The notes under the pieces: model-generated
What the model was told of the DNA's origin: nothing
The model's input: the letters and a program-made list of their open reading frames with translations, nothing else
The model's database searches: none
Program-made: the position numbers and the translations under genes
Shown: piece after piece, positions 1 through 64,000 of the stretch
How positions within the stretch are numbered: position 1 is the stretch's first letter
Layout: every line of letters begins with the position of its first letter
DNA from: Cymbomonas tetramitiformis
Lineage: Eukaryota > Chlorophyta > Pyramimonadophyceae > Pyramimonadales > Pyramimonadaceae
NCBI GenBank assembly: GCA_001247695.2
Contig: LGRX02028683.1
Span: 1-64,000 of the forward strand
Length of the DNA stretch: 64,000 nt
Direction of reading: 5' to 3'

Positions 1-1180
1 CGACGTAGGCGACGTTGGAGGTGAGCGTCCAGTGTTGGCGTTTTGCATCATGTTGAAATTAAGAGTGGAATAGTGTAAATCTGACCGTTGGGGAAGTCAA
101 ATCTGTCCAATTTGGGCAAATTCCCCCAGAACACTCAGAAAAACATTTCATCGTAGCAGTGGAAGTCGTGGTAAACAAAGAAATATGCTTTCCAGAGTGC
201 AATGCAGTTTTTGGTGGCCAAATTTCAAAAATTGAGTGTTGATCGGCAGTTTGGCTAATTTCTTGGCGGCCATCCCGGAGCAATCCAGACTAATTGGCCA
301 GGTCCCAGTGTTGGAGACTATTTTTTTCCCTTCAAAGAATATAAAAAAAATAGAAAACTATCCTTCTGGGCTCCCGTTTCCTCCTATGTAGTCTGATGGG
401 CTCAAATTTGTCTAATTCTGCTCTGTCGTGCCGGTTGGCCATCCCAATTTAAAATGTAGCGATCTATGAGGACCCAGGTGTCGGGGCCAGGTTCCAAACG
501 ACAAAAAACTATCAAGAAACGTCAGGAATTTTTGTGTCTACGTTAAAACTGTCTCCGAGGTCCTCTTTTCTCAATCTGACCACTGGTCCCACTTTTCACT
601 CTCCGTTCGGGTCAATCTGGCTGTTAATCCCGGTAAATTTGAGTTGCTGGCGGCGTCTTTTCCCACTTTCTGACCATTTTGCAGCATAACAGTTTTGGAA
701 AATCGCCTGTTTGCATGCAGGGTGAAAGTCAGGGGGCAAAAAGGGCGCAGAGCAATAACACTTCCAAGTGAAGACTTCTTGAGCACGTGACTGTATCCGA
801 GCCGGAGCTCAAGGGTCAGTCAGAGGTAAATCTGCTTCAATCTTGGGGCACAGGTCCGTAGTCGGCAATTTTGCAGTGTACAAAATTGCAATGTTCTAGA
901 TAAACAGTTGAACAAGGCTACAATTCAAGCAATTGCAATATCTTTATGGCATGAAAGATTGACCAGTAAATTAACAGGTTGAGCAACAGCTCCTCCAAAT
1001 AGTTACTTCAAGTTAGAACAGCCTCCAAATGGGCAATATTCAGGTCTTATACTTTCAAGGCGCGCAGTTCATATCTCTAATCGATCTGTCCCATGTCGGC
1101 GGGCATATCATCATCTGCCACCTATACAAATCCTAATCAGAGAATCTGCATTTGAACAATCCTAATCAAGACAGTTGATT
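1..1180. other. no gene recognised
   Basis: Only short frames without family resemblance are present on either strand. The stretch is of mixed composition and carries no obvious transposon ends, tandem repeats or RNA gene. It may be 3' flank of the minus-strand frame that ends at 1181. Confidence 0.5.
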
Positions 1181-2329
1181 TCATTGTCCCTTGCTGATCT
1201 TTGCCTTCTTCCTACGAGGAGCCACGTCAAGCACTTCTTCTTCATCACTGTCACTGCTCATGGTGCATTTCAATTGAGTTATATACTCATGTGTCCAACA
1301 TCTCGGATATTTCCTAGATTGCCTCTTCGTCTCTTCAGACACCTCAGCCTTATTCTCAACCATTGAAGTCAATCCAGTATCCGACCCATATGGTTTCTTC
1401 GGTGGTACATGAACAGTCTCCACCACAGAGGCTGGGGCATCCTCAGATATGGCCTCAGACTTCTGCTCGGTAATAGGCTGATCATCGGGCTGAACAGGTG
1501 AGGTCGGGGAGGTGCCCTTTGGTACCCAGTGAAGTTCACCCTTCTCATCCATGATCAATTGCAGTCCCAGTCTCTTCAACCTTCGAGCTTCAGCTTGTTC
1601 TTCAGCATCGTCAGCTACCAAGTCATCGAACTCGCTGACGTCATCCTCGGTGTCATCATATTCAGGCGAGGCTGGCTCCCATTTCGGACTGGCAGTGTCC
1701 ATGTCATATATGACACCCGCGTCATCTTTGTCATCCGAACCTGGTAGCTTCTCCTTACTGTTAGTGACACCTGCGTCATCATTGTCATCAGAATCTGGTA
1801 ACTTCTCCTTACTCCAGGACACAGCGCCTGTACCCGAATCTTCACTGTCCGTAGGCGCTGAGTGTATAGGCTTACGCCCCGTGTAGGGAATTCCACGATA
1901 TTCGTCATCGTCAATCACAATCGTCGGATTCCAGTACCCAACGCTGCTGATCGGTAATGAGAATGGCGCTACCGGCGCCTTCAACTGAGTGGCGTCTTCC
2001 AGAAACCAGCCGCCGCCCCTATTACGCTCCCAGCGGCGTAGCGCACCAGAAGGGTGGACGATAATATGCTGCCAGCTATAATCAAGTCCAGGCTTTCGCT
2101 CCCCATAGTACGAAGTCAATGGTTCGGGAGTCCCCTTCCGAGCCCATTGCCATCTCACTGCCCCAGTACGCATAAATACAATATGCCAATCGAATGGCTT
2201 GGCAGGGCTATTGTTCCCTGGCACACATTGGGTGCCTGAAGATCCTGTAATTCTCCGCTTGTGGCTGCAAGCGCGGGGACAAGCCGAAGCAGACTGGGAG
2301 GACTTCGGGCAAAATGCAGTAGATGTCAA
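1181..2329 (-). CDS. hypothetical acidic protein, possibly nuclear
   Basis: An open frame of 382 codons that I do not recognise. The first part is rich in Trp, Tyr and Arg (for example VRWQWARKG). The centre is strongly acidic and contains a tandem repeat of about 19 residues of the pattern SKEKLPxSDDxDDAGV. The C-terminus has an acidic Ser stretch (SSDSDEEE) followed by a basic cluster (PRRKKAK) that looks like a nuclear localisation signal. The frame opens at a TTG; the first ATG is at 2173 and would give about 330 residues, so the 5' end may instead be spliced. It overlaps a plus-strand frame that is also Trp-rich. Function unknown. Confidence 0.45.
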   Translation of the reverse strand: MTSTAFCPKSSQSASACPRACSHKRRITGSSGTQCVPGNNSPAKPFDWHIVFMRTGAVRWQWARKGTPEPLTSYYGERKPGLDYSWQHIIVHPSGALRRWERNRGGGWFLEDATQLKAPVAPFSLPISSVGYWNPTIVIDDDEYRGIPYTGRKPIHSAPTDSEDSGTGAVSWSKEKLPDSDDNDDAGVTNSKEKLPGSDDKDDAGVIYDMDTASPKWEPASPEYDDTEDDVSEFDDLVADDAEEQAEARRLKRLGLQLIMDEKGELHWVPKGTSPTSPVQPDDQPITEQKSEAISEDAPASVVETVHVPPKKPYGSDTGLTSMVENKAEVSEETKRQSRKYPRCWTHEYITQLKCTMSSDSDEEEVLDVAPRRKKAKISKGQ

Positions 2330-2353
2330 CTCCTGGAACTACTTGAGATGGCC

Positions 2354-2618
2354 GATGTACGTCCACGGCCGTAGATCCAGCGAAAGGTGTGGTGTGAGGC
2401 ATCTCGTGTGCTGGTACGAGGGCGGGTGGATCTACCACCGATACTCAGGGCGGGAGTGGCAGCAGTGGCTTTATCGAAACCGCTACAGCGAGACGACGCA
2501 CGGCGCCCTGATAGAGCTCCGGAGCGGCCTGCTGGAGGACGATGAAGGGAGATGCGACGTTTGTGAGCGTATGTTCAGAGTCTGTGCCCTGGCGAGTAGT
2601 TTGTACAATGGATGCTAA
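2354..2618 (+). CDS. hypothetical Trp/Tyr-rich small protein
   Basis: A frame of 88 codons from ATG at 2354; the same frame is open back to 2199 without an ATG. It is rich in Trp, Tyr and Arg (WYEGGWIYHRYSGREWQQW) and ends with a Cys cluster (CDVCERMFRVC). It is divergent from and partly overlaps the minus-strand frame ending at 1181. An AATAAA lies downstream at 2696-2701. The composition resembles the N-terminal part of the opposing frame, so the two may be diverged inverted copies of one domain. It could also be non-coding. Confidence 0.25.
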
Positions 2619-2792
2619 CGCTTGCCCTCTAGGACCTCTATAGAAGCCAGTGAACCTAGCTGACACCTATCTCACGTGATTGTACATAAAACGTAAATAA
2701 ACGAGTATGTAAAACAATATTTTTCACGTCGTGTGGCCTTTGTAATCTTGTGTGCGTGCCACGAGGAATGAATGAGGCGGTGTTGCTTACCT

Positions 2793-3383
2793 TCACCGCT
2801 CCGACGCGTCGGAGGCCAAGTTTTCCCTGGCCACCTTCAGAAGTTCTGCCTTTTCAGGTCCTCCTGGAACTCCGCCGACAGCAGGTTTGCCAGGAGGTTC
2901 GTCCCAGCAAGTCAGGATCTCACTCGCATCGAAGTCGTACCAACCTGTCACTTTCGGACAGGCTCTCCGGAAGGCGTTCTCCGCGAACAAGCTGTTCAAG
3001 TCTTTGAAGGTTTTACTTTTTCTCCTCGTTGTATGCATACGCAAAGGCGCAGACGGAAGCTAAAACCCCCACTTCACTTTGTTCGTGTCCAGGTTCACCT
3101 CAAAGACCTCCACGAAATGCATAGCCATGGACACGGCGGTGTTCCCAGGCAGGCGGATAGTAAAGCTGCAGTGGTCGTTGCCCGCGGCCACGGCAACTGC
3201 GAAGCTTTTGCCCGCACTCTTCGCCAGCATGTCAATGGTATAGTCCGTAGGAAGATTACGGTAGGCCAACGGTATGTCGTCGTCCGGGTCGTGCTCGTCG
3301 TGCTCGTCGTGTTCGCCGTCCTCGTCCATCGAGACACCTGCAAACTGTCCCGTCGCCGCCTCCCGGAGGTGCGCGTTCTCCAC
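2793..3383 (-). CDS. hypothetical protein interrupted by one in-frame TAG
   Basis: One continuous frame with a single TAG at 3060-3062. The upstream half (107 codons) has an acidic His/Asp repeat (DEHDEHDPDDD) and a mixed alpha/beta-like segment. The downstream half continues in the same frame with a basic start (RMHTTRRKSK) and a Pro/Gly-rich end. The upstream edge, GTGGAGAAC, is preceded by TGTAGCAG, which could be a splice acceptor; otherwise an internal ATG (MDEDGEH) is available. No family is recognised. It may be a two-part pseudogene or a gene needing readthrough. Confidence 0.33.
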
Positions 3384-3414
3384 CTGCTACACCATCCAAT
3401 AGCACGAACCCTGA

Positions 3415-3676
3415 TCACATGGACCCGTTTTACAATCGCATGGACCCGCTTAATACCCACACGGACCCGCCGAATAATCGTATGGACCCACAAAATAATC
3501 ACATGGACCCGCTGAATAACCATATGGACCCACATAATAATCGCATGGACCCGCTTGCTGATCACATGGACCCGTTTTACAATCGCATGGACCCGCTTAA
3601 TACCCACACGGACCCGCGAATAATCGTATGGACCCACAAAATAATCACACGGACCGCGAATAATCGCATAGACCAC
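3415..3676 (+). repeat. CATGGACCC minisatellite, left block
   Basis: A degenerate tandem array with a period of about 21 bp and the core CATGGACCCGCT plus (G/T)AATAATC. On the plus strand it reads as a 7-residue repeat (MDPLNNH), which is a consequence of the period. A longer-order repeat of about 160 bp is visible. The array resumes at 7020 on the far side of the piggyBac element, in the same orientation. Confidence 0.85.
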
Positions 3677-3680
3677 TTAA

Positions 3681-3743
3681 TGCCTATTTTAGCGAAGAGT
3701 GGGTATACCCACCGTAAGAGGTGCTTACGGTGGGTATACCCAC
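3681..3743. repeat. piggyBac left end: TIR and subterminal hairpin
   Basis: The 12-bp terminal repeat is followed by a perfect 20-bp stem (3699-3718 against 3724-3743) with a 5-nt loop. Each arm contains GGGTATACCCACC, itself partly palindromic. Such subterminal repeats are probable transposase binding sites. Confidence 0.85.
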
Positions 3744-3909
3744 CCGAAGGGTATTAATAATTCCCGCTGATTGGTTGCGAATCACGGCATGTCACCAGTG
3801 GCCAACTTGTTCTAGACACTCCAATGAACCTCTATGGAGCCTCCACATGCGCCAGAAATGGCTTATCGGTGAGAAAAAGTGAAACCCAAACTCAGAAAAC
3901 CTAAAAACG

Positions 3910-6444
3910 ATGAGCTTTAAAGAGCTTTTGGTAGGTTGCAAGCTGCTCGTGCCCGCCGGGGCTTGTGGGAGGGAATGGGCTCTTCAAAATTTTAAAGATA
4001 TGTCCGAGGACCCCTTAAAACACCCGCTGGAAGCGGTGGTGACGTCCTATGACGCGGCGAAGCCCTCGGGGAAACGATACACTGTCACGTTCGAATTTGA
4101 TGGAGATAACCCTGAGAAGGGCGAGAACTTTATTCTGGAATATCTGGTGGGGGATCCGCCCGAAAAGCCCTCCCCTGCCGTGCCCGCTCCTTCTACAAAC
4201 CCCACGTGTCGAGCTTTAGTCTTAGTCGAAGACCAGGACCCAGTTGAGAGAGCCCGACCTCGAGGTAATCACCAAGGAAGGCAGCGCCGTAGTTTATCAG
4301 ATAACCCTGGCGCACCTGATGGTATTGTTATCGAGGAGCAGTCTGATGATGATGAGTGTGGCGGCCTTATGGAGACCCCAGAAGAGGAAGAGGGCGACCA
4401 GGACACGGACGACTTTGTTGCCTCTGGACTGGTTTTGAAGAAGTATGTCGTTGAGTGGAAGGAGGACGGCATGCCGTTTGATCAACGCACACAGGCCAAG
4501 TGGACAGAGGAAGATCCCGAAGTGAGATGGCAACGCATCTCCGAGGTTTGTCCTGAGCTGCTGGAGACCAAGTTCCTCAAGTACTTGTGCGTATTCTTCC
4601 CTGTCGCTATTCTTCCTTGGTGGTGTGCTGAAATAACTGAACGCGGTCGCGAGAAGTATGAATATTTTCTGAACGGAGATCGAGACTTCACCCCTGGTTT
4701 ATTCTTCGTTTTCTTGGGCGACTTTCTATACATGGCCACCAACCCAGGTCAACCTCGAGCTGCATATTTTCAGGACAAGGCGGAGTTTCCACGCACCCCG
4801 CACAACTTGGAGCGGTTTGGTCTCAAACTTCACGAGTTTGAACATATTCTAGCTGTTCTTGAACTGCCCATCTATACACCTGGCAGGCCCTTTGACCCGG
4901 ACGACGTCTTCAATCAGAAATGCGGTCCACCTCCAAACACGCCGTCCCCGGACGTTACAGGGAAGGTGAGGCGGCTCGTTGACTTATTCAACGCTTGGGT
5001 GCAGAGAGTGTACATTCCGTCGCACATTCTGAACCCTGACGAAAGCATGGTTCGTTGGTTGTCAAAGTACGGTGTACCTGCATTCATGTTCGTGCCTCGC
5101 AAGCCAGACCCCGTCGGCAACGAGTTGAAGAGTGTCGCTGACGCAGTCTCGAAGGTTATGGTTTACTTAGACCTTCAAGAGGGGAAGGCACAGGACAGCT
5201 TGAAGACATATTATAAAGAATATGGGGCGACGACCGCATTTATTTTGCGTATGATTGATGTGATGAAGCTCAGGGGGAAAGGGAAAGTGATCGTCGCGGA
5301 CTCTTGGTTTGGCAGCGTGAAGGCTGCAATTCTCGTCGCTGAGACAGGGAACTTTTTGCTGAGTTTGGTGAAAACCAACTCGGCCGCATATCCTATTGGA
5401 GAGTTGCGAGAACTCGCACAGCATATTGACAAGAGCACGCATAGCACTCGTGCGGTTACCTTGGTTGCATCTGTGAAGCTGGACATCGGAACGCGAACCC
5501 TGATTGCGTGCTATCACAAGGGGCCTGCGGACTCTATTCTGCCGATAATATCTACGTGCGGCACCACTGTTCCTGGCCCTGACCGCGGATATGACGCTCA
5601 TAAAAAGTTGTCTAATGGGGAGCGGGAGATCGAACGCCGTGTTTGCAAGCAGCCAGAGGTTGCTGCGATATACAGAAAGTTTTTTCACATCATCGACAAC
5701 ATCAACCAACAGTGCAGTCAAACACAACGACTCGACGACGCGTGGAAGACCCACTATTGGGCTCACCGGTTTTTTTCAAAGATGCTTGCTATTATGAAGG
5801 TGAGCGGTGAAAATCTGTGGAAGCATTTCTGCGTTGGGATGCCAGAGTTCGTCAATTTGTCCGATGCAGAAATGAAGGAAACATGGACCCGTGGGATCTT
5901 GTGGGAGTGCTTTCATAACCCGTTTCTGGCCAAGGAGTGGGGAAACGCCCCGCCCACTCCGCAGACAACTCTAGCTTTGGTTTCTGCGACAGCGCCGGTG
6001 ACAGGGGCCAGTGCGCCACCTGAAGGATCTGGGGGAGCAAGTCAATCCACTGGTCTCCAGGTGAGCGGTGAACAGGCAACGGCACACGTTTGCTTTCTGA
6101 AGCCTGTTCCAGGAGGGCACGCACAGAAGTGCACAGTCCCGACGTGCAAAAAACAATGTTACTCCATGTGCGGTGCCTGTCACAATACGGACGAGAAGCG
6201 CTTTGCTTGGATCTGCGGTGCCAAGACGAAGCGGGATTGCTTTCAGAGACATGTGCACCGCGTGGTTACCTCGAGCAAAAACTTTACTCCCCAGCGTAAG
6301 AGGAAGGCAAAGCTTATTGCCGACTCTGAACGTAGGCAGCGCTTGACAGCAGCTGTCGAAACGGCGCAGGAAGAAGCCGACGCGGCCGTACGCAAGGCGT
6401 GTGCAGCTGCTGCTGCTCTTGCCGCGCTTTGTGCTGAGCCTTAA
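3910..6444 (+). CDS. piggyBac transposase
   Basis: An uninterrupted 844-residue frame from ATG at 3910. It is the transposase expected to excise and reinsert the surrounding element at TTAA sites. The N-terminal 150 residues are acidic and variable. The DDE_Tnp_1_7 catalytic core follows, with aspartates visible at D377 (NPDESMV), D464 (VADSWFGS) and D596 (IIDNINQ), matching the three catalytic Asp of the family. The C-terminus holds a Cys/His-rich zinc-binding module from about C741 (CTVPTCKKQCYSMCGAC and downstream C/H), as in known piggyBac enzymes, followed by a basic Ala-rich coil. No frameshift or stop is seen. It is longer than the roughly 600-residue insect enzyme, mainly at the N-terminus. 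Confidence 0.93.
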   Translation: MSFKELLVGCKLLVPAGACGREWALQNFKDMSEDPLKHPLEAVVTSYDAAKPSGKRYTVTFEFDGDNPEKGENFILEYLVGDPPEKPSPAVPAPSTNPTCRALVLVEDQDPVERARPRGNHQGRQRRSLSDNPGAPDGIVIEEQSDDDECGGLMETPEEEEGDQDTDDFVASGLVLKKYVVEWKEDGMPFDQRTQAKWTEEDPEVRWQRISEVCPELLETKFLKYLCVFFPVAILPWWCAEITERGREKYEYFLNGDRDFTPGLFFVFLGDFLYMATNPGQPRAAYFQDKAEFPRTPHNLERFGLKLHEFEHILAVLELPIYTPGRPFDPDDVFNQKCGPPPNTPSPDVTGKVRRLVDLFNAWVQRVYIPSHILNPDESMVRWLSKYGVPAFMFVPRKPDPVGNELKSVADAVSKVMVYLDLQEGKAQDSLKTYYKEYGATTAFILRMIDVMKLRGKGKVIVADSWFGSVKAAILVAETGNFLLSLVKTNSAAYPIGELRELAQHIDKSTHSTRAVTLVASVKLDIGTRTLIACYHKGPADSILPIISTCGTTVPGPDRGYDAHKKLSNGEREIERRVCKQPEVAAIYRKFFHIIDNINQQCSQTQRLDDAWKTHYWAHRFFSKMLAIMKVSGENLWKHFCVGMPEFVNLSDAEMKETWTRGILWECFHNPFLAKEWGNAPPTPQTTLALVSATAPVTGASAPPEGSGGASQSTGLQVSGEQATAHVCFLKPVPGGHAQKCTVPTCKKQCYSMCGACHNTDEKRFAWICGAKTKRDCFQRHVHRVVTSSKNFTPQRKRKAKLIADSERRQRLTAAVETAQEEADAAVRKACAAAAALAALCAEP

Positions 6445-6974
6445 ATTGAGCAACTATGGCTCTTCGTGTACAAAAATACGTTTGTTTATGCCTTATTAAT
6501 ATGTTTTACAAACACAACCTATCAGTGATACTTGATAACTTGCCAAACGAACCTAAATACCCTAACCCTAATATCATCGGAATGCACTGTGTATATAGCA
6601 TATTTGGTGTGCATAGTACCTGATTTTGAATGTGCAAGTGTCGGAGGTCTGCGAGGTGGCAGCACATATTGTACAAAAAAGTACGTCGGTTATATACCAA
6701 AATCAAAGTACATATCGAAAAAATAAGTATATTCATGTTATACCAAGCTGCAGAAGTCTACAAATAGAGTTGAATGGGTATACCCACCGTAAGCGAAGTT
6801 TTCTACCCACCGTTATTTCCCCAACTTCAAGGTTGTGTAATGTGCCCAAAACTTATCGGAGTCGTGTAAATTAAGTTTTCCGTCCTTTAATCAACCTCTT
6901 GGGTCACAGAAAATCCATATGTTTGACCCCCGCAACCTACTTGTGCGGTCGGTACGAGCTTGCAAAGTTTGGCG

Positions 6975-7015
6975 TTACGGTGGGTATACCCACCGTAATA
7001 TTTTTAGAATAGGCA
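6975..7015. repeat. piggyBac right end: palindrome and TIR
   Basis: A perfect 24-bp palindrome at 6975-6998 centred on GGGTATACCC is followed by the terminal repeat ending AATAGGCA next to TTAA at 7016-7019. It mirrors the left end. Between the gene and this end (6445-6974) the sequence is non-coding and AT-rich, with one more copy of the motif at 6775-6793. Confidence 0.85.
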
Positions 7016-7019
7016 TTAA

Positions 7020-7612
7020 TAATCACATGGACCCGCTTAATGCCCACGTGGACCCGCTGAATAATCACATGGACCCGTTAAATAATCATACGGACCAGCT
7101 TAATACTCACACGGACCTGCTAAATTATCGCTTGGACCCGCCTAAATACCACATGGACCTGCCGAGTAATCATATGAACCCATCGAGCGAGCGCCCAAAC
7201 GGGGGGGGGGGTCCATGCTGGGTCCATGTGATACATTCCCTACGGGTCCATGCGTCGCATGGACCCGTAGGAATGTCTGACCATCGGACCCATGTGCCCC
7301 TCATCGGTCCATGTGGGGTCCATGTGATGATAACTGAGTGGTCCCCGTGAAGTCCATGTGATTGTACCTACTGGTCCATGCGGGGTCCATGTGGGGTCCA
7401 TGCGTCGCATGGACCCGTAGGAATGTCTGACCATCGGACCCATGTGGCCCTCACCGGTCCATGTGGGGTCCACATGCTACGTACACACTAAGAGGTATCA
7501 CATGGACCCCACATGGACCCGTAGGGAGGGTCCATGTGAGGTCCATGTGACTGAAAACCGTATGGACCCCACATGGACCTTCAGTGGACCCCATGTGGAC
7601 CCCCTAGGGAGA
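7020..7612. repeat. CATGGAC/GTCCATG minisatellite, middle block
   Basis: Continuation of the array at 3415-3676. The first part repeats CATGGACCCGCTTAAT units. From about 7205 both orientations alternate (GGTCCATG and CATGGACCC), giving near-perfect hairpins such as 7239-7254 against 7256-7271. A longer unit includes AATGTCTGACCAT and recurs at about 7270, 7420 and again at 22879. A run of 10 or more G lies at 7201. Confidence 0.85.
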
Positions 7613-7654
7613 AAAAAGAAAAAGAAAAAAGAAAAAACCACGCCCTTTGGGCGT
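7611..7654 (-). other. LINE 1 3' stem-loop and T-rich tail
   Basis: In element sense a 6-bp stem (ACGCCC-AAA-GGGCGT, 7654-7640) is followed directly by runs of T interrupted by single C. The same arrangement ends LINE 2 and LINE 3 although the stem sequences differ. Confidence 0.7.
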
Positions 7655-7724
7655 ATGAGTAAATTAATTTCCCCGGCCCTACTCTGGGCCGGACCGCCAC
7701 GAGTGGCGGCCTTAATGGGACAAT

Positions 7725-9512
7725 TTACACTGGGTGGTTCTCATCTCTTTCATCCTCTTGCTTTTCTTGTCTGAGTCTTCTGTATAGCTGGTAGGTGCTG
7801 TGTGCGTAGTTTACTGTCAGGTCGTGTATCCTTTGTAGTGCCTGTGTGGCCTCTTTTCTGTTGAGTCCAAGTTGCTCGAGTATGTCTTGGTTGTGTTTGT
7901 ACACCGTGCCTGTTCTGCCCACTGCAAACACATGAAGTTTGGCACGGAATCCGTGTCTGCGTAGCAATTGTAGCAGCGGTCCGTATTTCATGTATTTTTC
8001 CAGGAGTTTGGGTCCCCACTTTTCGTCATCGGTGTGGGCCACCTCAATGAGGTGTAGGTTTTTGACCCTTGCTGGTGCTTCCTGTTGTGTGCATTCCCAT
8101 CCGTCCTCCAGGTCTTCTAGGCCCTCTATCATGACTATGTCTACAAAACTTGGTATTGTGTCGGGCCCATCGTTTCTGCCTGGGTTGTCCTTCCCGTCGT
8201 GTCTGCATTGCCCCCTGGTGAGTATGTAATTTGGGAGTACCCTTGGCTTAACCCCTGGGTCCCTCTTCTTTCCGGTGTAGGCGAGTACTTTGCATCCCCC
8301 CTTCCTATGGTGGTCAAGTATGTGTTTTAGCTCATCTGCGTGGGCATCTGCCCTGTCCGTGAACATCCCTCGCATTTGTGGGTTGTTGCATCCACCTAGG
8401 GCGTGCCCTACCCTCAAGAGGAAGCCCTTTGCGTAGTCCACCCCTTTGTGTCCGCATCCTTCCAGGGTGCACTTCCCGCCCCCTCCGGCTGAGTTTTTCG
8501 CCGTCTCATAGTCTTGTGCTGGCAGTATTCTCAGTCTGCATTTGAGTATTGTTTTTCGTGCCGCGATTGTGGCTCGTTTCCAGAAGCCGTTCGCCACTTT
8601 GTGTAGTGGCGTGTCTCCTTTGAGGTGCTTCATTGTTTCGTTTAGCCAGCTGTCGGTGGTCCTGCCCTCTTGAACCGGGGGGGCGTTCCTTTTTTCCGTT
8701 CTGCTGTGTGTCATATCGTGTTTTCGTTGTTTCCATCTTGTTCTGGGCATCGGGTCCTCCATCATTGCATGGACTCTGGACTCCTCTGTGACACGGTCAT
8801 GGTGAGCTTGTCTTTCATTTGTCGGCTTCCCTTGTGGCTTTTCCCGCTGCTCAATGAGTTCATTTAGCATGTCAAAAATTTCCTCGTCATTGTGTTCCTC
8901 TTGGGTCACTTCTAGTCTCTCCGCGAGCTCGTTGAGTTCCTTAAATACTTCCTCCCCTTCAGAGGGTGGGGGTGGTGTCTCTGCGGGTTCGGGTTCGTTT
9001 CCTCGGGTGGGGTCCCTTCTGCCCTCTGTTTCCTGGTATTCTTGGTGCTCCTGCACCTCTCGCATAAGGAGCATCTCCTCTTCCTCCGTTTGTTCCATCA
9101 TGGCCTTTATTTGCCTGTCTTCTTCGTCTCGGGTCTGGTTGGCTTGTTGCTGCTGGTTGGGTACCAGGTCCCGTATTGTCGTTTGTTCCTCTTCAGTTTG
9201 TTGCGCTTGGTCATGGTGCGCCTCCCATCTGAAGTTGCGCTCAGTTTTCAGTTGGTGGGTCCAGGTTGAGGGTTCTCCCTGGAGGTCGGTCATTTTTGCT
9301 GAGAGTCTACTGTTTCCTTGGGCTTGCCGTTCACGGAGTAGTGTGGTTACGTATTTTTGTACCGCGAGTTTTCCTTTTAGCTCTCTGCTGTTCGAGTCGT
9401 CGTCTGGTATCATGGGTTTGACTTTTATTGTCTCGTTATTATCCCACGCTTCCGTGAGGGTTCCCGTAGTACAGGCTTGTTTGGCTGCCTCGTCGGCTTT
9501 TTCGTTCCCCAC
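7725..9512 (-). CDS. LINE 1 C-terminal part: end of RNase H, CCHC finger, putative RLE nuclease
   Basis: A 595-codon frame continuous with the frame upstream except for one TGA at 9516-9518. It begins inside RNase H (GNEKADEAAK). A long Glu/Gln-rich, probably coiled-coil spacer follows. Then come a Cys/His cluster of the CCHC type (CTLEGCGHKG and, downstream, HALGGC) and a C-terminal domain with VDIVMIEG, HLIEVAHT, a KYMKYGPLLQLLRRHG segment and VGRTGTVY. The order fits the restriction-like endonuclease of Dualen elements, which nicks the target for reverse transcription. The nuclease assignment rests on position and the conserved D/E residues; a standard PD-(D/E)XK lysine is not obvious. It is part of one polyprotein rather than a separate gene. 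Confidence 0.7.
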   Translation of the reverse strand: MGNEKADEAAKQACTTGTLTEAWDNNETIKVKPMIPDDDSNSRELKGKLAVQKYVTTLLRERQAQGNSRLSAKMTDLQGEPSTWTHQLKTERNFRWEAHHDQAQQTEEEQTTIRDLVPNQQQQANQTRDEEDRQIKAMMEQTEEEEMLLMREVQEHQEYQETEGRRDPTRGNEPEPAETPPPPSEGEEVFKELNELAERLEVTQEEHNDEEIFDMLNELIEQREKPQGKPTNERQAHHDRVTEESRVHAMMEDPMPRTRWKQRKHDMTHSRTEKRNAPPVQEGRTTDSWLNETMKHLKGDTPLHKVANGFWKRATIAARKTILKCRLRILPAQDYETAKNSAGGGGKCTLEGCGHKGVDYAKGFLLRVGHALGGCNNPQMRGMFTDRADAHADELKHILDHHRKGGCKVLAYTGKKRDPGVKPRVLPNYILTRGQCRHDGKDNPGRNDGPDTIPSFVDIVMIEGLEDLEDGWECTQQEAPARVKNLHLIEVAHTDDEKWGPKLLEKYMKYGPLLQLLRRHGFRAKLHVFAVGRTGTVYKHNQDILEQLGLNRKEATQALQRIHDLTVNYAHSTYQLYRRLRQEKQEDERDENHPV

Positions 9513-9515
9513 AAT

Positions 9516-10355
9516 TCACGTGTGTGCCTTGACTTTTAGCAGTGAGACAGTGTGTCCTGCTGCTACTAATGCCTCAATGTTGACCAGTATGGCATACAGG
9601 AGGTCCCTTTGCTGGTGGTGTTCCATGTTGTGGGGTTTCGTTCTCATGCTCTCCAGTTGTCTAATGGAGTTGGCACTGTCCGTGCAAATGGTGAGTCCGT
9701 TGCCACTTGGTGGTGGCGGGAGCGTCACCGCTTTTTGTATGGCGAGAAGTTCGGCTCTGTTCACCTCTTGGTCTTCGCCTTCCCATCGAATCATGTGGGC
9801 CTCCCCTTCCCCGGACCTGGGGTCCCATACCGCGGCTCCTGAGGCCCATTCTTTGCCTCCTTCTTCTGTTTCTATCTCTCTTTTGCACCCGTCCGTGTAA
9901 AGGTACGAGGTTGCCTTGTGTGCCCTTTGAGGGGAGGGGTACGTCAATTGGGTTGGTGTGTCCCTCGGGGCTCGGTTCCTGGGGTCCTCGGTTTGGTCTC
10001 TTGTCAATTCCCATCTCCTTCCTTGGGCTCCCGGTTCGTGTTCGGGCCAGAAGTCAGTGGGGTATCTGACAACTTTTGACCTCGCTACTTTGTCCCATAT
10101 CGTTTGGGCGTCATTCTGTCTTGTAAGCCTGGTGTGTAAAGTGTTCGCTTCCACCACCTGTTGTACGGTGGGGGGGGTGTATGTTCCATTTGCCTCCTCT
10201 GCTTCCGGGGAGGAGTTCCCATTTGGCTGGTCCTTCTTCCACGTGGAGGTGGCTGTCCTCCCACCAAGTTTCCACTTCCGCTTGTACGTTGCAGCACTGG
10301 GGGCAGAGGTCGTTCCGCAAGTGTGGCCCTGTGCTGCACATTCTTCCCATTGCAT
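9516..10355 (-). pseudogene. LINE 1 RNase H segment, frameshifted and stopped
   Basis: This frame carries most of a type I RNase H: LYTDGCKR (first Asp), VNRAELLAIQ (Glu), ICTDSANSIRQ (second Asp) and VKAHT, after which TGA replaces the Gly codon found in LINE 2 and LINE 3 at KSHTG and KAHVG (GGA to TGA, one base). Its upstream part overlaps the large preceding frame. The coding phase probably switches around the run of eight G/C at 10170-10177, since homology to LINE 3 passes from one frame to the other there. RNase H would remove template RNA during reverse transcription. This copy should be inactive unless the stop is suppressed. Confidence 0.8.
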
Positions 10356-13300
10356 TAGTCATGTCCTTTGTCTTAATTTCCGGGAGTTCGTATCGCTGCC
10401 ATGGTCTTGTGTCCACCACACAGTCTACACTGGGGGTGCGTCCTTCTTGGTTTGGTTCATTCGCATCGTGTAGGTTTGCCTCCCTCATCGGCTGTTTGAC
10501 AGCTGAGGTGGTGCGGATCTTGCTTTGCGGGCAGGTTGTGAGTGCCCTCCTTATACAGTCTGCGGCAGTGTCTGGGTCCCCGCAGTGTGCTTGCCATCCT
10601 TCTTTGTTGGCCACTATCAGCACCCGGAGGTTCCAGTTGCATTGTTTCGCTTGTTGGTGGGTGGCACCCATCCAGTGGTCAGGGGGTAGAAACGTGAACT
10701 TGCCTTGTGGTATTTCTAATAGTTCGTGTATTAGGTGCCCTGCATGTGCATTGTATAGCTTTCTGTACGGGGTTTTCTCATATGTCGGGTACACCCCGAC
10801 CCCGAACACCGGTTTTTGTGTGGTGGTGGCCGCTATGGCAAAGTCCAGTGCCTTTTTGAGGCCCTGTGGCGTGTATTCTGGGTTGAACTGGTAGGCTCCC
10901 AGTTTCATCCAGTTTGTAGTCCAGGCCGAGCCTCTGGCCCCGAACACCTTGTCTCTGTCATACTTGGCGTAGTACGTTGTGGTGTTGTGGTGGACATTGA
11001 GGGGTGAGGCGAATAGTTCGGTGGTAATTCCGAATGCCTGTTGTAGTGCCCTTTGCATCTGGGCAGGGAATGTCCAATGGTTTTGCAAGTTCTTTTTTCG
11101 TTCCTCCTTTTCTTCTTTGCTTGAGTACCTAATGAGGAGGTGCCCTATTTCCTCCTCGAACGTGGAGACCTGTATTTTATGGTCCTCCCACATTTCAGTG
11201 CGTAGTGTGCGCTGGTGTGGGGTTTGGTGGTCCGTGGTACCCACTGCCTGGGTGTACCTTTCGTGTAGTCTGAGAAGCTTTTCTTTCGTGAGGGTGCCTA
11301 TGTATTTCCCATTCCTGTGGTAGCTGTGGGCGAGTTCCCCCTCCAGCCGTATCTGGCAGTGGTGCCCTCTGTTGTCCACAATGTCTTGTTCTGGGTTGGT
11401 TTCTGTCGGGTCCAGTGTTAGGTTCTCCGCATGTAGTGTGGGCCAGGCCTGCCCCAGGTGCGGCCTCCCGGCCAGTATTTCTTTGAGGCCTGTGGGGTGG
11501 GTCACCTGGGAGCCCCTTGCTCGCAGTCTTCTATTCAGGGTTAGGAAGGTGGTCGCGCTTTGGCCCCTCCGTTTGGCTAGTTTTAGGTAGTCGGTTATGG
11601 TTTCCCTTGTACTCCACGAGTAGGAGTCATCCCCCTCTGAGTGTCTCCACTGGGTTCTGTACTGCGTCACCAGGGAGTGTGGGTCTGTTGGGTCAACGAG
11701 TAGTGTCCTCATTGCCACAATCTCTTTCGGCTTGTCTATCGTTCGGCCTTTCTCGAAGCCTGTCCCAAGGTTTTCGGCCATGGGGTCTATTTCATCTATC
11801 CATTTAGTTTGTGAGCGTGTGTGGAGGGGCTGAGGTTCTTCCTCTTCCTCCCCCGGTACTGGGCCGGTAGTCTCCGTTTCGTCAATCCTTGTAAGCGGGT
11901 GCAGGGAGAGTTGCCTGTGAATCTCTTCCCTGGGGACCAGCCTCGCCTCCCATTCCGTCATTTTGGCCCTCAGCTGCTCCGAGTTGAGGCGTGGGAGGTT
12001 AGTTCGTATTGCGTGGGAGTCCAGCGGCCCCTCCCTGGGCATGCTCCTGTATTGTTGCTTCAGTCGTCTGTTTGTGAGACTGTCGTAGAAGTCCCCCGGC
12101 TTCGCTATGTCCCTCGGTCGGGCTTCACATAGGTATGGGTATAGGTGTGCCAGGCCTTTTGCTATGGCACTGCGGTCTGTGTTGAGGGTTGCATCTGTGC
12201 ATTGTTCCCTGACGTTCACCTGGCTAATCGCATGTTGGCCATCTCGGGTAGTAAGGAGCGCTAGGTCCGGGAAGTGTGTAAAAAGTTTGAGGCACGTTGT
12301 GAAATTTATCGCAGTTGGCGTGTCCTTGGGTATTGTGAGCCTGGCGGTTTGGTCTGTGCACATTGCCTGCCAGTCTGGAGGCGTCGGTATGTCCCCATCA
12401 ATTATTTTGCCTGCTTTCGTTTTTCTTGTTGTTCCCTCCATTTCTTTGTCGGACTTCTTTCTGGTCGCCCCTTTTAGCTGTTCCATTATCTTTGGTATTG
12501 GGGTTTGGAGTTGTCTGAGCATCCCCTCCGTCCCCTGGGGCGTAATGTTGTATCTGAGTAGGGCATTGAGTTTCCTTAGTGTGTTGTGTTTCGTTTGGTG
12601 CCCCCCCCAGAGTTTGTCGAGGTCTGTACAGTTCCTGCGTGTGGTGCTGTGGTATTCTACCAGTCCTCTGGTGGACCTGCTGACGTGGGACATTCTGAGT
12701 CTCGACTTTAGGTTTATTTGCCTCCACGCCGGGCCTCGTACCGTTCCCTTGTCCTCTTCGCTGTGCATGGCCTCCAGTAGTCCGCTCCAAATCGACTGGG
12801 CGTAGACTGCTTGGAGTGGCACCATTCCCAAGCCGAACTTTTCCTTTTCCTGTGTGGTGAAAATGTTTGGCGTTCCGTTGCGGGGCAGGCCCTGTATGTT
12901 CTTTGTGGCCCCCCCTATTATTTTGTTGAAGTCGTCTATTTCGCCCGCTGTGTATAGCCCTAGGTGCAATCCATATCTGAATTTCCCCAGTATTGCGGAG
13001 TGAAGGGAGTATTCCTTTTGGTCCGGTGTTAGAGGGGAGCGTAGTAGAGCTTGTATTCTGTGGTTCATCTCTTCCTTAGCGGCCTCTTTCTCTTTGTCCC
13101 ACCTGCCTGTGAATGCAAGTAGTACTCCCAGGTATTTGTACGTGTCGTCTGGCTTGAGTACCTTGAAGTGGCTTAGCTTACCGTCCAGTCCCAGCATTTT
13201 GAGGTCTTTATGGAGTTGTTCGGGTATGGAGACCCCATTTTTTATGCCGGTTATGGCTGACTTGGTGAGGTTAATTTTGAGTTCACTCCACTGTGAGAAT

Positions 13301-16300
13301 GCCTGTAGTTTGTGTAGCTGAGCTCTCATGTGGCAAATCGTAGGGCATAGTATGAGTAGGTCGTCAACGAACGCCCCTGCTGTCGTCCTGAGGGGGCCCA
13401 GCCTTTCTTGTTCTGCTGCATACTTGTGTTGGTACCCATGCTCTCCCACCTCTAGCCATCTTAACAACGGTTCCTGGTATATTATGAAAAGGAGGGGGCT
13501 CATGCTGTCTCCCTGGAGGAGTCCTCTGTGCACCTGTACAGTTTCGTGTGAGGTTTCCCCTCCTACTCTGGTGTTCATGGACATTGTGTCATGGCTTTGT
13601 GTACCTAGGACATCCCGCACCACCTGTGTGAGTTCGTCGGGTATTCCAAGGTACTGCATCGTATGGAGTAGTTTGTTGTGGTCCACCGAGCCGTACGCGT
13701 TTTCGAAGTCTACATACAGGCCATGTAGTTCTCGTCCTGAGACGTTTGCATCCTCAATCGCATTGGTTACTCTGGTGAGTTGTCGAAGCGTGTTCCTTTT
13801 TTCCCTTGAGCCTTCCTGCGCCTGGGCTAGTATTCCTTGCGTTTCGCAGAACGTGGAGAGCATGTTTGCTATCTGTGAGGTGTACAGTTTGAATACCCCT
13901 TCGAGCAGGGCTATGGGTCGGTAGTTTTGCTGTAAGGTGACATCCCCTTTCTTGTGGTGGAAGCAGAATGTCCCTTTTTTCCAGGTGAGAGGGACATGTT
14001 TGCTGTTCCACATTTCCAGCATGAGTGCGTGTAGTGCATCATGGAAGTCCTCTGGCATGTACTTAAGAATTTCGTTCGGGGTCCTGGTGGGGCCCGGTGC
14101 TTTGTTGTTGTTTAGGGTGTGTACCGCTTTGCTGTAGCCCTGTCGACTTATTGTGAGGTCCAGCCCACTGGGGTCTGGTCTTGGCGTCTTTATGAGGCGC
14201 TCCCTGTGAGCTGGGTCTTCCCATGGCGGAGGTTTCGAGTCGGGTGGACTTCGGTGCTCCATCCTGTATGGTGCCGAGTGAGCCATGTGGTCTGCTAGTG
14301 CGTTAGCGATGTTCCCGTGGCCTACAGCCAGGTTGCCCTCTCTGTCCTGTAGGGCCTGTATGTTCGCCGTGGGGGCATGGCCTGTTTCTTGCGCCTTGGT
14401 ATATATCCTTTTGTGGTATCTTTTTTGGTTGTTCCAGTATTCCTTTACGGTTTTGTCATTGTGTCTTTGCTTGGCTTGTTTCCAGTGCTGTTTTACTACT
14501 TTGTGCGCTGCCGACCTTTCTTTTTTGGCCTCCTCAGTAAGCCACGACACCCATTCTTTTGCATCTGCATTGTCCCTGTCCGTTGGGCCTTTCATTTCTC
14601 CCTCTTTCAGGCTTCGGAGGGTTGAGTGTTCCGTGTGCGGGTTTCGTAGGTGTCGTTTGGTTTGCTTGTGCCTCCGCATCTTGAGTATTGCGGCGTCCCT
14701 TTCCTTTCTGTCCTTTTTGCTCATTAGCAGGTCTTTTCCCACTCGGCTGGAGGTGCCTCCAACTGTAGTAGTTGGCAGTTCGTCGTCCTGTAGCGCACAT
14801 TTGTTCGCCTCGGTGAGTATGTTTAGTACTGTTTCCCCTGCTCTGTCTATGGTGGCGTGCGCTACTTGCCTGTTGTCCTCTTCCCTGCATTGTGTGGCTA
14901 TCTCTGTTATGCGTTTCAGTTCAGCGGTTCTGGCATAGTCGTGTGTCCTGAGGAGGACGCTTTGGAGTGTTTCCCTGTGTGTTTTGTTCAGGGGCGTGTC
15001 CAGCTTTACGTGCCCTGGTTGGGGGTCGCGGTCCACATATGGTTCGTGGGTGTCTATGCTGTCCAACTGGAGGGTTGCTAGGCTCACCATCTCGTGGTCA
15101 CTCGTGTGGTGCCGGGTGAGGTGTGTGGTGTCCCCCATCTCGTATTGCGCCTGCTTGTTCCTCGGTGCAAGCCATCTGTCAATGTTCCTATGTTTCGCCC
15201 AGTTCAGTGTGGTATCGACTGGCGGGCCTACATTGTGGAGGTCTAGCTCCTCCGCAAGTTTCGTCCATTGCTTGTCGGTTTTTGTCATCCCTTTACCGGT
15301 GCTGGTGTTGCTCGCATTGAGGTCTCCTCCTATGACTACATGCTCGTTCGCCTTCCCCGCGGTTTTCCTGAGTAGGTTGGTTGTGTACTTGAGTATTTTG
15401 TCCCTGGTTTTCCACTCCTCTGCTCCTGGCGGGTTGTAAATGCCTAGCACGTGGTACATCACCTTTCCGGGTAGGTGCAGTACAACATGTAGGAGGTACC
15501 CCTCGAGGTGTCTCGCAGGGACGACATGGTGGTTGTGTGCGTGGCTGTAGGGGTTGCCGAGGAGTATTGCCACTCCTCCTTTAGTTGCCTGTTCAGCCGT
15601 GCCTTCTGCTTTTTGCACCTCAGTTTTGGTGCCTATTGCAGTGTATTGCATGTCTCTAAATCTTCTCATCACACTGTCGTGTGCGTGTTTCACTTCCGTG
15701 AGTACAATTACTTGTAGACTCTGTTGGTTTTGGCTTCTTTTGTTAATGACTTCGGCAAGGTCAAGGCAGGCATCACTTTGTCCCGCCACATTCCATGTGA
15801 GCATGTGTAGGCGGTCCTTTCCTATGTCCGTCTTTATTGGTTCTGTGAGAGGGGTTTGGTATTCTCGGAAGTCCTGGCTCGCCTCTGGTGCTTCCAGTCG
15901 TGTGTCCACGAATCTTTCCCATTGTGTTGTTGGTTCGTCCTGTGCTTGCTCCCATTCTTCGTTTAGGTGGGTTTCCTGTGCTTGCTGTTCCTCAGGTGTC
16001 TGCCCGTCATTACCTGGGGGTGTTGTGGGGGCTAATCTATGGAGCCATTCCCATAAGCCTGGTTGTTTCGTAGTAATTTTGCGTCCCCTCTCCTGGGTTT
16101 GCGGTGCCTGTCTCCCGGCCTCTGGGTTTGTGTTCAGGCCATCCGCAGGCCTCCGGGTCTCTGCCGCTCGCTGGCTTTCCACCTGCGTCCGGCTTTGCCC
16201 CTTGGCAGTGGCCATCATTTCTTTTACTGGCAGCTGTATGGACTTTCTGTAGGCGGTAATCGCCGTTCTGTCGGTGGCCCCCCATTTGCTGACTGCCTCG

Positions 16301-16377
16301 TTGAAGTGGGTGGGCCAGTGTCCCCTGGGCATGTTTTTTGGTAGTGCATCCAAGCTTCGGTGGCCATCAGTACCCAT
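10111..16377 (-). CDS. LINE 1 polyprotein: APE, RT, chromodomain-like, PCIF1-like methyltransferase
   Basis: A 2088-codon frame with ATG at 16377. An APE-type endonuclease begins near residue 190 (MLTWNVAGQ, VLTEVKH, GGDLNAS, HHTSDHEM). RT covers about residues 700-1050, with APGPTRTPNE, LYVDFENAYGSVDH, GLLQGDSMSPLLF and FVDD at about 1003-1006. A chromodomain-like segment (QYRTQW...WSTRETI) follows, then a PCIF1-like domain at about residues 1735-1940 with ELFASPLN, FGARGSAW and NPEY at 1832-1835. The protein would nick target DNA, copy the element and, by inference, methylate or bind adenine in RNA. The last 60 or so codons are out of phase with the RNase H frame. The start overlaps the protease frame by 154 bp, either a true two-ORF arrangement or a frameshift, because LINE 2 has both in one frame. 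Confidence 0.85.
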   Translation of the reverse strand: MGTDGHRSLDALPKNMPRGHWPTHFNEAVSKWGATDRTAITAYRKSIQLPVKEMMATAKGQSRTQVESQRAAETRRPADGLNTNPEAGRQAPQTQERGRKITTKQPGLWEWLHRLAPTTPPGNDGQTPEEQQAQETHLNEEWEQAQDEPTTQWERFVDTRLEAPEASQDFREYQTPLTEPIKTDIGKDRLHMLTWNVAGQSDACLDLAEVINKRSQNQQSLQVIVLTEVKHAHDSVMRRFRDMQYTAIGTKTEVQKAEGTAEQATKGGVAILLGNPYSHAHNHHVVPARHLEGYLLHVVLHLPGKVMYHVLGIYNPPGAEEWKTRDKILKYTTNLLRKTAGKANEHVVIGGDLNASNTSTGKGMTKTDKQWTKLAEELDLHNVGPPVDTTLNWAKHRNIDRWLAPRNKQAQYEMGDTTHLTRHHTSDHEMVSLATLQLDSIDTHEPYVDRDPQPGHVKLDTPLNKTHRETLQSVLLRTHDYARTAELKRITEIATQCREEDNRQVAHATIDRAGETVLNILTEANKCALQDDELPTTTVGGTSSRVGKDLLMSKKDRKERDAAILKMRRHKQTKRHLRNPHTEHSTLRSLKEGEMKGPTDRDNADAKEWVSWLTEEAKKERSAAHKVVKQHWKQAKQRHNDKTVKEYWNNQKRYHKRIYTKAQETGHAPTANIQALQDREGNLAVGHGNIANALADHMAHSAPYRMEHRSPPDSKPPPWEDPAHRERLIKTPRPDPSGLDLTISRQGYSKAVHTLNNNKAPGPTRTPNEILKYMPEDFHDALHALMLEMWNSKHVPLTWKKGTFCFHHKKGDVTLQQNYRPIALLEGVFKLYTSQIANMLSTFCETQGILAQAQEGSREKRNTLRQLTRVTNAIEDANVSGRELHGLYVDFENAYGSVDHNKLLHTMQYLGIPDELTQVVRDVLGTQSHDTMSMNTRVGGETSHETVQVHRGLLQGDSMSPLLFIIYQEPLLRWLEVGEHGYQHKYAAEQERLGPLRTTAGAFVDDLLILCPTICHMRAQLHKLQAFSQWSELKINLTKSAITGIKNGVSIPEQLHKDLKMLGLDGKLSHFKVLKPDDTYKYLGVLLAFTGRWDKEKEAAKEEMNHRIQALLRSPLTPDQKEYSLHSAILGKFRYGLHLGLYTAGEIDDFNKIIGGATKNIQGLPRNGTPNIFTTQEKEKFGLGMVPLQAVYAQSIWSGLLEAMHSEEDKGTVRGPAWRQINLKSRLRMSHVSRSTRGLVEYHSTTRRNCTDLDKLWGGHQTKHNTLRKLNALLRYNITPQGTEGMLRQLQTPIPKIMEQLKGATRKKSDKEMEGTTRKTKAGKIIDGDIPTPPDWQAMCTDQTARLTIPKDTPTAINFTTCLKLFTHFPDLALLTTRDGQHAISQVNVREQCTDATLNTDRSAIAKGLAHLYPYLCEARPRDIAKPGDFYDSLTNRRLKQQYRSMPREGPLDSHAIRTNLPRLNSEQLRAKMTEWEARLVPREEIHRQLSLHPLTRIDETETTGPVPGEEEEEPQPLHTRSQTKWIDEIDPMAENLGTGFEKGRTIDKPKEIVAMRTLLVDPTDPHSLVTQYRTQWRHSEGDDSYSWSTRETITDYLKLAKRRGQSATTFLTLNRRLRARGSQVTHPTGLKEILAGRPHLGQAWPTLHAENLTLDPTETNPEQDIVDNRGHHCQIRLEGELAHSYHRNGKYIGTLTKEKLLRLHERYTQAVGTTDHQTPHQRTLRTEMWEDHKIQVSTFEEEIGHLLIRYSSKEEKEERKKNLQNHWTFPAQMQRALQQAFGITTELFASPLNVHHNTTTYYAKYDRDKVFGARGSAWTTNWMKLGAYQFNPEYTPQGLKKALDFAIAATTTQKPVFGVGVYPTYEKTPYRKLYNAHAGHLIHELLEIPQGKFTFLPPDHWMGATHQQAKQCNWNLRVLIVANKEGWQAHCGDPDTAADCIRRALTTCPQSKIRTTSAVKQPMREANLHDANEPNQEGRTPSVDCVVDTRPWQRYELPEIKTKDMTNAMGRMCSTGPHLRNDLCPQCCNVQAEVETWWEDSHLHVEEGPAKWELLPGSRGGKWNIHPPHRTTGGGSEHFTHQAYKTE

Positions 16378-18863
16378 ACTCCGCAGCTGTATTGGTCCTG
16401 CGCGCTTTGGTTGCCTACATTCATCAGTTCCACTGTTACTTGTTTGTTGAGTGTCTTGGCCAGGTGTTCTGTCCAGTTGGTTAATTCCGCTGTTAGCCTT
16501 TTGGTGTTGCGTGAAGTTGCATTGGTTCTCCCATTCGAGGAGTCATATATCCAGAACTTCAGTTTGTCATTTCCTTTGTCTGGTCCGGCCAACACTGCCC
16601 TCCAGTGTTTGCCATCGCAAACCGGTATGCAGAAGCTCCGGGAGTTCCCGAGTAGCTGCAATGCCTTCGTTGTGTGCGGCTCTCTGTTATTACCCGGTTT
16701 CAGTGTTTCTCTCATTGTGGCTATTACTAGGGGGGGCAATGGGTCATCTTCATATAGTGAGTGGGCATGTTGCATTTGGAACATGTTTAGTCGGCCCTTC
16801 TTCTCAAATAGTCCCTTCGTGGTGGTGTTGTACGGGTACATTTCCGCGTGGTCGTGGCTCCCTCCACCCGTCATGTTTGTTTTCCAGCAACGGGTGTGCT
16901 GCCTCATCCTTTGTTCAATCTTCCGCATCAGTGGTCTGCCTCTTGTTGGGGTGCCTTCTTTTATCGCAGTTACTGCGTGTTCTGGTCTCCTTGTTCTAAC
17001 TAGTAAGGGTTTACCGTTACGGTAAATTATCCTGAGTAATTTGTAGCCATGGGGTGGTCGTGTCCACCGTGCCGCTGCATTCCTCGCTGTGGTCCGTTTT
17101 CTTCGCATTCTGCGGCTACGCGTTATGTTGTTGCTGTTTGTGTTGTTTGTTCCACACATGCGACCAGTCTTCCTACTTGTTGTTAGCGTAATTATCAGTA
17201 TAGCGAGTATTGGGGTTACGGCAAATGCAGCGTTCCATAGTGGCCTGGTAGCTTCGTGTCGTGCTCCCCTTGAGTAGCGTGGTTCTGCTTGCACTTGCGA
17301 GTTTATGTTAACAGCGTTACATTGCCTTAGACCGTCTGCCGTAGCGCCTCTAATATTCTGTTCAGGGTGGATTTTGTTTTCGGTACATTGTCCCAGCATT
17401 TTGTGAGAGTTCCTCATTATTATGGTGTGTTTCCCAGTATTTCCAATCTTAACGTAGAGTACCTTTGGGGGTTCGCTTGTGGTCAAAAGTCGGCAATTCG
17501 TCCTCATACTTTTCTTGTGTTGTCCCCGAATCTCCCTGGGTACCTCCCCAAGGTTTTCAATCGTCCCTGTCGGTGTTTTGTGCCATATGTCGCATTTTGT
17601 GCCGTTCTCTTTTAGGGTTCCTGTAGGGTTCACCGGGGCATCGTGGCTGCTTTGTTGTGGTTGGGTGGGGGGCAAAGTTGCTTTCTGTTGGTGGGGTAGT
17701 TTACCTTGGGCTGTTGCCGAACGGTCGGGTGTGTGCCTGTATCGGCCATTTGTTGGGTTTATGGTTACAGCGTTACATTGCCCCAAACCACATTTTGTAA
17801 CACCCCTAGCACTCTTTTCAGGGCGGGCCCCATATTTTGTGTGTACTGTCGTAGTTGTGTAAAAATTTTGGGGCGTTTGGGTGTGTTTTCCAAAAAAGTT
17901 TGTTTTTACGTAGAGCATTTTCAGGAATTCGCTTGTGGTCGAATGTCGGCAGTTCGCTCTCATTTTTTGTGTGTGGCAATTTCCTGTTCTTCCTAGCATA
18001 TTCCCAAAGTTTTTCGGCGTTCCTATCATTATACTGGCCTGTGTGGAGTCAATTGCACCTTTATTTGGTAGGGTTTCAGTAGGGTTGGTGCTTATATTGT
18101 GGCGGGGGCCCGTTGGTTTGCAGGGTGGGGGCTCATTTAACTTGTCTTCATGTGTTCGGCATAGTTTCTGGTCGGGGTGCTTGTTTCTACCCTGCCCCAC
18201 CCGTTTCGGTTGCATCCATTGTGCCTGTGTTACTGTCGAGTTAATGGTTACAGCGTTACACTGCCCTAAAGCCCCTGTTGTAACGCCCTTGACATCTTTT
18301 CCTTGGCGGGCCCCCCATGGTGTATGTCGTCCCGTTGGTGTGCCAAATTTTCGGGGGGTTTTGGAATGTTTTGCGAAATTTATTGTTTTTACGTAGAGCA
18401 ATTTTAGGAATTCGCTTGTGGTCGAAGGTTGGTGGTCGGTCCTGACATTTCGTACAGCGCTTTCCCTTACCCTGTTGAGCCATCCTACAAAGTTTTTCGT
18501 CATCCTTTCCCACCTACCGGGCTCTGTGTGGCCATTTGTGGCAGTCCCCCTTAGGGTTACGGTAGGGTTCATACCATTATTGCTGGGGTTGTCAGTTATG
18601 TGGTGTGAATAGTGGTTTAAGCTCGTGTTAATTTTGGTAGCTTCGTGGTAATAATTGGGGAAGTTATTGCCACTTATTTCTTGCGTTACATCGTTACACT
18701 TCCATTTTTTGGGACCCCAGCTGTTTCCCACTGTTCCGTTGTTGTTCTCCCATGTTTGTATGGCCCATCGGGTTACCGTGCCGGAAAATTGGGGCAATTG
18801 GTGCATTTCTCCGAAGTTTCGAATTTTAACGTAGAGCACCTGGAGCAATTCGCTAAATGTCAA
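16224..18863 (-). CDS. LINE 1 Ulp1-like cysteine protease with repetitive N-terminal region
   Basis: An open frame of 879 codons, from a TTG; no certain start. The C-terminal 200 residues form a C48/Ulp1-like protease fold with the catalytic order His (DGKHW), Asp (IYDSS), Gln and Cys (QDQYSCGVWV). Such proteases cleave ubiquitin-like modifiers or polyproteins; a cysteine protease is a known part of Dualen elements. The N-terminal 550 residues consist of four degenerate repeats containing (E)xLxxLYVK and, about 60 residues later, GxxQCNAVTIN, and come from the 440-480-bp DNA repeats at 17300-18880. They may be untranslated promoter monomers rather than protein. The next frame overlaps its end. 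Confidence 0.7.
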   Translation of the reverse strand: MTFSELLQVLYVKIRNFGEMHQLPQFSGTVTRWAIQTWENNNGTVGNSWGPKKWKCNDVTQEISGNNFPNYYHEATKINTSLNHYSHHITDNPSNNGMNPTVTLRGTATNGHTEPGRWERMTKNFVGWLNRVRESAVRNVRTDHQPSTTSEFLKLLYVKTINFAKHSKTPRKFGTPTGRHTPWGARQGKDVKGVTTGALGQCNAVTINSTVTQAQWMQPKRVGQGRNKHPDQKLCRTHEDKLNEPPPCKPTGPRHNISTNPTETLPNKGAIDSTQASIMIGTPKNFGNMLGRTGNCHTQKMRANCRHSTTSEFLKMLYVKTNFFGKHTQTPQNFYTTTTVHTKYGARPEKSARGVTKCGLGQCNAVTINPTNGRYRHTPDRSATAQGKLPHQQKATLPPTQPQQSSHDAPVNPTGTLKENGTKCDIWHKTPTGTIENLGEVPREIRGQHKKSMRTNCRLLTTSEPPKVLYVKIGNTGKHTIIMRNSHKMLGQCTENKIHPEQNIRGATADGLRQCNAVNINSQVQAEPRYSRGARHEATRPLWNAAFAVTPILAILIITLTTSRKTGRMCGTNNTNSNNITRSRRMRRKRTTARNAAARWTRPPHGYKLLRIIYRNGKPLLVRTRRPEHAVTAIKEGTPTRGRPLMRKIEQRMRQHTRCWKTNMTGGGSHDHAEMYPYNTTTKGLFEKKGRLNMFQMQHAHSLYEDDPLPPLVIATMRETLKPGNNREPHTTKALQLLGNSRSFCIPVCDGKHWRAVLAGPDKGNDKLKFWIYDSSNGRTNATSRNTKRLTAELTNWTEHLAKTLNKQVTVELMNVGNQSAQDQYSCGVWVLMATEAWMHYQKTCPGDTGPPTSTRQSANGGPPTERRLPPTESPYSCQ

Positions 18864-18880
18864 AAGTCGTCTGTGTGGTC
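17300..18880 (-). repeat. four degenerate 440-480-bp tandem repeats in LINE 1
   Basis: On the plus strand each unit carries ACGTAGAG followed by (A)ATTCGCTTGTGGTC; starts are near 17452, 17910, 18390 and 18829. Each also carries TTACAGCGTTACATTGCC or a close variant, near 17311, 17765, 18245 and 18685. Even spacing and a location upstream of the catalytic frames resemble the promoter monomers of some mammalian L1 elements, as analogy only. Confidence 0.8.
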
Positions 18881-21568
18881 CGGGAGTTGTTCCACCTCTC
18901 CACCCAGGTGTGTGGAGGCTTTCCTTAAAGCATTTTTGTAAAATATTTGTTTCCGTTCCCTCTGGAGTTCGAATAGTGTCCTCTCTGTCGGTAGGGTAAG
19001 GTTAGGGTTTCCCCTTATTTCACTCGGGGGTGTGTACTTACATGTTATCATTACAGCTGGGTTGGCCCCCGAACTTATGACAACCCGTGTGTGTAATATC
19101 TCGTTTTTTCTTGTGTGTTTTACATTTCGATTTTCGAGGGGCCATATATATCCCAATGCTTTTACTGTTTGCACAATTATTGTAAGTTTGTAATCTCCCT
19201 GGTTGGTTATAGTGGTGTTAACATTAAGGGTATGCCTATTGTGTTTGCAATGTAACTGCAGTGGGGCACCCTTCAGTTTGCAGGGCAGTTCTATCAAGGT
19301 ATGCTGTAGTTTGCAGTCTATGTTAATATGTGCAGGGCATGTTAGGCTCATTGCCTGTAGGTATCGATTTCGCACTACAGGGGCTACACCTATTGATGTG
19401 TTCCCTCTGGTGGGATTTCCTATTGCCCTCTCTTCGGTCGCCATTACTTCATCCCAGTTCAAAGCCAAATTATCTATGTTAATATGTGCAGGGCATGTTA
19501 GGCTCATTGCCTGTAGGTATCGATTTCGCACTACAGGGGCTACACCTATTGATGTGTTCCCTCTGGAGGGATTTCCTATTGCCCTCTCTACGGTCGCCAT
19601 CCTGTACAGCACGGCGATTTGCCTGGGGGTCGGTCGCAGTTGGTCTGGGCTCCTGTCTTCGCTGCAGATCATGTCTTTCGGTTGGGGGCTTGTGCCCCCA
19701 GTCCCTCCTGCACTCCCCCTCCCCTCGGAAAGATCCCCGTCATTGTGTTTTGGAGGGGTATGGATGCATACCTTGCTGGATGCCGTTTGTGTTGTCGGAC
19801 TGCCCTCCGTGAGGTTCCTGCTGGGAGCACATAGCCCCATTCCGCTCAGTGCCTTTTCCGAGGTTCGTTTTCCAAACTTCCTCAGACGCGGACAGGGTGT
19901 CAGATTGCCCTCTGTGGGGTTCATGCCAGGGGCACATAGCCTCCTTCTACTCGTTGTGTCGATTGTAAGGTTGCTGGGGGGTTGTAAGGTTTGTGGCGGT
20001 TGGTAAGGGTCTACGATGTTTGTGTGTGTTTTTTGTGGGTTTGTCGCTGACTCGCTCGTAAGCGGACAGGGTATCGGATTGCCCTCTGTGAGGTTCCTGT
20101 TGGGGGCACGTAGCCCCCTTCCGCTCAGTGCCTTTTCTGAGGTTCGTTTTCCAAACTTTCTCAGACGCGGACAGGGTGTAAGATTGCCCTCTGTGGGGTT
20201 TATGCCAGGGGCACATAGCCTCCTTCTACTCGTTGTGTCGATTGTAAGGTTGCTGGGGGGTTGTAAGGTTTGTGGCGGTTGGTAAGGGTCTGCGATGTTT
20301 GTGTGTGATTTTTGTGGGTTTGTCGCTGACTCGCTCGTAAGCGAACAGGGTATCGGATTGCCCTCTGTGGGGTTCCTGCTGGGGGCACTTAGCCCCCTTC
20401 CGCTCAGTGCCTTTTCGGAGGTTCGTTTTCCAAACTTTCTCAGACGCGGACAGGGTGTAAGATTGCCCTCTGTGGGGTTCATGCCAGGGGCACATAGCCT
20501 CCTTCTACTCGTTGTGTCGATTGTAAGGTTGCTAGGGGCTTGTGAGGTTTGTGGCGGTTGGTAAGGGTCCACGATTTTTGTGTGTGTTTTTTGTGGGTTT
20601 GTCGCTGACTCGCCCGTAAGCGGACAGGGTATCGGATTGCCCTCTGTGGGGTTCCTGCTGGGGGCACTTAGCCCCCTTCCACTCGATGTATTTTGTTCGA
20701 GTTTCCCGGACTCATCTTTTGTATTTGGTTTGTGTACCTTCTGTGAGGTTTCCCCCGGCTCGCTCGTAAGCGGGCGGGTTGCCGACTCGCTCGTAAGCGG
20801 ACAGGGTATCGGATTGCCCTCTGTGGGGTTCCTGCTGGGGGCACGTAGCCCCCTTCCACTCGATGTACTTTGTTCGAGTTTCCCGGACTCATCTTTTGTA
20901 TTCGGTTTGTGTACCTTCCGTGAGGTTTTCCCCGGCTCGCTCGTAAGCGGGCGGGTTGCCGACTCGCTCGTAAGCGGACGGGGTGCTGGATTGCCCTCTG
21001 TGGGGTTCCTGCTGGGGGCGAGCAGCCCCCTTCCACTCCGTGGATTTTCTGTGTTGTTCTGCGGGAGCAACCGCTGGGACAGGGGGCCGGCATAGCCGGT
21101 TAGCCCGATTTCGTTGGTTGGATTTGGGCTCGTGTGCCCTAGCAGGAGACGAGATTCGCTTTGTTCTCCACCGTGGGTGCCATATTCGTAAAAAGCGTGT
21201 GTGCTCGACAGGATTTTGGCGGTTGTTTTCGAGGGAGTTCTTGGGAACTTCAAGATTTTGTGCAGGTGTGCTCGTTCGGCGACTCTGTCTGCGCCGAATT
21301 TCTCGTTGAGGTCTTCCGAGACCAGCGTGAGCGGATGTTCGCTTTGGTCTTCACAGTGGATGCCGTATTCGGAGAGTGCAGATGGCGTTGTCGTCTGTGA
21401 ATCCTTTTCTGCTTTTCGGCTTGGTGAAGACGTGAGGTTCGCGGTGAGTCCCGTCCTTAAATCTGGTTTGGAGATTACGGCCGTCGCGTCGCGTCGCGTC
21501 GCGTCGCGTCGCGTCTGACCAGATTTAAGGATGAAGAAATCGGCGTACTGCGACGGTGTGCACGACAT
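18860..21568 (-). CDS. LINE 1 upstream repetitive frame (ORF1 position), function unknown
   Basis: A 902-codon frame with ATG at 21568 that ends where the protease frame opens (4-nt overlap). About half consists of repeats of the pattern SGRGLxAPSRNPTEGNP and CPLTSESAT, with two unit lengths (59 and 93 codons). A near-exact 128-bp duplication encodes the block ending MSLTCPAHINID. The frame stays open through all repeats, and their unit lengths are multiples of three, which favours coding. No RNA-binding or zinc motif is recognised. It could be a repeat-expanded ORF1 protein or a 5' UTR that happens to be open. Confidence 0.5.
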   Translation of the reverse strand: MSCTPSQYADFFILKSGQTRRDATRRDATAVISKPDLRTGLTANLTSSPSRKAEKDSQTTTPSALSEYGIHCEDQSEHPLTLVSEDLNEKFGADRVAERAHLHKILKFPRTPSKTTAKILSSTHAFYEYGTHGGEQSESRLLLGHTSPNPTNEIGLTGYAGPLSQRLLPQNNTENPRSGRGLLAPSRNPTEGNPAPRPLTSESATRPLTSEPGKTSRKVHKPNTKDESGKLEQSTSSGRGLRAPSRNPTEGNPIPCPLTSESATRPLTSEPGETSQKVHKPNTKDESGKLEQNTSSGRGLSAPSRNPTEGNPIPCPLTGESATNPQKTHTKIVDPYQPPQTSQAPSNLTIDTTSRRRLCAPGMNPTEGNLTPCPRLRKFGKRTSEKALSGRGLSAPSRNPTEGNPIPCSLTSESATNPQKSHTNIADPYQPPQTLQPPSNLTIDTTSRRRLCAPGINPTEGNLTPCPRLRKFGKRTSEKALSGRGLRAPNRNLTEGNPIPCPLTSESATNPQKTHTNIVDPYQPPQTLQPPSNLTIDTTSRRRLCAPGMNPTEGNLTPCPRLRKFGKRTSEKALSGMGLCAPSRNLTEGSPTTQTASSKVCIHTPPKHNDGDLSEGRGSAGGTGGTSPQPKDMICSEDRSPDQLRPTPRQIAVLYRMATVERAIGNPSRGNTSIGVAPVVRNRYLQAMSLTCPAHINIDNLALNWDEVMATEERAIGNPTRGNTSIGVAPVVRNRYLQAMSLTCPAHINIDCKLQHTLIELPCKLKGAPLQLHCKHNRHTLNVNTTITNQGDYKLTIIVQTVKALGYIWPLENRNVKHTRKNEILHTRVVISSGANPAVMITCKYTPPSEIRGNPNLTLPTERTLFELQRERKQIFYKNALRKASTHLGGEVEQLPDHTDDF
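19317..19600 (-). repeat. 128-bp near-exact direct duplication
   Basis: Copies at 19317-19444 and 19473-19600 differ at very few positions (for example GGTGGGA against GGAGGGA). They are separated by 28 bp; the offset of 156 bp keeps the reading frame. Low divergence indicates a recent event. Confidence 0.9.
19780..21060 (-). repeat. tandem repeats of 279 bp and 177 bp
   Basis: Marker GGTAAGGGTC recurs at 20002, 20281 and 20560, giving an exact 279-bp period. Marker GGATTGCCCTCTG recurs at 20634, 20811 and 20988, giving an exact 177-bp period. Both unit types share the core reading APSRNPTEGNP on the minus strand. Both lengths are divisible by three. Confidence 0.9.
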
Positions 21569-22709
21569 TTATCGTCTACGTGGCGTCTGGATGGTGTCGT
21601 CGTGGCAACGGCAAAACAATTGCACGCAAGCTTAAACGTGAATGCAGTGTTGAAATTGACAGTGCCCCGTAAGTCGCTTTCCAGCGGCTGTTGTTTTCGG
21701 GATGCTAACGTGTACCAAACACAGCATTACTTTGCATATGAATTCTAATAAGTGTTAGGAACAACATGTTTTTTTGCGCGCAAGATTCGTCCAGGATTCT
21801 GGATGCTGGACGACTCTTGTGAGGGGGGGTAATGGGCGTGATTCGAGCCAGCAATCTCGACTCACGCCCAGCAGCGACTCATACTGCACAGCATGAACAT
21901 ATCAGGCATATCATGTGAACAAACGAAATCAATTCTGAGCATCTGACAGTGCACTGTCACCTTTAGCGGAAACGCGGATGTCAACCGCGTCCACGTTTCC
22001 GCCGCGGGGCTCGAAGCGGGTGAACCAAATGACCAAATGAAACACAGATGCGCACATACAACGTTGAAAATATGTTTCAGTTGTTGCTATTAGTATTTTT
22101 TAGCTTTCCCTTCGGCGGGATACCGAAGGGAATGCCGTTTTGCGGATGCGGTTTCCCGCTTCCGCCATTCCCGCTTCCGCCACACGAAGCGGAGAATTCG
22201 AGATCTGCTTCCAGTCACCGAATATGTGCGGGGATGCTTCCTATCGTTCATGATACCTTCAAGTAAACATTATTTCCTTCTAATATATCGCGAATACTTC
22301 AATTTCTTCACTAATCTACCCTGCTGCACTAGGTTTTCACAGTGTTAATTAGGTCAAACGTTTGACCTACAAAGTGTCGCATTGCCTACGTGGAGCGTAC
22401 ACTTGCGTCGCATATCCAAGAAGCGTCCATTTTTTTATCTCCGATTTGATCTGACGAACATTTTTCAATTTTTGCCTACGTGGAACCAAAAAACGCGACG
22501 CAAGAGCGTCGCGTCGCGTAAATGTTGGACAAATTATCTCTGCGTAGCATGCTACGCAAAAGATAATCGTAATAACATCTCCGCGACGCGACGCTCTTGC
22601 GTAACTTTTGCGTAGCGCTTTACAGTTTTCCAACCAATCAAATCGCTGCGATCAAAAGTTACGCGACGCGACGAATTTTCATTTTACCCAAACCAGATTT
22701 AAGGACGGG
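21450..22709. repeat. 1.26-kb segment bounded by 22-bp inverted repeats and rich in hairpins
   Basis: Perfect 22-bp inverted repeats lie at 21450-21471 and 22688-22709 (core CTTAAATCTGGTTTGG), each adjoining CGTCG tandem units; a pentamer run fills 21483-21510. A third partial copy at about 21514-21533 makes the left end a hairpin. Inside are further stems, for example 21834-21847 against 21856-21869, and the palindromes 22350-22369 and 22541-22558. There is no coding frame between 21570 and 22830. It may be a foldback or MITE-like element, or the inverted 5' part of LINE 1. Confidence 0.55.
22498..22602. repeat. nested foldback with CGTCG arms
   Basis: Perfect 21-bp arms at 22498-22518 and 22582-22602 (ACGCAAGAGCGTCGCG...). 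Between them sits a second inverted repeat (22533-22539 against 22561-22567) around the 18-bp palindrome TGCGTAGCATGCTACGCA. Single strands would fold into an extended cruciform. Confidence 0.85.
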
Positions 22710-22831
22710 CCTGAAGTCCCCCTTTTCAACCTGCAGTGTGCACAGGCTGTCAGTACTCAGAATGTCGTCTGTTTGCCTCAAAACATGTGAGGGAGGGCCT
22801 GGGCGGGCCAAATCTGCATGTTGCCGTCTCG

Positions 22832-22984
22832 TGGACCCCATAATGTATACCCCAATATTATGGACCCCTAGGGAGAAATGTCTGACCATTTGGGGCATGC
22901 GAGGTCCATTCCAAGTCCACGGGGGTCCACGTGAGGTCCATGTGGGGTCCATGTGATTTGTGAATCACATGGACCCGTCCCTAT
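22832..22984. repeat. CATGGAC/GTCCATG minisatellite, right block
   Basis: The same family as the blocks at 3415 and 7020. It includes the shared marker AATGTCTGACCAT and a perfect hairpin (22945-22958 against 22963-22976). It abuts the truncated chromodomain of the Ty3/gypsy fragment. Confidence 0.75.
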
Positions 22985-23898
22985 TTGGTAGGGGAGTATG
23001 ATTGTACCCAGTCCACCGAACCAGAAATTATTCCACGTCTTTTCCTCCTCGAGTAGGTTTCACTCTTCGAGCCAGAATCTTAGACACATGGGTCTGAGAT
23101 TGTCCATCTATCCACGAGTACCTTGGCGAGAGTGGGTACTTGCCGGCGCAGCGCGAAGGTTTCTTCGGCGGTGCGGTATTCCTTGAGACGGTGCTGCGCA
23201 AAGACGTCATGGATACGCCATTTGGGTGGCAACTTGAGCCGATAAGCCACCGGGGCACCTCTGTCGATCTCCGGTAGCTCTCGCTGCTAATCACTGAAGA
23301 ATCTCTCGGTGATGGGTTCGTAGAGGTCCGTGCCAGCGAGGTCCCAGCTTCCAGAGACGGCTCGTCGAAAGGGGCACTTTCTGCAAGGGGGTGACGGGTT
23401 AAGTCATCCCTCGGTAGTGGTGGGGCACCAGCTGAGCGGTAGGTGCGTCGCAAGCGGGTTCCAGAGGTGAAGGCCACGCTCTTGGGATGAGGTCGATGGC
23501 CCCAAGGATCTCTACGTCCTCGTGCGCGTCGGGGTTCCATTGGTTCTGACCGCTTCTCCAGGGCGGAGAGGGTCTGATAACCAGGGTGTGACCTCACTTC
23601 CTCGAAGGGCAGGGTCAGGGACTGGTCGCCGGCCAGTCATTCGTCGTCCTCAACCGGGGGAAGGCCGTCACCCTCCACAAGTTCGATGCCAGCGAGCGCC
23701 GCCAGAGTCTGGTAACTCTGCTCGTCCTCACAGCTGGCAAGCGCCAAGACCTCCTCGGAGAACTCCTCTGGAACGCCGTCCACCGAAGAGATGTCCTCCT
23801 GCTGCTCGATGGCCCATACGACGGCGGCCACGAATCCAGGAGAGTTTGCCAATCGGGCAGGAGCGTTGGCTCTCCACTCCTTGAGCTTGGCCTCATCC
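22985..23898 (-). pseudogene. Ty3/gypsy element A: end of gag and degenerate integrase C-terminus with chromodomain
   Basis: In minus-strand order, 23898-23637 continues the gag after the hAT insertion (TDEAKLKEW... to EDDE, then TGA). Then about 350 bp of frameshifted fragments follow, such as one containing EDVEILGAIDLIPRAW and one containing CRKCPFRRAV. At about 23280-23030 comes the integrase C-terminal module (PVAYRLKLPPKWRIHDVF) running into a chromodomain (VSKILARRVK, then VE-stop-FLVRWTGY). The chromodomain is broken by TAA at 23028-23030 and truncated at the minisatellite. Protease, RT, RNase H and the integrase core are missing, so this is an internally deleted chromovirus-type element. 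Confidence 0.75.
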
Positions 23899-24025
23899 GT
23901 ACAGTTCAAGGGTAGGTATCGATATTCAATATTTTCGATACTATCGATATTTCGATTAATTTTTATTCATTGATAGGAGTTTTGTACATATCGAAATATT
24001 GAATATTGATCGATACTCGGGGACC

Positions 24026-24107
24026 ACTTATTCATATCGATCGAATACCCCTCGCGGACTTATTCATATCGATTGATACCTCCAGGTCACTTATTCATAT
24101 CGATCAA
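24026..24107 (+). repeat. hAT left subterminal repeats
   Basis: Three direct copies of ACTTATTCATATCGATCGA-like sequence spaced about 30 bp apart. The adjoining 23930-24025 and 24140-24190 are also made of ATCGAT motifs. These are likely transposase binding sites; the same motif occurs at the right end. Confidence 0.8.
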
Positions 24108-24405
24108 TCATACATGAATAAAGTACCTTGATTGGCCAGATCGATTAATCGATACTCATATTGATTAATCGATCTTGTATAACCCAAATCTTGGTTTTTC
24201 GTTGGCTAAGACTAAGCCAACGAAGCTATGGGGATTAAACCGTGTGCACAGGGGGGAATGCGAAGCGTTTTTTGGGGGGAATGACAGCCCTCCTCCGCCC
24301 TGGCGAACTTGGGACATATATTCAAATCATCTTAAAACAATATGATACCGCTCGGGCGTCCAAAGTTCACCACTCGAGACCAAGTTTCGCTAGCTGAACC
24401 ACACC

Positions 24406-27388
24406 ATGGGTCGTACTCGCGGACAGGGCCCACGTGCACGCAAGACGAGACCGGAAGTACTGTTAGCCCAGGGAAAGGGGTCAGTGAAGCGCACGCAACT
24501 GAATCCTTTTGATGCCGCTGGCAGTGACGATAGGGAATATGTTGTTGAACAAATTCTGGCGACGCGAACTTGCTACGGTGAACAGCAGTGGCTCATAAAA
24601 TGGGAAGGTTTAGGAGAAGGCACCAATACCTGGGAGCCATTAAAAAATCTGCCCGGTCACGAGGCTGAGATCGAAGCTTATCGCATTCGTTCAGAGGAGG
24701 AGCACGATGCGGTTTCGAGGGAAAAATCGGAGGAGCGTGAGAAGAAGCGGAAAGAGAGAGATGAGGCTGAATCTGGTTTGTTCTAACAATGCCCCTCATT
24801 CTTTGTGCATGGCCTTGCTTCATGTTTACACAACGAGGCGGTAAATTTCTCCGTTCGCTGACTTCTAAGTTGGGGTCTGGTGTGTGCTGTCTATCATAGG
24901 TGAGGGCGGAGACTCGGACTTCACAAGTCCACCCAGTAATTTGCGTTCGCCTTTCTGGAAGCACTTCAAGGTGCAAATGGATGGACGCAAGATCATCGCC
25001 TACAAGTGCAACTTATGTGGACATGACGCTCTCGCAAAACCATATTGCGGTAACACCTCAAACCTCCGTACTCACCTTTCTCACGTCCACAAGGACGCCA
25101 TGGTCTGCATCAAGGCGACTCAACTCTCAGAGAGCTCTGGTGGTGCTCTTCATGGTGGCGGCCAATCTCAGCCCGCGTCCTCTGTGAAGAAGGGGAGCAT
25201 AGATGCTATGCTTCCCCAACCCTCTGCTGATCAGCGTGAACGCTTGCATCGCAAGATCACGTTATGGCTTGTGCGGCGTGGAAGACCTTTGTATTTGCCT
25301 CAGAAGGACAAAGAGTTTCGTGACATATTTGACGAAATTTTCAAGGGGGGTTACACCCCCCCTTGCTACAAGACAGTGCTCGACAACATCGTATCGCTGT
25401 CGGCCGAGGGGCGAGAGAAAGTCATGTCAGCGCTTGCTGAACTTCTTGCTGAAGGCATACTTCCTAGTATCGCGGGTGCGTGGCCCTACACTTGTTTATT
25501 ATTCACTTGCACTCTTTCCCTATGTGAGCAAACGTTTTTTAATGTGATATTAGGTTGTACAAATCCTTTTATCCTTATTTGGTTTTCGTTTCCGAGTTTC
25601 AACATATGTGTGCGCAGGTGACATATGGTCGGAAGGGGGCATCGCAATCTTTGGTATCTTAGTGTACTGGGTGGACAACGACTTCAAGATTCACGAGCGC
25701 CTTGTGTCGGCGATCCCTTTTTCATCGGTGCGTCACACTGCATTGGAGTTGGAGACTGCCACAAAAAAAGCGTGTGCGAGCATGGGCTTAGGCTTGTATC
25801 GTGAGGTCCTAGATCCGGACACCACTACTGACCCGAGGATTGAGGACACCGTGTGCGACACTGTCCACTGCACAGTTTCTGACAACGCTTCAACTATCGT
25901 GAGTGGTTGGGTCAAGTTTGATGGCCATGAGTGTGTGGCCCATACTTTGGCTTTGATAGTCAAATCCTTTCTGGACCACCCTGGCGTGAAAAAGGTCTTC
26001 TCCAAGCTACGCGGCATGACCGGTCATTTTAACCACTCTGTGATCGGAGTGAGGCTGCTGTATGACTGTCAAAAACGGCAAGGACTTTCTCAGAGCAAGC
26101 CGCCGCAGGACAACGATACACGCACCGGATGGGGGGGAGCTTGCAAACAAGCCAGGTGGTACCTACAGAATCGGGTGAGATAACACTTCCATGCCCTGCT
26201 TTGCACACATATACAATATCCTTTGAGAAAGACTTCCCAAGTTTTTGACGAAACAGATATGAGTATGATTGGTTGCGTGTGTCGTTGCACCTTTTTTCAT
26301 TACATCCATAAAGTTGCAACGTGTAGAATTTTATGGCGTTTAACTTGTAGTGTCGTGGTTGCTTATAAACAGGAGGCAGTTCAAATGTATGATTGTGAAC
26401 ACCCCACTAAGGCCGCCAATGCCGTTCCGAACGTGGACGGCTCGGTGTATAAGGATCACCAGCTGGATGCTAATGATTGGGACGTGGTGCGAGAATCCGT
26501 GTACGTCTTGACACACCCCAGCATCACGGTGGACCTTTTACAAGGCACCCACTACCCGACTGTTAGCTTGGTGCTTCCCTTGATAGGGAAGCTAGCACAC
26601 ATTGCCAAGGCCGACACTCCCCTTAGGCATGAGGGGGCACCAGTCCAAATCAAGACGGAGATCGTCAAGCAGGCTCGCAGAATGATGAGGAACTCGATAA
26701 CGGCCCGGTACTACTGTGACTTAATGGCGTGCAAGGTGGAGGATTTTGCCGTGGCCACGGTTCTGGACCGACCCACGTTACAAGAGCTATACCTTTAAGG
26801 GTGTGGAGCAGTGGTTGGGAGGTAAGTTTATTTCTATCACAATGAAAGTTGAGTATTCATTTGTATTGCTTCGTGCTGAAAGTTTTGGGGATATATGCTA
26901 TATTTGCTAAATGTGCAGGCACACTCACTAAGGAGATGGCCGTGAAGTGGGCTCGCAAGGCTTTTGAGAATGATTGGAAGCCCAAGGGGGAAGCAACCAC
27001 TGCGCCGGCATCTCTTGCGAAAAAGGCGAAGACTAGTAGTAAGCAGGTTGTGACTGTTGCCTCTTATTTGGCAGACTCAGATGATGAAGGGGAAGAGGCT
27101 GCGGAGGGAGATTCGCCAGTAGAAGAGAAAGATGAGTTTGCTAGGTATTTAGACTTGCCAGACGCATCTCGTGATAGTGACTTGCTCGTCTGGTGGAAGG
27201 CCCACCAAGCAGACTTTCCTAACTTGGCTAGGATGGCACGTCAGTTTTTAGCTGTCCCGGCTACCACGGCGGGTGTAGAGCGTGCTTTCTCTAAGGTGGG
27301 GGCCATGCACTCTGACCTTAGGAAATGTTTAAGTGAGGGCACAATTGAGCATTCGCTGATGGCATGCCTAAACACTGTAGACTTTTAG
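24406..27388 (+). pseudogene. chromodomain-BED-hAT transposase, five exons, 4-bp frameshift
   Basis: Exons inferred at 24406-24775, 24900-25475, 25618-26174, 26373-26821 and 26919-27388. All introns are GT-AG, 97-198 bp long, and phases agree across junctions. The ATG at 24406 sits in ACCATGG. Exon 1 encodes a chromodomain at about residues 44-95 (YVVEQIL, WLIKWEG, TWEPLKN; aromatic residues Y45, W66, W76). Exon 2 has a BED zinc finger (CNLCG...HLSHVH). Exon 3 has DIW, SDNAS and CVAH, the usual hAT catalytic landmarks. Exon 5 has the hATC dimerisation region (FLAVPATTAGVERAFSKVG). A GACC duplication at 26766-26773 shifts the frame in LDPRYKS; without it the coding length would be 806 codons including the stop. 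The intact ends suggest it could still be mobilised in trans. Confidence 0.88.
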
Positions 27389-27597
27389 ATATTTGGCCTA
27401 GATTTGGTGTATAGTAATATTCTTTGCTTGCCACCATCTGCTTTGTATTTGACTTTGCATTGTTTGGTGGTATGCATTGATATATCAATAGCCCATATTG
27501 ATATTTGATATATCAATAGCCCATATTGATATATCAATATATCGATAAGTGTAAAATAATGTGCACCTATCGGTATTGATTGATTAGCACAAAAAAG

Positions 27598-27722
27598 TTA
27601 TTCATATCGATCGATAATTGAGATTTTTCTTTTTAAAATATTGATATTGATTGATACAGGCTTTGCACCTATTCATATCGATCAATCCGTAAGATGTATG
27701 TACTTATTCATATCGATCGATA
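27598..27722 (+). repeat. hAT right subterminal repeats
   Basis: Three copies of (C/T)TATTCATATCGATC(G/A)AT near 27600, 27670 and 27704, in the same orientation as those at the left end. The stretch from 27470 to 27640 also contains ATATTGATATATCAATA palindromes. Confidence 0.8.
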
Positions 27723-27790
27723 TCCATTCGAAACTTATCGAAAACTATCGATACGGCGAAATAACTTCGATACTTCCCCTTGGTACAGTT

Positions 27791-28906
27791 GCGGACGATA
27801 TGCTCCGCGGAGCCGCAGGCGAAGCATCGGCGGACCTTCGGTGCATCGGGGCGGGAGAGACCAGGTGGTGGTGGCAATGGGGTAACTGCCGCGGCAGCGG
27901 TGGTGGTGGGCCCATTCTCCAGCATGGCGAGTGCTGGGCGGTTCGAGGAGGGGGGCCGTCTGAAGAAGGGGGTACGAGGAGGTGGGTTCGCGAAAGAGAC
28001 AGTACGGGGAGGGCGGTCTTGAGTGCGCCTCTGAGCTGCCTCCGTGTCGATGTCATTCTCCACCTCCTCTGCGACCTCCCGTATCTTCAACAGGGCGTTG
28101 TGGGTGCCCGGGATATCGCCAGTAGCAGCCTTCCTTTCCCACTCCTCTGGCTTGGAGACGTCCAGGTGGATGGCCCTCAGGCGCCGCATTACCTTGGGCG
28201 CGTACTTCAACCCTCGGCGGTACGTGGAGAGCATGGACAGGTTGGACATCTCAACGCAGTTGGGGACCCTGCCGGCCAGGAAGTTGACCGAGGCCATGCG
28301 GGTCTCCAGCCGCGAAAAGTACTCCGCCGCGGTCTCGTTCGACGCCTGCTTCAGTGCGATAGCCTCGCCGTGCGCGTTCTCCAGGTAGCCCTGTGTCAGG
28401 GAGCACACCGCCAGGTCGCTGAAGAACACGTCCAACTCCACGTAGCGCCGGTGCCAAGCCTGGTCGGACCTGAAGGTCCCCGCCGCACGCTCTAGGAACC
28501 TCTTCTGCTGGTCTTGTAGGGTGTGCTCCTTGAAGCTCCAGAGGAGGCTCGACACGCTCGCCTGGTACTCCGATACGGACGGCGTACAGCTGGGAGTGGT
28601 CAGCGCCTTTGACTTTTCTGAGCCTGTTTGAGCCCCCACTGTTAAGGGAACGTTATACTGATGTTTCGTGACTTTTGGGAACGTTATTTGGATTCCTTCT
28701 TCGAAAAAAAAAGACTTTTCTGACGTAAAAGTTGCGCCCAGTATCCCAAAAGCACAGGTCTCCCCCTGCAGTATAACGAAAGTTACGAGAAGGTCGTGGT
28801 TGAACGCGCGGAGACCGTTCAAAGTAACGCAATTGATACCAAATGTGCCCGTGGGCAGTACGACAGATGCTCGGAATAATGGTTTTGATTGAACGTGTAA
28901 AGGCAC
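27791..28906 (-). pseudogene. Ty3/gypsy element A gag, interrupted after the zinc knuckle
   Basis: The minus-strand frame is open from 28906 and runs across the hAT boundary to 27704. The gag-like part starts near 28620 (VSEYQASVSSLLWSFKEH) and contains a retrotransposon gag core (FLERAAGTFRSDQAWHRRY, AAEYFSRLETRMASVNF). A Pro/Arg-rich tail and a CCHC knuckle (CFACGSAEHIVRNC) follow. Gag forms the particle that packages element RNA. The hAT element begins 8 bp after this knuckle; the rest of gag is at 23898-23637. About 100 residues upstream of 28620 do not look like gag and may be LTR or leader sequence. Confidence 0.8.
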
Positions 28907-29900
28907 ACAATTCGGATTTTTTAATATACTGGATCAGGGCCAGATTGAGGTACAAACGATAATTCGGTTCCGAGTTCTGAAGGCTAAACACTTCACAAGT
29001 GCTCTACTTATTCACTCGTCACTCAGGTTGCAGGGTCAACCACCCGGCAGCCGATGTCACACTACGGCTCAACGTTCAATTCCCGATTCGATCTCATTTC
29101 TAATTCCGATTCGTCATTCTCGATTCAGATGTTACGTCGACAGACTGACACGATGACTGCCACACAGTACTGTCATACTACTGTACTGTCATACTGTCAT
29201 ACTGTCATAGCGTCATACTGTCATACTGTCATAACCTTAATATCTGATATTCGATTTCATTGTCTTTTCAACCCCGATGCGAATCTGACCATTCTTCGAG
29301 GGTCTGACTGAGTTCCACGATGACACCCCCCACAGTACTGTCATACTACTATAGTGTCATAGTGTCATACTGCCATACTGTCATAGTGTCATACTGTCAT
29401 ACCCCGGACATCTGGTACTCATTCTCATCGTGATCTCAAGCCCAATTTCACTGTCATCGTGCCAATCCCAGATTACTCCCGATGACACACATACCGACGC
29501 ATAGGCATAGGCATATCGGCTCACGCCGTGCCTCCGGGCACATACGGATTATTTGCGCTAGCCGTCGACGCCTTTGCGAACGATGATCGGACGATTTAAC
29601 AATTTATAATCGAACGATTCTCGACCTTATATATACAACTGATCGACGAAAACCCTTACAGTGCCCACGCGTTTTTAAGCAACTTCAAAATAAGCAACCA
29701 GCGCCGGAATTCCGAAAATTTAAGCAATTTTCAGCGTTTGCAAAACCGCTGGAATTTGGCATATGTGCCGTAAGCAATTCCAGCGCCGTTATTAGCAGTC
29801 GTTGGAAATTGCTTAATCCGCTAAAAATTTCGCTGGAAATTGCTTAATCCGCCACACGGCCGTACGGGGCACCCGGCGATGAACCAACGACATTCCGGTC
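28907..29900. other. non-coding stretch with simple repeats
   Basis: No gene is seen. A TACTGTCA-type repeat fills 29160-29240 and 29330-29405. A short inverted repeat, TAAGCAATTTTCAGCG (29721-29736) against CGCTGGAAATTGCTTA (29831-29846), is one of several AAGCAATT copies between 29690 and 29850. Confidence 0.6.
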
Positions 29901-29908
29901 ACTCATGA

Positions 29909-31456
29909 TCATTTTGGAAGCATTTCAAACCAAAAACAAAAAAATAAATTTTTTGGAAGGAGTGACTTCTTCCAATTCAGAGCGTTCGTCGTTATAGTGT
30001 CATCCATGAAAATGACAAGGAACCGATCGATGAAGTCGAAGAATGCCCGATTTCCTACACGTAGAGCGGTTGCAGGAGCATTGGTCAATCCGAAAGGCAT
30101 AACTGTCCACTCATAGGAACCGTATCTGGTGCGAATAGCTGTTTTGTGAATGTCATCTGGATGTATAGGGATCTGATGGAAAAACCGATTGAAGTCGAAT
30201 CTGCTAAACCATCGTGCACCTTTTAGCTGTTCAAGAAGGGTGTCGTGAGGTGGCAATGGATACGTGTCCTTAATTGTGATGTTATTAAGGGCTCGATAAT
30301 CACAATACATCCTCCACTTCCCACCTGGCTTAGGAGCGAAAATGATAGGACATCCATATGGAGATGATGAAGGACGAAGGATACCCAATTCGACATATTT
30401 GATGATCTGTCGTTTGAGCCCTTCCATCATGGGCACTGGTATGGTACGAACTGGCTGCGATGGCGGCTTGTGTCCAGGTTCAATGTTGATTCGATGATAA
30501 CCACCTTCAAACCGTTCTGGCCTATGACCAGCTGGAAGATCCTCCTGGAATATGTCTGAAAAGTCTTCCCTCATCTGATCACGTGCTGCTGTGACCTCTG
30601 GGTCTTCCATAGTGGTGTCTGAGTCTGCTGTTGCGAAGACCAGTTCACCATCGACCTCTGAGAGAAAGAAGAGATAAGCTACGGCTTCTTCAGCCGAACC
30701 ACTAGATCGAATACGACGTAGGTGCTTTCTCATGGTGGTGGCACTGACCAATTCCATTTCAGGAAGGTCATCTGAGCCTGGAGTCTGTTCAACTCTGGAA
30801 AGTACTGTGCGAACACTGGAGCCTGATGAGTGCTTCCTAGTGATCGTCAGGTTTTTGGATTGGAAGTCAATGTGTGGATTTCTCCTCTCCAACCAATCTT
30901 GACCCAGGATGACAGCGAAGGGTTTCATGTCAATGATGTAGAAATCCTCTGTGTCCTTATACTTACCCAGCGTAAATGTAGCATTGGGAAGATAGGATGT
31001 ACAGGGTAGTTAGCTTCCTCCAGCCAATCCCACTGAAAATGATGAGGAATCTGTGGGTGCAATACCAAGCTGAGCAGCGAACTGTCTGTCGATGAAAGAC
31101 GATGTAGCTCCTGGATCTACCAATATGTGAGTACTCTGTCCATATCCTTTCCCTTTGTACAACAACAACTTCTTCTGTGATTTCAGCTGTGCTGTCTGAG
31201 ACTGCATCTGTGCGATGTGCTCTGAGGGAGTGTCCATCTGCTGAAACTGTAATGTCAGACTGGAAAGGACTTCTTCTGAGATACTCTCAACCCGGTCACT
31301 TGCTTCAGTGGCATCTTCAGGCTGATTTACCTTGGGGGTGCTCTCATCACTGGTACCTGTGCGGTACCCTGAGAGTTTCCCTGAGGAGCTGGAGCTGAAG
31401 CTGGAATTGGAGCTGGAGCTGCAACTGCTGCATTGATGTTGTGCTGACTCTTTAGC
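29909..31456 (-). pseudogene. Ty3/gypsy element B: gag end, protease and truncated reverse transcriptase
   Basis: This is the part of element B downstream of LINE 2. Gag resumes after the target duplication (ELKSQHNINAAV) and runs into a stop near 31327. A different phase carries the linker and the retropepsin, with VDPGATSSFID as the active-site motif. An in-frame TAA follows at about 31010. The frame then continues through a retroviral-type aspartic fold end (ILGQDWLERRNPHIDF) into RT with KWRMYCDYRALN, RFDFNRFFHQIPI, TVMPFGLTNAPAT and FMDD. The sequence is lost soon after the FMDD motif, so RT thumb, RNase H and integrase are missing. It should make RNA-dependent DNA polymerase in an intact copy; here it is dead. 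Confidence 0.85.
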
Positions 31457-31465
31457 TCCTTAACC

Positions 31466-31512
31466 AAAGAAAAAAAGAAAAAAAGAAAAAATGTGACTCT
31501 TCCTACTGGAAG
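31466..31512 (-). other. LINE 2 3' stem-loop and T-rich tail
   Basis: In element sense a CTTCC-AGTA-GGAAG stem-loop (31512-31499) is followed by seven bases and then T-runs broken by single C, ending at the target duplication. The arrangement is the same as at the ends of LINE 1 and LINE 3. Confidence 0.7.
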
Positions 31513-34500
31513 CGTGATATTTGAAGGTGCACAGCTGTTACGCCTGCCCCTAGTCACATGCACAATCAAGGCGGCTTCTTACTGTTTTTTAGAGCCTTCT
31601 CCTTCTCCGACCTGCTGTGTGAAATCAACATCTTGGCAGCCCATTCCACCGCGATGCTACTGATTTTCTTGAGGAGGGCTTCCGCTTCCTTCTTGTTGAA
31701 GCCGAGGTGTTGCGTGAGAGCCCTTGCGTTGTGTTCATATACCGACCCCGTGGTTCCGAAAACCATCGGGTGAAAGAACACTTTATAGCCTTTGGATCTG
31801 AGTAGCTCCATAAGGGGCTCATACTTGTTGAGTTTATCGTGAAGGGACACATACCAGCGAGTGTCCCACGTGAAGGCCACCTCTATGAGGTGGATTTCTC
31901 CCACATCCTCCCTGTGGGTGTTTTCCGGCCTGCCTGGGGGGGCGTCCCTGACGTCCTCTGCACCCTTGATCATGACAATATCTACAAAGTGTGGTATGTC
32001 GTCTGGGGGGTCCTTCGCCCCCGGGTGGTCCCTTCCGTCCCTACGGCACTGACCCCTTCTGAGTACGAAGTCCGGTATCGGGCGGGTACATTTGTTAGTC
32101 CCGTCTAGCCCAGCGTGGTGCGCGATCCAGATCGGACTGGCGCCCGTTCGTCCCTTCCTGATCGCTTCGTAAAGGGTCCTTGCCACTTCGTTGTGCCTGG
32201 CTGTGGCCATGTTCATGCTGGTCTCGTCTTTGCATCCAGCCAGCCTGTGTGCCGGAGTGTCCCTCCTCCCGCAGAGGGCGCAGTCCGGGACCGGGTATTT
32301 GTTCGGCCATATGAGGTGCTTTCTGGCAGTCGTCATGAGGACCCCAAACCGGCACCTTAGAATCAGGGACCTGAGCGTCGGTGGAGTAACCTTCCAGAAG
32401 TGATTGGATATTCCTGGTATCGACTTGTCCTGGAGAATTTCCCGCGGGGGCTCCTCCAATCTTCTTCCCATGTGTGTCTCGACTGCGGCAGCGTCTGCGT
32501 GGCTTGTGGCGGCCCTGTCTCCGTTTCTCCGGTGCATGGCCTCCCGGTCCCTGTTTCTCTTTCTTTTTCTCTCTGGGGCCGCCTCCTGGTAGGCGTCTAT
32601 CGCTTGTTGTGGAACGTCCGTCAGGTTCTGGAGTTCCGACTCTCCCAGGTCCATCTCCATCATCGAGCGGCACAGACCGTCAATTGGGTCCTCACGTTCT
32701 GCCTCCTCGATTGCTTGCATCATCTCTCTGTCTGGCGAGTTCATGGCCCCCCTCTCGCCCATGTCCAGAGGCGGCCCCCGCGTCTCATCGAATTCCCAGA
32801 GTAGGTCCCACTCGTCCTGAGTGGTCACTTGATCCCGCGGGTGTACCTGTTCCTGGTCGCCCGGCTCCCGTCGCTCCGGCGGGTCGTCCTGGCTCCAGGG
32901 AGCGTGCTGGAGTTCCTCCAGGAGCATCGGCTCCTGGAGATTCTCCCCTGGTGTCCCCATTTCCACGTTCTGTCGGCCCCGGTCGGGGCCTTGGGCTGGC
33001 CCTGGGGCGCCGGTCGTGGGGTTCTTTGTCATAGAGCCCTCTACTGGGATGGCTCCCTCCCGATTTCCCCTGCCGGGTGTTCCCCATTCTTCCCACGGGC
33101 TGCTCGGGGGCTGTAGCCATTTTCTCACTGACCTGTGCTGTGTCGATTTTAGTGCAATCCTTCCTGCCACATACCTTTCCACCGCCCCCTCCCCCTGCAG
33201 GGGCCTCATCGATTCACCATCTCGGGCATTGGCTACGAGCGTGTACATGGTCCTGTTGTCCCATGGGTCAATTTGGGTGGTGCCCTCCTGGTTTTCTGCT
33301 GCCTGTTTGGCCGCCTCATCTGCCTTGTCGTTGCCCTTTACCCCCGTGTGGCTTTTGACCTTCCTGAGTGAGACCTTCGTTCCCTGGCTGTTATGCTGTT
33401 CTACCAGGGAGAGTATATCCTCAAGCAAATCCCTGTGTCTGTGGCCCTCCATCGTGTGGGGTCTGGATAACATGTTGAGTATTTGGTACATACTGCAGAG
33501 GCTGTCCGTGCAGATTGCTATCTCGCCCGGTGTTGTGCATTCTCTGGCCCTGAGTGCCGCGTGGATCGCCAGGAGTTCCGCCCTGTTGATGGTGAGGTGT
33601 CCACCCGTCGACCACGTGCCCCTCCAAGTTCTGGGGTTTTCATCCCCTCTGGGGTCCCAGTAGGCCGCTCCCACTCTATGTAACCCCCCTTCTTCCTCTG
33701 GGTCCAGTCGCGACCCATCCGTATAGAGGAACGAGGTTGCATCCCAGGCTTTGTTGATTTCCTCTAGGGTTCTGGAACGTCCGGTTTTGTGCTTAATGGG
33801 ACACGTGGGGAACCTCTCCCTTACTTCCGTGTGTCCCCTGTCCCTGTCTTGTCTGCTGAAGAGCATGGGAGTGCGCTCCATTGCCTTTAGCCATCTGGCC
33901 CTCGAGTCCTCTTTGATCTTGTCCAAAGGCCATGCCGTGTTCGCCGCATGGTACTCCGTGATCGTGACCTCGGCGAGTCCCCTGTCGCGCCATGTTTGTC
34001 TCATGGCCCTCGCCGCCTCCGGGGTGCGGTCTTCCTTGGGGACCTCACCCCCTTCGTTCCCCCATCCCTGTCTGCGCGACATGCTCGGTATTTCCCATTT
34101 TCTCATCGGGTGAGGGTCGAAGATCATGTCGTATTGACTAGTGTTCTCCATCGCGTTTTTGACCGCCACCATGTCTGACACTGCGTCCGAGGTGTGGACC
34201 CTCGGGTTGGCCGGCCTGAGGTTCCGAATCGTGTGGTACTTACGGACCGTGCAGTACGTGCTGCGCTGCAGGGCCTTCCCGACTAGTTCCGCCGCCCCTT
34301 CTGGGTCCGGGCAGAATTTTTGCCATCCCTCTGCGTTGGCAACAACTAGGATCCTAACTCCCCAGTTGCTGTAGTCCTTCTTCGTGACGCCTGATACCGT
34401 GGTGCCTCCCCAGTGGTCTGGGGGAAGGAACGTAAAGCTTTTTCTTGGGATCACCCCAAATTCATGTATCCTAGTATCTCCATACCTCCTGCAGTATGCC

Positions 34501-37500
34501 TTGGCTGGCGTTCTCGTCCAGGCCGGGTAAATTCCTACCCCCAGTACCGGGGTTTTCGCCATGGTGGACATCAGGGCCTCCTGAAGCGCTTTGTCTAGGT
34601 CTGCCGCTGTGTACTCCGGATTGAACTCGAAGGCGCCCAGTTCTCCCCATCGGGTGTCCCATGCAGACCCTTTGGATCCGAAAATCTTGTCCCTGTCGAA
34701 CTTGGAGCAGTATGTCGCCGTGTGGCTGTGTACGTTGAGCGGCGACGCGAATATCTCCGCCTGGATCCCGAAGGCCTCCTGGAGCGCTTGCATAATTTCT
34801 GGAGGGAGCGTCCAGTGATTTTGCAGTGCAGTTTTCTTGACTTCCTCCTCCTCCTCGCAGGAATATCTTTTGAGCAGGAGGACTACTTCTGTGGCGAATC
34901 CGTGGACTGTGCCCAGCTGTGGCTCCCGCTCCTCGAAGGACCTCCGTCGCTCTTCCCCCGCCCTTGTATGGGTCTGATCTGCGCTGTCCGTGCCCGCCGC
35001 GGCCACATATCTGTCGTAGAGCCTATCGAGTACCTCTTCTTTGAGGGCGCCTACCATCTTGCCCCGCTCGTCGTGCGCGAACACGTGGTGCCTGCCTGTC
35101 TCTGTCGTGAGCGTGCACTTGCCCGAGGGTGCTGCGTCCCAGTCTGGGTTAAAGGGTTCAGTGTCTATGTTGAGCTCGGTGACCCCCGGCCAGTAGTGGG
35201 CATGCCTCGTGGGAGCTCCTGACAGCGGTTCTCTTTCTGTGTGTCTCCGAGCCTGCTGTGCTTCCCGCTCCTTGTTGTGGAACGTGTCGGTCTCTCGTTC
35301 GGCTCGGCTCGGGTTCATTCCCGCAATTCCTCCTGTCAGCAGTGTGTCCTCTTCGACCCATGTCTCCCCTTGTGGGCGAATTGGCCCAAGCAGGTATTCC
35401 CTGCTTCCCCAGTGCGTCCTAGCCGCTAGGATTGTGGTGTTCTCGGACGCCTCAACGGCCTGGGGTTCCTCCTCCGTTTCTTCGAGCACCTCCGGATCAT
35501 TGGCAACCGTCGGGCCAGCGCCTACCGAGAGCTCCATGGTGTCTATCCTCCACCACCTGTTCCTGCTCCGGCAGTCATTAACAGGGGGGTGCGTTGCCCA
35601 TGCGACTTGTTCACTGCTTACGAGGTGCGTGGCCATCAGCCTAACCGCGTCTCTCGAGAATCCGATTTTGGCCGCATGCTGGAACAACTCCCCCGTCCTG
35701 ACATCTCCTTTGGACAATTGAGCGAGGACCCATGTCCTCAGCATCATGATCTGCGCCGCGGTCCCTTTCCATTTCGTGCCTCTGCCATCTTCCAGGCTAA
35801 CTGTGACCCGGTGGGGGCTTGTTTCCCTCTGGGGTGTCTGCGCAGGCGGGTTCGGCCTGGGTCTGATCTCCTCGCTCTCCTTTGTGGCCTGGGGGCTTTG
35901 TATGATCTGCCTGGTCCTTTTCTCACCGACCTTCGGGAGCTCCCGGGCGTGCCTGGGGGTTTCTGGCACCGTGTTTGCCTGGGTCTGTCTGGTCGGGCTC
36001 CTCCTGACTTGCATTGGCCCCGCGCTTGCCTCTTCCTGGATTTCGTCATCCACCTCCTCGAAGGAGATTGGGTCATGAATCTCTCCCTCCCCGTGGAACA
36101 CGTGGTGGCGCTCCCGTTGTTCTAATTCTCCTATGCGCGCCATGATTGGGCCTCTCATGGCTTTCCTGTATCCCTTGGAGGTCGTAGCTTCTCCGCCCAC
36201 CGGGGGCCCATGCAGCCCGATCCAGGACTCCCACCTCTCTCCTGTGGTGGACCTATTCCATTCCTGCCACTTGTCAATCATGTAGCACACCCAGACTCCG
36301 CATTGGTATCCGTCTCGTTGGTGTGCGACCCCCATGTTGGAGACCGTTACGTTGACCGGCGGCCATCCCGGCGGTCCTGCCCACTGTCTCAGCGCCGTCA
36401 TTAGGCGCGTGTCTTCCCCCCCCATTGGGTCGTAGAGGTAGATTGAAACACTGGTGTCCTCATTTTTTCCGAATAGGAGCACATTCCAGTGGCTGCCGTC
36501 GCAAGTCAGGACAAAGGAAAATCCCTCGTCCCGGACCGTTTCCATCGTGTTGCGCATCTGCGCCTCGTATTGTTCCGACTGCTCGAACTCGGTTCCGTTG
36601 AGGGCATCCGCGAGTTTCGTCTGGTGCATCGACACTGTGTCCAAGCCCGTCGTGCAGAGGCTGTGGGTTTCCACTTGTATGGAGCTAAGCCACGCCTCCC
36701 TGCCTCTGGTGTCCGAGAAGACCCCTTCCGTCCTGTGCCTGGGGGTGCCCTCCCCCCGGGGCTCGTTTCCTCTTCTTCCTCCCCCCTTCAGGAGGCTGTC
36801 CGCATGGGACCCCTCAGGGCGGTTTCTCCTCATCGCCCTCCTGCTGTCCATCGCCTCCTTCTCGGTGAGTCTTGCTCCGGCTCTGGCTGCGTGTCGCAGG
36901 TCTGAGAGGAATTTTTCCGCCTTGGGTCTCACGCCTACGGAGTCCATTATCATGACTCTACCCCCCGGGTCCTCAAGCAGGGTGGGTCTGACTCCAATAT
37001 CGTGGCATTTAAAGGCGTCTTCGTGGTCTTCTTCGTCCTTGGCGCAATAACCTGTCGCCATTTGTTTTAAGGCGTTTTTGGCTTGCATGGAGGTCGTGGG
37101 GGGTCCTCTTCTTCCTGCGTGCCACAGCGATCGCGGGCCCCATTTGGATTGAGTGGGGTGGAAGCCCTCTTCCCAAGTGGTTAGTTCTTCCCCTTCGGTC
37201 GCCTGGGGTTCTGCCAACCTTTGGAACCCTAGAGCGTTGTGTGCCTCTTTGGACGGCATAAACTGGGGTTTGAGGGTGAGGTTTTTCGGGTTGTCCCAGA
37301 ATCGCGTGTCGTTGGGCTTGTCAGCGAGCGCTTCGCATATATATGGGTACAGCATGAGCATGAAGGTTCGCATGCGCCCTTGAAACCTGGCGGGGACTTT
37401 TGTTTTTGCTTCTCTGAGGCTGCACGCACGGGTGCCCCCTTCGCCACATAAAACCCCTCCTCCACGAAAGGGAGCAGAGGCAGCAGCGTGGTCAGACTAA

Positions 37501-40500
37501 GCGGAATTTCCTCCTGGTCATTGACTGAATAGATCTTCACGCTCTCCTCACCCGTGTCCTGGTCAACGACCGTTCTGTGTCTGCCTTCGAGCGCACTCGG
37601 GAAGGGCTTCCGAACCGCGTTCGCAAGTTTGGAGATGACCCCGTGCTGGGTGTTAATCAGGTCCGCCAGCAGCGGTCCAGATCCTGTGAGCAAGACTTGG
37701 TGCTCACGTAGCACCGCAAGTTGCCGGGCTGTGCAGCACCTGTCGAGTTCCCCAGTTCTGACCGTACCGTCCACCTGTCCCTGCCTGCGGTTGTAATGAT
37801 ACCTGACTAGCCCCCTCGTGGTGGCACTAAGTTGAGAGGTCTGCTTGACATGAAAGGCCTCACTTTCCCTGAACACCTCTCTCGGCCTTTCTCGAAGGTC
37901 TTCCCTGGTGGCGGTGGCCATCTGCAGGGCGCTCGCCACACTTTGTGCGTACGTGGCCAGCAGTGGTGTGTGCCCAAGCCCGTAGGAGGTTTTCGGGAGT
38001 GCCGTGTAGCAATTAGCGGTGCCTCTTGGCAATCCATTAAGGAGCTTGTATGCCCCACCGATAATCGCGTCTAGGTCCTCGATTTCCTTGGTAGAAAAAA
38101 TTCCTAAGGGAAGGGCATATCTTAGCTGTCCTATAATTGCCGAGCGGAGGACTTCCTCCTGCTGTCCGCTCGTCAGGGGGGAGTGGAGGAGCGCCTGTAT
38201 CCTTTCCCTTGCCTGCAGAAAGGAGGCTTGCTTTTGGACCGTCCAGTCCCCCGAGAGGGCCACTTGTATCCCAAGGTACTTGTATGGGTCATCCGGGTGG
38301 AGGTACGGGAATCCATGCTTGCCTACCCTGGGGGTGCGCATGGTGACATCCTCGTATGTCTCCTCAGGGATTGGAGACCCTTTTTCGTCCGTTCCCGTGA
38401 TTCCGCATTTGGTCTTGTTGATTCGAAGTCCACTCCAGTTGGAGTAGAGCTCCAGCTTCCTGACTTGCACTGCCAGTTGCGTTGCCGACTCCGCGATCAG
38501 GGCGAGATCGTCCACGTATGCCGCCGAGGAAGTGCGAATTGGTTTGTCCGAATCCGTGAGGCGGTGCAGATACCCCTTGTTGCCCGCCTTGAGCCAGCGT
38601 AGTAGGGGTTCCAAATAGAGAATAAAGAGAAGGGGGCTCAGCGAGTCTCCCTGCACTAGTCCCCTTTTGACCATGAGGGGCTCCGAGCTGTGGTGCTCTA
38701 TCTTTGAGGCCATCCTAAAAGGTGACTTGTGTGCCTCCCCCCCGTAGAGGTCCGCCACCACTCTGACCGCGTCCTCCGGGATCCCCAGGTACTTCATGGT
38801 GTGCTGGAGTCTGTCATGCTCCACCGACCCGTAGGCGTTCTCGAAGTCCACGTAGAGAACATGCAGTTGGCTGTGGGACAGTTTGCTGTCCTCGATAACA
38901 TGCTGCAGTCGAAGGAGCTGGTTGATCGTGCTTCTGTGTTTCCTAGAACCCATCTGCTCTTGGCTGTGGATACTGTTTACCTCGCAGAACGTGGATAGAA
39001 CCTCCGTGACCATTGCCGTATAAAGCTTGAGAATTGTGCGGAGAAGCCCTATGGGCCTGTAATTGGAAAACACAGAGGTGTCCCCTTTCTTATGTAGGTA
39101 GACGAAGGTGCCCAACTTCCATGTGCCTGGGGTTATCCCCGCTTTCCACATCGCCCTCATGAGCGAGAAGAGAAATTCGTGGAATTCCTCCGGCATAGCC
39201 TTGAGGATTTCATTTGGTACCGCATCCGGGCCGGCTGCCTTCCCATTGGGGAGCCGTTTGACAATTTGTCTGTAGAGTTCAATAGTGAGCCTGCTCCCAA
39301 GCTCCATCTTCCTCGGTCTTTGCCCCGGTTTCATGCTATCCGGGGCTTCCGCCGCCAGCCATGGCATCTCTTCGTCCAGTTGGTCCGTCCTGGGGTGTTC
39401 GAAGCAATATGGGTCCGAGTGGGCCATGTGCCCCGAAAAGGCCTCCGCGGTGGCCACCGCCCCGACCGCCATTTTGTTGTTTCTGTCCCATATCCCCAAG
39501 GTTCTTCCTTTCGGGAGTGCGTCGCGGTCTCTGAAGACGAACCTGTGGGCTGACTTTTTCATGCGATAGTAGTTACTACGGAATTGTTGGACAAATGTCT
39601 CCCAGGTTTCGGCTTTGTGGTCTTTGATAACGGACTTGGCTTCCTGCCTGAACCTGCGCATCTCAGACTCCGCCCACCAGTGGGGGTCTTCCGGCTCCGC
39701 ACACGTGTCAGGTCTGCCCTTCGCCGTGTCCCGTGGCTCCGCCATGGCTTCCTCTAGCAGTGCCGCGCTGGGGGTTTCCCCTGTTGCCTTTTCTATCGCA
39801 AGCATCTCCTGTAGGACCGCCGCTGCCTTCAGCGCTTTATCACGCTTCCTGAATTTAGCTTTTGGTAGTCTGACCCCTGTGTTGGGGTCCCTGGTGACCT
39901 TGGGCTTGCACCTGACGGTTTCGAGGGGGATCTCCACGGCCCGCATGGCTTGCTGAAGGACCCCATCAACTGCCTTCCCGGCCTCATCAATTCTTTCCCT
40001 GGCGTCCGGGCTTCCCCTTTCCGCCGCGTCGACCGCGTTTTCGATCACTGTCTTGAATTCATTTTCCCTGAGACTCGGTTGGAGCGCCGAGTCTATTGCC
40101 GCCTTCATTGAGCGTTGCAAGGCTTTGGAGATCGGGAATTGATATTTCGTGATCGGGTCGGGTTTCGCCTGCTCTTCCACTATCGGTGTGGTCGTGTGAA
40201 GCTTCCACAGCGGCACCGCCGCCACTGCCGCTTGGTGGTCGCTGCAGTGCCTGTGTGCCCTGGTGTCGATCGGGTGCCGTTCGTCAGCGATCCGCTGAAG
40301 CTCTTCTGACGCTAACCACCCATCGATTTTGTGGTCCCCAAACGTGGGTCCTTGCGGGCAGCTGATCTCTGCAAGGCCCGCCCGGTCAGACATCTCTCTC
40401 CATGCACGGTGTTCTATCCCGTCTTGCTCTCTGGGGATCTCCGCGACGTTGAAGTCTCCCCCCACCACCATGTGCTCCCCCTTCCTGGAAGCCACTGCGG

Positions 40501-41927
40501 CCTCTCGGGCTATGTAATCACGGATACACGTCCTGACCACCGCTTCTTCCGGGTGGGGAGGGTTGTAGACACCGAGCACGTGCACCTTCACGCCGCTTGG
40601 CAGCGTAATAACTACATGCTGTAAATACCCTTTCGCGTATCTGGGGACTTCACGGTTAGCGCGCACGTCCGTCCTGTCGTAGGGGCGTCTGAGGGCTAGG
40701 ACCACCCCCCCTCTGTATGAAGTACCATCCGCCCCCCTCCGCTGGATTCCATGGCACGGCGCTGAGTGCCAGGCGCTGTAACCCAGACCTTGGAGTTTTT
40801 TTGGTCCCATGGGGCCCGCCGCCTTTGTTTCTGTGAGAACCAGCACGTCCGGCTGGTGTTCTTCGCAACTCCTGGCGAGGTCATAGTACGCGTGGTCGCT
40901 TCCTCTGATATTCCAGGTCATCAGGGACAGCCTACCTTCCTCCCCCACATCTGGTGGGGGTGTTTGATTCTCTTTATCGCTGTGGTGATTTGGTTCATTT
41001 TTAGATTCCCGTGCACTATTGCCCCAGCTGCCAAGTACGGTCTTTGCGCCTGCCCTATGCTGTCTCTTCTGCTGAGCTGGCGCCTGTCCACTTCCCGTCA
41101 CTTGTTGTAGTGGCCTGAGCACTGCCCTTTTGCCGGGTACTCTACCGCTCCCGCTCCGGGTGCCGGCCTGGCCTTCCGCGTGTTCCTCCTGCTTGGTGGC
41201 GATTTGCATGACGATTCTGTGTTGTTTTGCCACCCTATTGTTTGTCGTTTTCCCAGTGCCCCCAGCGGCTCTGTGCGCCGCCCTTGGCCAGGTTGACCTC
41301 TCTGGGGATTTCGTCCAGTCGCACCATGCTGCCGCCATCACCGCGACCCAGACCCCACACTGAAAGTCATCGTACTGAGTACGGAGTTTGGTGCACGTGA
41401 TTTCGGTAGGGACCCCCTGCCTTGTCCTTCTCTCTGCCCACTTTCGGGTGGCGTCCAGCAGCTCAGCATGCCCCCTCGCTCCTTCCCGTGGGTTGGGTCC
41501 GTAGGAGTCAAAGAGGTGCACGTGGGTGCCCCCCCCTTCCCCGGCCTGTTGGTCAAAGAAGAGGGCCCTCCAGTGCTCTCCGTCACACAGCGGCTGGTAC
41601 GCGAACCTCCCGTTCGCGAGTAGGCCATCGATCCCATCTCTGGCCAGAAGTTTGGAGAGGAATTTGTGCTGGTTCATCTCCTCCGGCGGAGTCGGGTCAA
41701 TTGTGTGAAGGTACCTGCTGAGTTGCACATCCGATACACGTCCCTCCACCGTGTAGAGGCCCCCCTCCTCTTGGGGGTTCGCGCCCCGTGTCTGGTTCCT
41801 TGGGGGGGGCCGCTTTTCACCCCCCCCACCGCTAAGGGGGGGGGTGGAGGGTTGATCTGTAGCTTCCCCTCCTCTGCGAGACTTCCTGTTCTTGTCCCTA
41901 TCTTCGAGCTCTTTCCTGACTTTCCTT
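31467..41927 (-). mobile_element. LINE 2: Dualen-like retrotransposon inserted in gypsy gag
   Basis: A 10.46-kb minus-strand element bounded by a perfect 10-bp duplication, TCCTTAACCA, at 31457-31466 and 41928-41937. In its own direction: Ulp1-like protease, APE, RT (YVDD), a second Ulp1-like protease, chromodomain-like segment, PCIF1-like methyltransferase, RNase H, CCHC finger, C-terminal nuclease, stem-loop and T-rich tail. It lacks the repeated 5' region of LINE 1 and starts only about 300 bp before the first protease, so it may be 5'-truncated. Two large frames overlap at 37229-37373. Confidence 0.92.
31566..37373 (-). CDS. LINE 2 downstream polyprotein: second Ulp1-like protease, chromodomain-like, PCIF1-like, RNase H, nuclease
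   Basis: A 1935-codon frame with ATG at 37373. A Ulp1-like protease lies near residues 285-370 (DGSHW, LYDPMGG, RDGYQCGVWV; Cys about 358). A segment near 640-680 reads like a chromodomain (ILAARTHWGSREYLLG, ETWVEEDTLL). The PCIF1-like domain covers about 825-1020, with EIFASPLN, FGSKGSAW, NPEY at 918-921 and ILVVANAEGWQKFC. Type I RNase H covers about 1210-1370 (LYTDGSRL, INRAELLAI, ICTDSLCS, KSHTGVKGNDKADE). A CCHC finger (CALCGRRDTPAHRLAGC) and a C-terminal nuclease-like domain (FVDIVMIKG, HLIEVAFTWD) follow. No internal stop is seen. The first residues (LYPYICEA) match the middle of the LINE 1 frame, so the break from the upstream frame is probably a frameshift here. Confidence 0.88.
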   Translation of the reverse strand: MRTFMLMLYPYICEALADKPNDTRFWDNPKNLTLKPQFMPSKEAHNALGFQRLAEPQATEGEELTTWEEGFHPTQSKWGPRSLWHAGRRGPPTTSMQAKNALKQMATGYCAKDEEDHEDAFKCHDIGVRPTLLEDPGGRVMIMDSVGVRPKAEKFLSDLRHAARAGARLTEKEAMDSRRAMRRNRPEGSHADSLLKGGGRRGNEPRGEGTPRHRTEGVFSDTRGREAWLSSIQVETHSLCTTGLDTVSMHQTKLADALNGTEFEQSEQYEAQMRNTMETVRDEGFSFVLTCDGSHWNVLLFGKNEDTSVSIYLYDPMGGEDTRLMTALRQWAGPPGWPPVNVTVSNMGVAHQRDGYQCGVWVCYMIDKWQEWNRSTTGERWESWIGLHGPPVGGEATTSKGYRKAMRGPIMARIGELEQRERHHVFHGEGEIHDPISFEEVDDEIQEEASAGPMQVRRSPTRQTQANTVPETPRHARELPKVGEKRTRQIIQSPQATKESEEIRPRPNPPAQTPQRETSPHRVTVSLEDGRGTKWKGTAAQIMMLRTWVLAQLSKGDVRTGELFQHAAKIGFSRDAVRLMATHLVSSEQVAWATHPPVNDCRSRNRWWRIDTMELSVGAGPTVANDPEVLEETEEEPQAVEASENTTILAARTHWGSREYLLGPIRPQGETWVEEDTLLTGGIAGMNPSRAERETDTFHNKEREAQQARRHTEREPLSGAPTRHAHYWPGVTELNIDTEPFNPDWDAAPSGKCTLTTETGRHHVFAHDERGKMVGALKEEVLDRLYDRYVAAAGTDSADQTHTRAGEERRRSFEEREPQLGTVHGFATEVVLLLKRYSCEEEEEVKKTALQNHWTLPPEIMQALQEAFGIQAEIFASPLNVHSHTATYCSKFDRDKIFGSKGSAWDTRWGELGAFEFNPEYTAADLDKALQEALMSTMAKTPVLGVGIYPAWTRTPAKAYCRRYGDTRIHEFGVIPRKSFTFLPPDHWGGTTVSGVTKKDYSNWGVRILVVANAEGWQKFCPDPEGAAELVGKALQRSTYCTVRKYHTIRNLRPANPRVHTSDAVSDMVAVKNAMENTSQYDMIFDPHPMRKWEIPSMSRRQGWGNEGGEVPKEDRTPEAARAMRQTWRDRGLAEVTITEYHAANTAWPLDKIKEDSRARWLKAMERTPMLFSRQDRDRGHTEVRERFPTCPIKHKTGRSRTLEEINKAWDATSFLYTDGSRLDPEEEGGLHRVGAAYWDPRGDENPRTWRGTWSTGGHLTINRAELLAIHAALRARECTTPGEIAICTDSLCSMYQILNMLSRPHTMEGHRHRDLLEDILSLVEQHNSQGTKVSLRKVKSHTGVKGNDKADEAAKQAAENQEGTTQIDPWDNRTMYTLVANARDGESMRPLQGEGAVERYVAGRIALKSTQHRSVRKWLQPPSSPWEEWGTPGRGNREGAIPVEGSMTKNPTTGAPGPAQGPDRGRQNVEMGTPGENLQEPMLLEELQHAPWSQDDPPERREPGDQEQVHPRDQVTTQDEWDLLWEFDETRGPPLDMGERGAMNSPDREMMQAIEEAEREDPIDGLCRSMMEMDLGESELQNLTDVPQQAIDAYQEAAPERKRKRNRDREAMHRRNGDRAATSHADAAAVETHMGRRLEEPPREILQDKSIPGISNHFWKVTPPTLRSLILRCRFGVLMTTARKHLIWPNKYPVPDCALCGRRDTPAHRLAGCKDETSMNMATARHNEVARTLYEAIRKGRTGASPIWIAHHAGLDGTNKCTRPIPDFVLRRGQCRRDGRDHPGAKDPPDDIPHFVDIVMIKGAEDVRDAPPGRPENTHREDVGEIHLIEVAFTWDTRWYVSLHDKLNKYEPLMELLRSKGYKVFFHPMVFGTTGSVYEHNARALTQHLGFNKKEAEALLKKISSIAVEWAAKMLISHSRSEKEKALKNSKKPP

Positions 41928-42379
41928 TCCTTAACCAGGGTGTTGATCGTGTTGACGAGTTTGCCAGACTCGTTCTTAGCACCCTGATTATTATGTTGCT
42001 GCTGTCTTCTGAAAGGATTCTGAGCTGGAGGCTTGCCTTGTATGGCTTTTCCTTCTGGAGTCCTGGTGGAGAAACACTCCTTTGTGGCGTGATTGGTACG
42101 ACCACAACGTTGGCAAGGCTGAGGAGGATTTGGTGCTGCTCCTTTTCCTTTCCCTTTCCCTTTGCCTTTTCCACCTTTCCCTTTGCTCCGATTCTGATTG
42201 GCATTTGGATTTTGATTGCCATTTTGATTCTGATTCCAGTTCCTACTATTAGATCTGTCATATGGCTTTCTGCCACGCCCTTTGTCCTTCTCCTTTCTGA
42301 CTGGGCCTCCTGATGACTGCTCCTTTTGCCCCCGATAGTGTAGGGTCTCTGACTGCTTCGAATGAACAACGTAATTCAA
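37229..42379 (-). CDS. LINE 2 upstream polyprotein (Ulp1-like, APE, RT) fused in frame to gypsy gag tail
   Basis: A 1716-codon frame opening at TTG in gypsy gag. Residues 1-150 are gag tail with a basic Gly/Lys stretch and a CCHC knuckle (CQRCGRTNHATKEC, 89-102). The LINE begins at about residue 151. Ulp1-like protease: His 269 (GEHW), Asp 291 (LFDSYG), Cys 341 (DFQCGVW). APE starts near 487 (MTWNIRGSD, VLTETK, GGDFNVA, CSDHQAA). RT has AAGPDAVPNE, LYVDFENAYGSVEH, GLVQGDSLSPLLF and YVDD at 1288-1291. The last 50 codons are out of phase with the next frame. The fusion with gag is an accident of insertion; the element's own first Met is in PPEEMNQHKF at about residue 235. Confidence 0.88.
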   Translation of the reverse strand: MNYVVHSKQSETLHYRGQKEQSSGGPVRKEKDKGRGRKPYDRSNSRNWNQNQNGNQNPNANQNRSKGKGGKGKGKGKGKGAAPNPPQPCQRCGRTNHATKECFSTRTPEGKAIQGKPPAQNPFRRQQQHNNQGAKNESGKLVNTINTLVKERKVRKELEDRDKNRKSRRGGEATDQPSTPPLSGGGGEKRPPPRNQTRGANPQEEGGLYTVEGRVSDVQLSRYLHTIDPTPPEEMNQHKFLSKLLARDGIDGLLANGRFAYQPLCDGEHWRALFFDQQAGEGGGTHVHLFDSYGPNPREGARGHAELLDATRKWAERRTRQGVPTEITCTKLRTQYDDFQCGVWVAVMAAAWCDWTKSPERSTWPRAAHRAAGGTGKTTNNRVAKQHRIVMQIATKQEEHAEGQAGTRSGSGRVPGKRAVLRPLQQVTGSGQAPAQQKRQHRAGAKTVLGSWGNSARESKNEPNHHSDKENQTPPPDVGEEGRLSLMTWNIRGSDHAYYDLARSCEEHQPDVLVLTETKAAGPMGPKKLQGLGYSAWHSAPCHGIQRRGADGTSYRGGVVLALRRPYDRTDVRANREVPRYAKGYLQHVVITLPSGVKVHVLGVYNPPHPEEAVVRTCIRDYIAREAAVASRKGEHMVVGGDFNVAEIPREQDGIEHRAWREMSDRAGLAEISCPQGPTFGDHKIDGWLASEELQRIADERHPIDTRAHRHCSDHQAAVAAVPLWKLHTTTPIVEEQAKPDPITKYQFPISKALQRSMKAAIDSALQPSLRENEFKTVIENAVDAAERGSPDARERIDEAGKAVDGVLQQAMRAVEIPLETVRCKPKVTRDPNTGVRLPKAKFRKRDKALKAAAVLQEMLAIEKATGETPSAALLEEAMAEPRDTAKGRPDTCAEPEDPHWWAESEMRRFRQEAKSVIKDHKAETWETFVQQFRSNYYRMKKSAHRFVFRDRDALPKGRTLGIWDRNNKMAVGAVATAEAFSGHMAHSDPYCFEHPRTDQLDEEMPWLAAEAPDSMKPGQRPRKMELGSRLTIELYRQIVKRLPNGKAAGPDAVPNEILKAMPEEFHEFLFSLMRAMWKAGITPGTWKLGTFVYLHKKGDTSVFSNYRPIGLLRTILKLYTAMVTEVLSTFCEVNSIHSQEQMGSRKHRSTINQLLRLQHVIEDSKLSHSQLHVLYVDFENAYGSVEHDRLQHTMKYLGIPEDAVRVVADLYGGEAHKSPFRMASKIEHHSSEPLMVKRGLVQGDSLSPLLFILYLEPLLRWLKAGNKGYLHRLTDSDKPIRTSSAAYVDDLALIAESATQLAVQVRKLELYSNWSGLRINKTKCGITGTDEKGSPIPEETYEDVTMRTPRVGKHGFPYLHPDDPYKYLGIQVALSGDWTVQKQASFLQARERIQALLHSPLTSGQQEEVLRSAIIGQLRYALPLGIFSTKEIEDLDAIIGGAYKLLNGLPRGTANCYTALPKTSYGLGHTPLLATYAQSVASALQMATATREDLRERPREVFRESEAFHVKQTSQLSATTRGLVRYHYNRRQGQVDGTVRTGELDRCCTARQLAVLREHQVLLTGSGPLLADLINTQHGVISKLANAVRKPFPSALEGRHRTVVDQDTGEESVKIYSVNDQEEIPLSLTTLLPLLPFVEEGFYVAKGAPVRAASEKQKQKSPPGFKGACEPSCSCCTHIYAKRSLTSPTTRDSGTTRKTSPSNPSLCRPKRHTTL

Positions 42380-43190
42380 GTCGAGCAGGATCTGTGTGGT
42401 TTGTGACCACGACAGATTATATTCCTTTCGTCTTCTGTAAGGAATCTCAGATGGAACTGTTTGCGGAGATCAGGATCCATGTTGTTGACGAATCTGTCCT
42501 TTATCAACACATCATCCAGATCAACTGCTGCTAATGCAGCCAATGACGTGAACGTGCGTAGATAATCTGAGAAAGTCTGGTTCCCTTGAGTCAGCGCCAT
42601 TAGGTGTTTCTTAGCCACTGATCTTTTATGGGGGTTGCCAAACCGATTGAGGAAAATCCTTCCGACCTTCTCATATGTGGCATTTGGTTGTTTTGCCACG
42701 ACCTGGAAATAATGTCGGTCGTTGTTTTGTATGAGTGTCAGGAATACTGTGATCAGGTCCTTGTCTGGAACTCCTGGATAAGTGAACTGAAAGTATCTAT
42801 CCACTGTTTCCAACCAAATCTCTGCATCCTGTCCTGCTTTAAATTCCCTAGGTGGTGCATTTTCACCTTTGGAACTAAAGTGGATGGAGCTGGTGCTGGT
42901 ATTGGATCATCATCAGGGTCTGTGAAAACTGTTGGAGCATGTTCCTCTGTATACTCCTCGTCTGGTTCCTGTGGTTCATTCTCAGGATCTCTATATCTGC
43001 TCATGTCGGGCCTCATGCGACTGATATTATCGAAGTACCCTATTTGGTCGAATCTGGTCTGGGTATTGTCATAACCAGCGAGCCACTTGGGTATCTTGAA
43101 CCGACTGTAGGCATCGTAAGAACCTAAGATGTCAAAGAACCATGTTGACGGATCTGCATTGATAGCTGGAATATCTGATTCTTCTGCCAT
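41938..43190 (-). pseudogene. Ty3/gypsy element B gag, 5' part
   Basis: Starts at ATG 43190 (MAEESDIPAINADPSTW). The first frame runs to 42753 and loses phase near 42870, where the adjacent frame picks up (APPREFKAGQDAEIWLE). The second frame carries the gag core (VFLTLIQNNDRHYFQVVAK, YLRTFTSLAALAAVD) to 42376 and again loses phase near 42450. The third frame has the basic region and CCHC knuckle before LINE 2. Two single-base-type frameshifts therefore break an otherwise recognisable gag of about 550 residues. The homologous tail continues at 31456. Confidence 0.85.
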
Positions 43191-43319
43191 CTAAAAAACA
43201 AAACACAACACCAAAATACCTTCAACTGGCTGAGTGTGTGTGTGTATATATAGTATATATATCTATATTTTGTACATGTATTATATCTGTACATTATAAT
43301 GAGGTGATGTATGTATATA

Positions 43320-46300
43320 TCCACCTTCTTCCCCCCTCAAGGAAGTGTGAACACACAGGCAGTTGTCAAGTGCCTTTATACCTCATGATATAGCATGCAG
43401 TCCTTATAGGAAGCAGCTTATACAGTTTTAGGGTTGAAGCCCTACAGTCCTTGGGTTGTCGCCCTACAGTTTTTGGGTTGTTGCCCTACAGTTCTTGGGT
43501 TGTAGCCCGAAATATTGTCATGACTGTGCTGATTTCAGCATGACATATATGCCAAACACAAAGTTTTTCCTATTATATAGGTGGCATTTCAGGGTATATA
43601 GTGTTACAGTGACCCTTATCTCCCACAGTGATATTAGGGTGTTACTTGCCATCAGTAACCCTAAAATATGTTAAATTAAAGCAGTATGAACATTTTGCAA
43701 AGAAATTTAAGCAAAACTGCATTTAATTTTTCACTGTGTATCACGTGGTTTTTAGGAGGTATGTTACACCCCTGTAACTGTACACGTGAATATATGCAAA
43801 ATTAGGGCGTTACAGGTGCTGTACTATTTTGAGCATATTTTCCAATAGCCAATAAAATAGGGTAACGAAAAAAATGAAACCCAAATTTTCATTTTCAGAT
43901 CTAATGTATTTATTTTTCACGTATTTTAGTACAGCAATTCTGTATACCCCTAGATGTTACACACCTGATATTTAGGGTGTTATACGAGATATGACCAGGC
44001 ACATTATGTTTTTCAGATACCTTAATAGGTATAAAATCATAATTTGAAATAAAATGGGGTCGGAATTTCAGTTTTGAAATTTATCGCCAACGATTTTTAC
44101 CCATTTTCCACCTTTTTTTGACCATTAAATATTTACCTCAGTAATATATCTCGGTGTGTGTGGAAGTTGCAAGTTACAGAACTAATGCAACTTATCTCAC
44201 TTTTGCACATGATATTTTTCATGGCAATATAGTGAATATATCTGATGGTCAACATCTATGGTTGAACACATATATGGGTTTTACTGATTTGAAACCCATG
44301 GAAGTTGGTCCACTTCCCAATGATTTATTAGGTGTATCAACTATAAGCGGGTTAACCACTTAAGTGATAACTTGTCAGAACCTATGATATATTTGGGCAT
44401 ATGGCTGTGCACTGAGAGCATATCAAAATGATATCTCTAGATTCCAAATATATCAGGACATAGCTTGATAATAATCTAAGCAGTTCCACACAACACAATG
44501 TGTGTGTGTGTGTGTGGTGTCCACAACAACCTCTATCAGTTCAATATATTGTTACTGATCTGAGAATGTACATGCTTATTGTGCTGAATCAATTCTGAAT
44601 CAATTGTCACAATGCAGTGTGGATGTTGTTCTTGCTCCAGCGATGATATGTGGGACGAGTGAACAATGCTCAGCAGTGACCAGCTGCTTATCTGAGCATT
44701 GTATGATGCCTTCGGGTCTGGAGATTTCTCCATCCAGCCCTACAACATGTTGGTTGATTCTGTCCCCCATCTATCGCCATCACTTGACATCCAGCTGCTA
44801 TCGTGATCAAGCTGGATGGTACTATGTATCATGTGTTGATATGATTATTGATCATTACACTTTCGAGTCAGTGCATTGTCAACTTACATAGTAGTGTCAG
44901 TGATTATTTATTACACTTGTGAATCAGTGTAAGGTCATATATTTAATGATACATAAGTTATGTGTTCATGTTTACTGCAACTTATGTTCATGTACTTCTT
45001 GATTGAGTACATGTGAGTGTGTGTGGAATTGTTCACTATACACACTTGTATACAGGTGATTACTGGTATTACACTATACCAAGATGATTTATCATGTAGG
45101 ATGATCTGTATACCAAGTACTGAATAAATCTAACATGATATATATCAGCTTAGTGGTGATTGTAATCCTGCATACTCTCATTTACAGTAATGAGTTGCTT
45201 GGTTTATTTCACATGTAGTTCCGGTGAGCAATCCATTCAGTGATCCACCATAGAGCGAACATGCTCATCCCAAATCCTTCGTCAGAGCATGTCGAGCTAA
45301 TTATGGTGTTAAGATCACCTTCAGGCACCTTACACTTACATGGGTTCCAATATAGCTTACATGCACTGCAGTATGCTTTGTGCAATGTATGATGTATTGT
45401 GATGTGATGCAATATGTCCCAGTTGTTATCGTGATCAAACTGGTTTGTACATTACAGCTGTTATCGTGATCAAGCTGTATGAATAATGCATGCACATATC
45501 ACAGTGATGCAGTTGCTCAGTATAATAATGTACATGTGATGTAATGCACATCTGCTGCATGCACTCAGTATATACTCAATGATGGTGTATACTGCAAGTA
45601 TATGTGTGTGTGTGTGTGTGGTGCTGCAGGTATTATAATCTCCGCACACTCGATTTTTGCACACACTATGATGTTGCTGCAGAGTATTCAGTTATCTGTC
45701 ATGTTGAGTGTGTGTGTGTGTAAGCTATTCACACAGCATGTATGCAGTACACACTCATGATTGCAGGTTTGTATACGACTCTGACAGTGAATGAATTATA
45801 ATATCTCAGCAAGCATTAGAGTATTGTATGGCATGCTGCAATATACTGTCATCATGCGTCCGTTCATGATAATCCCAGTAAGTATACACATATTCTGTCA
45901 AGGATATCATGATGCGCGCAGCGTGATTATTGCAACTATTGATAATGACGGTATTTTGATGACATTTTGCATACTGACATCGTCATCAAAAACTGCAAAG
46001 TAATCGTCGTGTACAGTGAGCGATTTATTGCGATCATCAAAATCGCGATGGTGCGCGCTGCTAATGATGAGCACATCTTGTCGCAGTATGAATAGCACAT
46101 GATACAAATGCTATTTCTCGCGCGGAACATATTCTGATGATGATTTTCGCATCCGCGTCTCAATATTGCGAATTTCGTACAACTGCGAATCGTATCTGCG
46201 CGTATATGTGATCGCTGCGCATATGTATGCTGGATGCACACCTTCTCGCGCTGTATAGGTGACAATATGTACGATCTGCGACTGCGAATATGACGATATA

Positions 46301-46990
46301 TCCTCGCGCACAATATTCGCTTATGCAGCGGTCAGTATATGCAGTATATCGGTATATGTGCGATTGCGACGCCTGTTATGATTAGCGCTCCGCAACCTGC
46401 GCACACAATATTCGATATCTATGCTGCACTCACACAAGATTGTCCTCGTTCTCGCCTTGACGAGTAGAATACCAACTGATAAGGTCTCGCTGGCAAGCTG
46501 CGAGATATGATATGAAAGGATAGCACGGATGTTATTGAACAGTAATAACTCGTGCAGCGTAAGAGCGGGTGATGAGTGCAGTGCTTCGTCCGAAGATACT
46601 GCTGTAGCACAACGCTACCTCATCTATACCGAATGCCTCGCATCTCATAGATGCCACCGCTATTGGGTTGTGAACCCAAGGCATTGGTTGAACAATTAGT
46701 ATCGGCTGAACGAATAAGCCATATGATACTCACATGCTTGTTCAGAACATGCTCTACTGGCCTCTCGATGACATGTGTCATTCAAGTCTCACCTTGAGTA
46801 AATGACAGATGATATGATTTATCATCTCGATGACATGTACAGTCATAGTCGACCGTACTGACGACTGTCTGTCATTATAATATATGACATGACTCGACAT
46901 GACATGACATGACATGGTATGACATGTCTGACAGGTATGACACGCATGACATGTATGACACATGTGTCATCGGTCATAACCCTGACAGTG
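43320..46990 (-). repeat. very long LTR (5' LTR of gypsy element B)
   Basis: About 3.7 kb lying directly upstream of gag and repeated in inverted orientation at 52540-56310. In element sense it starts TGTCAGGGTTATGACC (near 46995), passes through ATGTCATAC-type tandem repeats, GCGC-containing AT-rich sequence and (TG)n runs, and ends near CTTCCTTGAGGGGGGAAG. Matching blocks include GACGAAGGATTTGGGATT (minus, 45270-45290; plus, 54460). There is no coding frame inside. It is unusually long for an LTR; a primer-binding site is not obvious after its end. Confidence 0.65.
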
Positions 46991-47129
46991 TCGATCTCAA
47001 TGTGAGATCTCCACTAGGCCATCTGAAATCTCCTCGTTCGATAATCTCATCGTTCGGTATTTTGTTACAAACAGCGAGCGCATGTGCGAACATCTGTTGA
47101 TCTGCTTACTTCAGCTGTTCGTCATGCGA

Positions 47130-47190
47130 TGGCGCGGGCGATGGCGTTGGCGTTGGCGTTAGCGTTGGTGTTGGCGTTGGGGTCGCTGCG
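47130..47190 (+). repeat. GGCGTT hexanucleotide repeat
   Basis: Imperfect tandem GGCGTT/GGCGAT units. The surrounding 47000-47330 shows no gene. Confidence 0.8.
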
Positions 47191-47332
47191 CCATTTCCTT
47201 TGGCGCTCGTCTCATCGACAGTCTATCATCGTCGCTCATTGCAATTCGAGCTTGCTATGGTGACGCTAACTCGACGAATGGCTATATTTACGTGCTATGT
47301 TTTTGTAAGGGGGACTCGTAGTCAGGGCTCGG

Positions 47333-48409
47333 TATCGGTTGATTTTTGAAAAATCGATAGCAACTGATAGTCCGAATTTTTGGAATCGATCGATAGGGAT
47401 ACCATGCAATTTTATATCGTATGACTATGATAGAGGTCAGCCATGCATCGATCGATCGTGATAGTTTCAGAGGTTGCATCGATTGATCCTAATACTTGAG
47501 AATAAACATTTATAACTATCGAATATATACAAATAGTGATTCATACTTCGACCGATACCGACAATTACACATATTGTACCGATAATCCATGATAATCAAG
47601 TCTAACCGATAATAGGGTATGCAGATGCTCAATGCATAAATTCACTACTGCCTATTAACTTGCCATCATATCAAATATTAATACTATCTACTGGGTGTTT
47701 ACACTGGCCATCGTGATATGCTCATTGCTCAAGTGTGCATACTGGTGCTCTACTGCAAGGTTAATATCATCTACTCGTGGGTGTTTCCACTCGCCATCAT
47801 GATATGCTCAATCAAGCGTGCATTCATTGGTGCGTTTCTGCAAGGCACCATGCATGCGCCCTACACCACTAAACAAACACTCCACACCTGCAGAGCTACC
47901 TGGTGGTGCATGGAACTGCCTACTCATTTTGAACAAGTGTGGCAGTGTCGCCTTACGCCCGATCCACCACAGACTCCAATAGGACAGAGGAACGCGGCGC
48001 ATCAGGCATGGCCAAATAGCGGGCTATCTAGCTCATCACGATCGGCGCAAGGCACCACTACCTCGGCAAACTCGTCTTCCTCATTTCCGTTCAACAGATC
48101 AAATCCGTTGGAATTGATTGTGAGCCGTGCCCGTTGTGCTGCAGGGGGGTCCCACCGAAATTATCGATGGGAAACCGATACCTGGTCATAATTCATCGAA
48201 CGATACCGATATTTTGAATTCATCTAACCGATCGATAGGGATGATACGACCCGAAATATCGATGAATACTAATTGCTAGATTTTTCTATGTAGCGTAATC
48301 GATCGATACCGATTATGCGCGTGAGCTGATCGATCGATGATGATAGTGACCGATTTTCGGTCGATACACCGATAGATCTAACTATCGGCGTAATCGATAC
48401 CGAGCCTTG
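47333..48409. mobile_element. non-autonomous hAT element with exact 8-bp target duplication
   Basis: A 1077-bp element flanked by CTCGTAGT at 47325-47332 and 48410-48417. Ends read CAGGGCTCGGTATCGG on the left and CAAGGCTCGGTATCGA inward from the right. Both sub-ends are rich in CGATCGATA motifs. Inside is a remnant of the transposase C-terminus on the minus strand. The ends resemble those of the 3.9-kb hAT at 23907 (CARGG...GGTATCGA), so it may belong to the same or a sister family and could be mobilised in trans. Confidence 0.93.
47808..48180 (-). pseudogene. hAT transposase C-terminal remnant
   Basis: The minus-strand frame 48002-47808 retains the hATC dimerisation region: LWWIGRKATLPHLFKMSRQF, then GSSAGVECLFSGVGRMHG, corresponding to the SAGVERxFSxxG landmark. 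Just upstream, an EEDEFAEV-like segment in a nearby phase resembles the region before hATC, but stops intervene. All catalytic parts are absent, so the element is an internal-deletion derivative. Confidence 0.8.
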
Positions 48410-48417
48410 CTCGTAGT

Positions 48418-51400
48418 AACATGGATGTGTGATGGCAGATGCATGCGATTGGAGGGGGGTATTATTGATAGTATCGGCAATCAAGGAAACGGCCCTGTAG
48501 GTATCTGGATCGCATGCAAGGAGAAACGAGTGTGGATCGCCTAGTAAGCCATTATGTCCACTGCGTATACTTGCAATAAAAGGGGTATATCATTGTGATA
48601 GTGAACAAAAATATAGAATTGTTTGCAAGATATAGCAATACAATATATCCCATTGGGTATTTGGGATTTTACACATCAGGCACGCGACGTGATCTTGACA
48701 ACGAGAACCGTGCGTTCGCTTGCGATGTGCGATCCGAGTGTTTTTGCAATCGGAGCCGCATAAGACTGCCGAGCACTATGGGCACGCCTCCTAGAAATGT
48801 AATTAGCTGCTGTATATTACCTAACTAAAGATCGCTAACCGCTCAAATCATAATTGATGTAGCAATTAGGTAAGTATTATGCTGTAGCCAAATGCATTCA
48901 TTGCCTGAAATGTCTGACGCACTCGATCCCTGTGTAGCCGCAGGGCACATCGGTCTCGGGTATATCCGGAAACAAGAATTGTATTCGTCACGTTGACACA
49001 GCAAACGCACAAAAAATCATGTATATCTAGGTTTAAATACACAAGACTAAAATAATTCAAAGTAAAGCTGTCAGCAATTGAATTTGGAGGAGTTCTGTAT
49101 CGAGCAAATGAATATGCTGGCTCGCATCTTGACGGCCTTTTAAAATTGCCGAAACCAGAGTGGTACAGTAATTTTAATAATTTGTTGGGCACATTCCTTT
49201 TCAGCGGATACATGAGATTTGCGATAAGCTGTATGTTGTCTTCCAACTCATGCTCATCTCGTCAGCAGTGCTGAACTTCATTTAATATCAGCTGCAATTT
49301 CCATCAAGAAAATATAATACGTAGCAGTCATGAATAAATGTGTTTGTCAGCATACGGATTGTTTTGGAGAAGTCCAAATAATGGATTATTGATAATGCCC
49401 GGATCTCCCTTTCGACGACTCGATGACAGCATTCCAACCCCCACTGACTAGCCGCAAATAGAAGGCCTATGTAGAACAGAGGTAAAAGGGTTAAGGTGAC
49501 CCACCGGAAATTCGGGAGGACATGTAGACTTGGCTTCGTGCTCCTGCATCCACCACATTCAGCTTACACAGGGCAGGTGTCATAATGAGAGGCAGCTTAG
49601 CGCTCTTGATCGCCGTTTGTGGAGTCAACCCGCATGTCCGAAGCATCTGAAACTGCCCTGTTTTGACGGTGACGCATACCCCCGACGCGCCAAAATCGAG
49701 GCAAAACACAAGTGCTTTGCCCCAAGTGCTTTGCCCCACACGGTCGGCCCGGCACGTGCTCCTGAGTATGACTCATGACCTCTGCAACGTGGATGCGGCG
49801 GATAGGGGTTGAGGGATACCACGAGGCGACCTTCGAAGGGCCAGATGCCTGGTTGGATGCCTCCGCACCCGCCTCCAGGTGGCCGAGACACAGAACTGCC
49901 TCCGCGACGATGCCCTTCCTCGAGAAGGAGAAAACAGAGCAGGAAGCGCACCATATCGTCCGTCCACAGGTGTGTGATGTCAGTCACTTCCTCGGAAATC
50001 TCTCCAACTGGTCAGACCGGATACTTCGGAACATCTTTTCGGAGGTCCCCTGCGGACGGAGCATTTCTCAGGCACCGATCCTCGGGGCTGGTGACAGATG
50101 GCAGCGGGCAGGCTTTTGGAACGCCTGTGGCGAAGACAAGGAAGTCGAAAGCATGCACCGAGAGAAGAATCAAGAAGTTGACCTGCACGAAGCCAGATGA
50201 AGACCAGAAGTCTCGTGAGTGCGCACTCCACTCCGATGCTTCTTACCAAAAGCTGCGGGGAGACGGTAGTGCACACCGACGTTGGTATTCCCGTATTGGT
50301 GCGCATAGCACCTGTGTACCTCTAAATTAGACTGCGCCAGAATCTGCATCTACAGCGTAAGCCTGGCTGGCAGACTTCGATAAAAATCTTGCAAGGACCC
50401 GGCCTAATGGAGTTCCGCCTCGGCGACTGCGGCTGTGACCCATAGGCACTATTCCCTTCCGTGAGGGGTTAATAGACATAACACAATATCAACCGGAGAC
50501 GTGTAATTCTAGCCTGGGGACTTACACCCAATTGAGGAAATCATACGTGGTGACACTGTGCACGAATGACGCTGTGAAACAATACGACTCGAAACTGTTC
50601 GTAATGATCGACAGCTCACATCCAGTAGGGCTTGTCACAAGATATGATCTTCCGAAAATCGAACGGATGCCCAAAGAATTTGAGACGTAGAAGCTCCTTA
50701 CCTCCCTAAGAAAAAATGGTGCACCACTGTCAACAAAGAGACACAGGAACAGTGTGAACGAGGTGTTCTCTTTGATGGCTATCAAGCGAAAAAGGGCTTG
50801 AATTGAGTTCTTTGATATGTGACACAGCACACAACCAATCGTGAAACGATTTGAAGGTCAGAATGGAAACGTTGCTGGGCAGAAAATATCTCGAATAGAA
50901 TGGATCCAATATTGTGAGTCCTGCGCAAAACTTCTATTGTCGCAGGCCATTCTCAAGTGCAAGAATGCATGTGGCTCAGAAGGATTGTCATGTGCGGTGC
51001 ACATCCCACCGGCCATCGCAATTCGTAGGCGTCCGGATCTAGCGCACGGCAGACATCTCATCATCTTAACGTCTGCACCTTCTGAAAGTGTTGAGGCGAG
51101 CGCAGGTGTGGGTTAGTGAGCACGTTTGGGCTTGTACTTGGGAACGTGGAAGTGAAGGATTTTGAAAGTTCCCGTCTATGTTCGAGACGAGGACCCGCAC
51201 GGTACACCACGGAACAGGGAAAGCCAATCTTTTACGGCGAGAACAAACAAACCATGTGTTACCTGAAAAACATGTTTTGCCAACTGTAACCTTGCACGGT
51301 TGCGTTTTGGAAGTCACTGGCATCTCGACGTAGGTGTCGGACGATTTTCCATGTTACCCATCTCCCAGACGTTAAGAGCTTCATTTCGAGGCTTGAGCCT

Positions 51401-51580
51401 TGACCAGTGGGCAGTTGCGCAAGCTAGTGCTAGGTCGAGTGAGGCGGTAACTATATGGTTGCTGCTGATCAAGTTTAGCAGTGTTATGAGCTTGGTGAGG
51501 GTGGTGGAGAAATTTCAGCTCAAAAGAGGTTTGGAACTCGCAAAAGTTTATCCAAGAGTAATGTCAAAGATGCGTAAGTA
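48418..51580. other. no confident gene; possible exons of an unidentified minus-strand gene
   Basis: Several minus-strand frames of 60-120 codons have protein-like composition but no recognised family: 49739-49491 (LDFGASGVCVTVKTGQF), 51064-50858 (AMAGGMCTAHDNPSEPH), 50830-50522 (FVDSGAPFFLREVRSFYV) and 51323-51066. Some are bordered by AG or GT that could be splice sites (for example TTTTTCAG before GTAACAC). I could not join them into one model. This is the best place in the window for a host gene, but the evidence is weak. Confidence 0.25.
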
Positions 51581-51585
51581 ACGTT

Positions 51586-51667
51586 CGCAGCCAGCAGGAT
51601 TTGAACCTGCGCGGGGAGTCCCCAATAGATTTCTAGTCTATCGCCTTAACCACTCGGCCATAGCTGC
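51586..51667 (-). tRNA. tRNA-Ser(AGA), minus copy
   Basis: 82 nt, class II. The acceptor stem pairs GCAGCTA with TGGCTGC (two G-U-type pairs), with discriminator G. The anticodon stem ATAGA/TCTAT encloses CTAGAAA, anticodon AGA. A long variable arm (GGGG-ACT-CCCC region) and the T-loop TTCAAAT are present. There is no intron and no encoded CCA. The nearest T4 run downstream is about 40 nt away, so termination may be poor. The sequence is identical to the plus-strand copy. Confidence 0.96.
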
Positions 51668-51770
51668 TAGTGATGATGTCACACGAAATAAGTGATGTAT
51701 TCAAAATACCTGGTAAGATATATTGTAAAATAACAAAATAAAATAAATTATGGGCTATTTGTCATCATCA

Positions 51771-51852
51771 GCAGCTATGGCCGAGTGGTTAAGGCGATAG
51801 ACTAGAAATCTATTGGGGACTCCCCGCGCAGGTTCAAATCCTGCTGGCTGCG
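51771..51852 (+). tRNA. tRNA-Ser(AGA), plus copy
   Basis: Identical over all 82 nt to the copy at 51586-51667 and divergent from it across a 103-bp AT-rich spacer. TTTT occurs three bases after the end (51855-51858), a normal RNA polymerase III stop. Both copies share GTCATCATCA or GACATCATCA just upstream, so the inverted duplication includes some 5' flank. Confidence 0.97.
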
Positions 51853-52539
51853 GATTTTCGCCACGTGTTTCATTCCTTTCGTTTTTAATTAAATTTCGCG
51901 ATTTTCTCTCTCTAACATCCCTCTGAGACTCTCACAAGACGGAGCCTCCGGACGCGGCGATTTTCTCCCGATTTTATCGTTTTTCAAAGATTTCTATGGT
52001 AGCGGTCCGGATGCTACGAGCTGTGGGTATTTCCAAAACCACTGCGCGAGGTGGGACAAGGTCCAGACGAGAGCAGACGAGAGCAGGGAACATATCATGA
52101 TATCAACGCCCTATGGCCGGTCTGTGGCCGTACGATGAGGGTTGTGGCCGAGGTTTGGCCGAGAGCCGAAATCGGCATTGGCCGTACGGCGTTTGTGGCT
52201 TGAGGGGCCCAAAAATTGTGTGGCCAAGCTGGCCGAAGGTGGGCTGTGACGATTTTCGATCGACAGGCGACTATTGCTGGACTTTAGGTTCAGGGATATT
52301 ATTATGGGCTCTGATAGCCCCTAGCCTGACCCGTCTCTGATCGGAACCGTGACTCCGCTAGTAGCTAGGATGACAGTACAGTAGTACTGTACTGTCAGTC
52401 ATCACTTCGTATTATCCGGGTTTCCGAGATGCATGATAAAAGCACTCGGCCGGACTGTTTATGGAGCTTAGCCAGTTCGTTTTCACCGAGCGGAACACCC
52501 GTTCTCGCAGGTTATGCGCGTCACCACTTTCCCGGTAAT
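51853..52539. other. intergenic, TGGCCG-rich
   Basis: No gene is seen. Repeated GTGGCCG/TTGGCCG motifs occur between 52110 and 52230. The 27-nt near-palindrome at 52371-52397 (13-bp arms around one G) is built from the same TACTGTCA motif as the repeats at 29160. Confidence 0.55.
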
Positions 52540-55500
52540 TGTCAGGGTTATGACCGATGACATATGTGTCATACATGTCATACGTGTCATACCTGTCATA
52601 CATGTCATACCATGTCATGTCATGTCATGTCATATATTATTATGACAGTCGGTCATGTCATATATTATTATGGCAGTCGACAGTATGGTCGATCATGACT
52701 GTACAGGTCGAGTCGCGTCATACATTTATGACAGTCGTCAGTACGGTCGACGATGACTGTACATGTCGCCAGATGATTATGTCATATCATCAGGCATCCC
52801 TGTCATCGAGAGTTCGTATGATTGAACTCGAAGATGGCAAAGCAAAGATACATCTTGGAAACAAACCAAGAACCATCTTTAGCTTTCAGCATGCGCAGAA
52901 CTCGCATGTGCAGCATGAACGAACTAGTCGTTACTACCATGCTGGTCGTTCAACCTACGTCTCGGGTTCACAACCCAATGGCGGTACCATCTAAGATGAT
53001 GGGTGACGTAGGTATAAAAGTGAGGAAGCGTTGTGCTTCAGCAGATCCTCTTACAGAGACTGCACTCACAAACCCGCTCATCCGTACACTCGCATTGCTG
53101 TCCAACTTTGCGGTGTTTCTTTTGTATATTGATAATATATTCACGGCGCTTGTATCTACAGCCGTATCAGTGGTATTCTAAAAGTCGTCAAGGCACGATA
53201 CTCGAGAACCCAAGTGGGTGCAGTGATAGACATAGCATATTTAATATTGTTCGCAGGTTTGCAGGAGGGCGCACATACGATAGCGCTCGCATAAAATTGA
53301 ATATCTGCAGCCCGAATAATATACGTTCGCATATAGAACCGTGACAGTGGCATTGCTTCCGCTCAGGCGAAGAACGAGAACTCAAGTGCAGCAGAATTGA
53401 CACATATACGTATATTGATTTGTATACAGCGCGACTGAGTTCGCATACATACCGTCGAATATCTGCACATACACGACAGCTTTCGCTTCAATACATCGTC
53501 AGCGATCCGAGCGGAATTGTGCATAAAATTGTCGGCGCGACATAAATCACATTCAGCATATACTGCGTCGAGGTGTGCGCACGATATATGTATGCTGTCA
53601 ATAATCGCAGGGTATGGTACGATGTGCGAGAATTAAGCGCGCATATGAAAAATGAGCGTCAATGCATATAATCTCATCAACTGCAACAGAGATGCACACA
53701 ATCTCATCATCAGCGACAGCGACATTCGCAATTGTACCGCGCGACCCGTACAGTATACATAAAGATGTGCGATGATCACAATTCGTACCGTGCGACGCAG
53801 ATGTGCGATGATCATAGTTCGTACCGTGCGACGCATGCATCAACATGCATATCGACATGCGACATATACAATTTGTATCACGCGCATACATAGTGTGCAA
53901 AATCTCGATGTTCGTACCATATCGCACCAAGTGGGCGCATACAGCGACAGATTGACGCATGATAAAATAAGGCCCAACTATACACATACATGCTGCGCAG
54001 AGATACTGTGTGCGACATCAGCATTGTTATACACACACATGCTGTGCAGAGATAGAGTGTGCGATATCGTCATCGTCATACACATGAATACTGTGATTGT
54101 GAATGAATGGTCATTATTATCACAGATCACTATCACATGGCATACTTTGATTGTGTGCACGGGATATACATGTGATCAAGCTAGATATACACATGTAAAA
54201 ATCCAGTATACATGCATACATGCATAAATACTTTGCTACTACTGTGCATGGTATATATACATCCATACATTATTGCTTGACATGCACGCATGCAACCTGA
54301 TCACGATAGCGGCTGTGCATACTGTCATACATACTTATTTACTGTGACATATTGCTAGAACTTGCAAGTCCAGTGCTATATTCAAAACCCAAGTAGTATA
54401 AGATGCCAGTCTTGATTGTTAAGACAGGAATTAGTACAGTTGTTCCATGACGAAGGATTTGGGATTGGACATATGTTCTCCTGTTAATCAAGTTGGATAC
54501 TCATCGGAGCTACTTGTGAAATTTACCATTCAACTCATCATTCATCAGGATGAGATGTACAAGATTACAGCAGTATACTAAAAATATTGATATACATCAT
54601 ACTTGTGATATGCTGTCCAGTGGTATACAGACAAACCTGTATGATTAACTTATATCGATTTACTTCAGTGTACTCAATCAGTAAGTACATATACAATATA
54701 TAGTTACTGTGTATACCATCCCATCAGATGCACATCACTATAAAACTAGATATAACAGTACTTATCATAGTCCTTACAATGATATTAATGTCAGTACATG
54801 TTATGGATATATTGACATTACACTAAGTCAGCAAGTGTACATGATCAATGTATAATACCAATATCTTATACATAATACATAGATACCATTTTCCAAACAC
54901 ATGTGCGTGGAAAATGTCAGTGATTGCGATAGATAAGGGAGCAGGATAAGACAAGATGCTGTAGGGCTGGATGGAGTTATCTCCAGACCCGAAGGCAAGA
55001 TACTGCACCCATTAAACAGCTGGTAACTGTTGGGTGCAGTCCACTCGTCATTCCACACACTATCGCTGGAGCAACATCAATATCTACATTGCATTCTGAC
55101 AGTTGATACAGATGATCACTTCACATGCATGTACCAACTCAGATCAGCAACCATACATGAATTGACGAAAGGTGGTTGTGGACGTACACATACACAAACA
55201 TTGTGTTGTGTAAAAACTGCTTAGATTACATCTAGCAGTGTCCAGATGTATTTGAACACAGAGATATCACTTGATATACTCGTTGTATACATCCAAATAT
55301 ATCTTAGGATCTGACACAACTGTGAATTCATTTACAGTTGATTTATCTTAAATATCACCAGAGAGTGCATTTGCCTCCATGGGTTTCAATCAGTAAAACC
55401 CAGAAATGTGATCAACCTCAGATGTTGATATGCAGAATAATTCACTTTTATGCCATGAAATTTGTCATGTGCAAAGGTGAAGTGATTTGCAGTGCTTCTG

Positions 55501-56310
55501 TACTTTGCAGTCCACACACACACAGAGATATGTATATATATATATACATATAGCCAAAAACGGCCAAAATGGGTAAAATCCGTTTGCGATAGATTTGAAA
55601 ATTGAAAATCGGACCCTATTTTATTTGATAATATGATTTTATACCTATTGAGGTATGAGAAAATCATAATGACAATAGTCATATCTCGTGTAACACCCTA
55701 GATATTAGGTGTGTAATATATAGGGGTGAACATATTGGCTGTAACGAAAAATCGGTCAAAATACAATACGTGTAATCTTTTGCAAATTCGGGATTGGTTT
55801 TTTTGCTATAATGGATATTTATCTATCAAATAACAATCCCTGAAAGACATAACACGTGTAACACCCTGTAACACCCTAATATTAGAATGTGTGTGTCAGG
55901 GGTGTAACGTACCCTCTGAAAATCACTTACATTCATGTAGGTATTAAATGCAGTTTTGCTTAAAAACCTTTGCAAAAAATTTATACTGCTTATTTTTTAC
56001 CTATATTAGGGTTACTGATATCATGTAACACCCTAATCATATTATTGGGTGAAAGGGCCACTGTAACCAGATATGCCCTAAATGCCACCTATTTATTGGA
56101 TACACTTTGTGTTTGGCAGATATATGTCATGTTGTTTTCGATGCAGACATGATTATATATCGGGCAACAACCCAAGAACTGTTGGGCAACAACCCTAAAA
56201 CTGTATGAGCTGCTTCCTATAAGGACTGCAAGCTATAAGCTATAAGCTATAAGGTATATAAACAACTGACTGACTATGTATTCACACTTCCTCAAGGGGG
56301 GAAGAAGGTG
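52540..56310 (+). repeat. very long LTR, inverted relative to the copy at 43320-46990
   Basis: Starts TGTCAGGGTTATGACC at 52540 and ends near CTTCCTCAAGGGGGGAAG at 56285-56302, matching the whole length of the other copy with substantial divergence. Recognisable blocks include the TGTCATAC(A/G) array (52555-52640), GTTCACAACCCAATGG (52968), GACGAAGGATTTGGGATT (54460) and TGTTGTGTAAAAACTGCTTAG (55203). No gag follows it, so it is a solo or truncated LTR. I found no 5-bp target duplication. Confidence 0.65.
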
Positions 56311-56499
56311 GATAGGATTCACACATATCCATTTCATATTCCGATCTGGTTATTTCTGATGGATTGCTTTTGATAAAATCACTGCATCCACAAATAACGT
56401 TGAAATCTGTACAAACGTTAAATCCACCATCACTAATAAAGTGTAAACTCGGATGGGAAACTATATCCCAATGACTATAAGTTGACTCTTGCTCAGCAT

Positions 56500-57745
56500 T
56501 TACATTCTCGAGTAAGTTTGGAATGCTGAACTATATACATAACATATAACCTGATACCATGCTTAATTGCATTTCCTGGATCAGAAGATGATAGTTATAT
56601 AATGTATATATATATATATCCCACCTGATATACTTTGGCACTATAGCTGTATATAAGAGTGGGAAGGACAAGTGCATCGCTGTAAGACTGGTTGATATAG
56701 TCCCAGTGCTGAAGGCAGAATTTGGCACCTGAATAACAGCTGATAACTGTTGGTGACCATCATGCAAGACCTTCCAAGCGTAACTCCTTTGATCCCGAGA
56801 TGCAAGTGAATTGTTCATAATATGTTGACATCACATAAAAGCATTCTGATAAAAACCCTATATATTCATATGAGCTGTCATCACTACAATGACATGGGTT
56901 TTTGAATCGTCGAAATAAGTAACTCCGATGAATTCACTAGTACAGAATAAGCTGTTGAGATTATTCCTCCGGCTGGATTTCAATCATTCACAATCCCTGT
57001 ACATTCCGGTGACAAAATATTGCACTGGACTGATCACCATATTGGTATAATCTGTGATATATAAGTCACCAGAGAAAGCATTGCAATCAGCATAATGCTG
57101 TTTAGACTCACAAAGATGAGTAATATATATTCTCATATGTAATAAACAGAGGCACAATGTGACCTACGCTAAAATCGCGTATGCTCGGGCACTGTATTGT
57201 GACCTGCGCTAAGATCGTGTATGCATGGACACAACATGACTCGTGCCAATGACGTGGACATATTTTTTGCCACGACATCACATCTGAAATCAATAAATCA
57301 CTCAGAGTAAAGGTGTTGACATCAGTATAGCACCATTATACATATAGTCATGAGGATTTTAAGGAAGACATAGTCTCTCCGATATTGACAAACATGGTAC
57401 ATATATATATATACGAAGTATATATATATATTCATGTTTTCTGATTATATATTGATATCCCACAGCATACGATGATGGTAATTGCAAACCACTTCGCCGC
57501 TGGAGGGTAGTGTTGTATATATACAGCACATGCTTGGGTACTATATGACCCACGCTAATGACGTGGATTCGGGCTGCATCCCAATAACTGCAATGCACCT
57601 TCGGTGCAAGGGGCTGCAACCCGAGAACTGCTATCCAGCTTCATAAAAAGCTTCCACGTCATCACAAAGAGGTCGGACCTCTGTTGTATTTGAACGGCGC
57701 TTGACAACCGCCTAGCAATACACTTCCTTGAGGGGGGAAGATGAT
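56500..57745 (+). repeat. second, more diverged LTR-like copy
   Basis: Shares order and short blocks with the last part of the preceding LTR: GCTGTAAGACTGG against GCTGTAGGGCTGG, AACAGCTGATAACTGTTGG against AACAGCTGGTAACTGTTGG, the GGGCTGCAACCCGAGAACTG block, and the terminal ACACTTCCTTGAGGGGGGAAG at 57717-57738. The 5' part is missing. It lies in the same orientation. Confidence 0.5.
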
Positions 57746-59885
57746 AAGCTAGAAATACAACTAAAAACCAAATAAATAATAAAGACAAATAATAAAACAA
57801 GTAAGTTGCATCATTGTTTTTGTTTTGGTAAGCCTGACTGTATACAATCAAACCATTCAGAACTCCATGAAGTTGACACATACATCAGCCATGACATACA
57901 TATGAGCTTGATTTTGAAGACCTAGACATTGTATACATCTGGTCTAGCATGTATCCAGACTAGAATTGTATATTGACACGGTGCAAGCACTATAGCCTCT
58001 GCCACCGATGATCATTGAAAGGGGCAACCATTCTTGATATTTCATACATATCATCTGATTGGATCATTAAAGGTGTCAAGATTACTCAATGCAATATGCA
58101 GGCCACGGCCTGAGTATAACACCTAGAAGGTCGAAGCCACTGAGCTGACCAATGCAGCATAAATGTTAGCTGCCTTGAAGGCTATACAGCCTATTGCCCT
58201 TATGTCTTGATATGTATCCGTGTATTGGCATCTCTTTGAGGTAATTATGCCTACTGAATGAGCCATATATCAACCATTTTGTCTTCATTGATCATTACAT
58301 ATCTGATCATATCGCCATTGAGCAATGCCTATTCTGTGAGATAATATATCACGAGGCATTTCATTATTGCACATTAAACAATTGTAGTGCAACAAAGATC
58401 GTCAGCTCTTCATCATACCAAAAGGTTGAGTTGTTGTCATAAGTATTGATTTTTCAGACACCATTTCTCAGAGGACTATTCATCATGAAAGACAAAGTCT
58501 GTGCAATCATGGCTATTCAGCCTCCGACATAGCTGACATAGCTATTTAGCTTATGACCCAACCGTTGTTAAGCAGCCTCCACGCCATATGGCTGAAAAAT
58601 GGCAAGCAATCTCTTCGGTCATTCTTGGGCATAGGCAATCAAGTACAGCCAATCCAGGATGTTTATCCCAAAATTCTCCAAGAGTTATTCATGTTTTTTC
58701 AGTGTCATATGAAAATAGCTAATATACCGCCCTATGATGGAAGTCATCTCCTTCAACGAGGGGAAGTGGTTATGCTGTAAAGTTGACCAATCTGATCATC
58801 ATAAAAGTGACAGATTTGAGAAAATCGATTGAAACTTGTATTGAAAATAACTATTCCTTACAATAAGGTATTGCACCTAAGGGAATAAGGGTTTCATCGT
58901 CTGAAATAGGAAAAGACTTTTACATTGACTCTAGTTCCTGAATCCAGAATCGCATAGAAAAATATTCTATCCTGTACATATAGAAAGCACATTAGATTCA
59001 GATTCTGAACATTCAAGTGGGCTTGAATGCACTCAAATTTGTACTGAGTTGCAATTGTCCAAAGTTTTTACTCTGACATCATTACTTATTTGTGGAATAG
59101 CATACAATGGTATAAACCATCCACATATAGATTAACACCATATTTGTAATTTCATATCATTTTGGCACATAAGACAAGCATGCTTCATTAAGGAATGAAA
59201 ACTCTTTCAAAGTTCATTCTGGAATATTTAGAAATTTGTTGCCGCATCCATTAGGCCACGAAGTCTTGGAAAACCCGCAATCTGCATATGGTCTCCAAGC
59301 ACAGTTCATCCTCATTCTGGAAAGTGACAGAAATTTTATAGTCATAAAACAAGTCACAATTCTATCGGATTGAAATGACACATTCATCATTCATATTTCT
59401 TTATCATAACAAGTCTCTGAATAGTGTTTGCCCAAAAATAAAATGGGCACCATTGAGATAAGTGATCATGTGCTGAAGAATATACACATATCACTAAGCA
59501 ATGCCATGTTCTATTCATGATGAAATGACATGTCAGCCATCCATCAACTACGAAAATACAACTCGTAGTAAGTTGTTGTCATTACGGACACTTCTTGATT
59601 GACTCTCCATTAGCTTCGATACCAAAGTTAACTTCGGTACTGATTTCTTTGTTCATCATGACAATCATTATCCAGAACCATTGTCTAAGTTGGGTACACT
59701 ATAGTAACCCTGAACTGACAAAGTATGTGGGCTGCAACCCAACGACTGCATTTGACATCATCTGGCATTTGCCACATTCAAAAACGTCAGGCATATTGCC
59801 AATATGACGTAGAGAGAATCAATGTTCAGATTGACATTGTTACCTCTAAAGCATTCGATGAGTAATCTCAGTCTGATTCTCTATC
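57746..59885. other. AT-rich stretch, no gene recognised
   Basis: Frames are short and without family resemblance. One GGGCTGCAACCCAACGACTG at 59729-59750 recalls the LTR ends, so further old LTR fragments are possible. No RNA gene is seen. Confidence 0.5.
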
Positions 59886-59927
59886 AAAAAGAAAAGAAAA
59901 GAAAAAGAGACACCCTTTTTCGGGGTG
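59886..59927 (-). other. LINE 3 3' stem-loop and T-rich tail
   Basis: In element sense the stem CACCC...GGGTG (59927-59923 against 59915-59911) is followed at once by TCTTTTTC and TTTTC units. Confidence 0.7.
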
Positions 59928-59970
59928 TGGGGCTTTGTGAGTCCCCATGACTCTTCTCCTATCCTTTCTC

Positions 59971-62900
59971 TTAATCCGGTTCGGTGTCCACCTTTTTCCT
60001 ATATAGTCTGTTAAGGCTAACTGCATATCCCGTAGCGAGGTCATGTATCTTTCTGAGCAGGTGTAGTGCTTCCTGTTTGTCGAATCCTAGGTGTTTGGTC
60101 AGAATCTTCTCCGTGTGTTCATATATCGTACCCGTGTTCCCGAATACCATCACATGTAGCGTCACCTTGTACCCGTACAATTCCAATAGCTTTACCAATG
60201 GTGCATACTTTGTATACTTCGTTTTTAGTGCCTCTTCCCAGCTCATTTCATCCGTATAGGTTACCTCAATTAGGTGTATATGCCCGGCATCCGCCATTGC
60301 TCGTTGGTGTGTGTACCCCGGCTGCTTATTCCCTTTCTCGGTTCCTTCTAGCATTACTATGTCCACAAAGTGTGGTATGGTGTCCTTTCCATGCTCTGGT
60401 GCCGGGTGGTTCCTCCCATCCATTCTGCATTGCCCTCTTGTGAGTAGGAAGTCTTCTATTGGTCTGCCTGTATTCATCCCTGACCCTTTCTTCCCCGCAT
60501 GGGTCCTTATTATGCATCCCCCTTTTCTGCCTTTATTCATACCCATTGCTATCATTTTGGTGGTCTCGTCCGACCTGCTTATTACCATGTTCCTTATTTC
60601 CCTTTCCGTACATCCCCCTAGTACATGGGCCGTGCGTATGAAACCCCCTGCATTCACCTGCCCAGGCATCCCGCAACATTTACATTTTTGTGTCCGCATC
60701 CCTCTTCTCCACTTTTTATAGGGGCCCGCCGGCAATTTGTTCGCTCTACATCTTAATAGGACTGTCACATCATGTTCGTTCAGGTACTCGTTCCCCTTTT
60801 TCCAGTACTCGTTGGAGAGTTTATGCATGGCTGTGTCCCCTTTTAGGTGTTGCATGTATTTCTCCGGCGTCTCCTGTACTGCTACCTTTATCTTTCCCAT
60901 CGAGGCCCTCCTCCATTCCCCTGCGAGTCGTGCTTCCCTTTGTGCTACCGCCTGCTGCTGTACCATTTCTTGCATTGTCACCAGTTCCTCCTGTGCCTCC
61001 TCTTGTTGCTGGGCCATTGCAGCCAGCTCTTCTTCTTCCTCCTGTTGTGTCTCCATGTTTATGTCCCGGGTTTCTGGTGGCCCTGTCCCCCGCGTTTCCC
61101 GCAGCTCGGCATGCTGTTGGGCATCCAGTGGCTCACCAGCTCCCTGTGGAGGCCCCCGCACAATTGTCACTCCCTCCTCTTGCCTCAACCTTGTTTCTTC
61201 CTCCTCTCTCCACCTGTCTTCTTCCTGCTCGTGCATCCCTGCTTCTTTCCCCGTCGTCAGGGGCATGTTTCCGTCACCCTCCTGTGGTGTTGCCCATACT
61301 CCCTGTGCCTCAATCAGTGTTTCCTCTTCCTGTTCCATTCGCAGAATCTCTATTTCTTCTTCCTGTGTCTGCATGTCTAGTTCTTCCGGCCATGTGTCTT
61401 CCTCAGTTCCCTCTTCAGCCCCTGGTTCTTCCAGCTCTCCGTTTCTTCTCGCTTTCTCAGCTTCCATTCTGTCAATGCGTTGTCTTTTGGTTTCCCATTC
61501 CTCTGGTCCAGTCTCTAGCTTCCTTTTCAGTCTTTGTATTATGTTCGTTTTTCCCGTCATTTTTGCCTCCCGTACTCGTTTTGTTACGTGGTTAAGTACT
61601 GCCTGGTGACCTTCCAATTGCCTCCCTGTGGCCTCGCATATGGCAAGTAATTTCACCGTGTCGGTGTTATCGTGGTTGAAGCCATACTCTCCCTCAACAC
61701 AGGCCTTTCTTGCCACCTCATCAGCCTTTTCATTTCCGTGTATCCCCACATGTGCTTTGACTTTATATAGTGCCACCTTGGTCCCTTCCCCGTTGAGCGT
61801 TTGTATTTGTTTCATTATTTTCCAGAGTATATCCCTGTGCACATGCTTCTCCAACGCATGAGGCCTTCTTTTCATGTTTTGTATTTGGTAAAGCGAGGTC
61901 AAGCTGTCTGTGCATATGTTTACCTCTGTGGTGCCAGTATTGGCCTCCAGCATTAGTGCCATGTATATGGCTGTCAGCTCCGCCCTGTTGACCGTTTGGC
62001 AGTGGCCCTGCCATCTTTGCATGTATTCCGCATTCTGCCCCCCTCTTGGGTCCCATACTCCCGCAGCGGTTGCCTCCTCCTGTTCCCCATTTTCCCTTTT
62101 GACTTTTCTCTGGCTTCCGTCTGTGTAGACCATCTCATTCCTGTTGAATCTTCTGTCAGGTTCTGGGTATCCTTTTCCGTTGCTGTCCCACTGGCTCTCA
62201 GGCTGTGGTTCTACTTCCTCAGTTTCACCCCGTTCCCACTGTGACCACTGGTCCCCTTCCATGTCCCCTTCTTCCGCTTTTGGGTTCGCGAATTGTAGCG
62301 CCCACCTTCTAAGTGCATCTCTGCTTATTTCTTCCCTACTCCACGTGGTGTTGGCCCCCAAGACATCCATCGTTGAGGGTCTGGGTCCCCTGTCCCCTCC
62401 CCTGGGTTCACCTTCCCTCCCCCTGTCTTCCATCCAGCGGTCAATAATCTCTTCTACATGGTTCTCCACCTGTTCTTCTGGTAATGCGCGCAGTACAGGC
62501 AGTTCATGACTCGTCCATGGGGACGGGTCTATGACACAGTCTTTCTCCCATTCCGTAATCGACCTGGGCTGTCTGTCCGTGTCCCTGAGTGTGAGAGGCC
62601 TGTGTATGTAACATGCCCTCCCTACCGTCCTGACCTTGCTTTGTGGGCATCTGAGAAGGGCCTTGCTGAATATGTCGTGTGTTCTTACCGCATTTGGGCA
62701 AAATTTCCTCCATCCCGCCGCATTTGCAACTACCAATATCCTCATGTTCCAGTTACACTGCTTGGGCTTTTGTAGGTTGTCTTGCATCCAATGGTCCGGT
62801 GGTAGGAAGGTAAACTGCCCCTCCTTCACTTCGAGTAACTCGTGTACCCTGTATCCCATGTGCTTGTTTAGTAGTTTTCTGTACGGACTCTTTGCATACG

Positions 62901-64000
62901 TAGGGTATATTCCCACCCCTAGGACGGGTTTGGCTGTTTTTGTAGCGTTTATCGCCATCTTTAGTGCCCTGTGAAGGTCTTCGGCCGTGTATTCCGGGTT
63001 GAATTGGTATGCCCCCAGTTGCCCCCATTGCGCCTCCCAGGCTGAACCAGCAGCCCCGAAGACCGAGTCTCTCGGGTATTGCGAGTAATATGTCGTAGTG
63101 TTTTTATGTACGTTGAGTGGAGAGGCAAATACTTCTGTCCTGGCCCCCGTAGCTGCTTGGACCGCCTCCATCATTTCTGGGGGAAGGGTCCAGTGGTTCT
63201 GCAGGTTTCGTTTTCTGTGCTTCATTTCTGCCTTACTGGAGTATCTTATGAGTAGCTGCGCAATTTCCTCCTCAAACGTGTCAACATGTATTTTATGCTC
63301 CAGTTTCAATCTCAGCCTTTTGGCCAGCTGTTCCCCTGTCGGGCATTGAACCGCTCCATCTCCCACCTCTCTGGTATATCTGTTGTATAGTTCCCTGACT
63401 TTTGCCGTGCTGAGGGTGCCTATCAGACCTCCGTTGGGTTCATAACAGTAGGTAGTGTCGCCTTCAGTACGCAGCTGCCTGTTTTTTGTGTTCAGTGTTT
63501 GTTTAATGTCCTGGTCTGGGTTTGTTTCCCCCGTGGTTATCGTCAAATGGGTGACCTCCTTCCAGTACCTTTGCTCGCTTCTCGGCTTGCCTGCTAGTAT
63601 TTCACTCACGGGCCCACTTTTGGTCCTTTCATCCTGTTTGGTGCCTTCCCATTCCTCCACCAGTTCCTCCCATCTTCGGTTCCCTGTGGGGTTGTGTTCC
63701 GGTATGTGTTTTCTAATTGTCTCTTCGGTGCTCCACGTGCTCAGAACATTCCCTTCACTGTCAGTCCACTGAGTTTCGTATTGTATTACTTTCGAGTCTG
63801 GGTCTGCAGGGTTGTCCAGGTACTGTCTACTGGCCAGTATCCTGGTAGGTGCGTGGGTTCCTTCCCGGTCCGGCGCCTCCATCGGGTCCTCCTGTTTTGC
63901 CCATTTGCGTTCGTCCAGCTGTATCAGCCCTTCTCCGGCACTTGCTTGTGGGGTCCATTCCCCCATTATGTCATCTTCTTCCCACTCATGGTCCACTCCT
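59971..64000 (-). CDS. LINE 3 polyprotein, C-terminal part: chromodomain-like, PCIF1-like, RNase H, nuclease
   Basis: At least 1341 codons, open at the window edge and ending at 59971. A chromodomain-like segment lies near residues 50-100 of the visible part (RILASRQYL, VIQYETQW, STWSTEETI). The PCIF1-like domain covers about 235-435, with EVFASPLN, FGAAGSAW, NPEY at 333-336, FLPPDHW and ILVVANAAGWRKFC. RNase H covers about 618-760 (VYTDGSQRK, VNRAELTAI, ICTDSLTSL, KAHVGIHGNEKADE). A long Glu/Gln-rich coiled-coil spacer follows. A CCHC-type finger (CKCCGMPG and, downstream, HVLGGC) and the C-terminal nuclease-like domain (FVDIVMLEG, HLIEVTYTDE, KYTKYAPLVKLLELYG) come last. No stop or frameshift is seen. 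Confidence 0.88.
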   Translation of the reverse strand, partial: GVDHEWEEDDIMGEWTPQASAGEGLIQLDERKWAKQEDPMEAPDREGTHAPTRILASRQYLDNPADPDSKVIQYETQWTDSEGNVLSTWSTEETIRKHIPEHNPTGNRRWEELVEEWEGTKQDERTKSGPVSEILAGKPRSEQRYWKEVTHLTITTGETNPDQDIKQTLNTKNRQLRTEGDTTYCYEPNGGLIGTLSTAKVRELYNRYTREVGDGAVQCPTGEQLAKRLRLKLEHKIHVDTFEEEIAQLLIRYSSKAEMKHRKRNLQNHWTLPPEMMEAVQAATGARTEVFASPLNVHKNTTTYYSQYPRDSVFGAAGSAWEAQWGQLGAYQFNPEYTAEDLHRALKMAINATKTAKPVLGVGIYPTYAKSPYRKLLNKHMGYRVHELLEVKEGQFTFLPPDHWMQDNLQKPKQCNWNMRILVVANAAGWRKFCPNAVRTHDIFSKALLRCPQSKVRTVGRACYIHRPLTLRDTDRQPRSITEWEKDCVIDPSPWTSHELPVLRALPEEQVENHVEEIIDRWMEDRGREGEPRGGDRGPRPSTMDVLGANTTWSREEISRDALRRWALQFANPKAEEGDMEGDQWSQWERGETEEVEPQPESQWDSNGKGYPEPDRRFNRNEMVYTDGSQRKVKRENGEQEEATAAGVWDPRGGQNAEYMQRWQGHCQTVNRAELTAIYMALMLEANTGTTEVNICTDSLTSLYQIQNMKRRPHALEKHVHRDILWKIMKQIQTLNGEGTKVALYKVKAHVGIHGNEKADEVARKACVEGEYGFNHDNTDTVKLLAICEATGRQLEGHQAVLNHVTKRVREAKMTGKTNIIQRLKRKLETGPEEWETKRQRIDRMEAEKARRNGELEEPGAEEGTEEDTWPEELDMQTQEEEIEILRMEQEEETLIEAQGVWATPQEGDGNMPLTTGKEAGMHEQEEDRWREEEETRLRQEEGVTIVRGPPQGAGEPLDAQQHAELRETRGTGPPETRDINMETQQEEEEELAAMAQQQEEAQEELVTMQEMVQQQAVAQREARLAGEWRRASMGKIKVAVQETPEKYMQHLKGDTAMHKLSNEYWKKGNEYLNEHDVTVLLRCRANKLPAGPYKKWRRGMRTQKCKCCGMPGQVNAGGFIRTAHVLGGCTEREIRNMVISRSDETTKMIAMGMNKGRKGGCIIRTHAGKKGSGMNTGRPIEDFLLTRGQCRMDGRNHPAPEHGKDTIPHFVDIVMLEGTEKGNKQPGYTHQRAMADAGHIHLIEVTYTDEMSWEEALKTKYTKYAPLVKLLELYGYKVTLHVMVFGNTGTIYEHTEKILTKHLGFDKQEALHLLRKIHDLATGYAVSLNRLYRKKVDTEPD

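What the first reader, a model, noticed from the sequence alone, without database searches (positions are those of the whole stretch)
62690..63295. PCIF1/CAPAM-like methyltransferase domain inside Dualen-type LINEs
Between RT and RNase H, LINE 3 (62690-63295), LINE 2 (34305-34895) and LINE 1 (10565-11175) share a block of about 200 residues. It has NHWT(L/F)P, E(V/I/L)FASPLNVH, a Y..(Y/F)xRDxxFG..GSAW segment, GA(Y/F)(Q/E)FNPEYT, PVLGVGIYPTY, FTFLPPDHW and R(I/V)L(V/I)VAN..GW. The order and the FASPLN / FGS-G / NPxx / aliphatic-strand pattern match the PCIF1 family (cap-adjacent N6-methyladenosine methyltransferase), where the catalytic motif is NPPF. Three diverged copies keep NPEY, so the block is under constraint. 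A self-encoded RNA or DNA adenine methyltransferase could mark the element's own cap-adjacent base, hide its RNA, or act on cDNA. I know of no established description of such a LINE but cannot search.
Basis: partly seen in the sequence, partly recalled or inferred. Interest (0 to 1): 0.93.

Follow-up and report, generated by a model that had tools for sequence, protein, structure and literature searches.

The report
Jumping gene carries RNA-methylating enzyme domain
A family of jumping genes, found in a green alga and in many unnamed sequence records, carries inside its copying machinery a relative of the enzyme that chemically marks the start of messenger RNAs, so the element may mark its own RNA; whether the domain is active is not known.

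Summary

The domain is not local. All 55 PCIF1-bearing rows of a 109-row RT tree fall in one supported clade of 68; 0 of the 41 rows outside carry it. This fits one acquisition.

Best reading: an ancestral, probably catalytic adenine-N6 methyltransferase module, since inactivated in part of the clade. Substrate is undetermined; no activity was shown.

The parts
59971..63999 (-). LINE 3 ORF (1342 aa, 5' part cut by the window edge): PCIF1-like domain, RNase H, C-terminal RLE-like domain
62653..63489 (-). LINE 3 PCIF1-family domain (stretch that superposes on human PCIF1 416-668)
63190..63198 (-). LINE 3 NHW motif, in the stretch aligned with PCIF1's active-site loop (F479-P494)
   Evidence: loop limits from PMC10544176 (passage)
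63112..63129 (-). LINE 3 FASPLN motif, identical in human PCIF1
62989..63000 (-). LINE 3 NPEY, aligned with the catalytic NPPF (human N553-F556)
61699..62139 (-). LINE 3 RNase H
   Evidence: PF00075 E 7.8e-18
59980..60819 (-). LINE 3 C-terminal zinc-knuckle-like plus restriction-like endonuclease (RLE) type domain
   Evidence: own profile, CxxC..H..C, rpD, EV and K pattern
34302..34907 (-). LINE 2 PCIF1-family core
   Evidence: PF12237 E 5.2e-20, own profile aa 864-1065
34611..34622 (-). LINE 2 NPEY
38261..39091 (-). LINE 2 reverse transcriptase
   Evidence: PF00078 E 2e-30
40439..40921 (-). LINE 2 APE-type endonuclease
   Evidence: PF03372 E 5.5e-15
33297..33731 (-). LINE 2 RNase H
   Evidence: PF00075 E 1e-16
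31599..32411 (-). LINE 2 RLE-type domain
10576..11169 (-). LINE 1 PCIF1-family core
   Evidence: PF12237 E 1e-16, own profile aa 1792-1989
10873..10884 (-). LINE 1 NPEY
13123..13953 (-). LINE 1 reverse transcriptase
   Evidence: PF00078 E 5.5e-28
15160..15801 (-). LINE 1 APE-type endonuclease
   Evidence: PF03372 E 3.7e-6, PF14529 E 4.1e-7
9519..9905 (-). LINE 1 RNase H, interrupted by a stop codon
   Evidence: PF00075 E 2.6e-8
7764..8594 (-). LINE 1 RLE-type domain

Best explanation
A PCIF1-family adenine-N6 methyltransferase domain was built once into the polyprotein of an early Dualen-type LINE, between RT and RNase H, and has travelled with it since (shown: homology, fold, position, one clade; one origin is the simplest reading of the tree). 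In the lineages that keep the NHW/NPEY active site, including all three window elements, it most likely binds SAM and methylates adenine N6 on the element's own RNA, or on the RNA/cDNA intermediate, in cis with the RT (inferred). Other lineages lost the catalytic loop and kept a faster-evolving shell (shown), which probably only binds RNA or holds the polyprotein together (inferred). Methylation of the cap-adjacent A in particular is only one of the possible substrates.
Against: The third position of the tetrad is Glu, not Pro, and I know of no characterised N6-MTase with NPEY (recalled). 31 of 60 domains lack the Asn, so the activity is dispensable to many elements. Most of PCIF1's helical domain (residues before about 416), which per PMC10544176 (passage) recognises the m7G cap, has no match. 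There is no activity, expression or methylation data. NPEY rows are related, so the p value (5e-9) overstates the evidence; on the PCIF1 tree the starred branches force only one change of the motif, so repeated loss is likely (5-6 changes by parsimony) but not proved. The tie between NPEY and NHW is not significant on independent pairs (p 0.25).
Confidence: 0.58

Rival explanations
1. Pseudo-enzyme: the LINE domain is a PCIF1-fold RNA- or protein-binding module without methyl transfer even in NPEY lineages, like the catalytically dead Drosophila Pcif1.
Against: A dead site would not be expected to keep N, P, E and Y all invariant across such distances, nor would the domain's rate be expected to double just in the rows where NPEY is lost.
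Confidence: 0.25
2. DNA N6-adenine methyltransferase acting on the new cDNA or target DNA, by analogy with the Dam domains of DIRS retrotransposons.
For: One of 19 members matches Pfam Dam (E 3.8e-4), one phrog_111 DNA methyltransferase (E 2.2e-6) and one TIGR01712 (E 0.0076) (which member is not told). P0080 aa 1490-1577 align with Dam positions 4-75 at 16.6 bits. DIRS elements are reported to carry Dam-like methylases (PMC5890265, PMC6338049, passages).
Confidence: 0.15
3. Chance or misfiled motif: not a methyltransferase fold at all.
For: Single-sequence similarity to human PCIF1 is weak (phmmer E 0.0028).
Against: Profiles and folds of an NPEY-rich set and of a separate motif-less set both lead to PCIF1.
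Confidence: 0.01

Closest known systems
PCIF1/CAPAM, cap-specific adenosine-N6 methyltransferase (PF12237; 6irv-6is0)
   Same: Core methyltransferase fold, FASPLN, D..FG, the NP-x-aromatic loop, end of the helical domain
   Different: NPEY for NPPF; no match to the WW domain or the main helical domain found; LINE-specific NHW and FxF..D.W/kW.v in the loops next to the active site; embedded in a retroelement polyprotein
Dualen/RandI non-LTR retrotransposons (APE plus RLE; PMC4640811, passages)
   Same: APE-type EN, RT, RNase H and C-terminal RLE-like domain; a Pleodorina starrii protein sits inside the clade
   Different: A PCIF1 domain in Dualen did not show up in the paper searches named in the Full report section; whether the original Chlamydomonas Dualen has it could not be checked
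DIRS retrotransposons with Dam-like N6A methylase
   Same: Retroelement polyprotein with an adenine-methyltransferase domain (PMC5890265, PMC6338049, passages)
   Different: Tyrosine-recombinase element (recalled), Dam family rather than PCIF1 family
SymbioLINE-Dnmt and other DNMT-bearing retrotransposons
   Same: LINE with its own methyltransferase (PMC5890265, passages)
   Different: Cytosine-C5 enzyme, mostly in an ORF upstream of the RT ORF, called structurally unrelated to Dam there; the passages speak of the tested LINE enzyme's inability to methylate DNA de novo in yeast
Phage Clade-3 adenine methylases near PCIF1
   Same: Reported as closest to the clade defined by PCIF1 (PMC7824862, one passage)
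   Different: Smaller phage proteins; the LINE 3 domain matched none of 50,697 phage records by tblastn

Membership tests
PCIF1 family (PF12237) | Match to the family profile above the curated cut-off | tested here: met
   54.0, 72.2 and 61.4 bits against 31.1; some relatives fall below it, e.g. P0047 25.5 and P0090 15.1 bits
PCIF1 family (PF12237) | PCIF1-type fold, well above other methyltransferases | tested here: met
PCIF1 family (PF12237) | Catalytic NPPF tetrad | tested here: not met
   NPEY in 27 of 60; N lost in 31 of 60; NPGL in 2 of 60. Hence member by descent, not shown to be a CAPAM enzyme
PCIF1 family (PF12237) | Helical domain that recognises the m7G cap | tested here: inconclusive
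   only PCIF1 residues 416 onward match; the stretch between RT and the domain was not folded
PCIF1 family (PF12237) | N-terminal WW domain binding Pol II CTD | tested here: inconclusive
   No WW family listed for the six window ORFs (E up to 1) or the nine further window stretches (E up to 0.01); LINE 3 is cut by the window edge, so its N-terminus was not seen
PCIF1/CAPAM enzyme | m6Am formation next to the cap | not testable with these tools
   needs an enzyme assay
Dualen/RandI LINE | APE-type endonuclease and RT | tested here: met
   LINE 1 and LINE 2; LINE 3 cut off before them
Dualen/RandI LINE | Second, restriction-like endonuclease at the C-terminus | tested here: met
   by motif only: C-terminal CplC..H..C then rpD, Ev, k as the consensus of 49 PCIF1-bearing proteins; a profile search of solved structures gave only weak hits to Holliday junction resolvases
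Dualen/RandI LINE | RT phylogeny with named Dualen elements | tested here: inconclusive
   no Repbase Dualen sequence at hand; Pleodorina starrii P0078 is inside the clade; volvocine relatives of Chlamydomonas carry Dualen (PMC8226300, passage; that Pleodorina is volvocine is recalled)
Dam (PF05869) | Family profile match above cut-off | tested here: not met
   1 of 19 members at E 3.8e-4; P0080 16.6 bits against 28.1

The most novel reading that the evidence does not exclude
The whole Dualen group of LINEs, from Cymbomonas and volvocine algae to the many unnamed records of this clade, descends from an element that captured a PCIF1-type enzyme with a new NPEY catalytic loop, and uses it as a self-encoded RNA adenine-N6 writer that acts on its own transcript or template; several branches later turned it off. 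This would be a LINE-encoded RNA modification enzyme.
Probability: 0.4. Interest if true: 0.9.

Novelty: new variant of a known kind. Interest (0 to 1): 0.78.

Why it matters
Retrotransposons with DNA methylases (DIRS Dam, SymbioLINE-Dnmt) are known, but a PCIF1-family RNA-methyltransferase relative as a fixed part of a LINE clade did not show up in my paper searches. It offers a testable case of a mobile element that may write m6A or m6Am on its own RNA. It also gives a natural series of catalytic-loop losses, which could help to separate catalytic from non-catalytic roles of the PCIF1 fold, and it gives a domain marker for a poorly studied LINE group.

Tried and rejected
Phage records: no tblastn match for the whole LINE 3 ORF (E 1e-5) or its domain (E up to 1). 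Viral contigs: 53 pattern matches with profile A1, none confirmed. Domain-level protein searches (in one search only the 8000 candidates sharing most words were scored) found only proteins named as Cymbomonas, or EukProt entries of unstated species; the RT search was what reached the wider clade. The RLE-domain search of solved structures gave only weak hits to Holliday junction resolvases (E 6.8e-4 to 0.018); I rest the RLE call on motifs. dN/dS was not usable because dS could not be computed in 7 of 10 comparisons; I used domain against domain identity and distance ratios instead. The link between NPEY and NHW is visible in counts (16 both, 29 neither, 3 and 2 mixed, of 50 rows), but only 4 independent pairs on supported branches exist, p 0.25, so I do not claim it as tested. 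Considered and rejected: chance motif; membership in Dam; a claim of cap-specific activity.

Not obtained: the window's own genome, Foldseek searches ('pdb', 'viral'), the original Dualen paper, the 2016 review of eukaryotic adenine methylation, the Drosophila Pcif1 paper and a mouse PCIF1 paper.

Full report
WHAT WAS CHECKED. The finding's three blocks lie on the minus strand inside long ORFs: LINE 3 59971-63999 (cut by the window edge), LINE 2 31566-37496, LINE 1 10111-16542. The quoted motifs are there. Pfam PCIF1_WW (PF12237) matches these three ORFs with 54.0, 72.2 and 61.4 bits against a cut-off of 31.1. RNase H follows in all three elements; in LINE 1 it sits in the next ORF. APE-type endonuclease and RT precede in LINE 1 and LINE 2.

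HOST. The best protein match of the LINE 2 domain is a Cymbomonas tetramitiformis protein, 97% identical. Cymbomonas is a green alga of the Pyramimonadophyceae. The window's own genome could not be searched (tool busy), so the host is inferred from protein identity.

SPREAD. A search with the LINE 1 RT gave 109 proteins at E 1e-20 or better among 6723 candidates. Beyond Cymbomonas most come from records without a named organism (sources ena, jgi, lgn), so their habitat is not known to me. I held 129 proteins; 73 match an iterated domain profile, 60 of them over more than 150 of its positions. The RT tree has 109 rows: 107 of the 109 hits (P0008 and P0031 fell out, RT stretch too short) plus the window's P0003 and P0006. 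55 rows carry the domain (P0026 by its last 31 residues only), and all lie in one clade of 68 rows: SH-aLRT 97 in the quick tree, bootstrap 97 and SH-aLRT 89 in the careful tree. None of the 41 rows outside carries it. Counting only PCIF1 rows against RLE-bearing rows without it, the tree needs one change. The 13 clade rows without it are short: by the lengths they end before, or within about 80 residues of, the place where the domain begins in their nearest relatives; one is the window's own P0006, whose next ORF holds the domain, and one is Pleodorina starrii P0078, which stops in the RT. RT, PCIF1, RNase H and RLE were all found in 43 proteins, in that order in 43 of 43; PCIF1, RNase H and RLE in 49, in that order in 49 of 49.

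ACTIVE SITE. Aligned to human NPPF (N553-F556), 27 of 60 domains have NPEY, 2 have NPGL, and 31 lack the Asn. Of the 19 domain proteins from the window and searches have NPEY; P0019 reads NLEY and P0021 NPAEY, and P0020 and P0022 lack the region. By the residue offset and the loop limits in PMC10544176 (passages seen), the LINE NHW motif lies in PCIF1's active-site loop (F479-P494), and FxF..D.W with kW.v lies in the substrate-binding loop (P612-N638). The NPEY set mostly keeps these; the motif-less set does not (consensus of 15 and 31 rows after I dropped 14 near-copies from 60). Of the 31 domains without the Asn, 20 keep the Glu before FASP, 16 keep FxSP and 24 keep D..FG; of the 29 with it, 29, 26 and 26. 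On the RT tree NPEY needs 6 changes; on the PCIF1 tree 5, of which supported branches force only 1.

READING. Loss of the tetrad goes with loss of constraint on this domain and not on the RLE. That is what one expects if the tetrad is the working part where it is present. This favours catalysis in NPEY lineages, but Glu for the second Pro is unusual (recalled), and nothing here measures activity. Cap-adjacent methylation is not supported over other adenine substrates, since the cap-binding part of PCIF1 is mostly unmatched. The pseudo-enzyme reading has a precedent in Drosophila Pcif1 (cited in PMC10544176, passage and reference title).

PRIOR WORK. Ten literature searches showed no paper whose title or abstract start reports PCIF1 in a LINE. 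Several lists were cut (20 of 74, 20 of 33, 12 of 195, 15 of 1,370 papers), and most listed papers I saw only as listings; of ten papers I saw passages. DIRS elements with Dam-like methylases and dinoflagellate LINEs with DNMT are described in PMC5890265 (abstract, outline and passages); Dam and DNMT retrotransposons also in PMC6338049 (passages). Dualen as a group with both APE and RLE is described in PMC4640811 (passages). PMC8868631 reports PCIF1 in eukaryotes only (passages); PMC7824862 reports phage relatives (passage). The original Dualen paper and the 2016 review of eukaryotic adenine methylation are not held, so priority is open.

Noticed in passing
P0081 (3489 aa, LINE protein, organism not named), aa 2127-2269 and 2496-2574: One LINE polyprotein holds both a PCIF1-family domain and a C5-cytosine methylase match (PF00145 E 1e-10), plus a PHD finger.
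   Followed up: partly
P0091 and P0104 (sister LINE clade without PCIF1): SET domain (protein lysine methyltransferase type) at the N-terminus of a LINE polyprotein: P0091 aa 64-188, E 2.5e-5; P0104 by precomputed Pfam only.
   Followed up: partly
window 16227-19001 (-) and LINE 2 ORF aa 321-406: Ulp1/C48-like protease stretches next to the LINEs (PF02902 E 0.002; LupA E 0.007), both below Pfam's cut-offs; some relatives carry Josephin or C48.
   Followed up: no
window 9516-9518 and about 10111-10358 (-): LINE 1 has a stop codon inside RNase H and a change of frame between the PCIF1 ORF and the RNase H ORF; an annotated 2996-aa near-copy (P0023) in Cymbomonas runs through PCIF1, RNase H and RLE.
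   Followed up: partly
window 3883-6441 (+): DDE transposase ORF (PF13843 E 4.2e-24), piggyBac-like by recall.
   Followed up: no
window 29912-31009 (-) and 24869-25618 (+): LTR-type protease plus RT fragment and a BED zinc-finger ORF: the window is dense in transposable elements.
   Followed up: no
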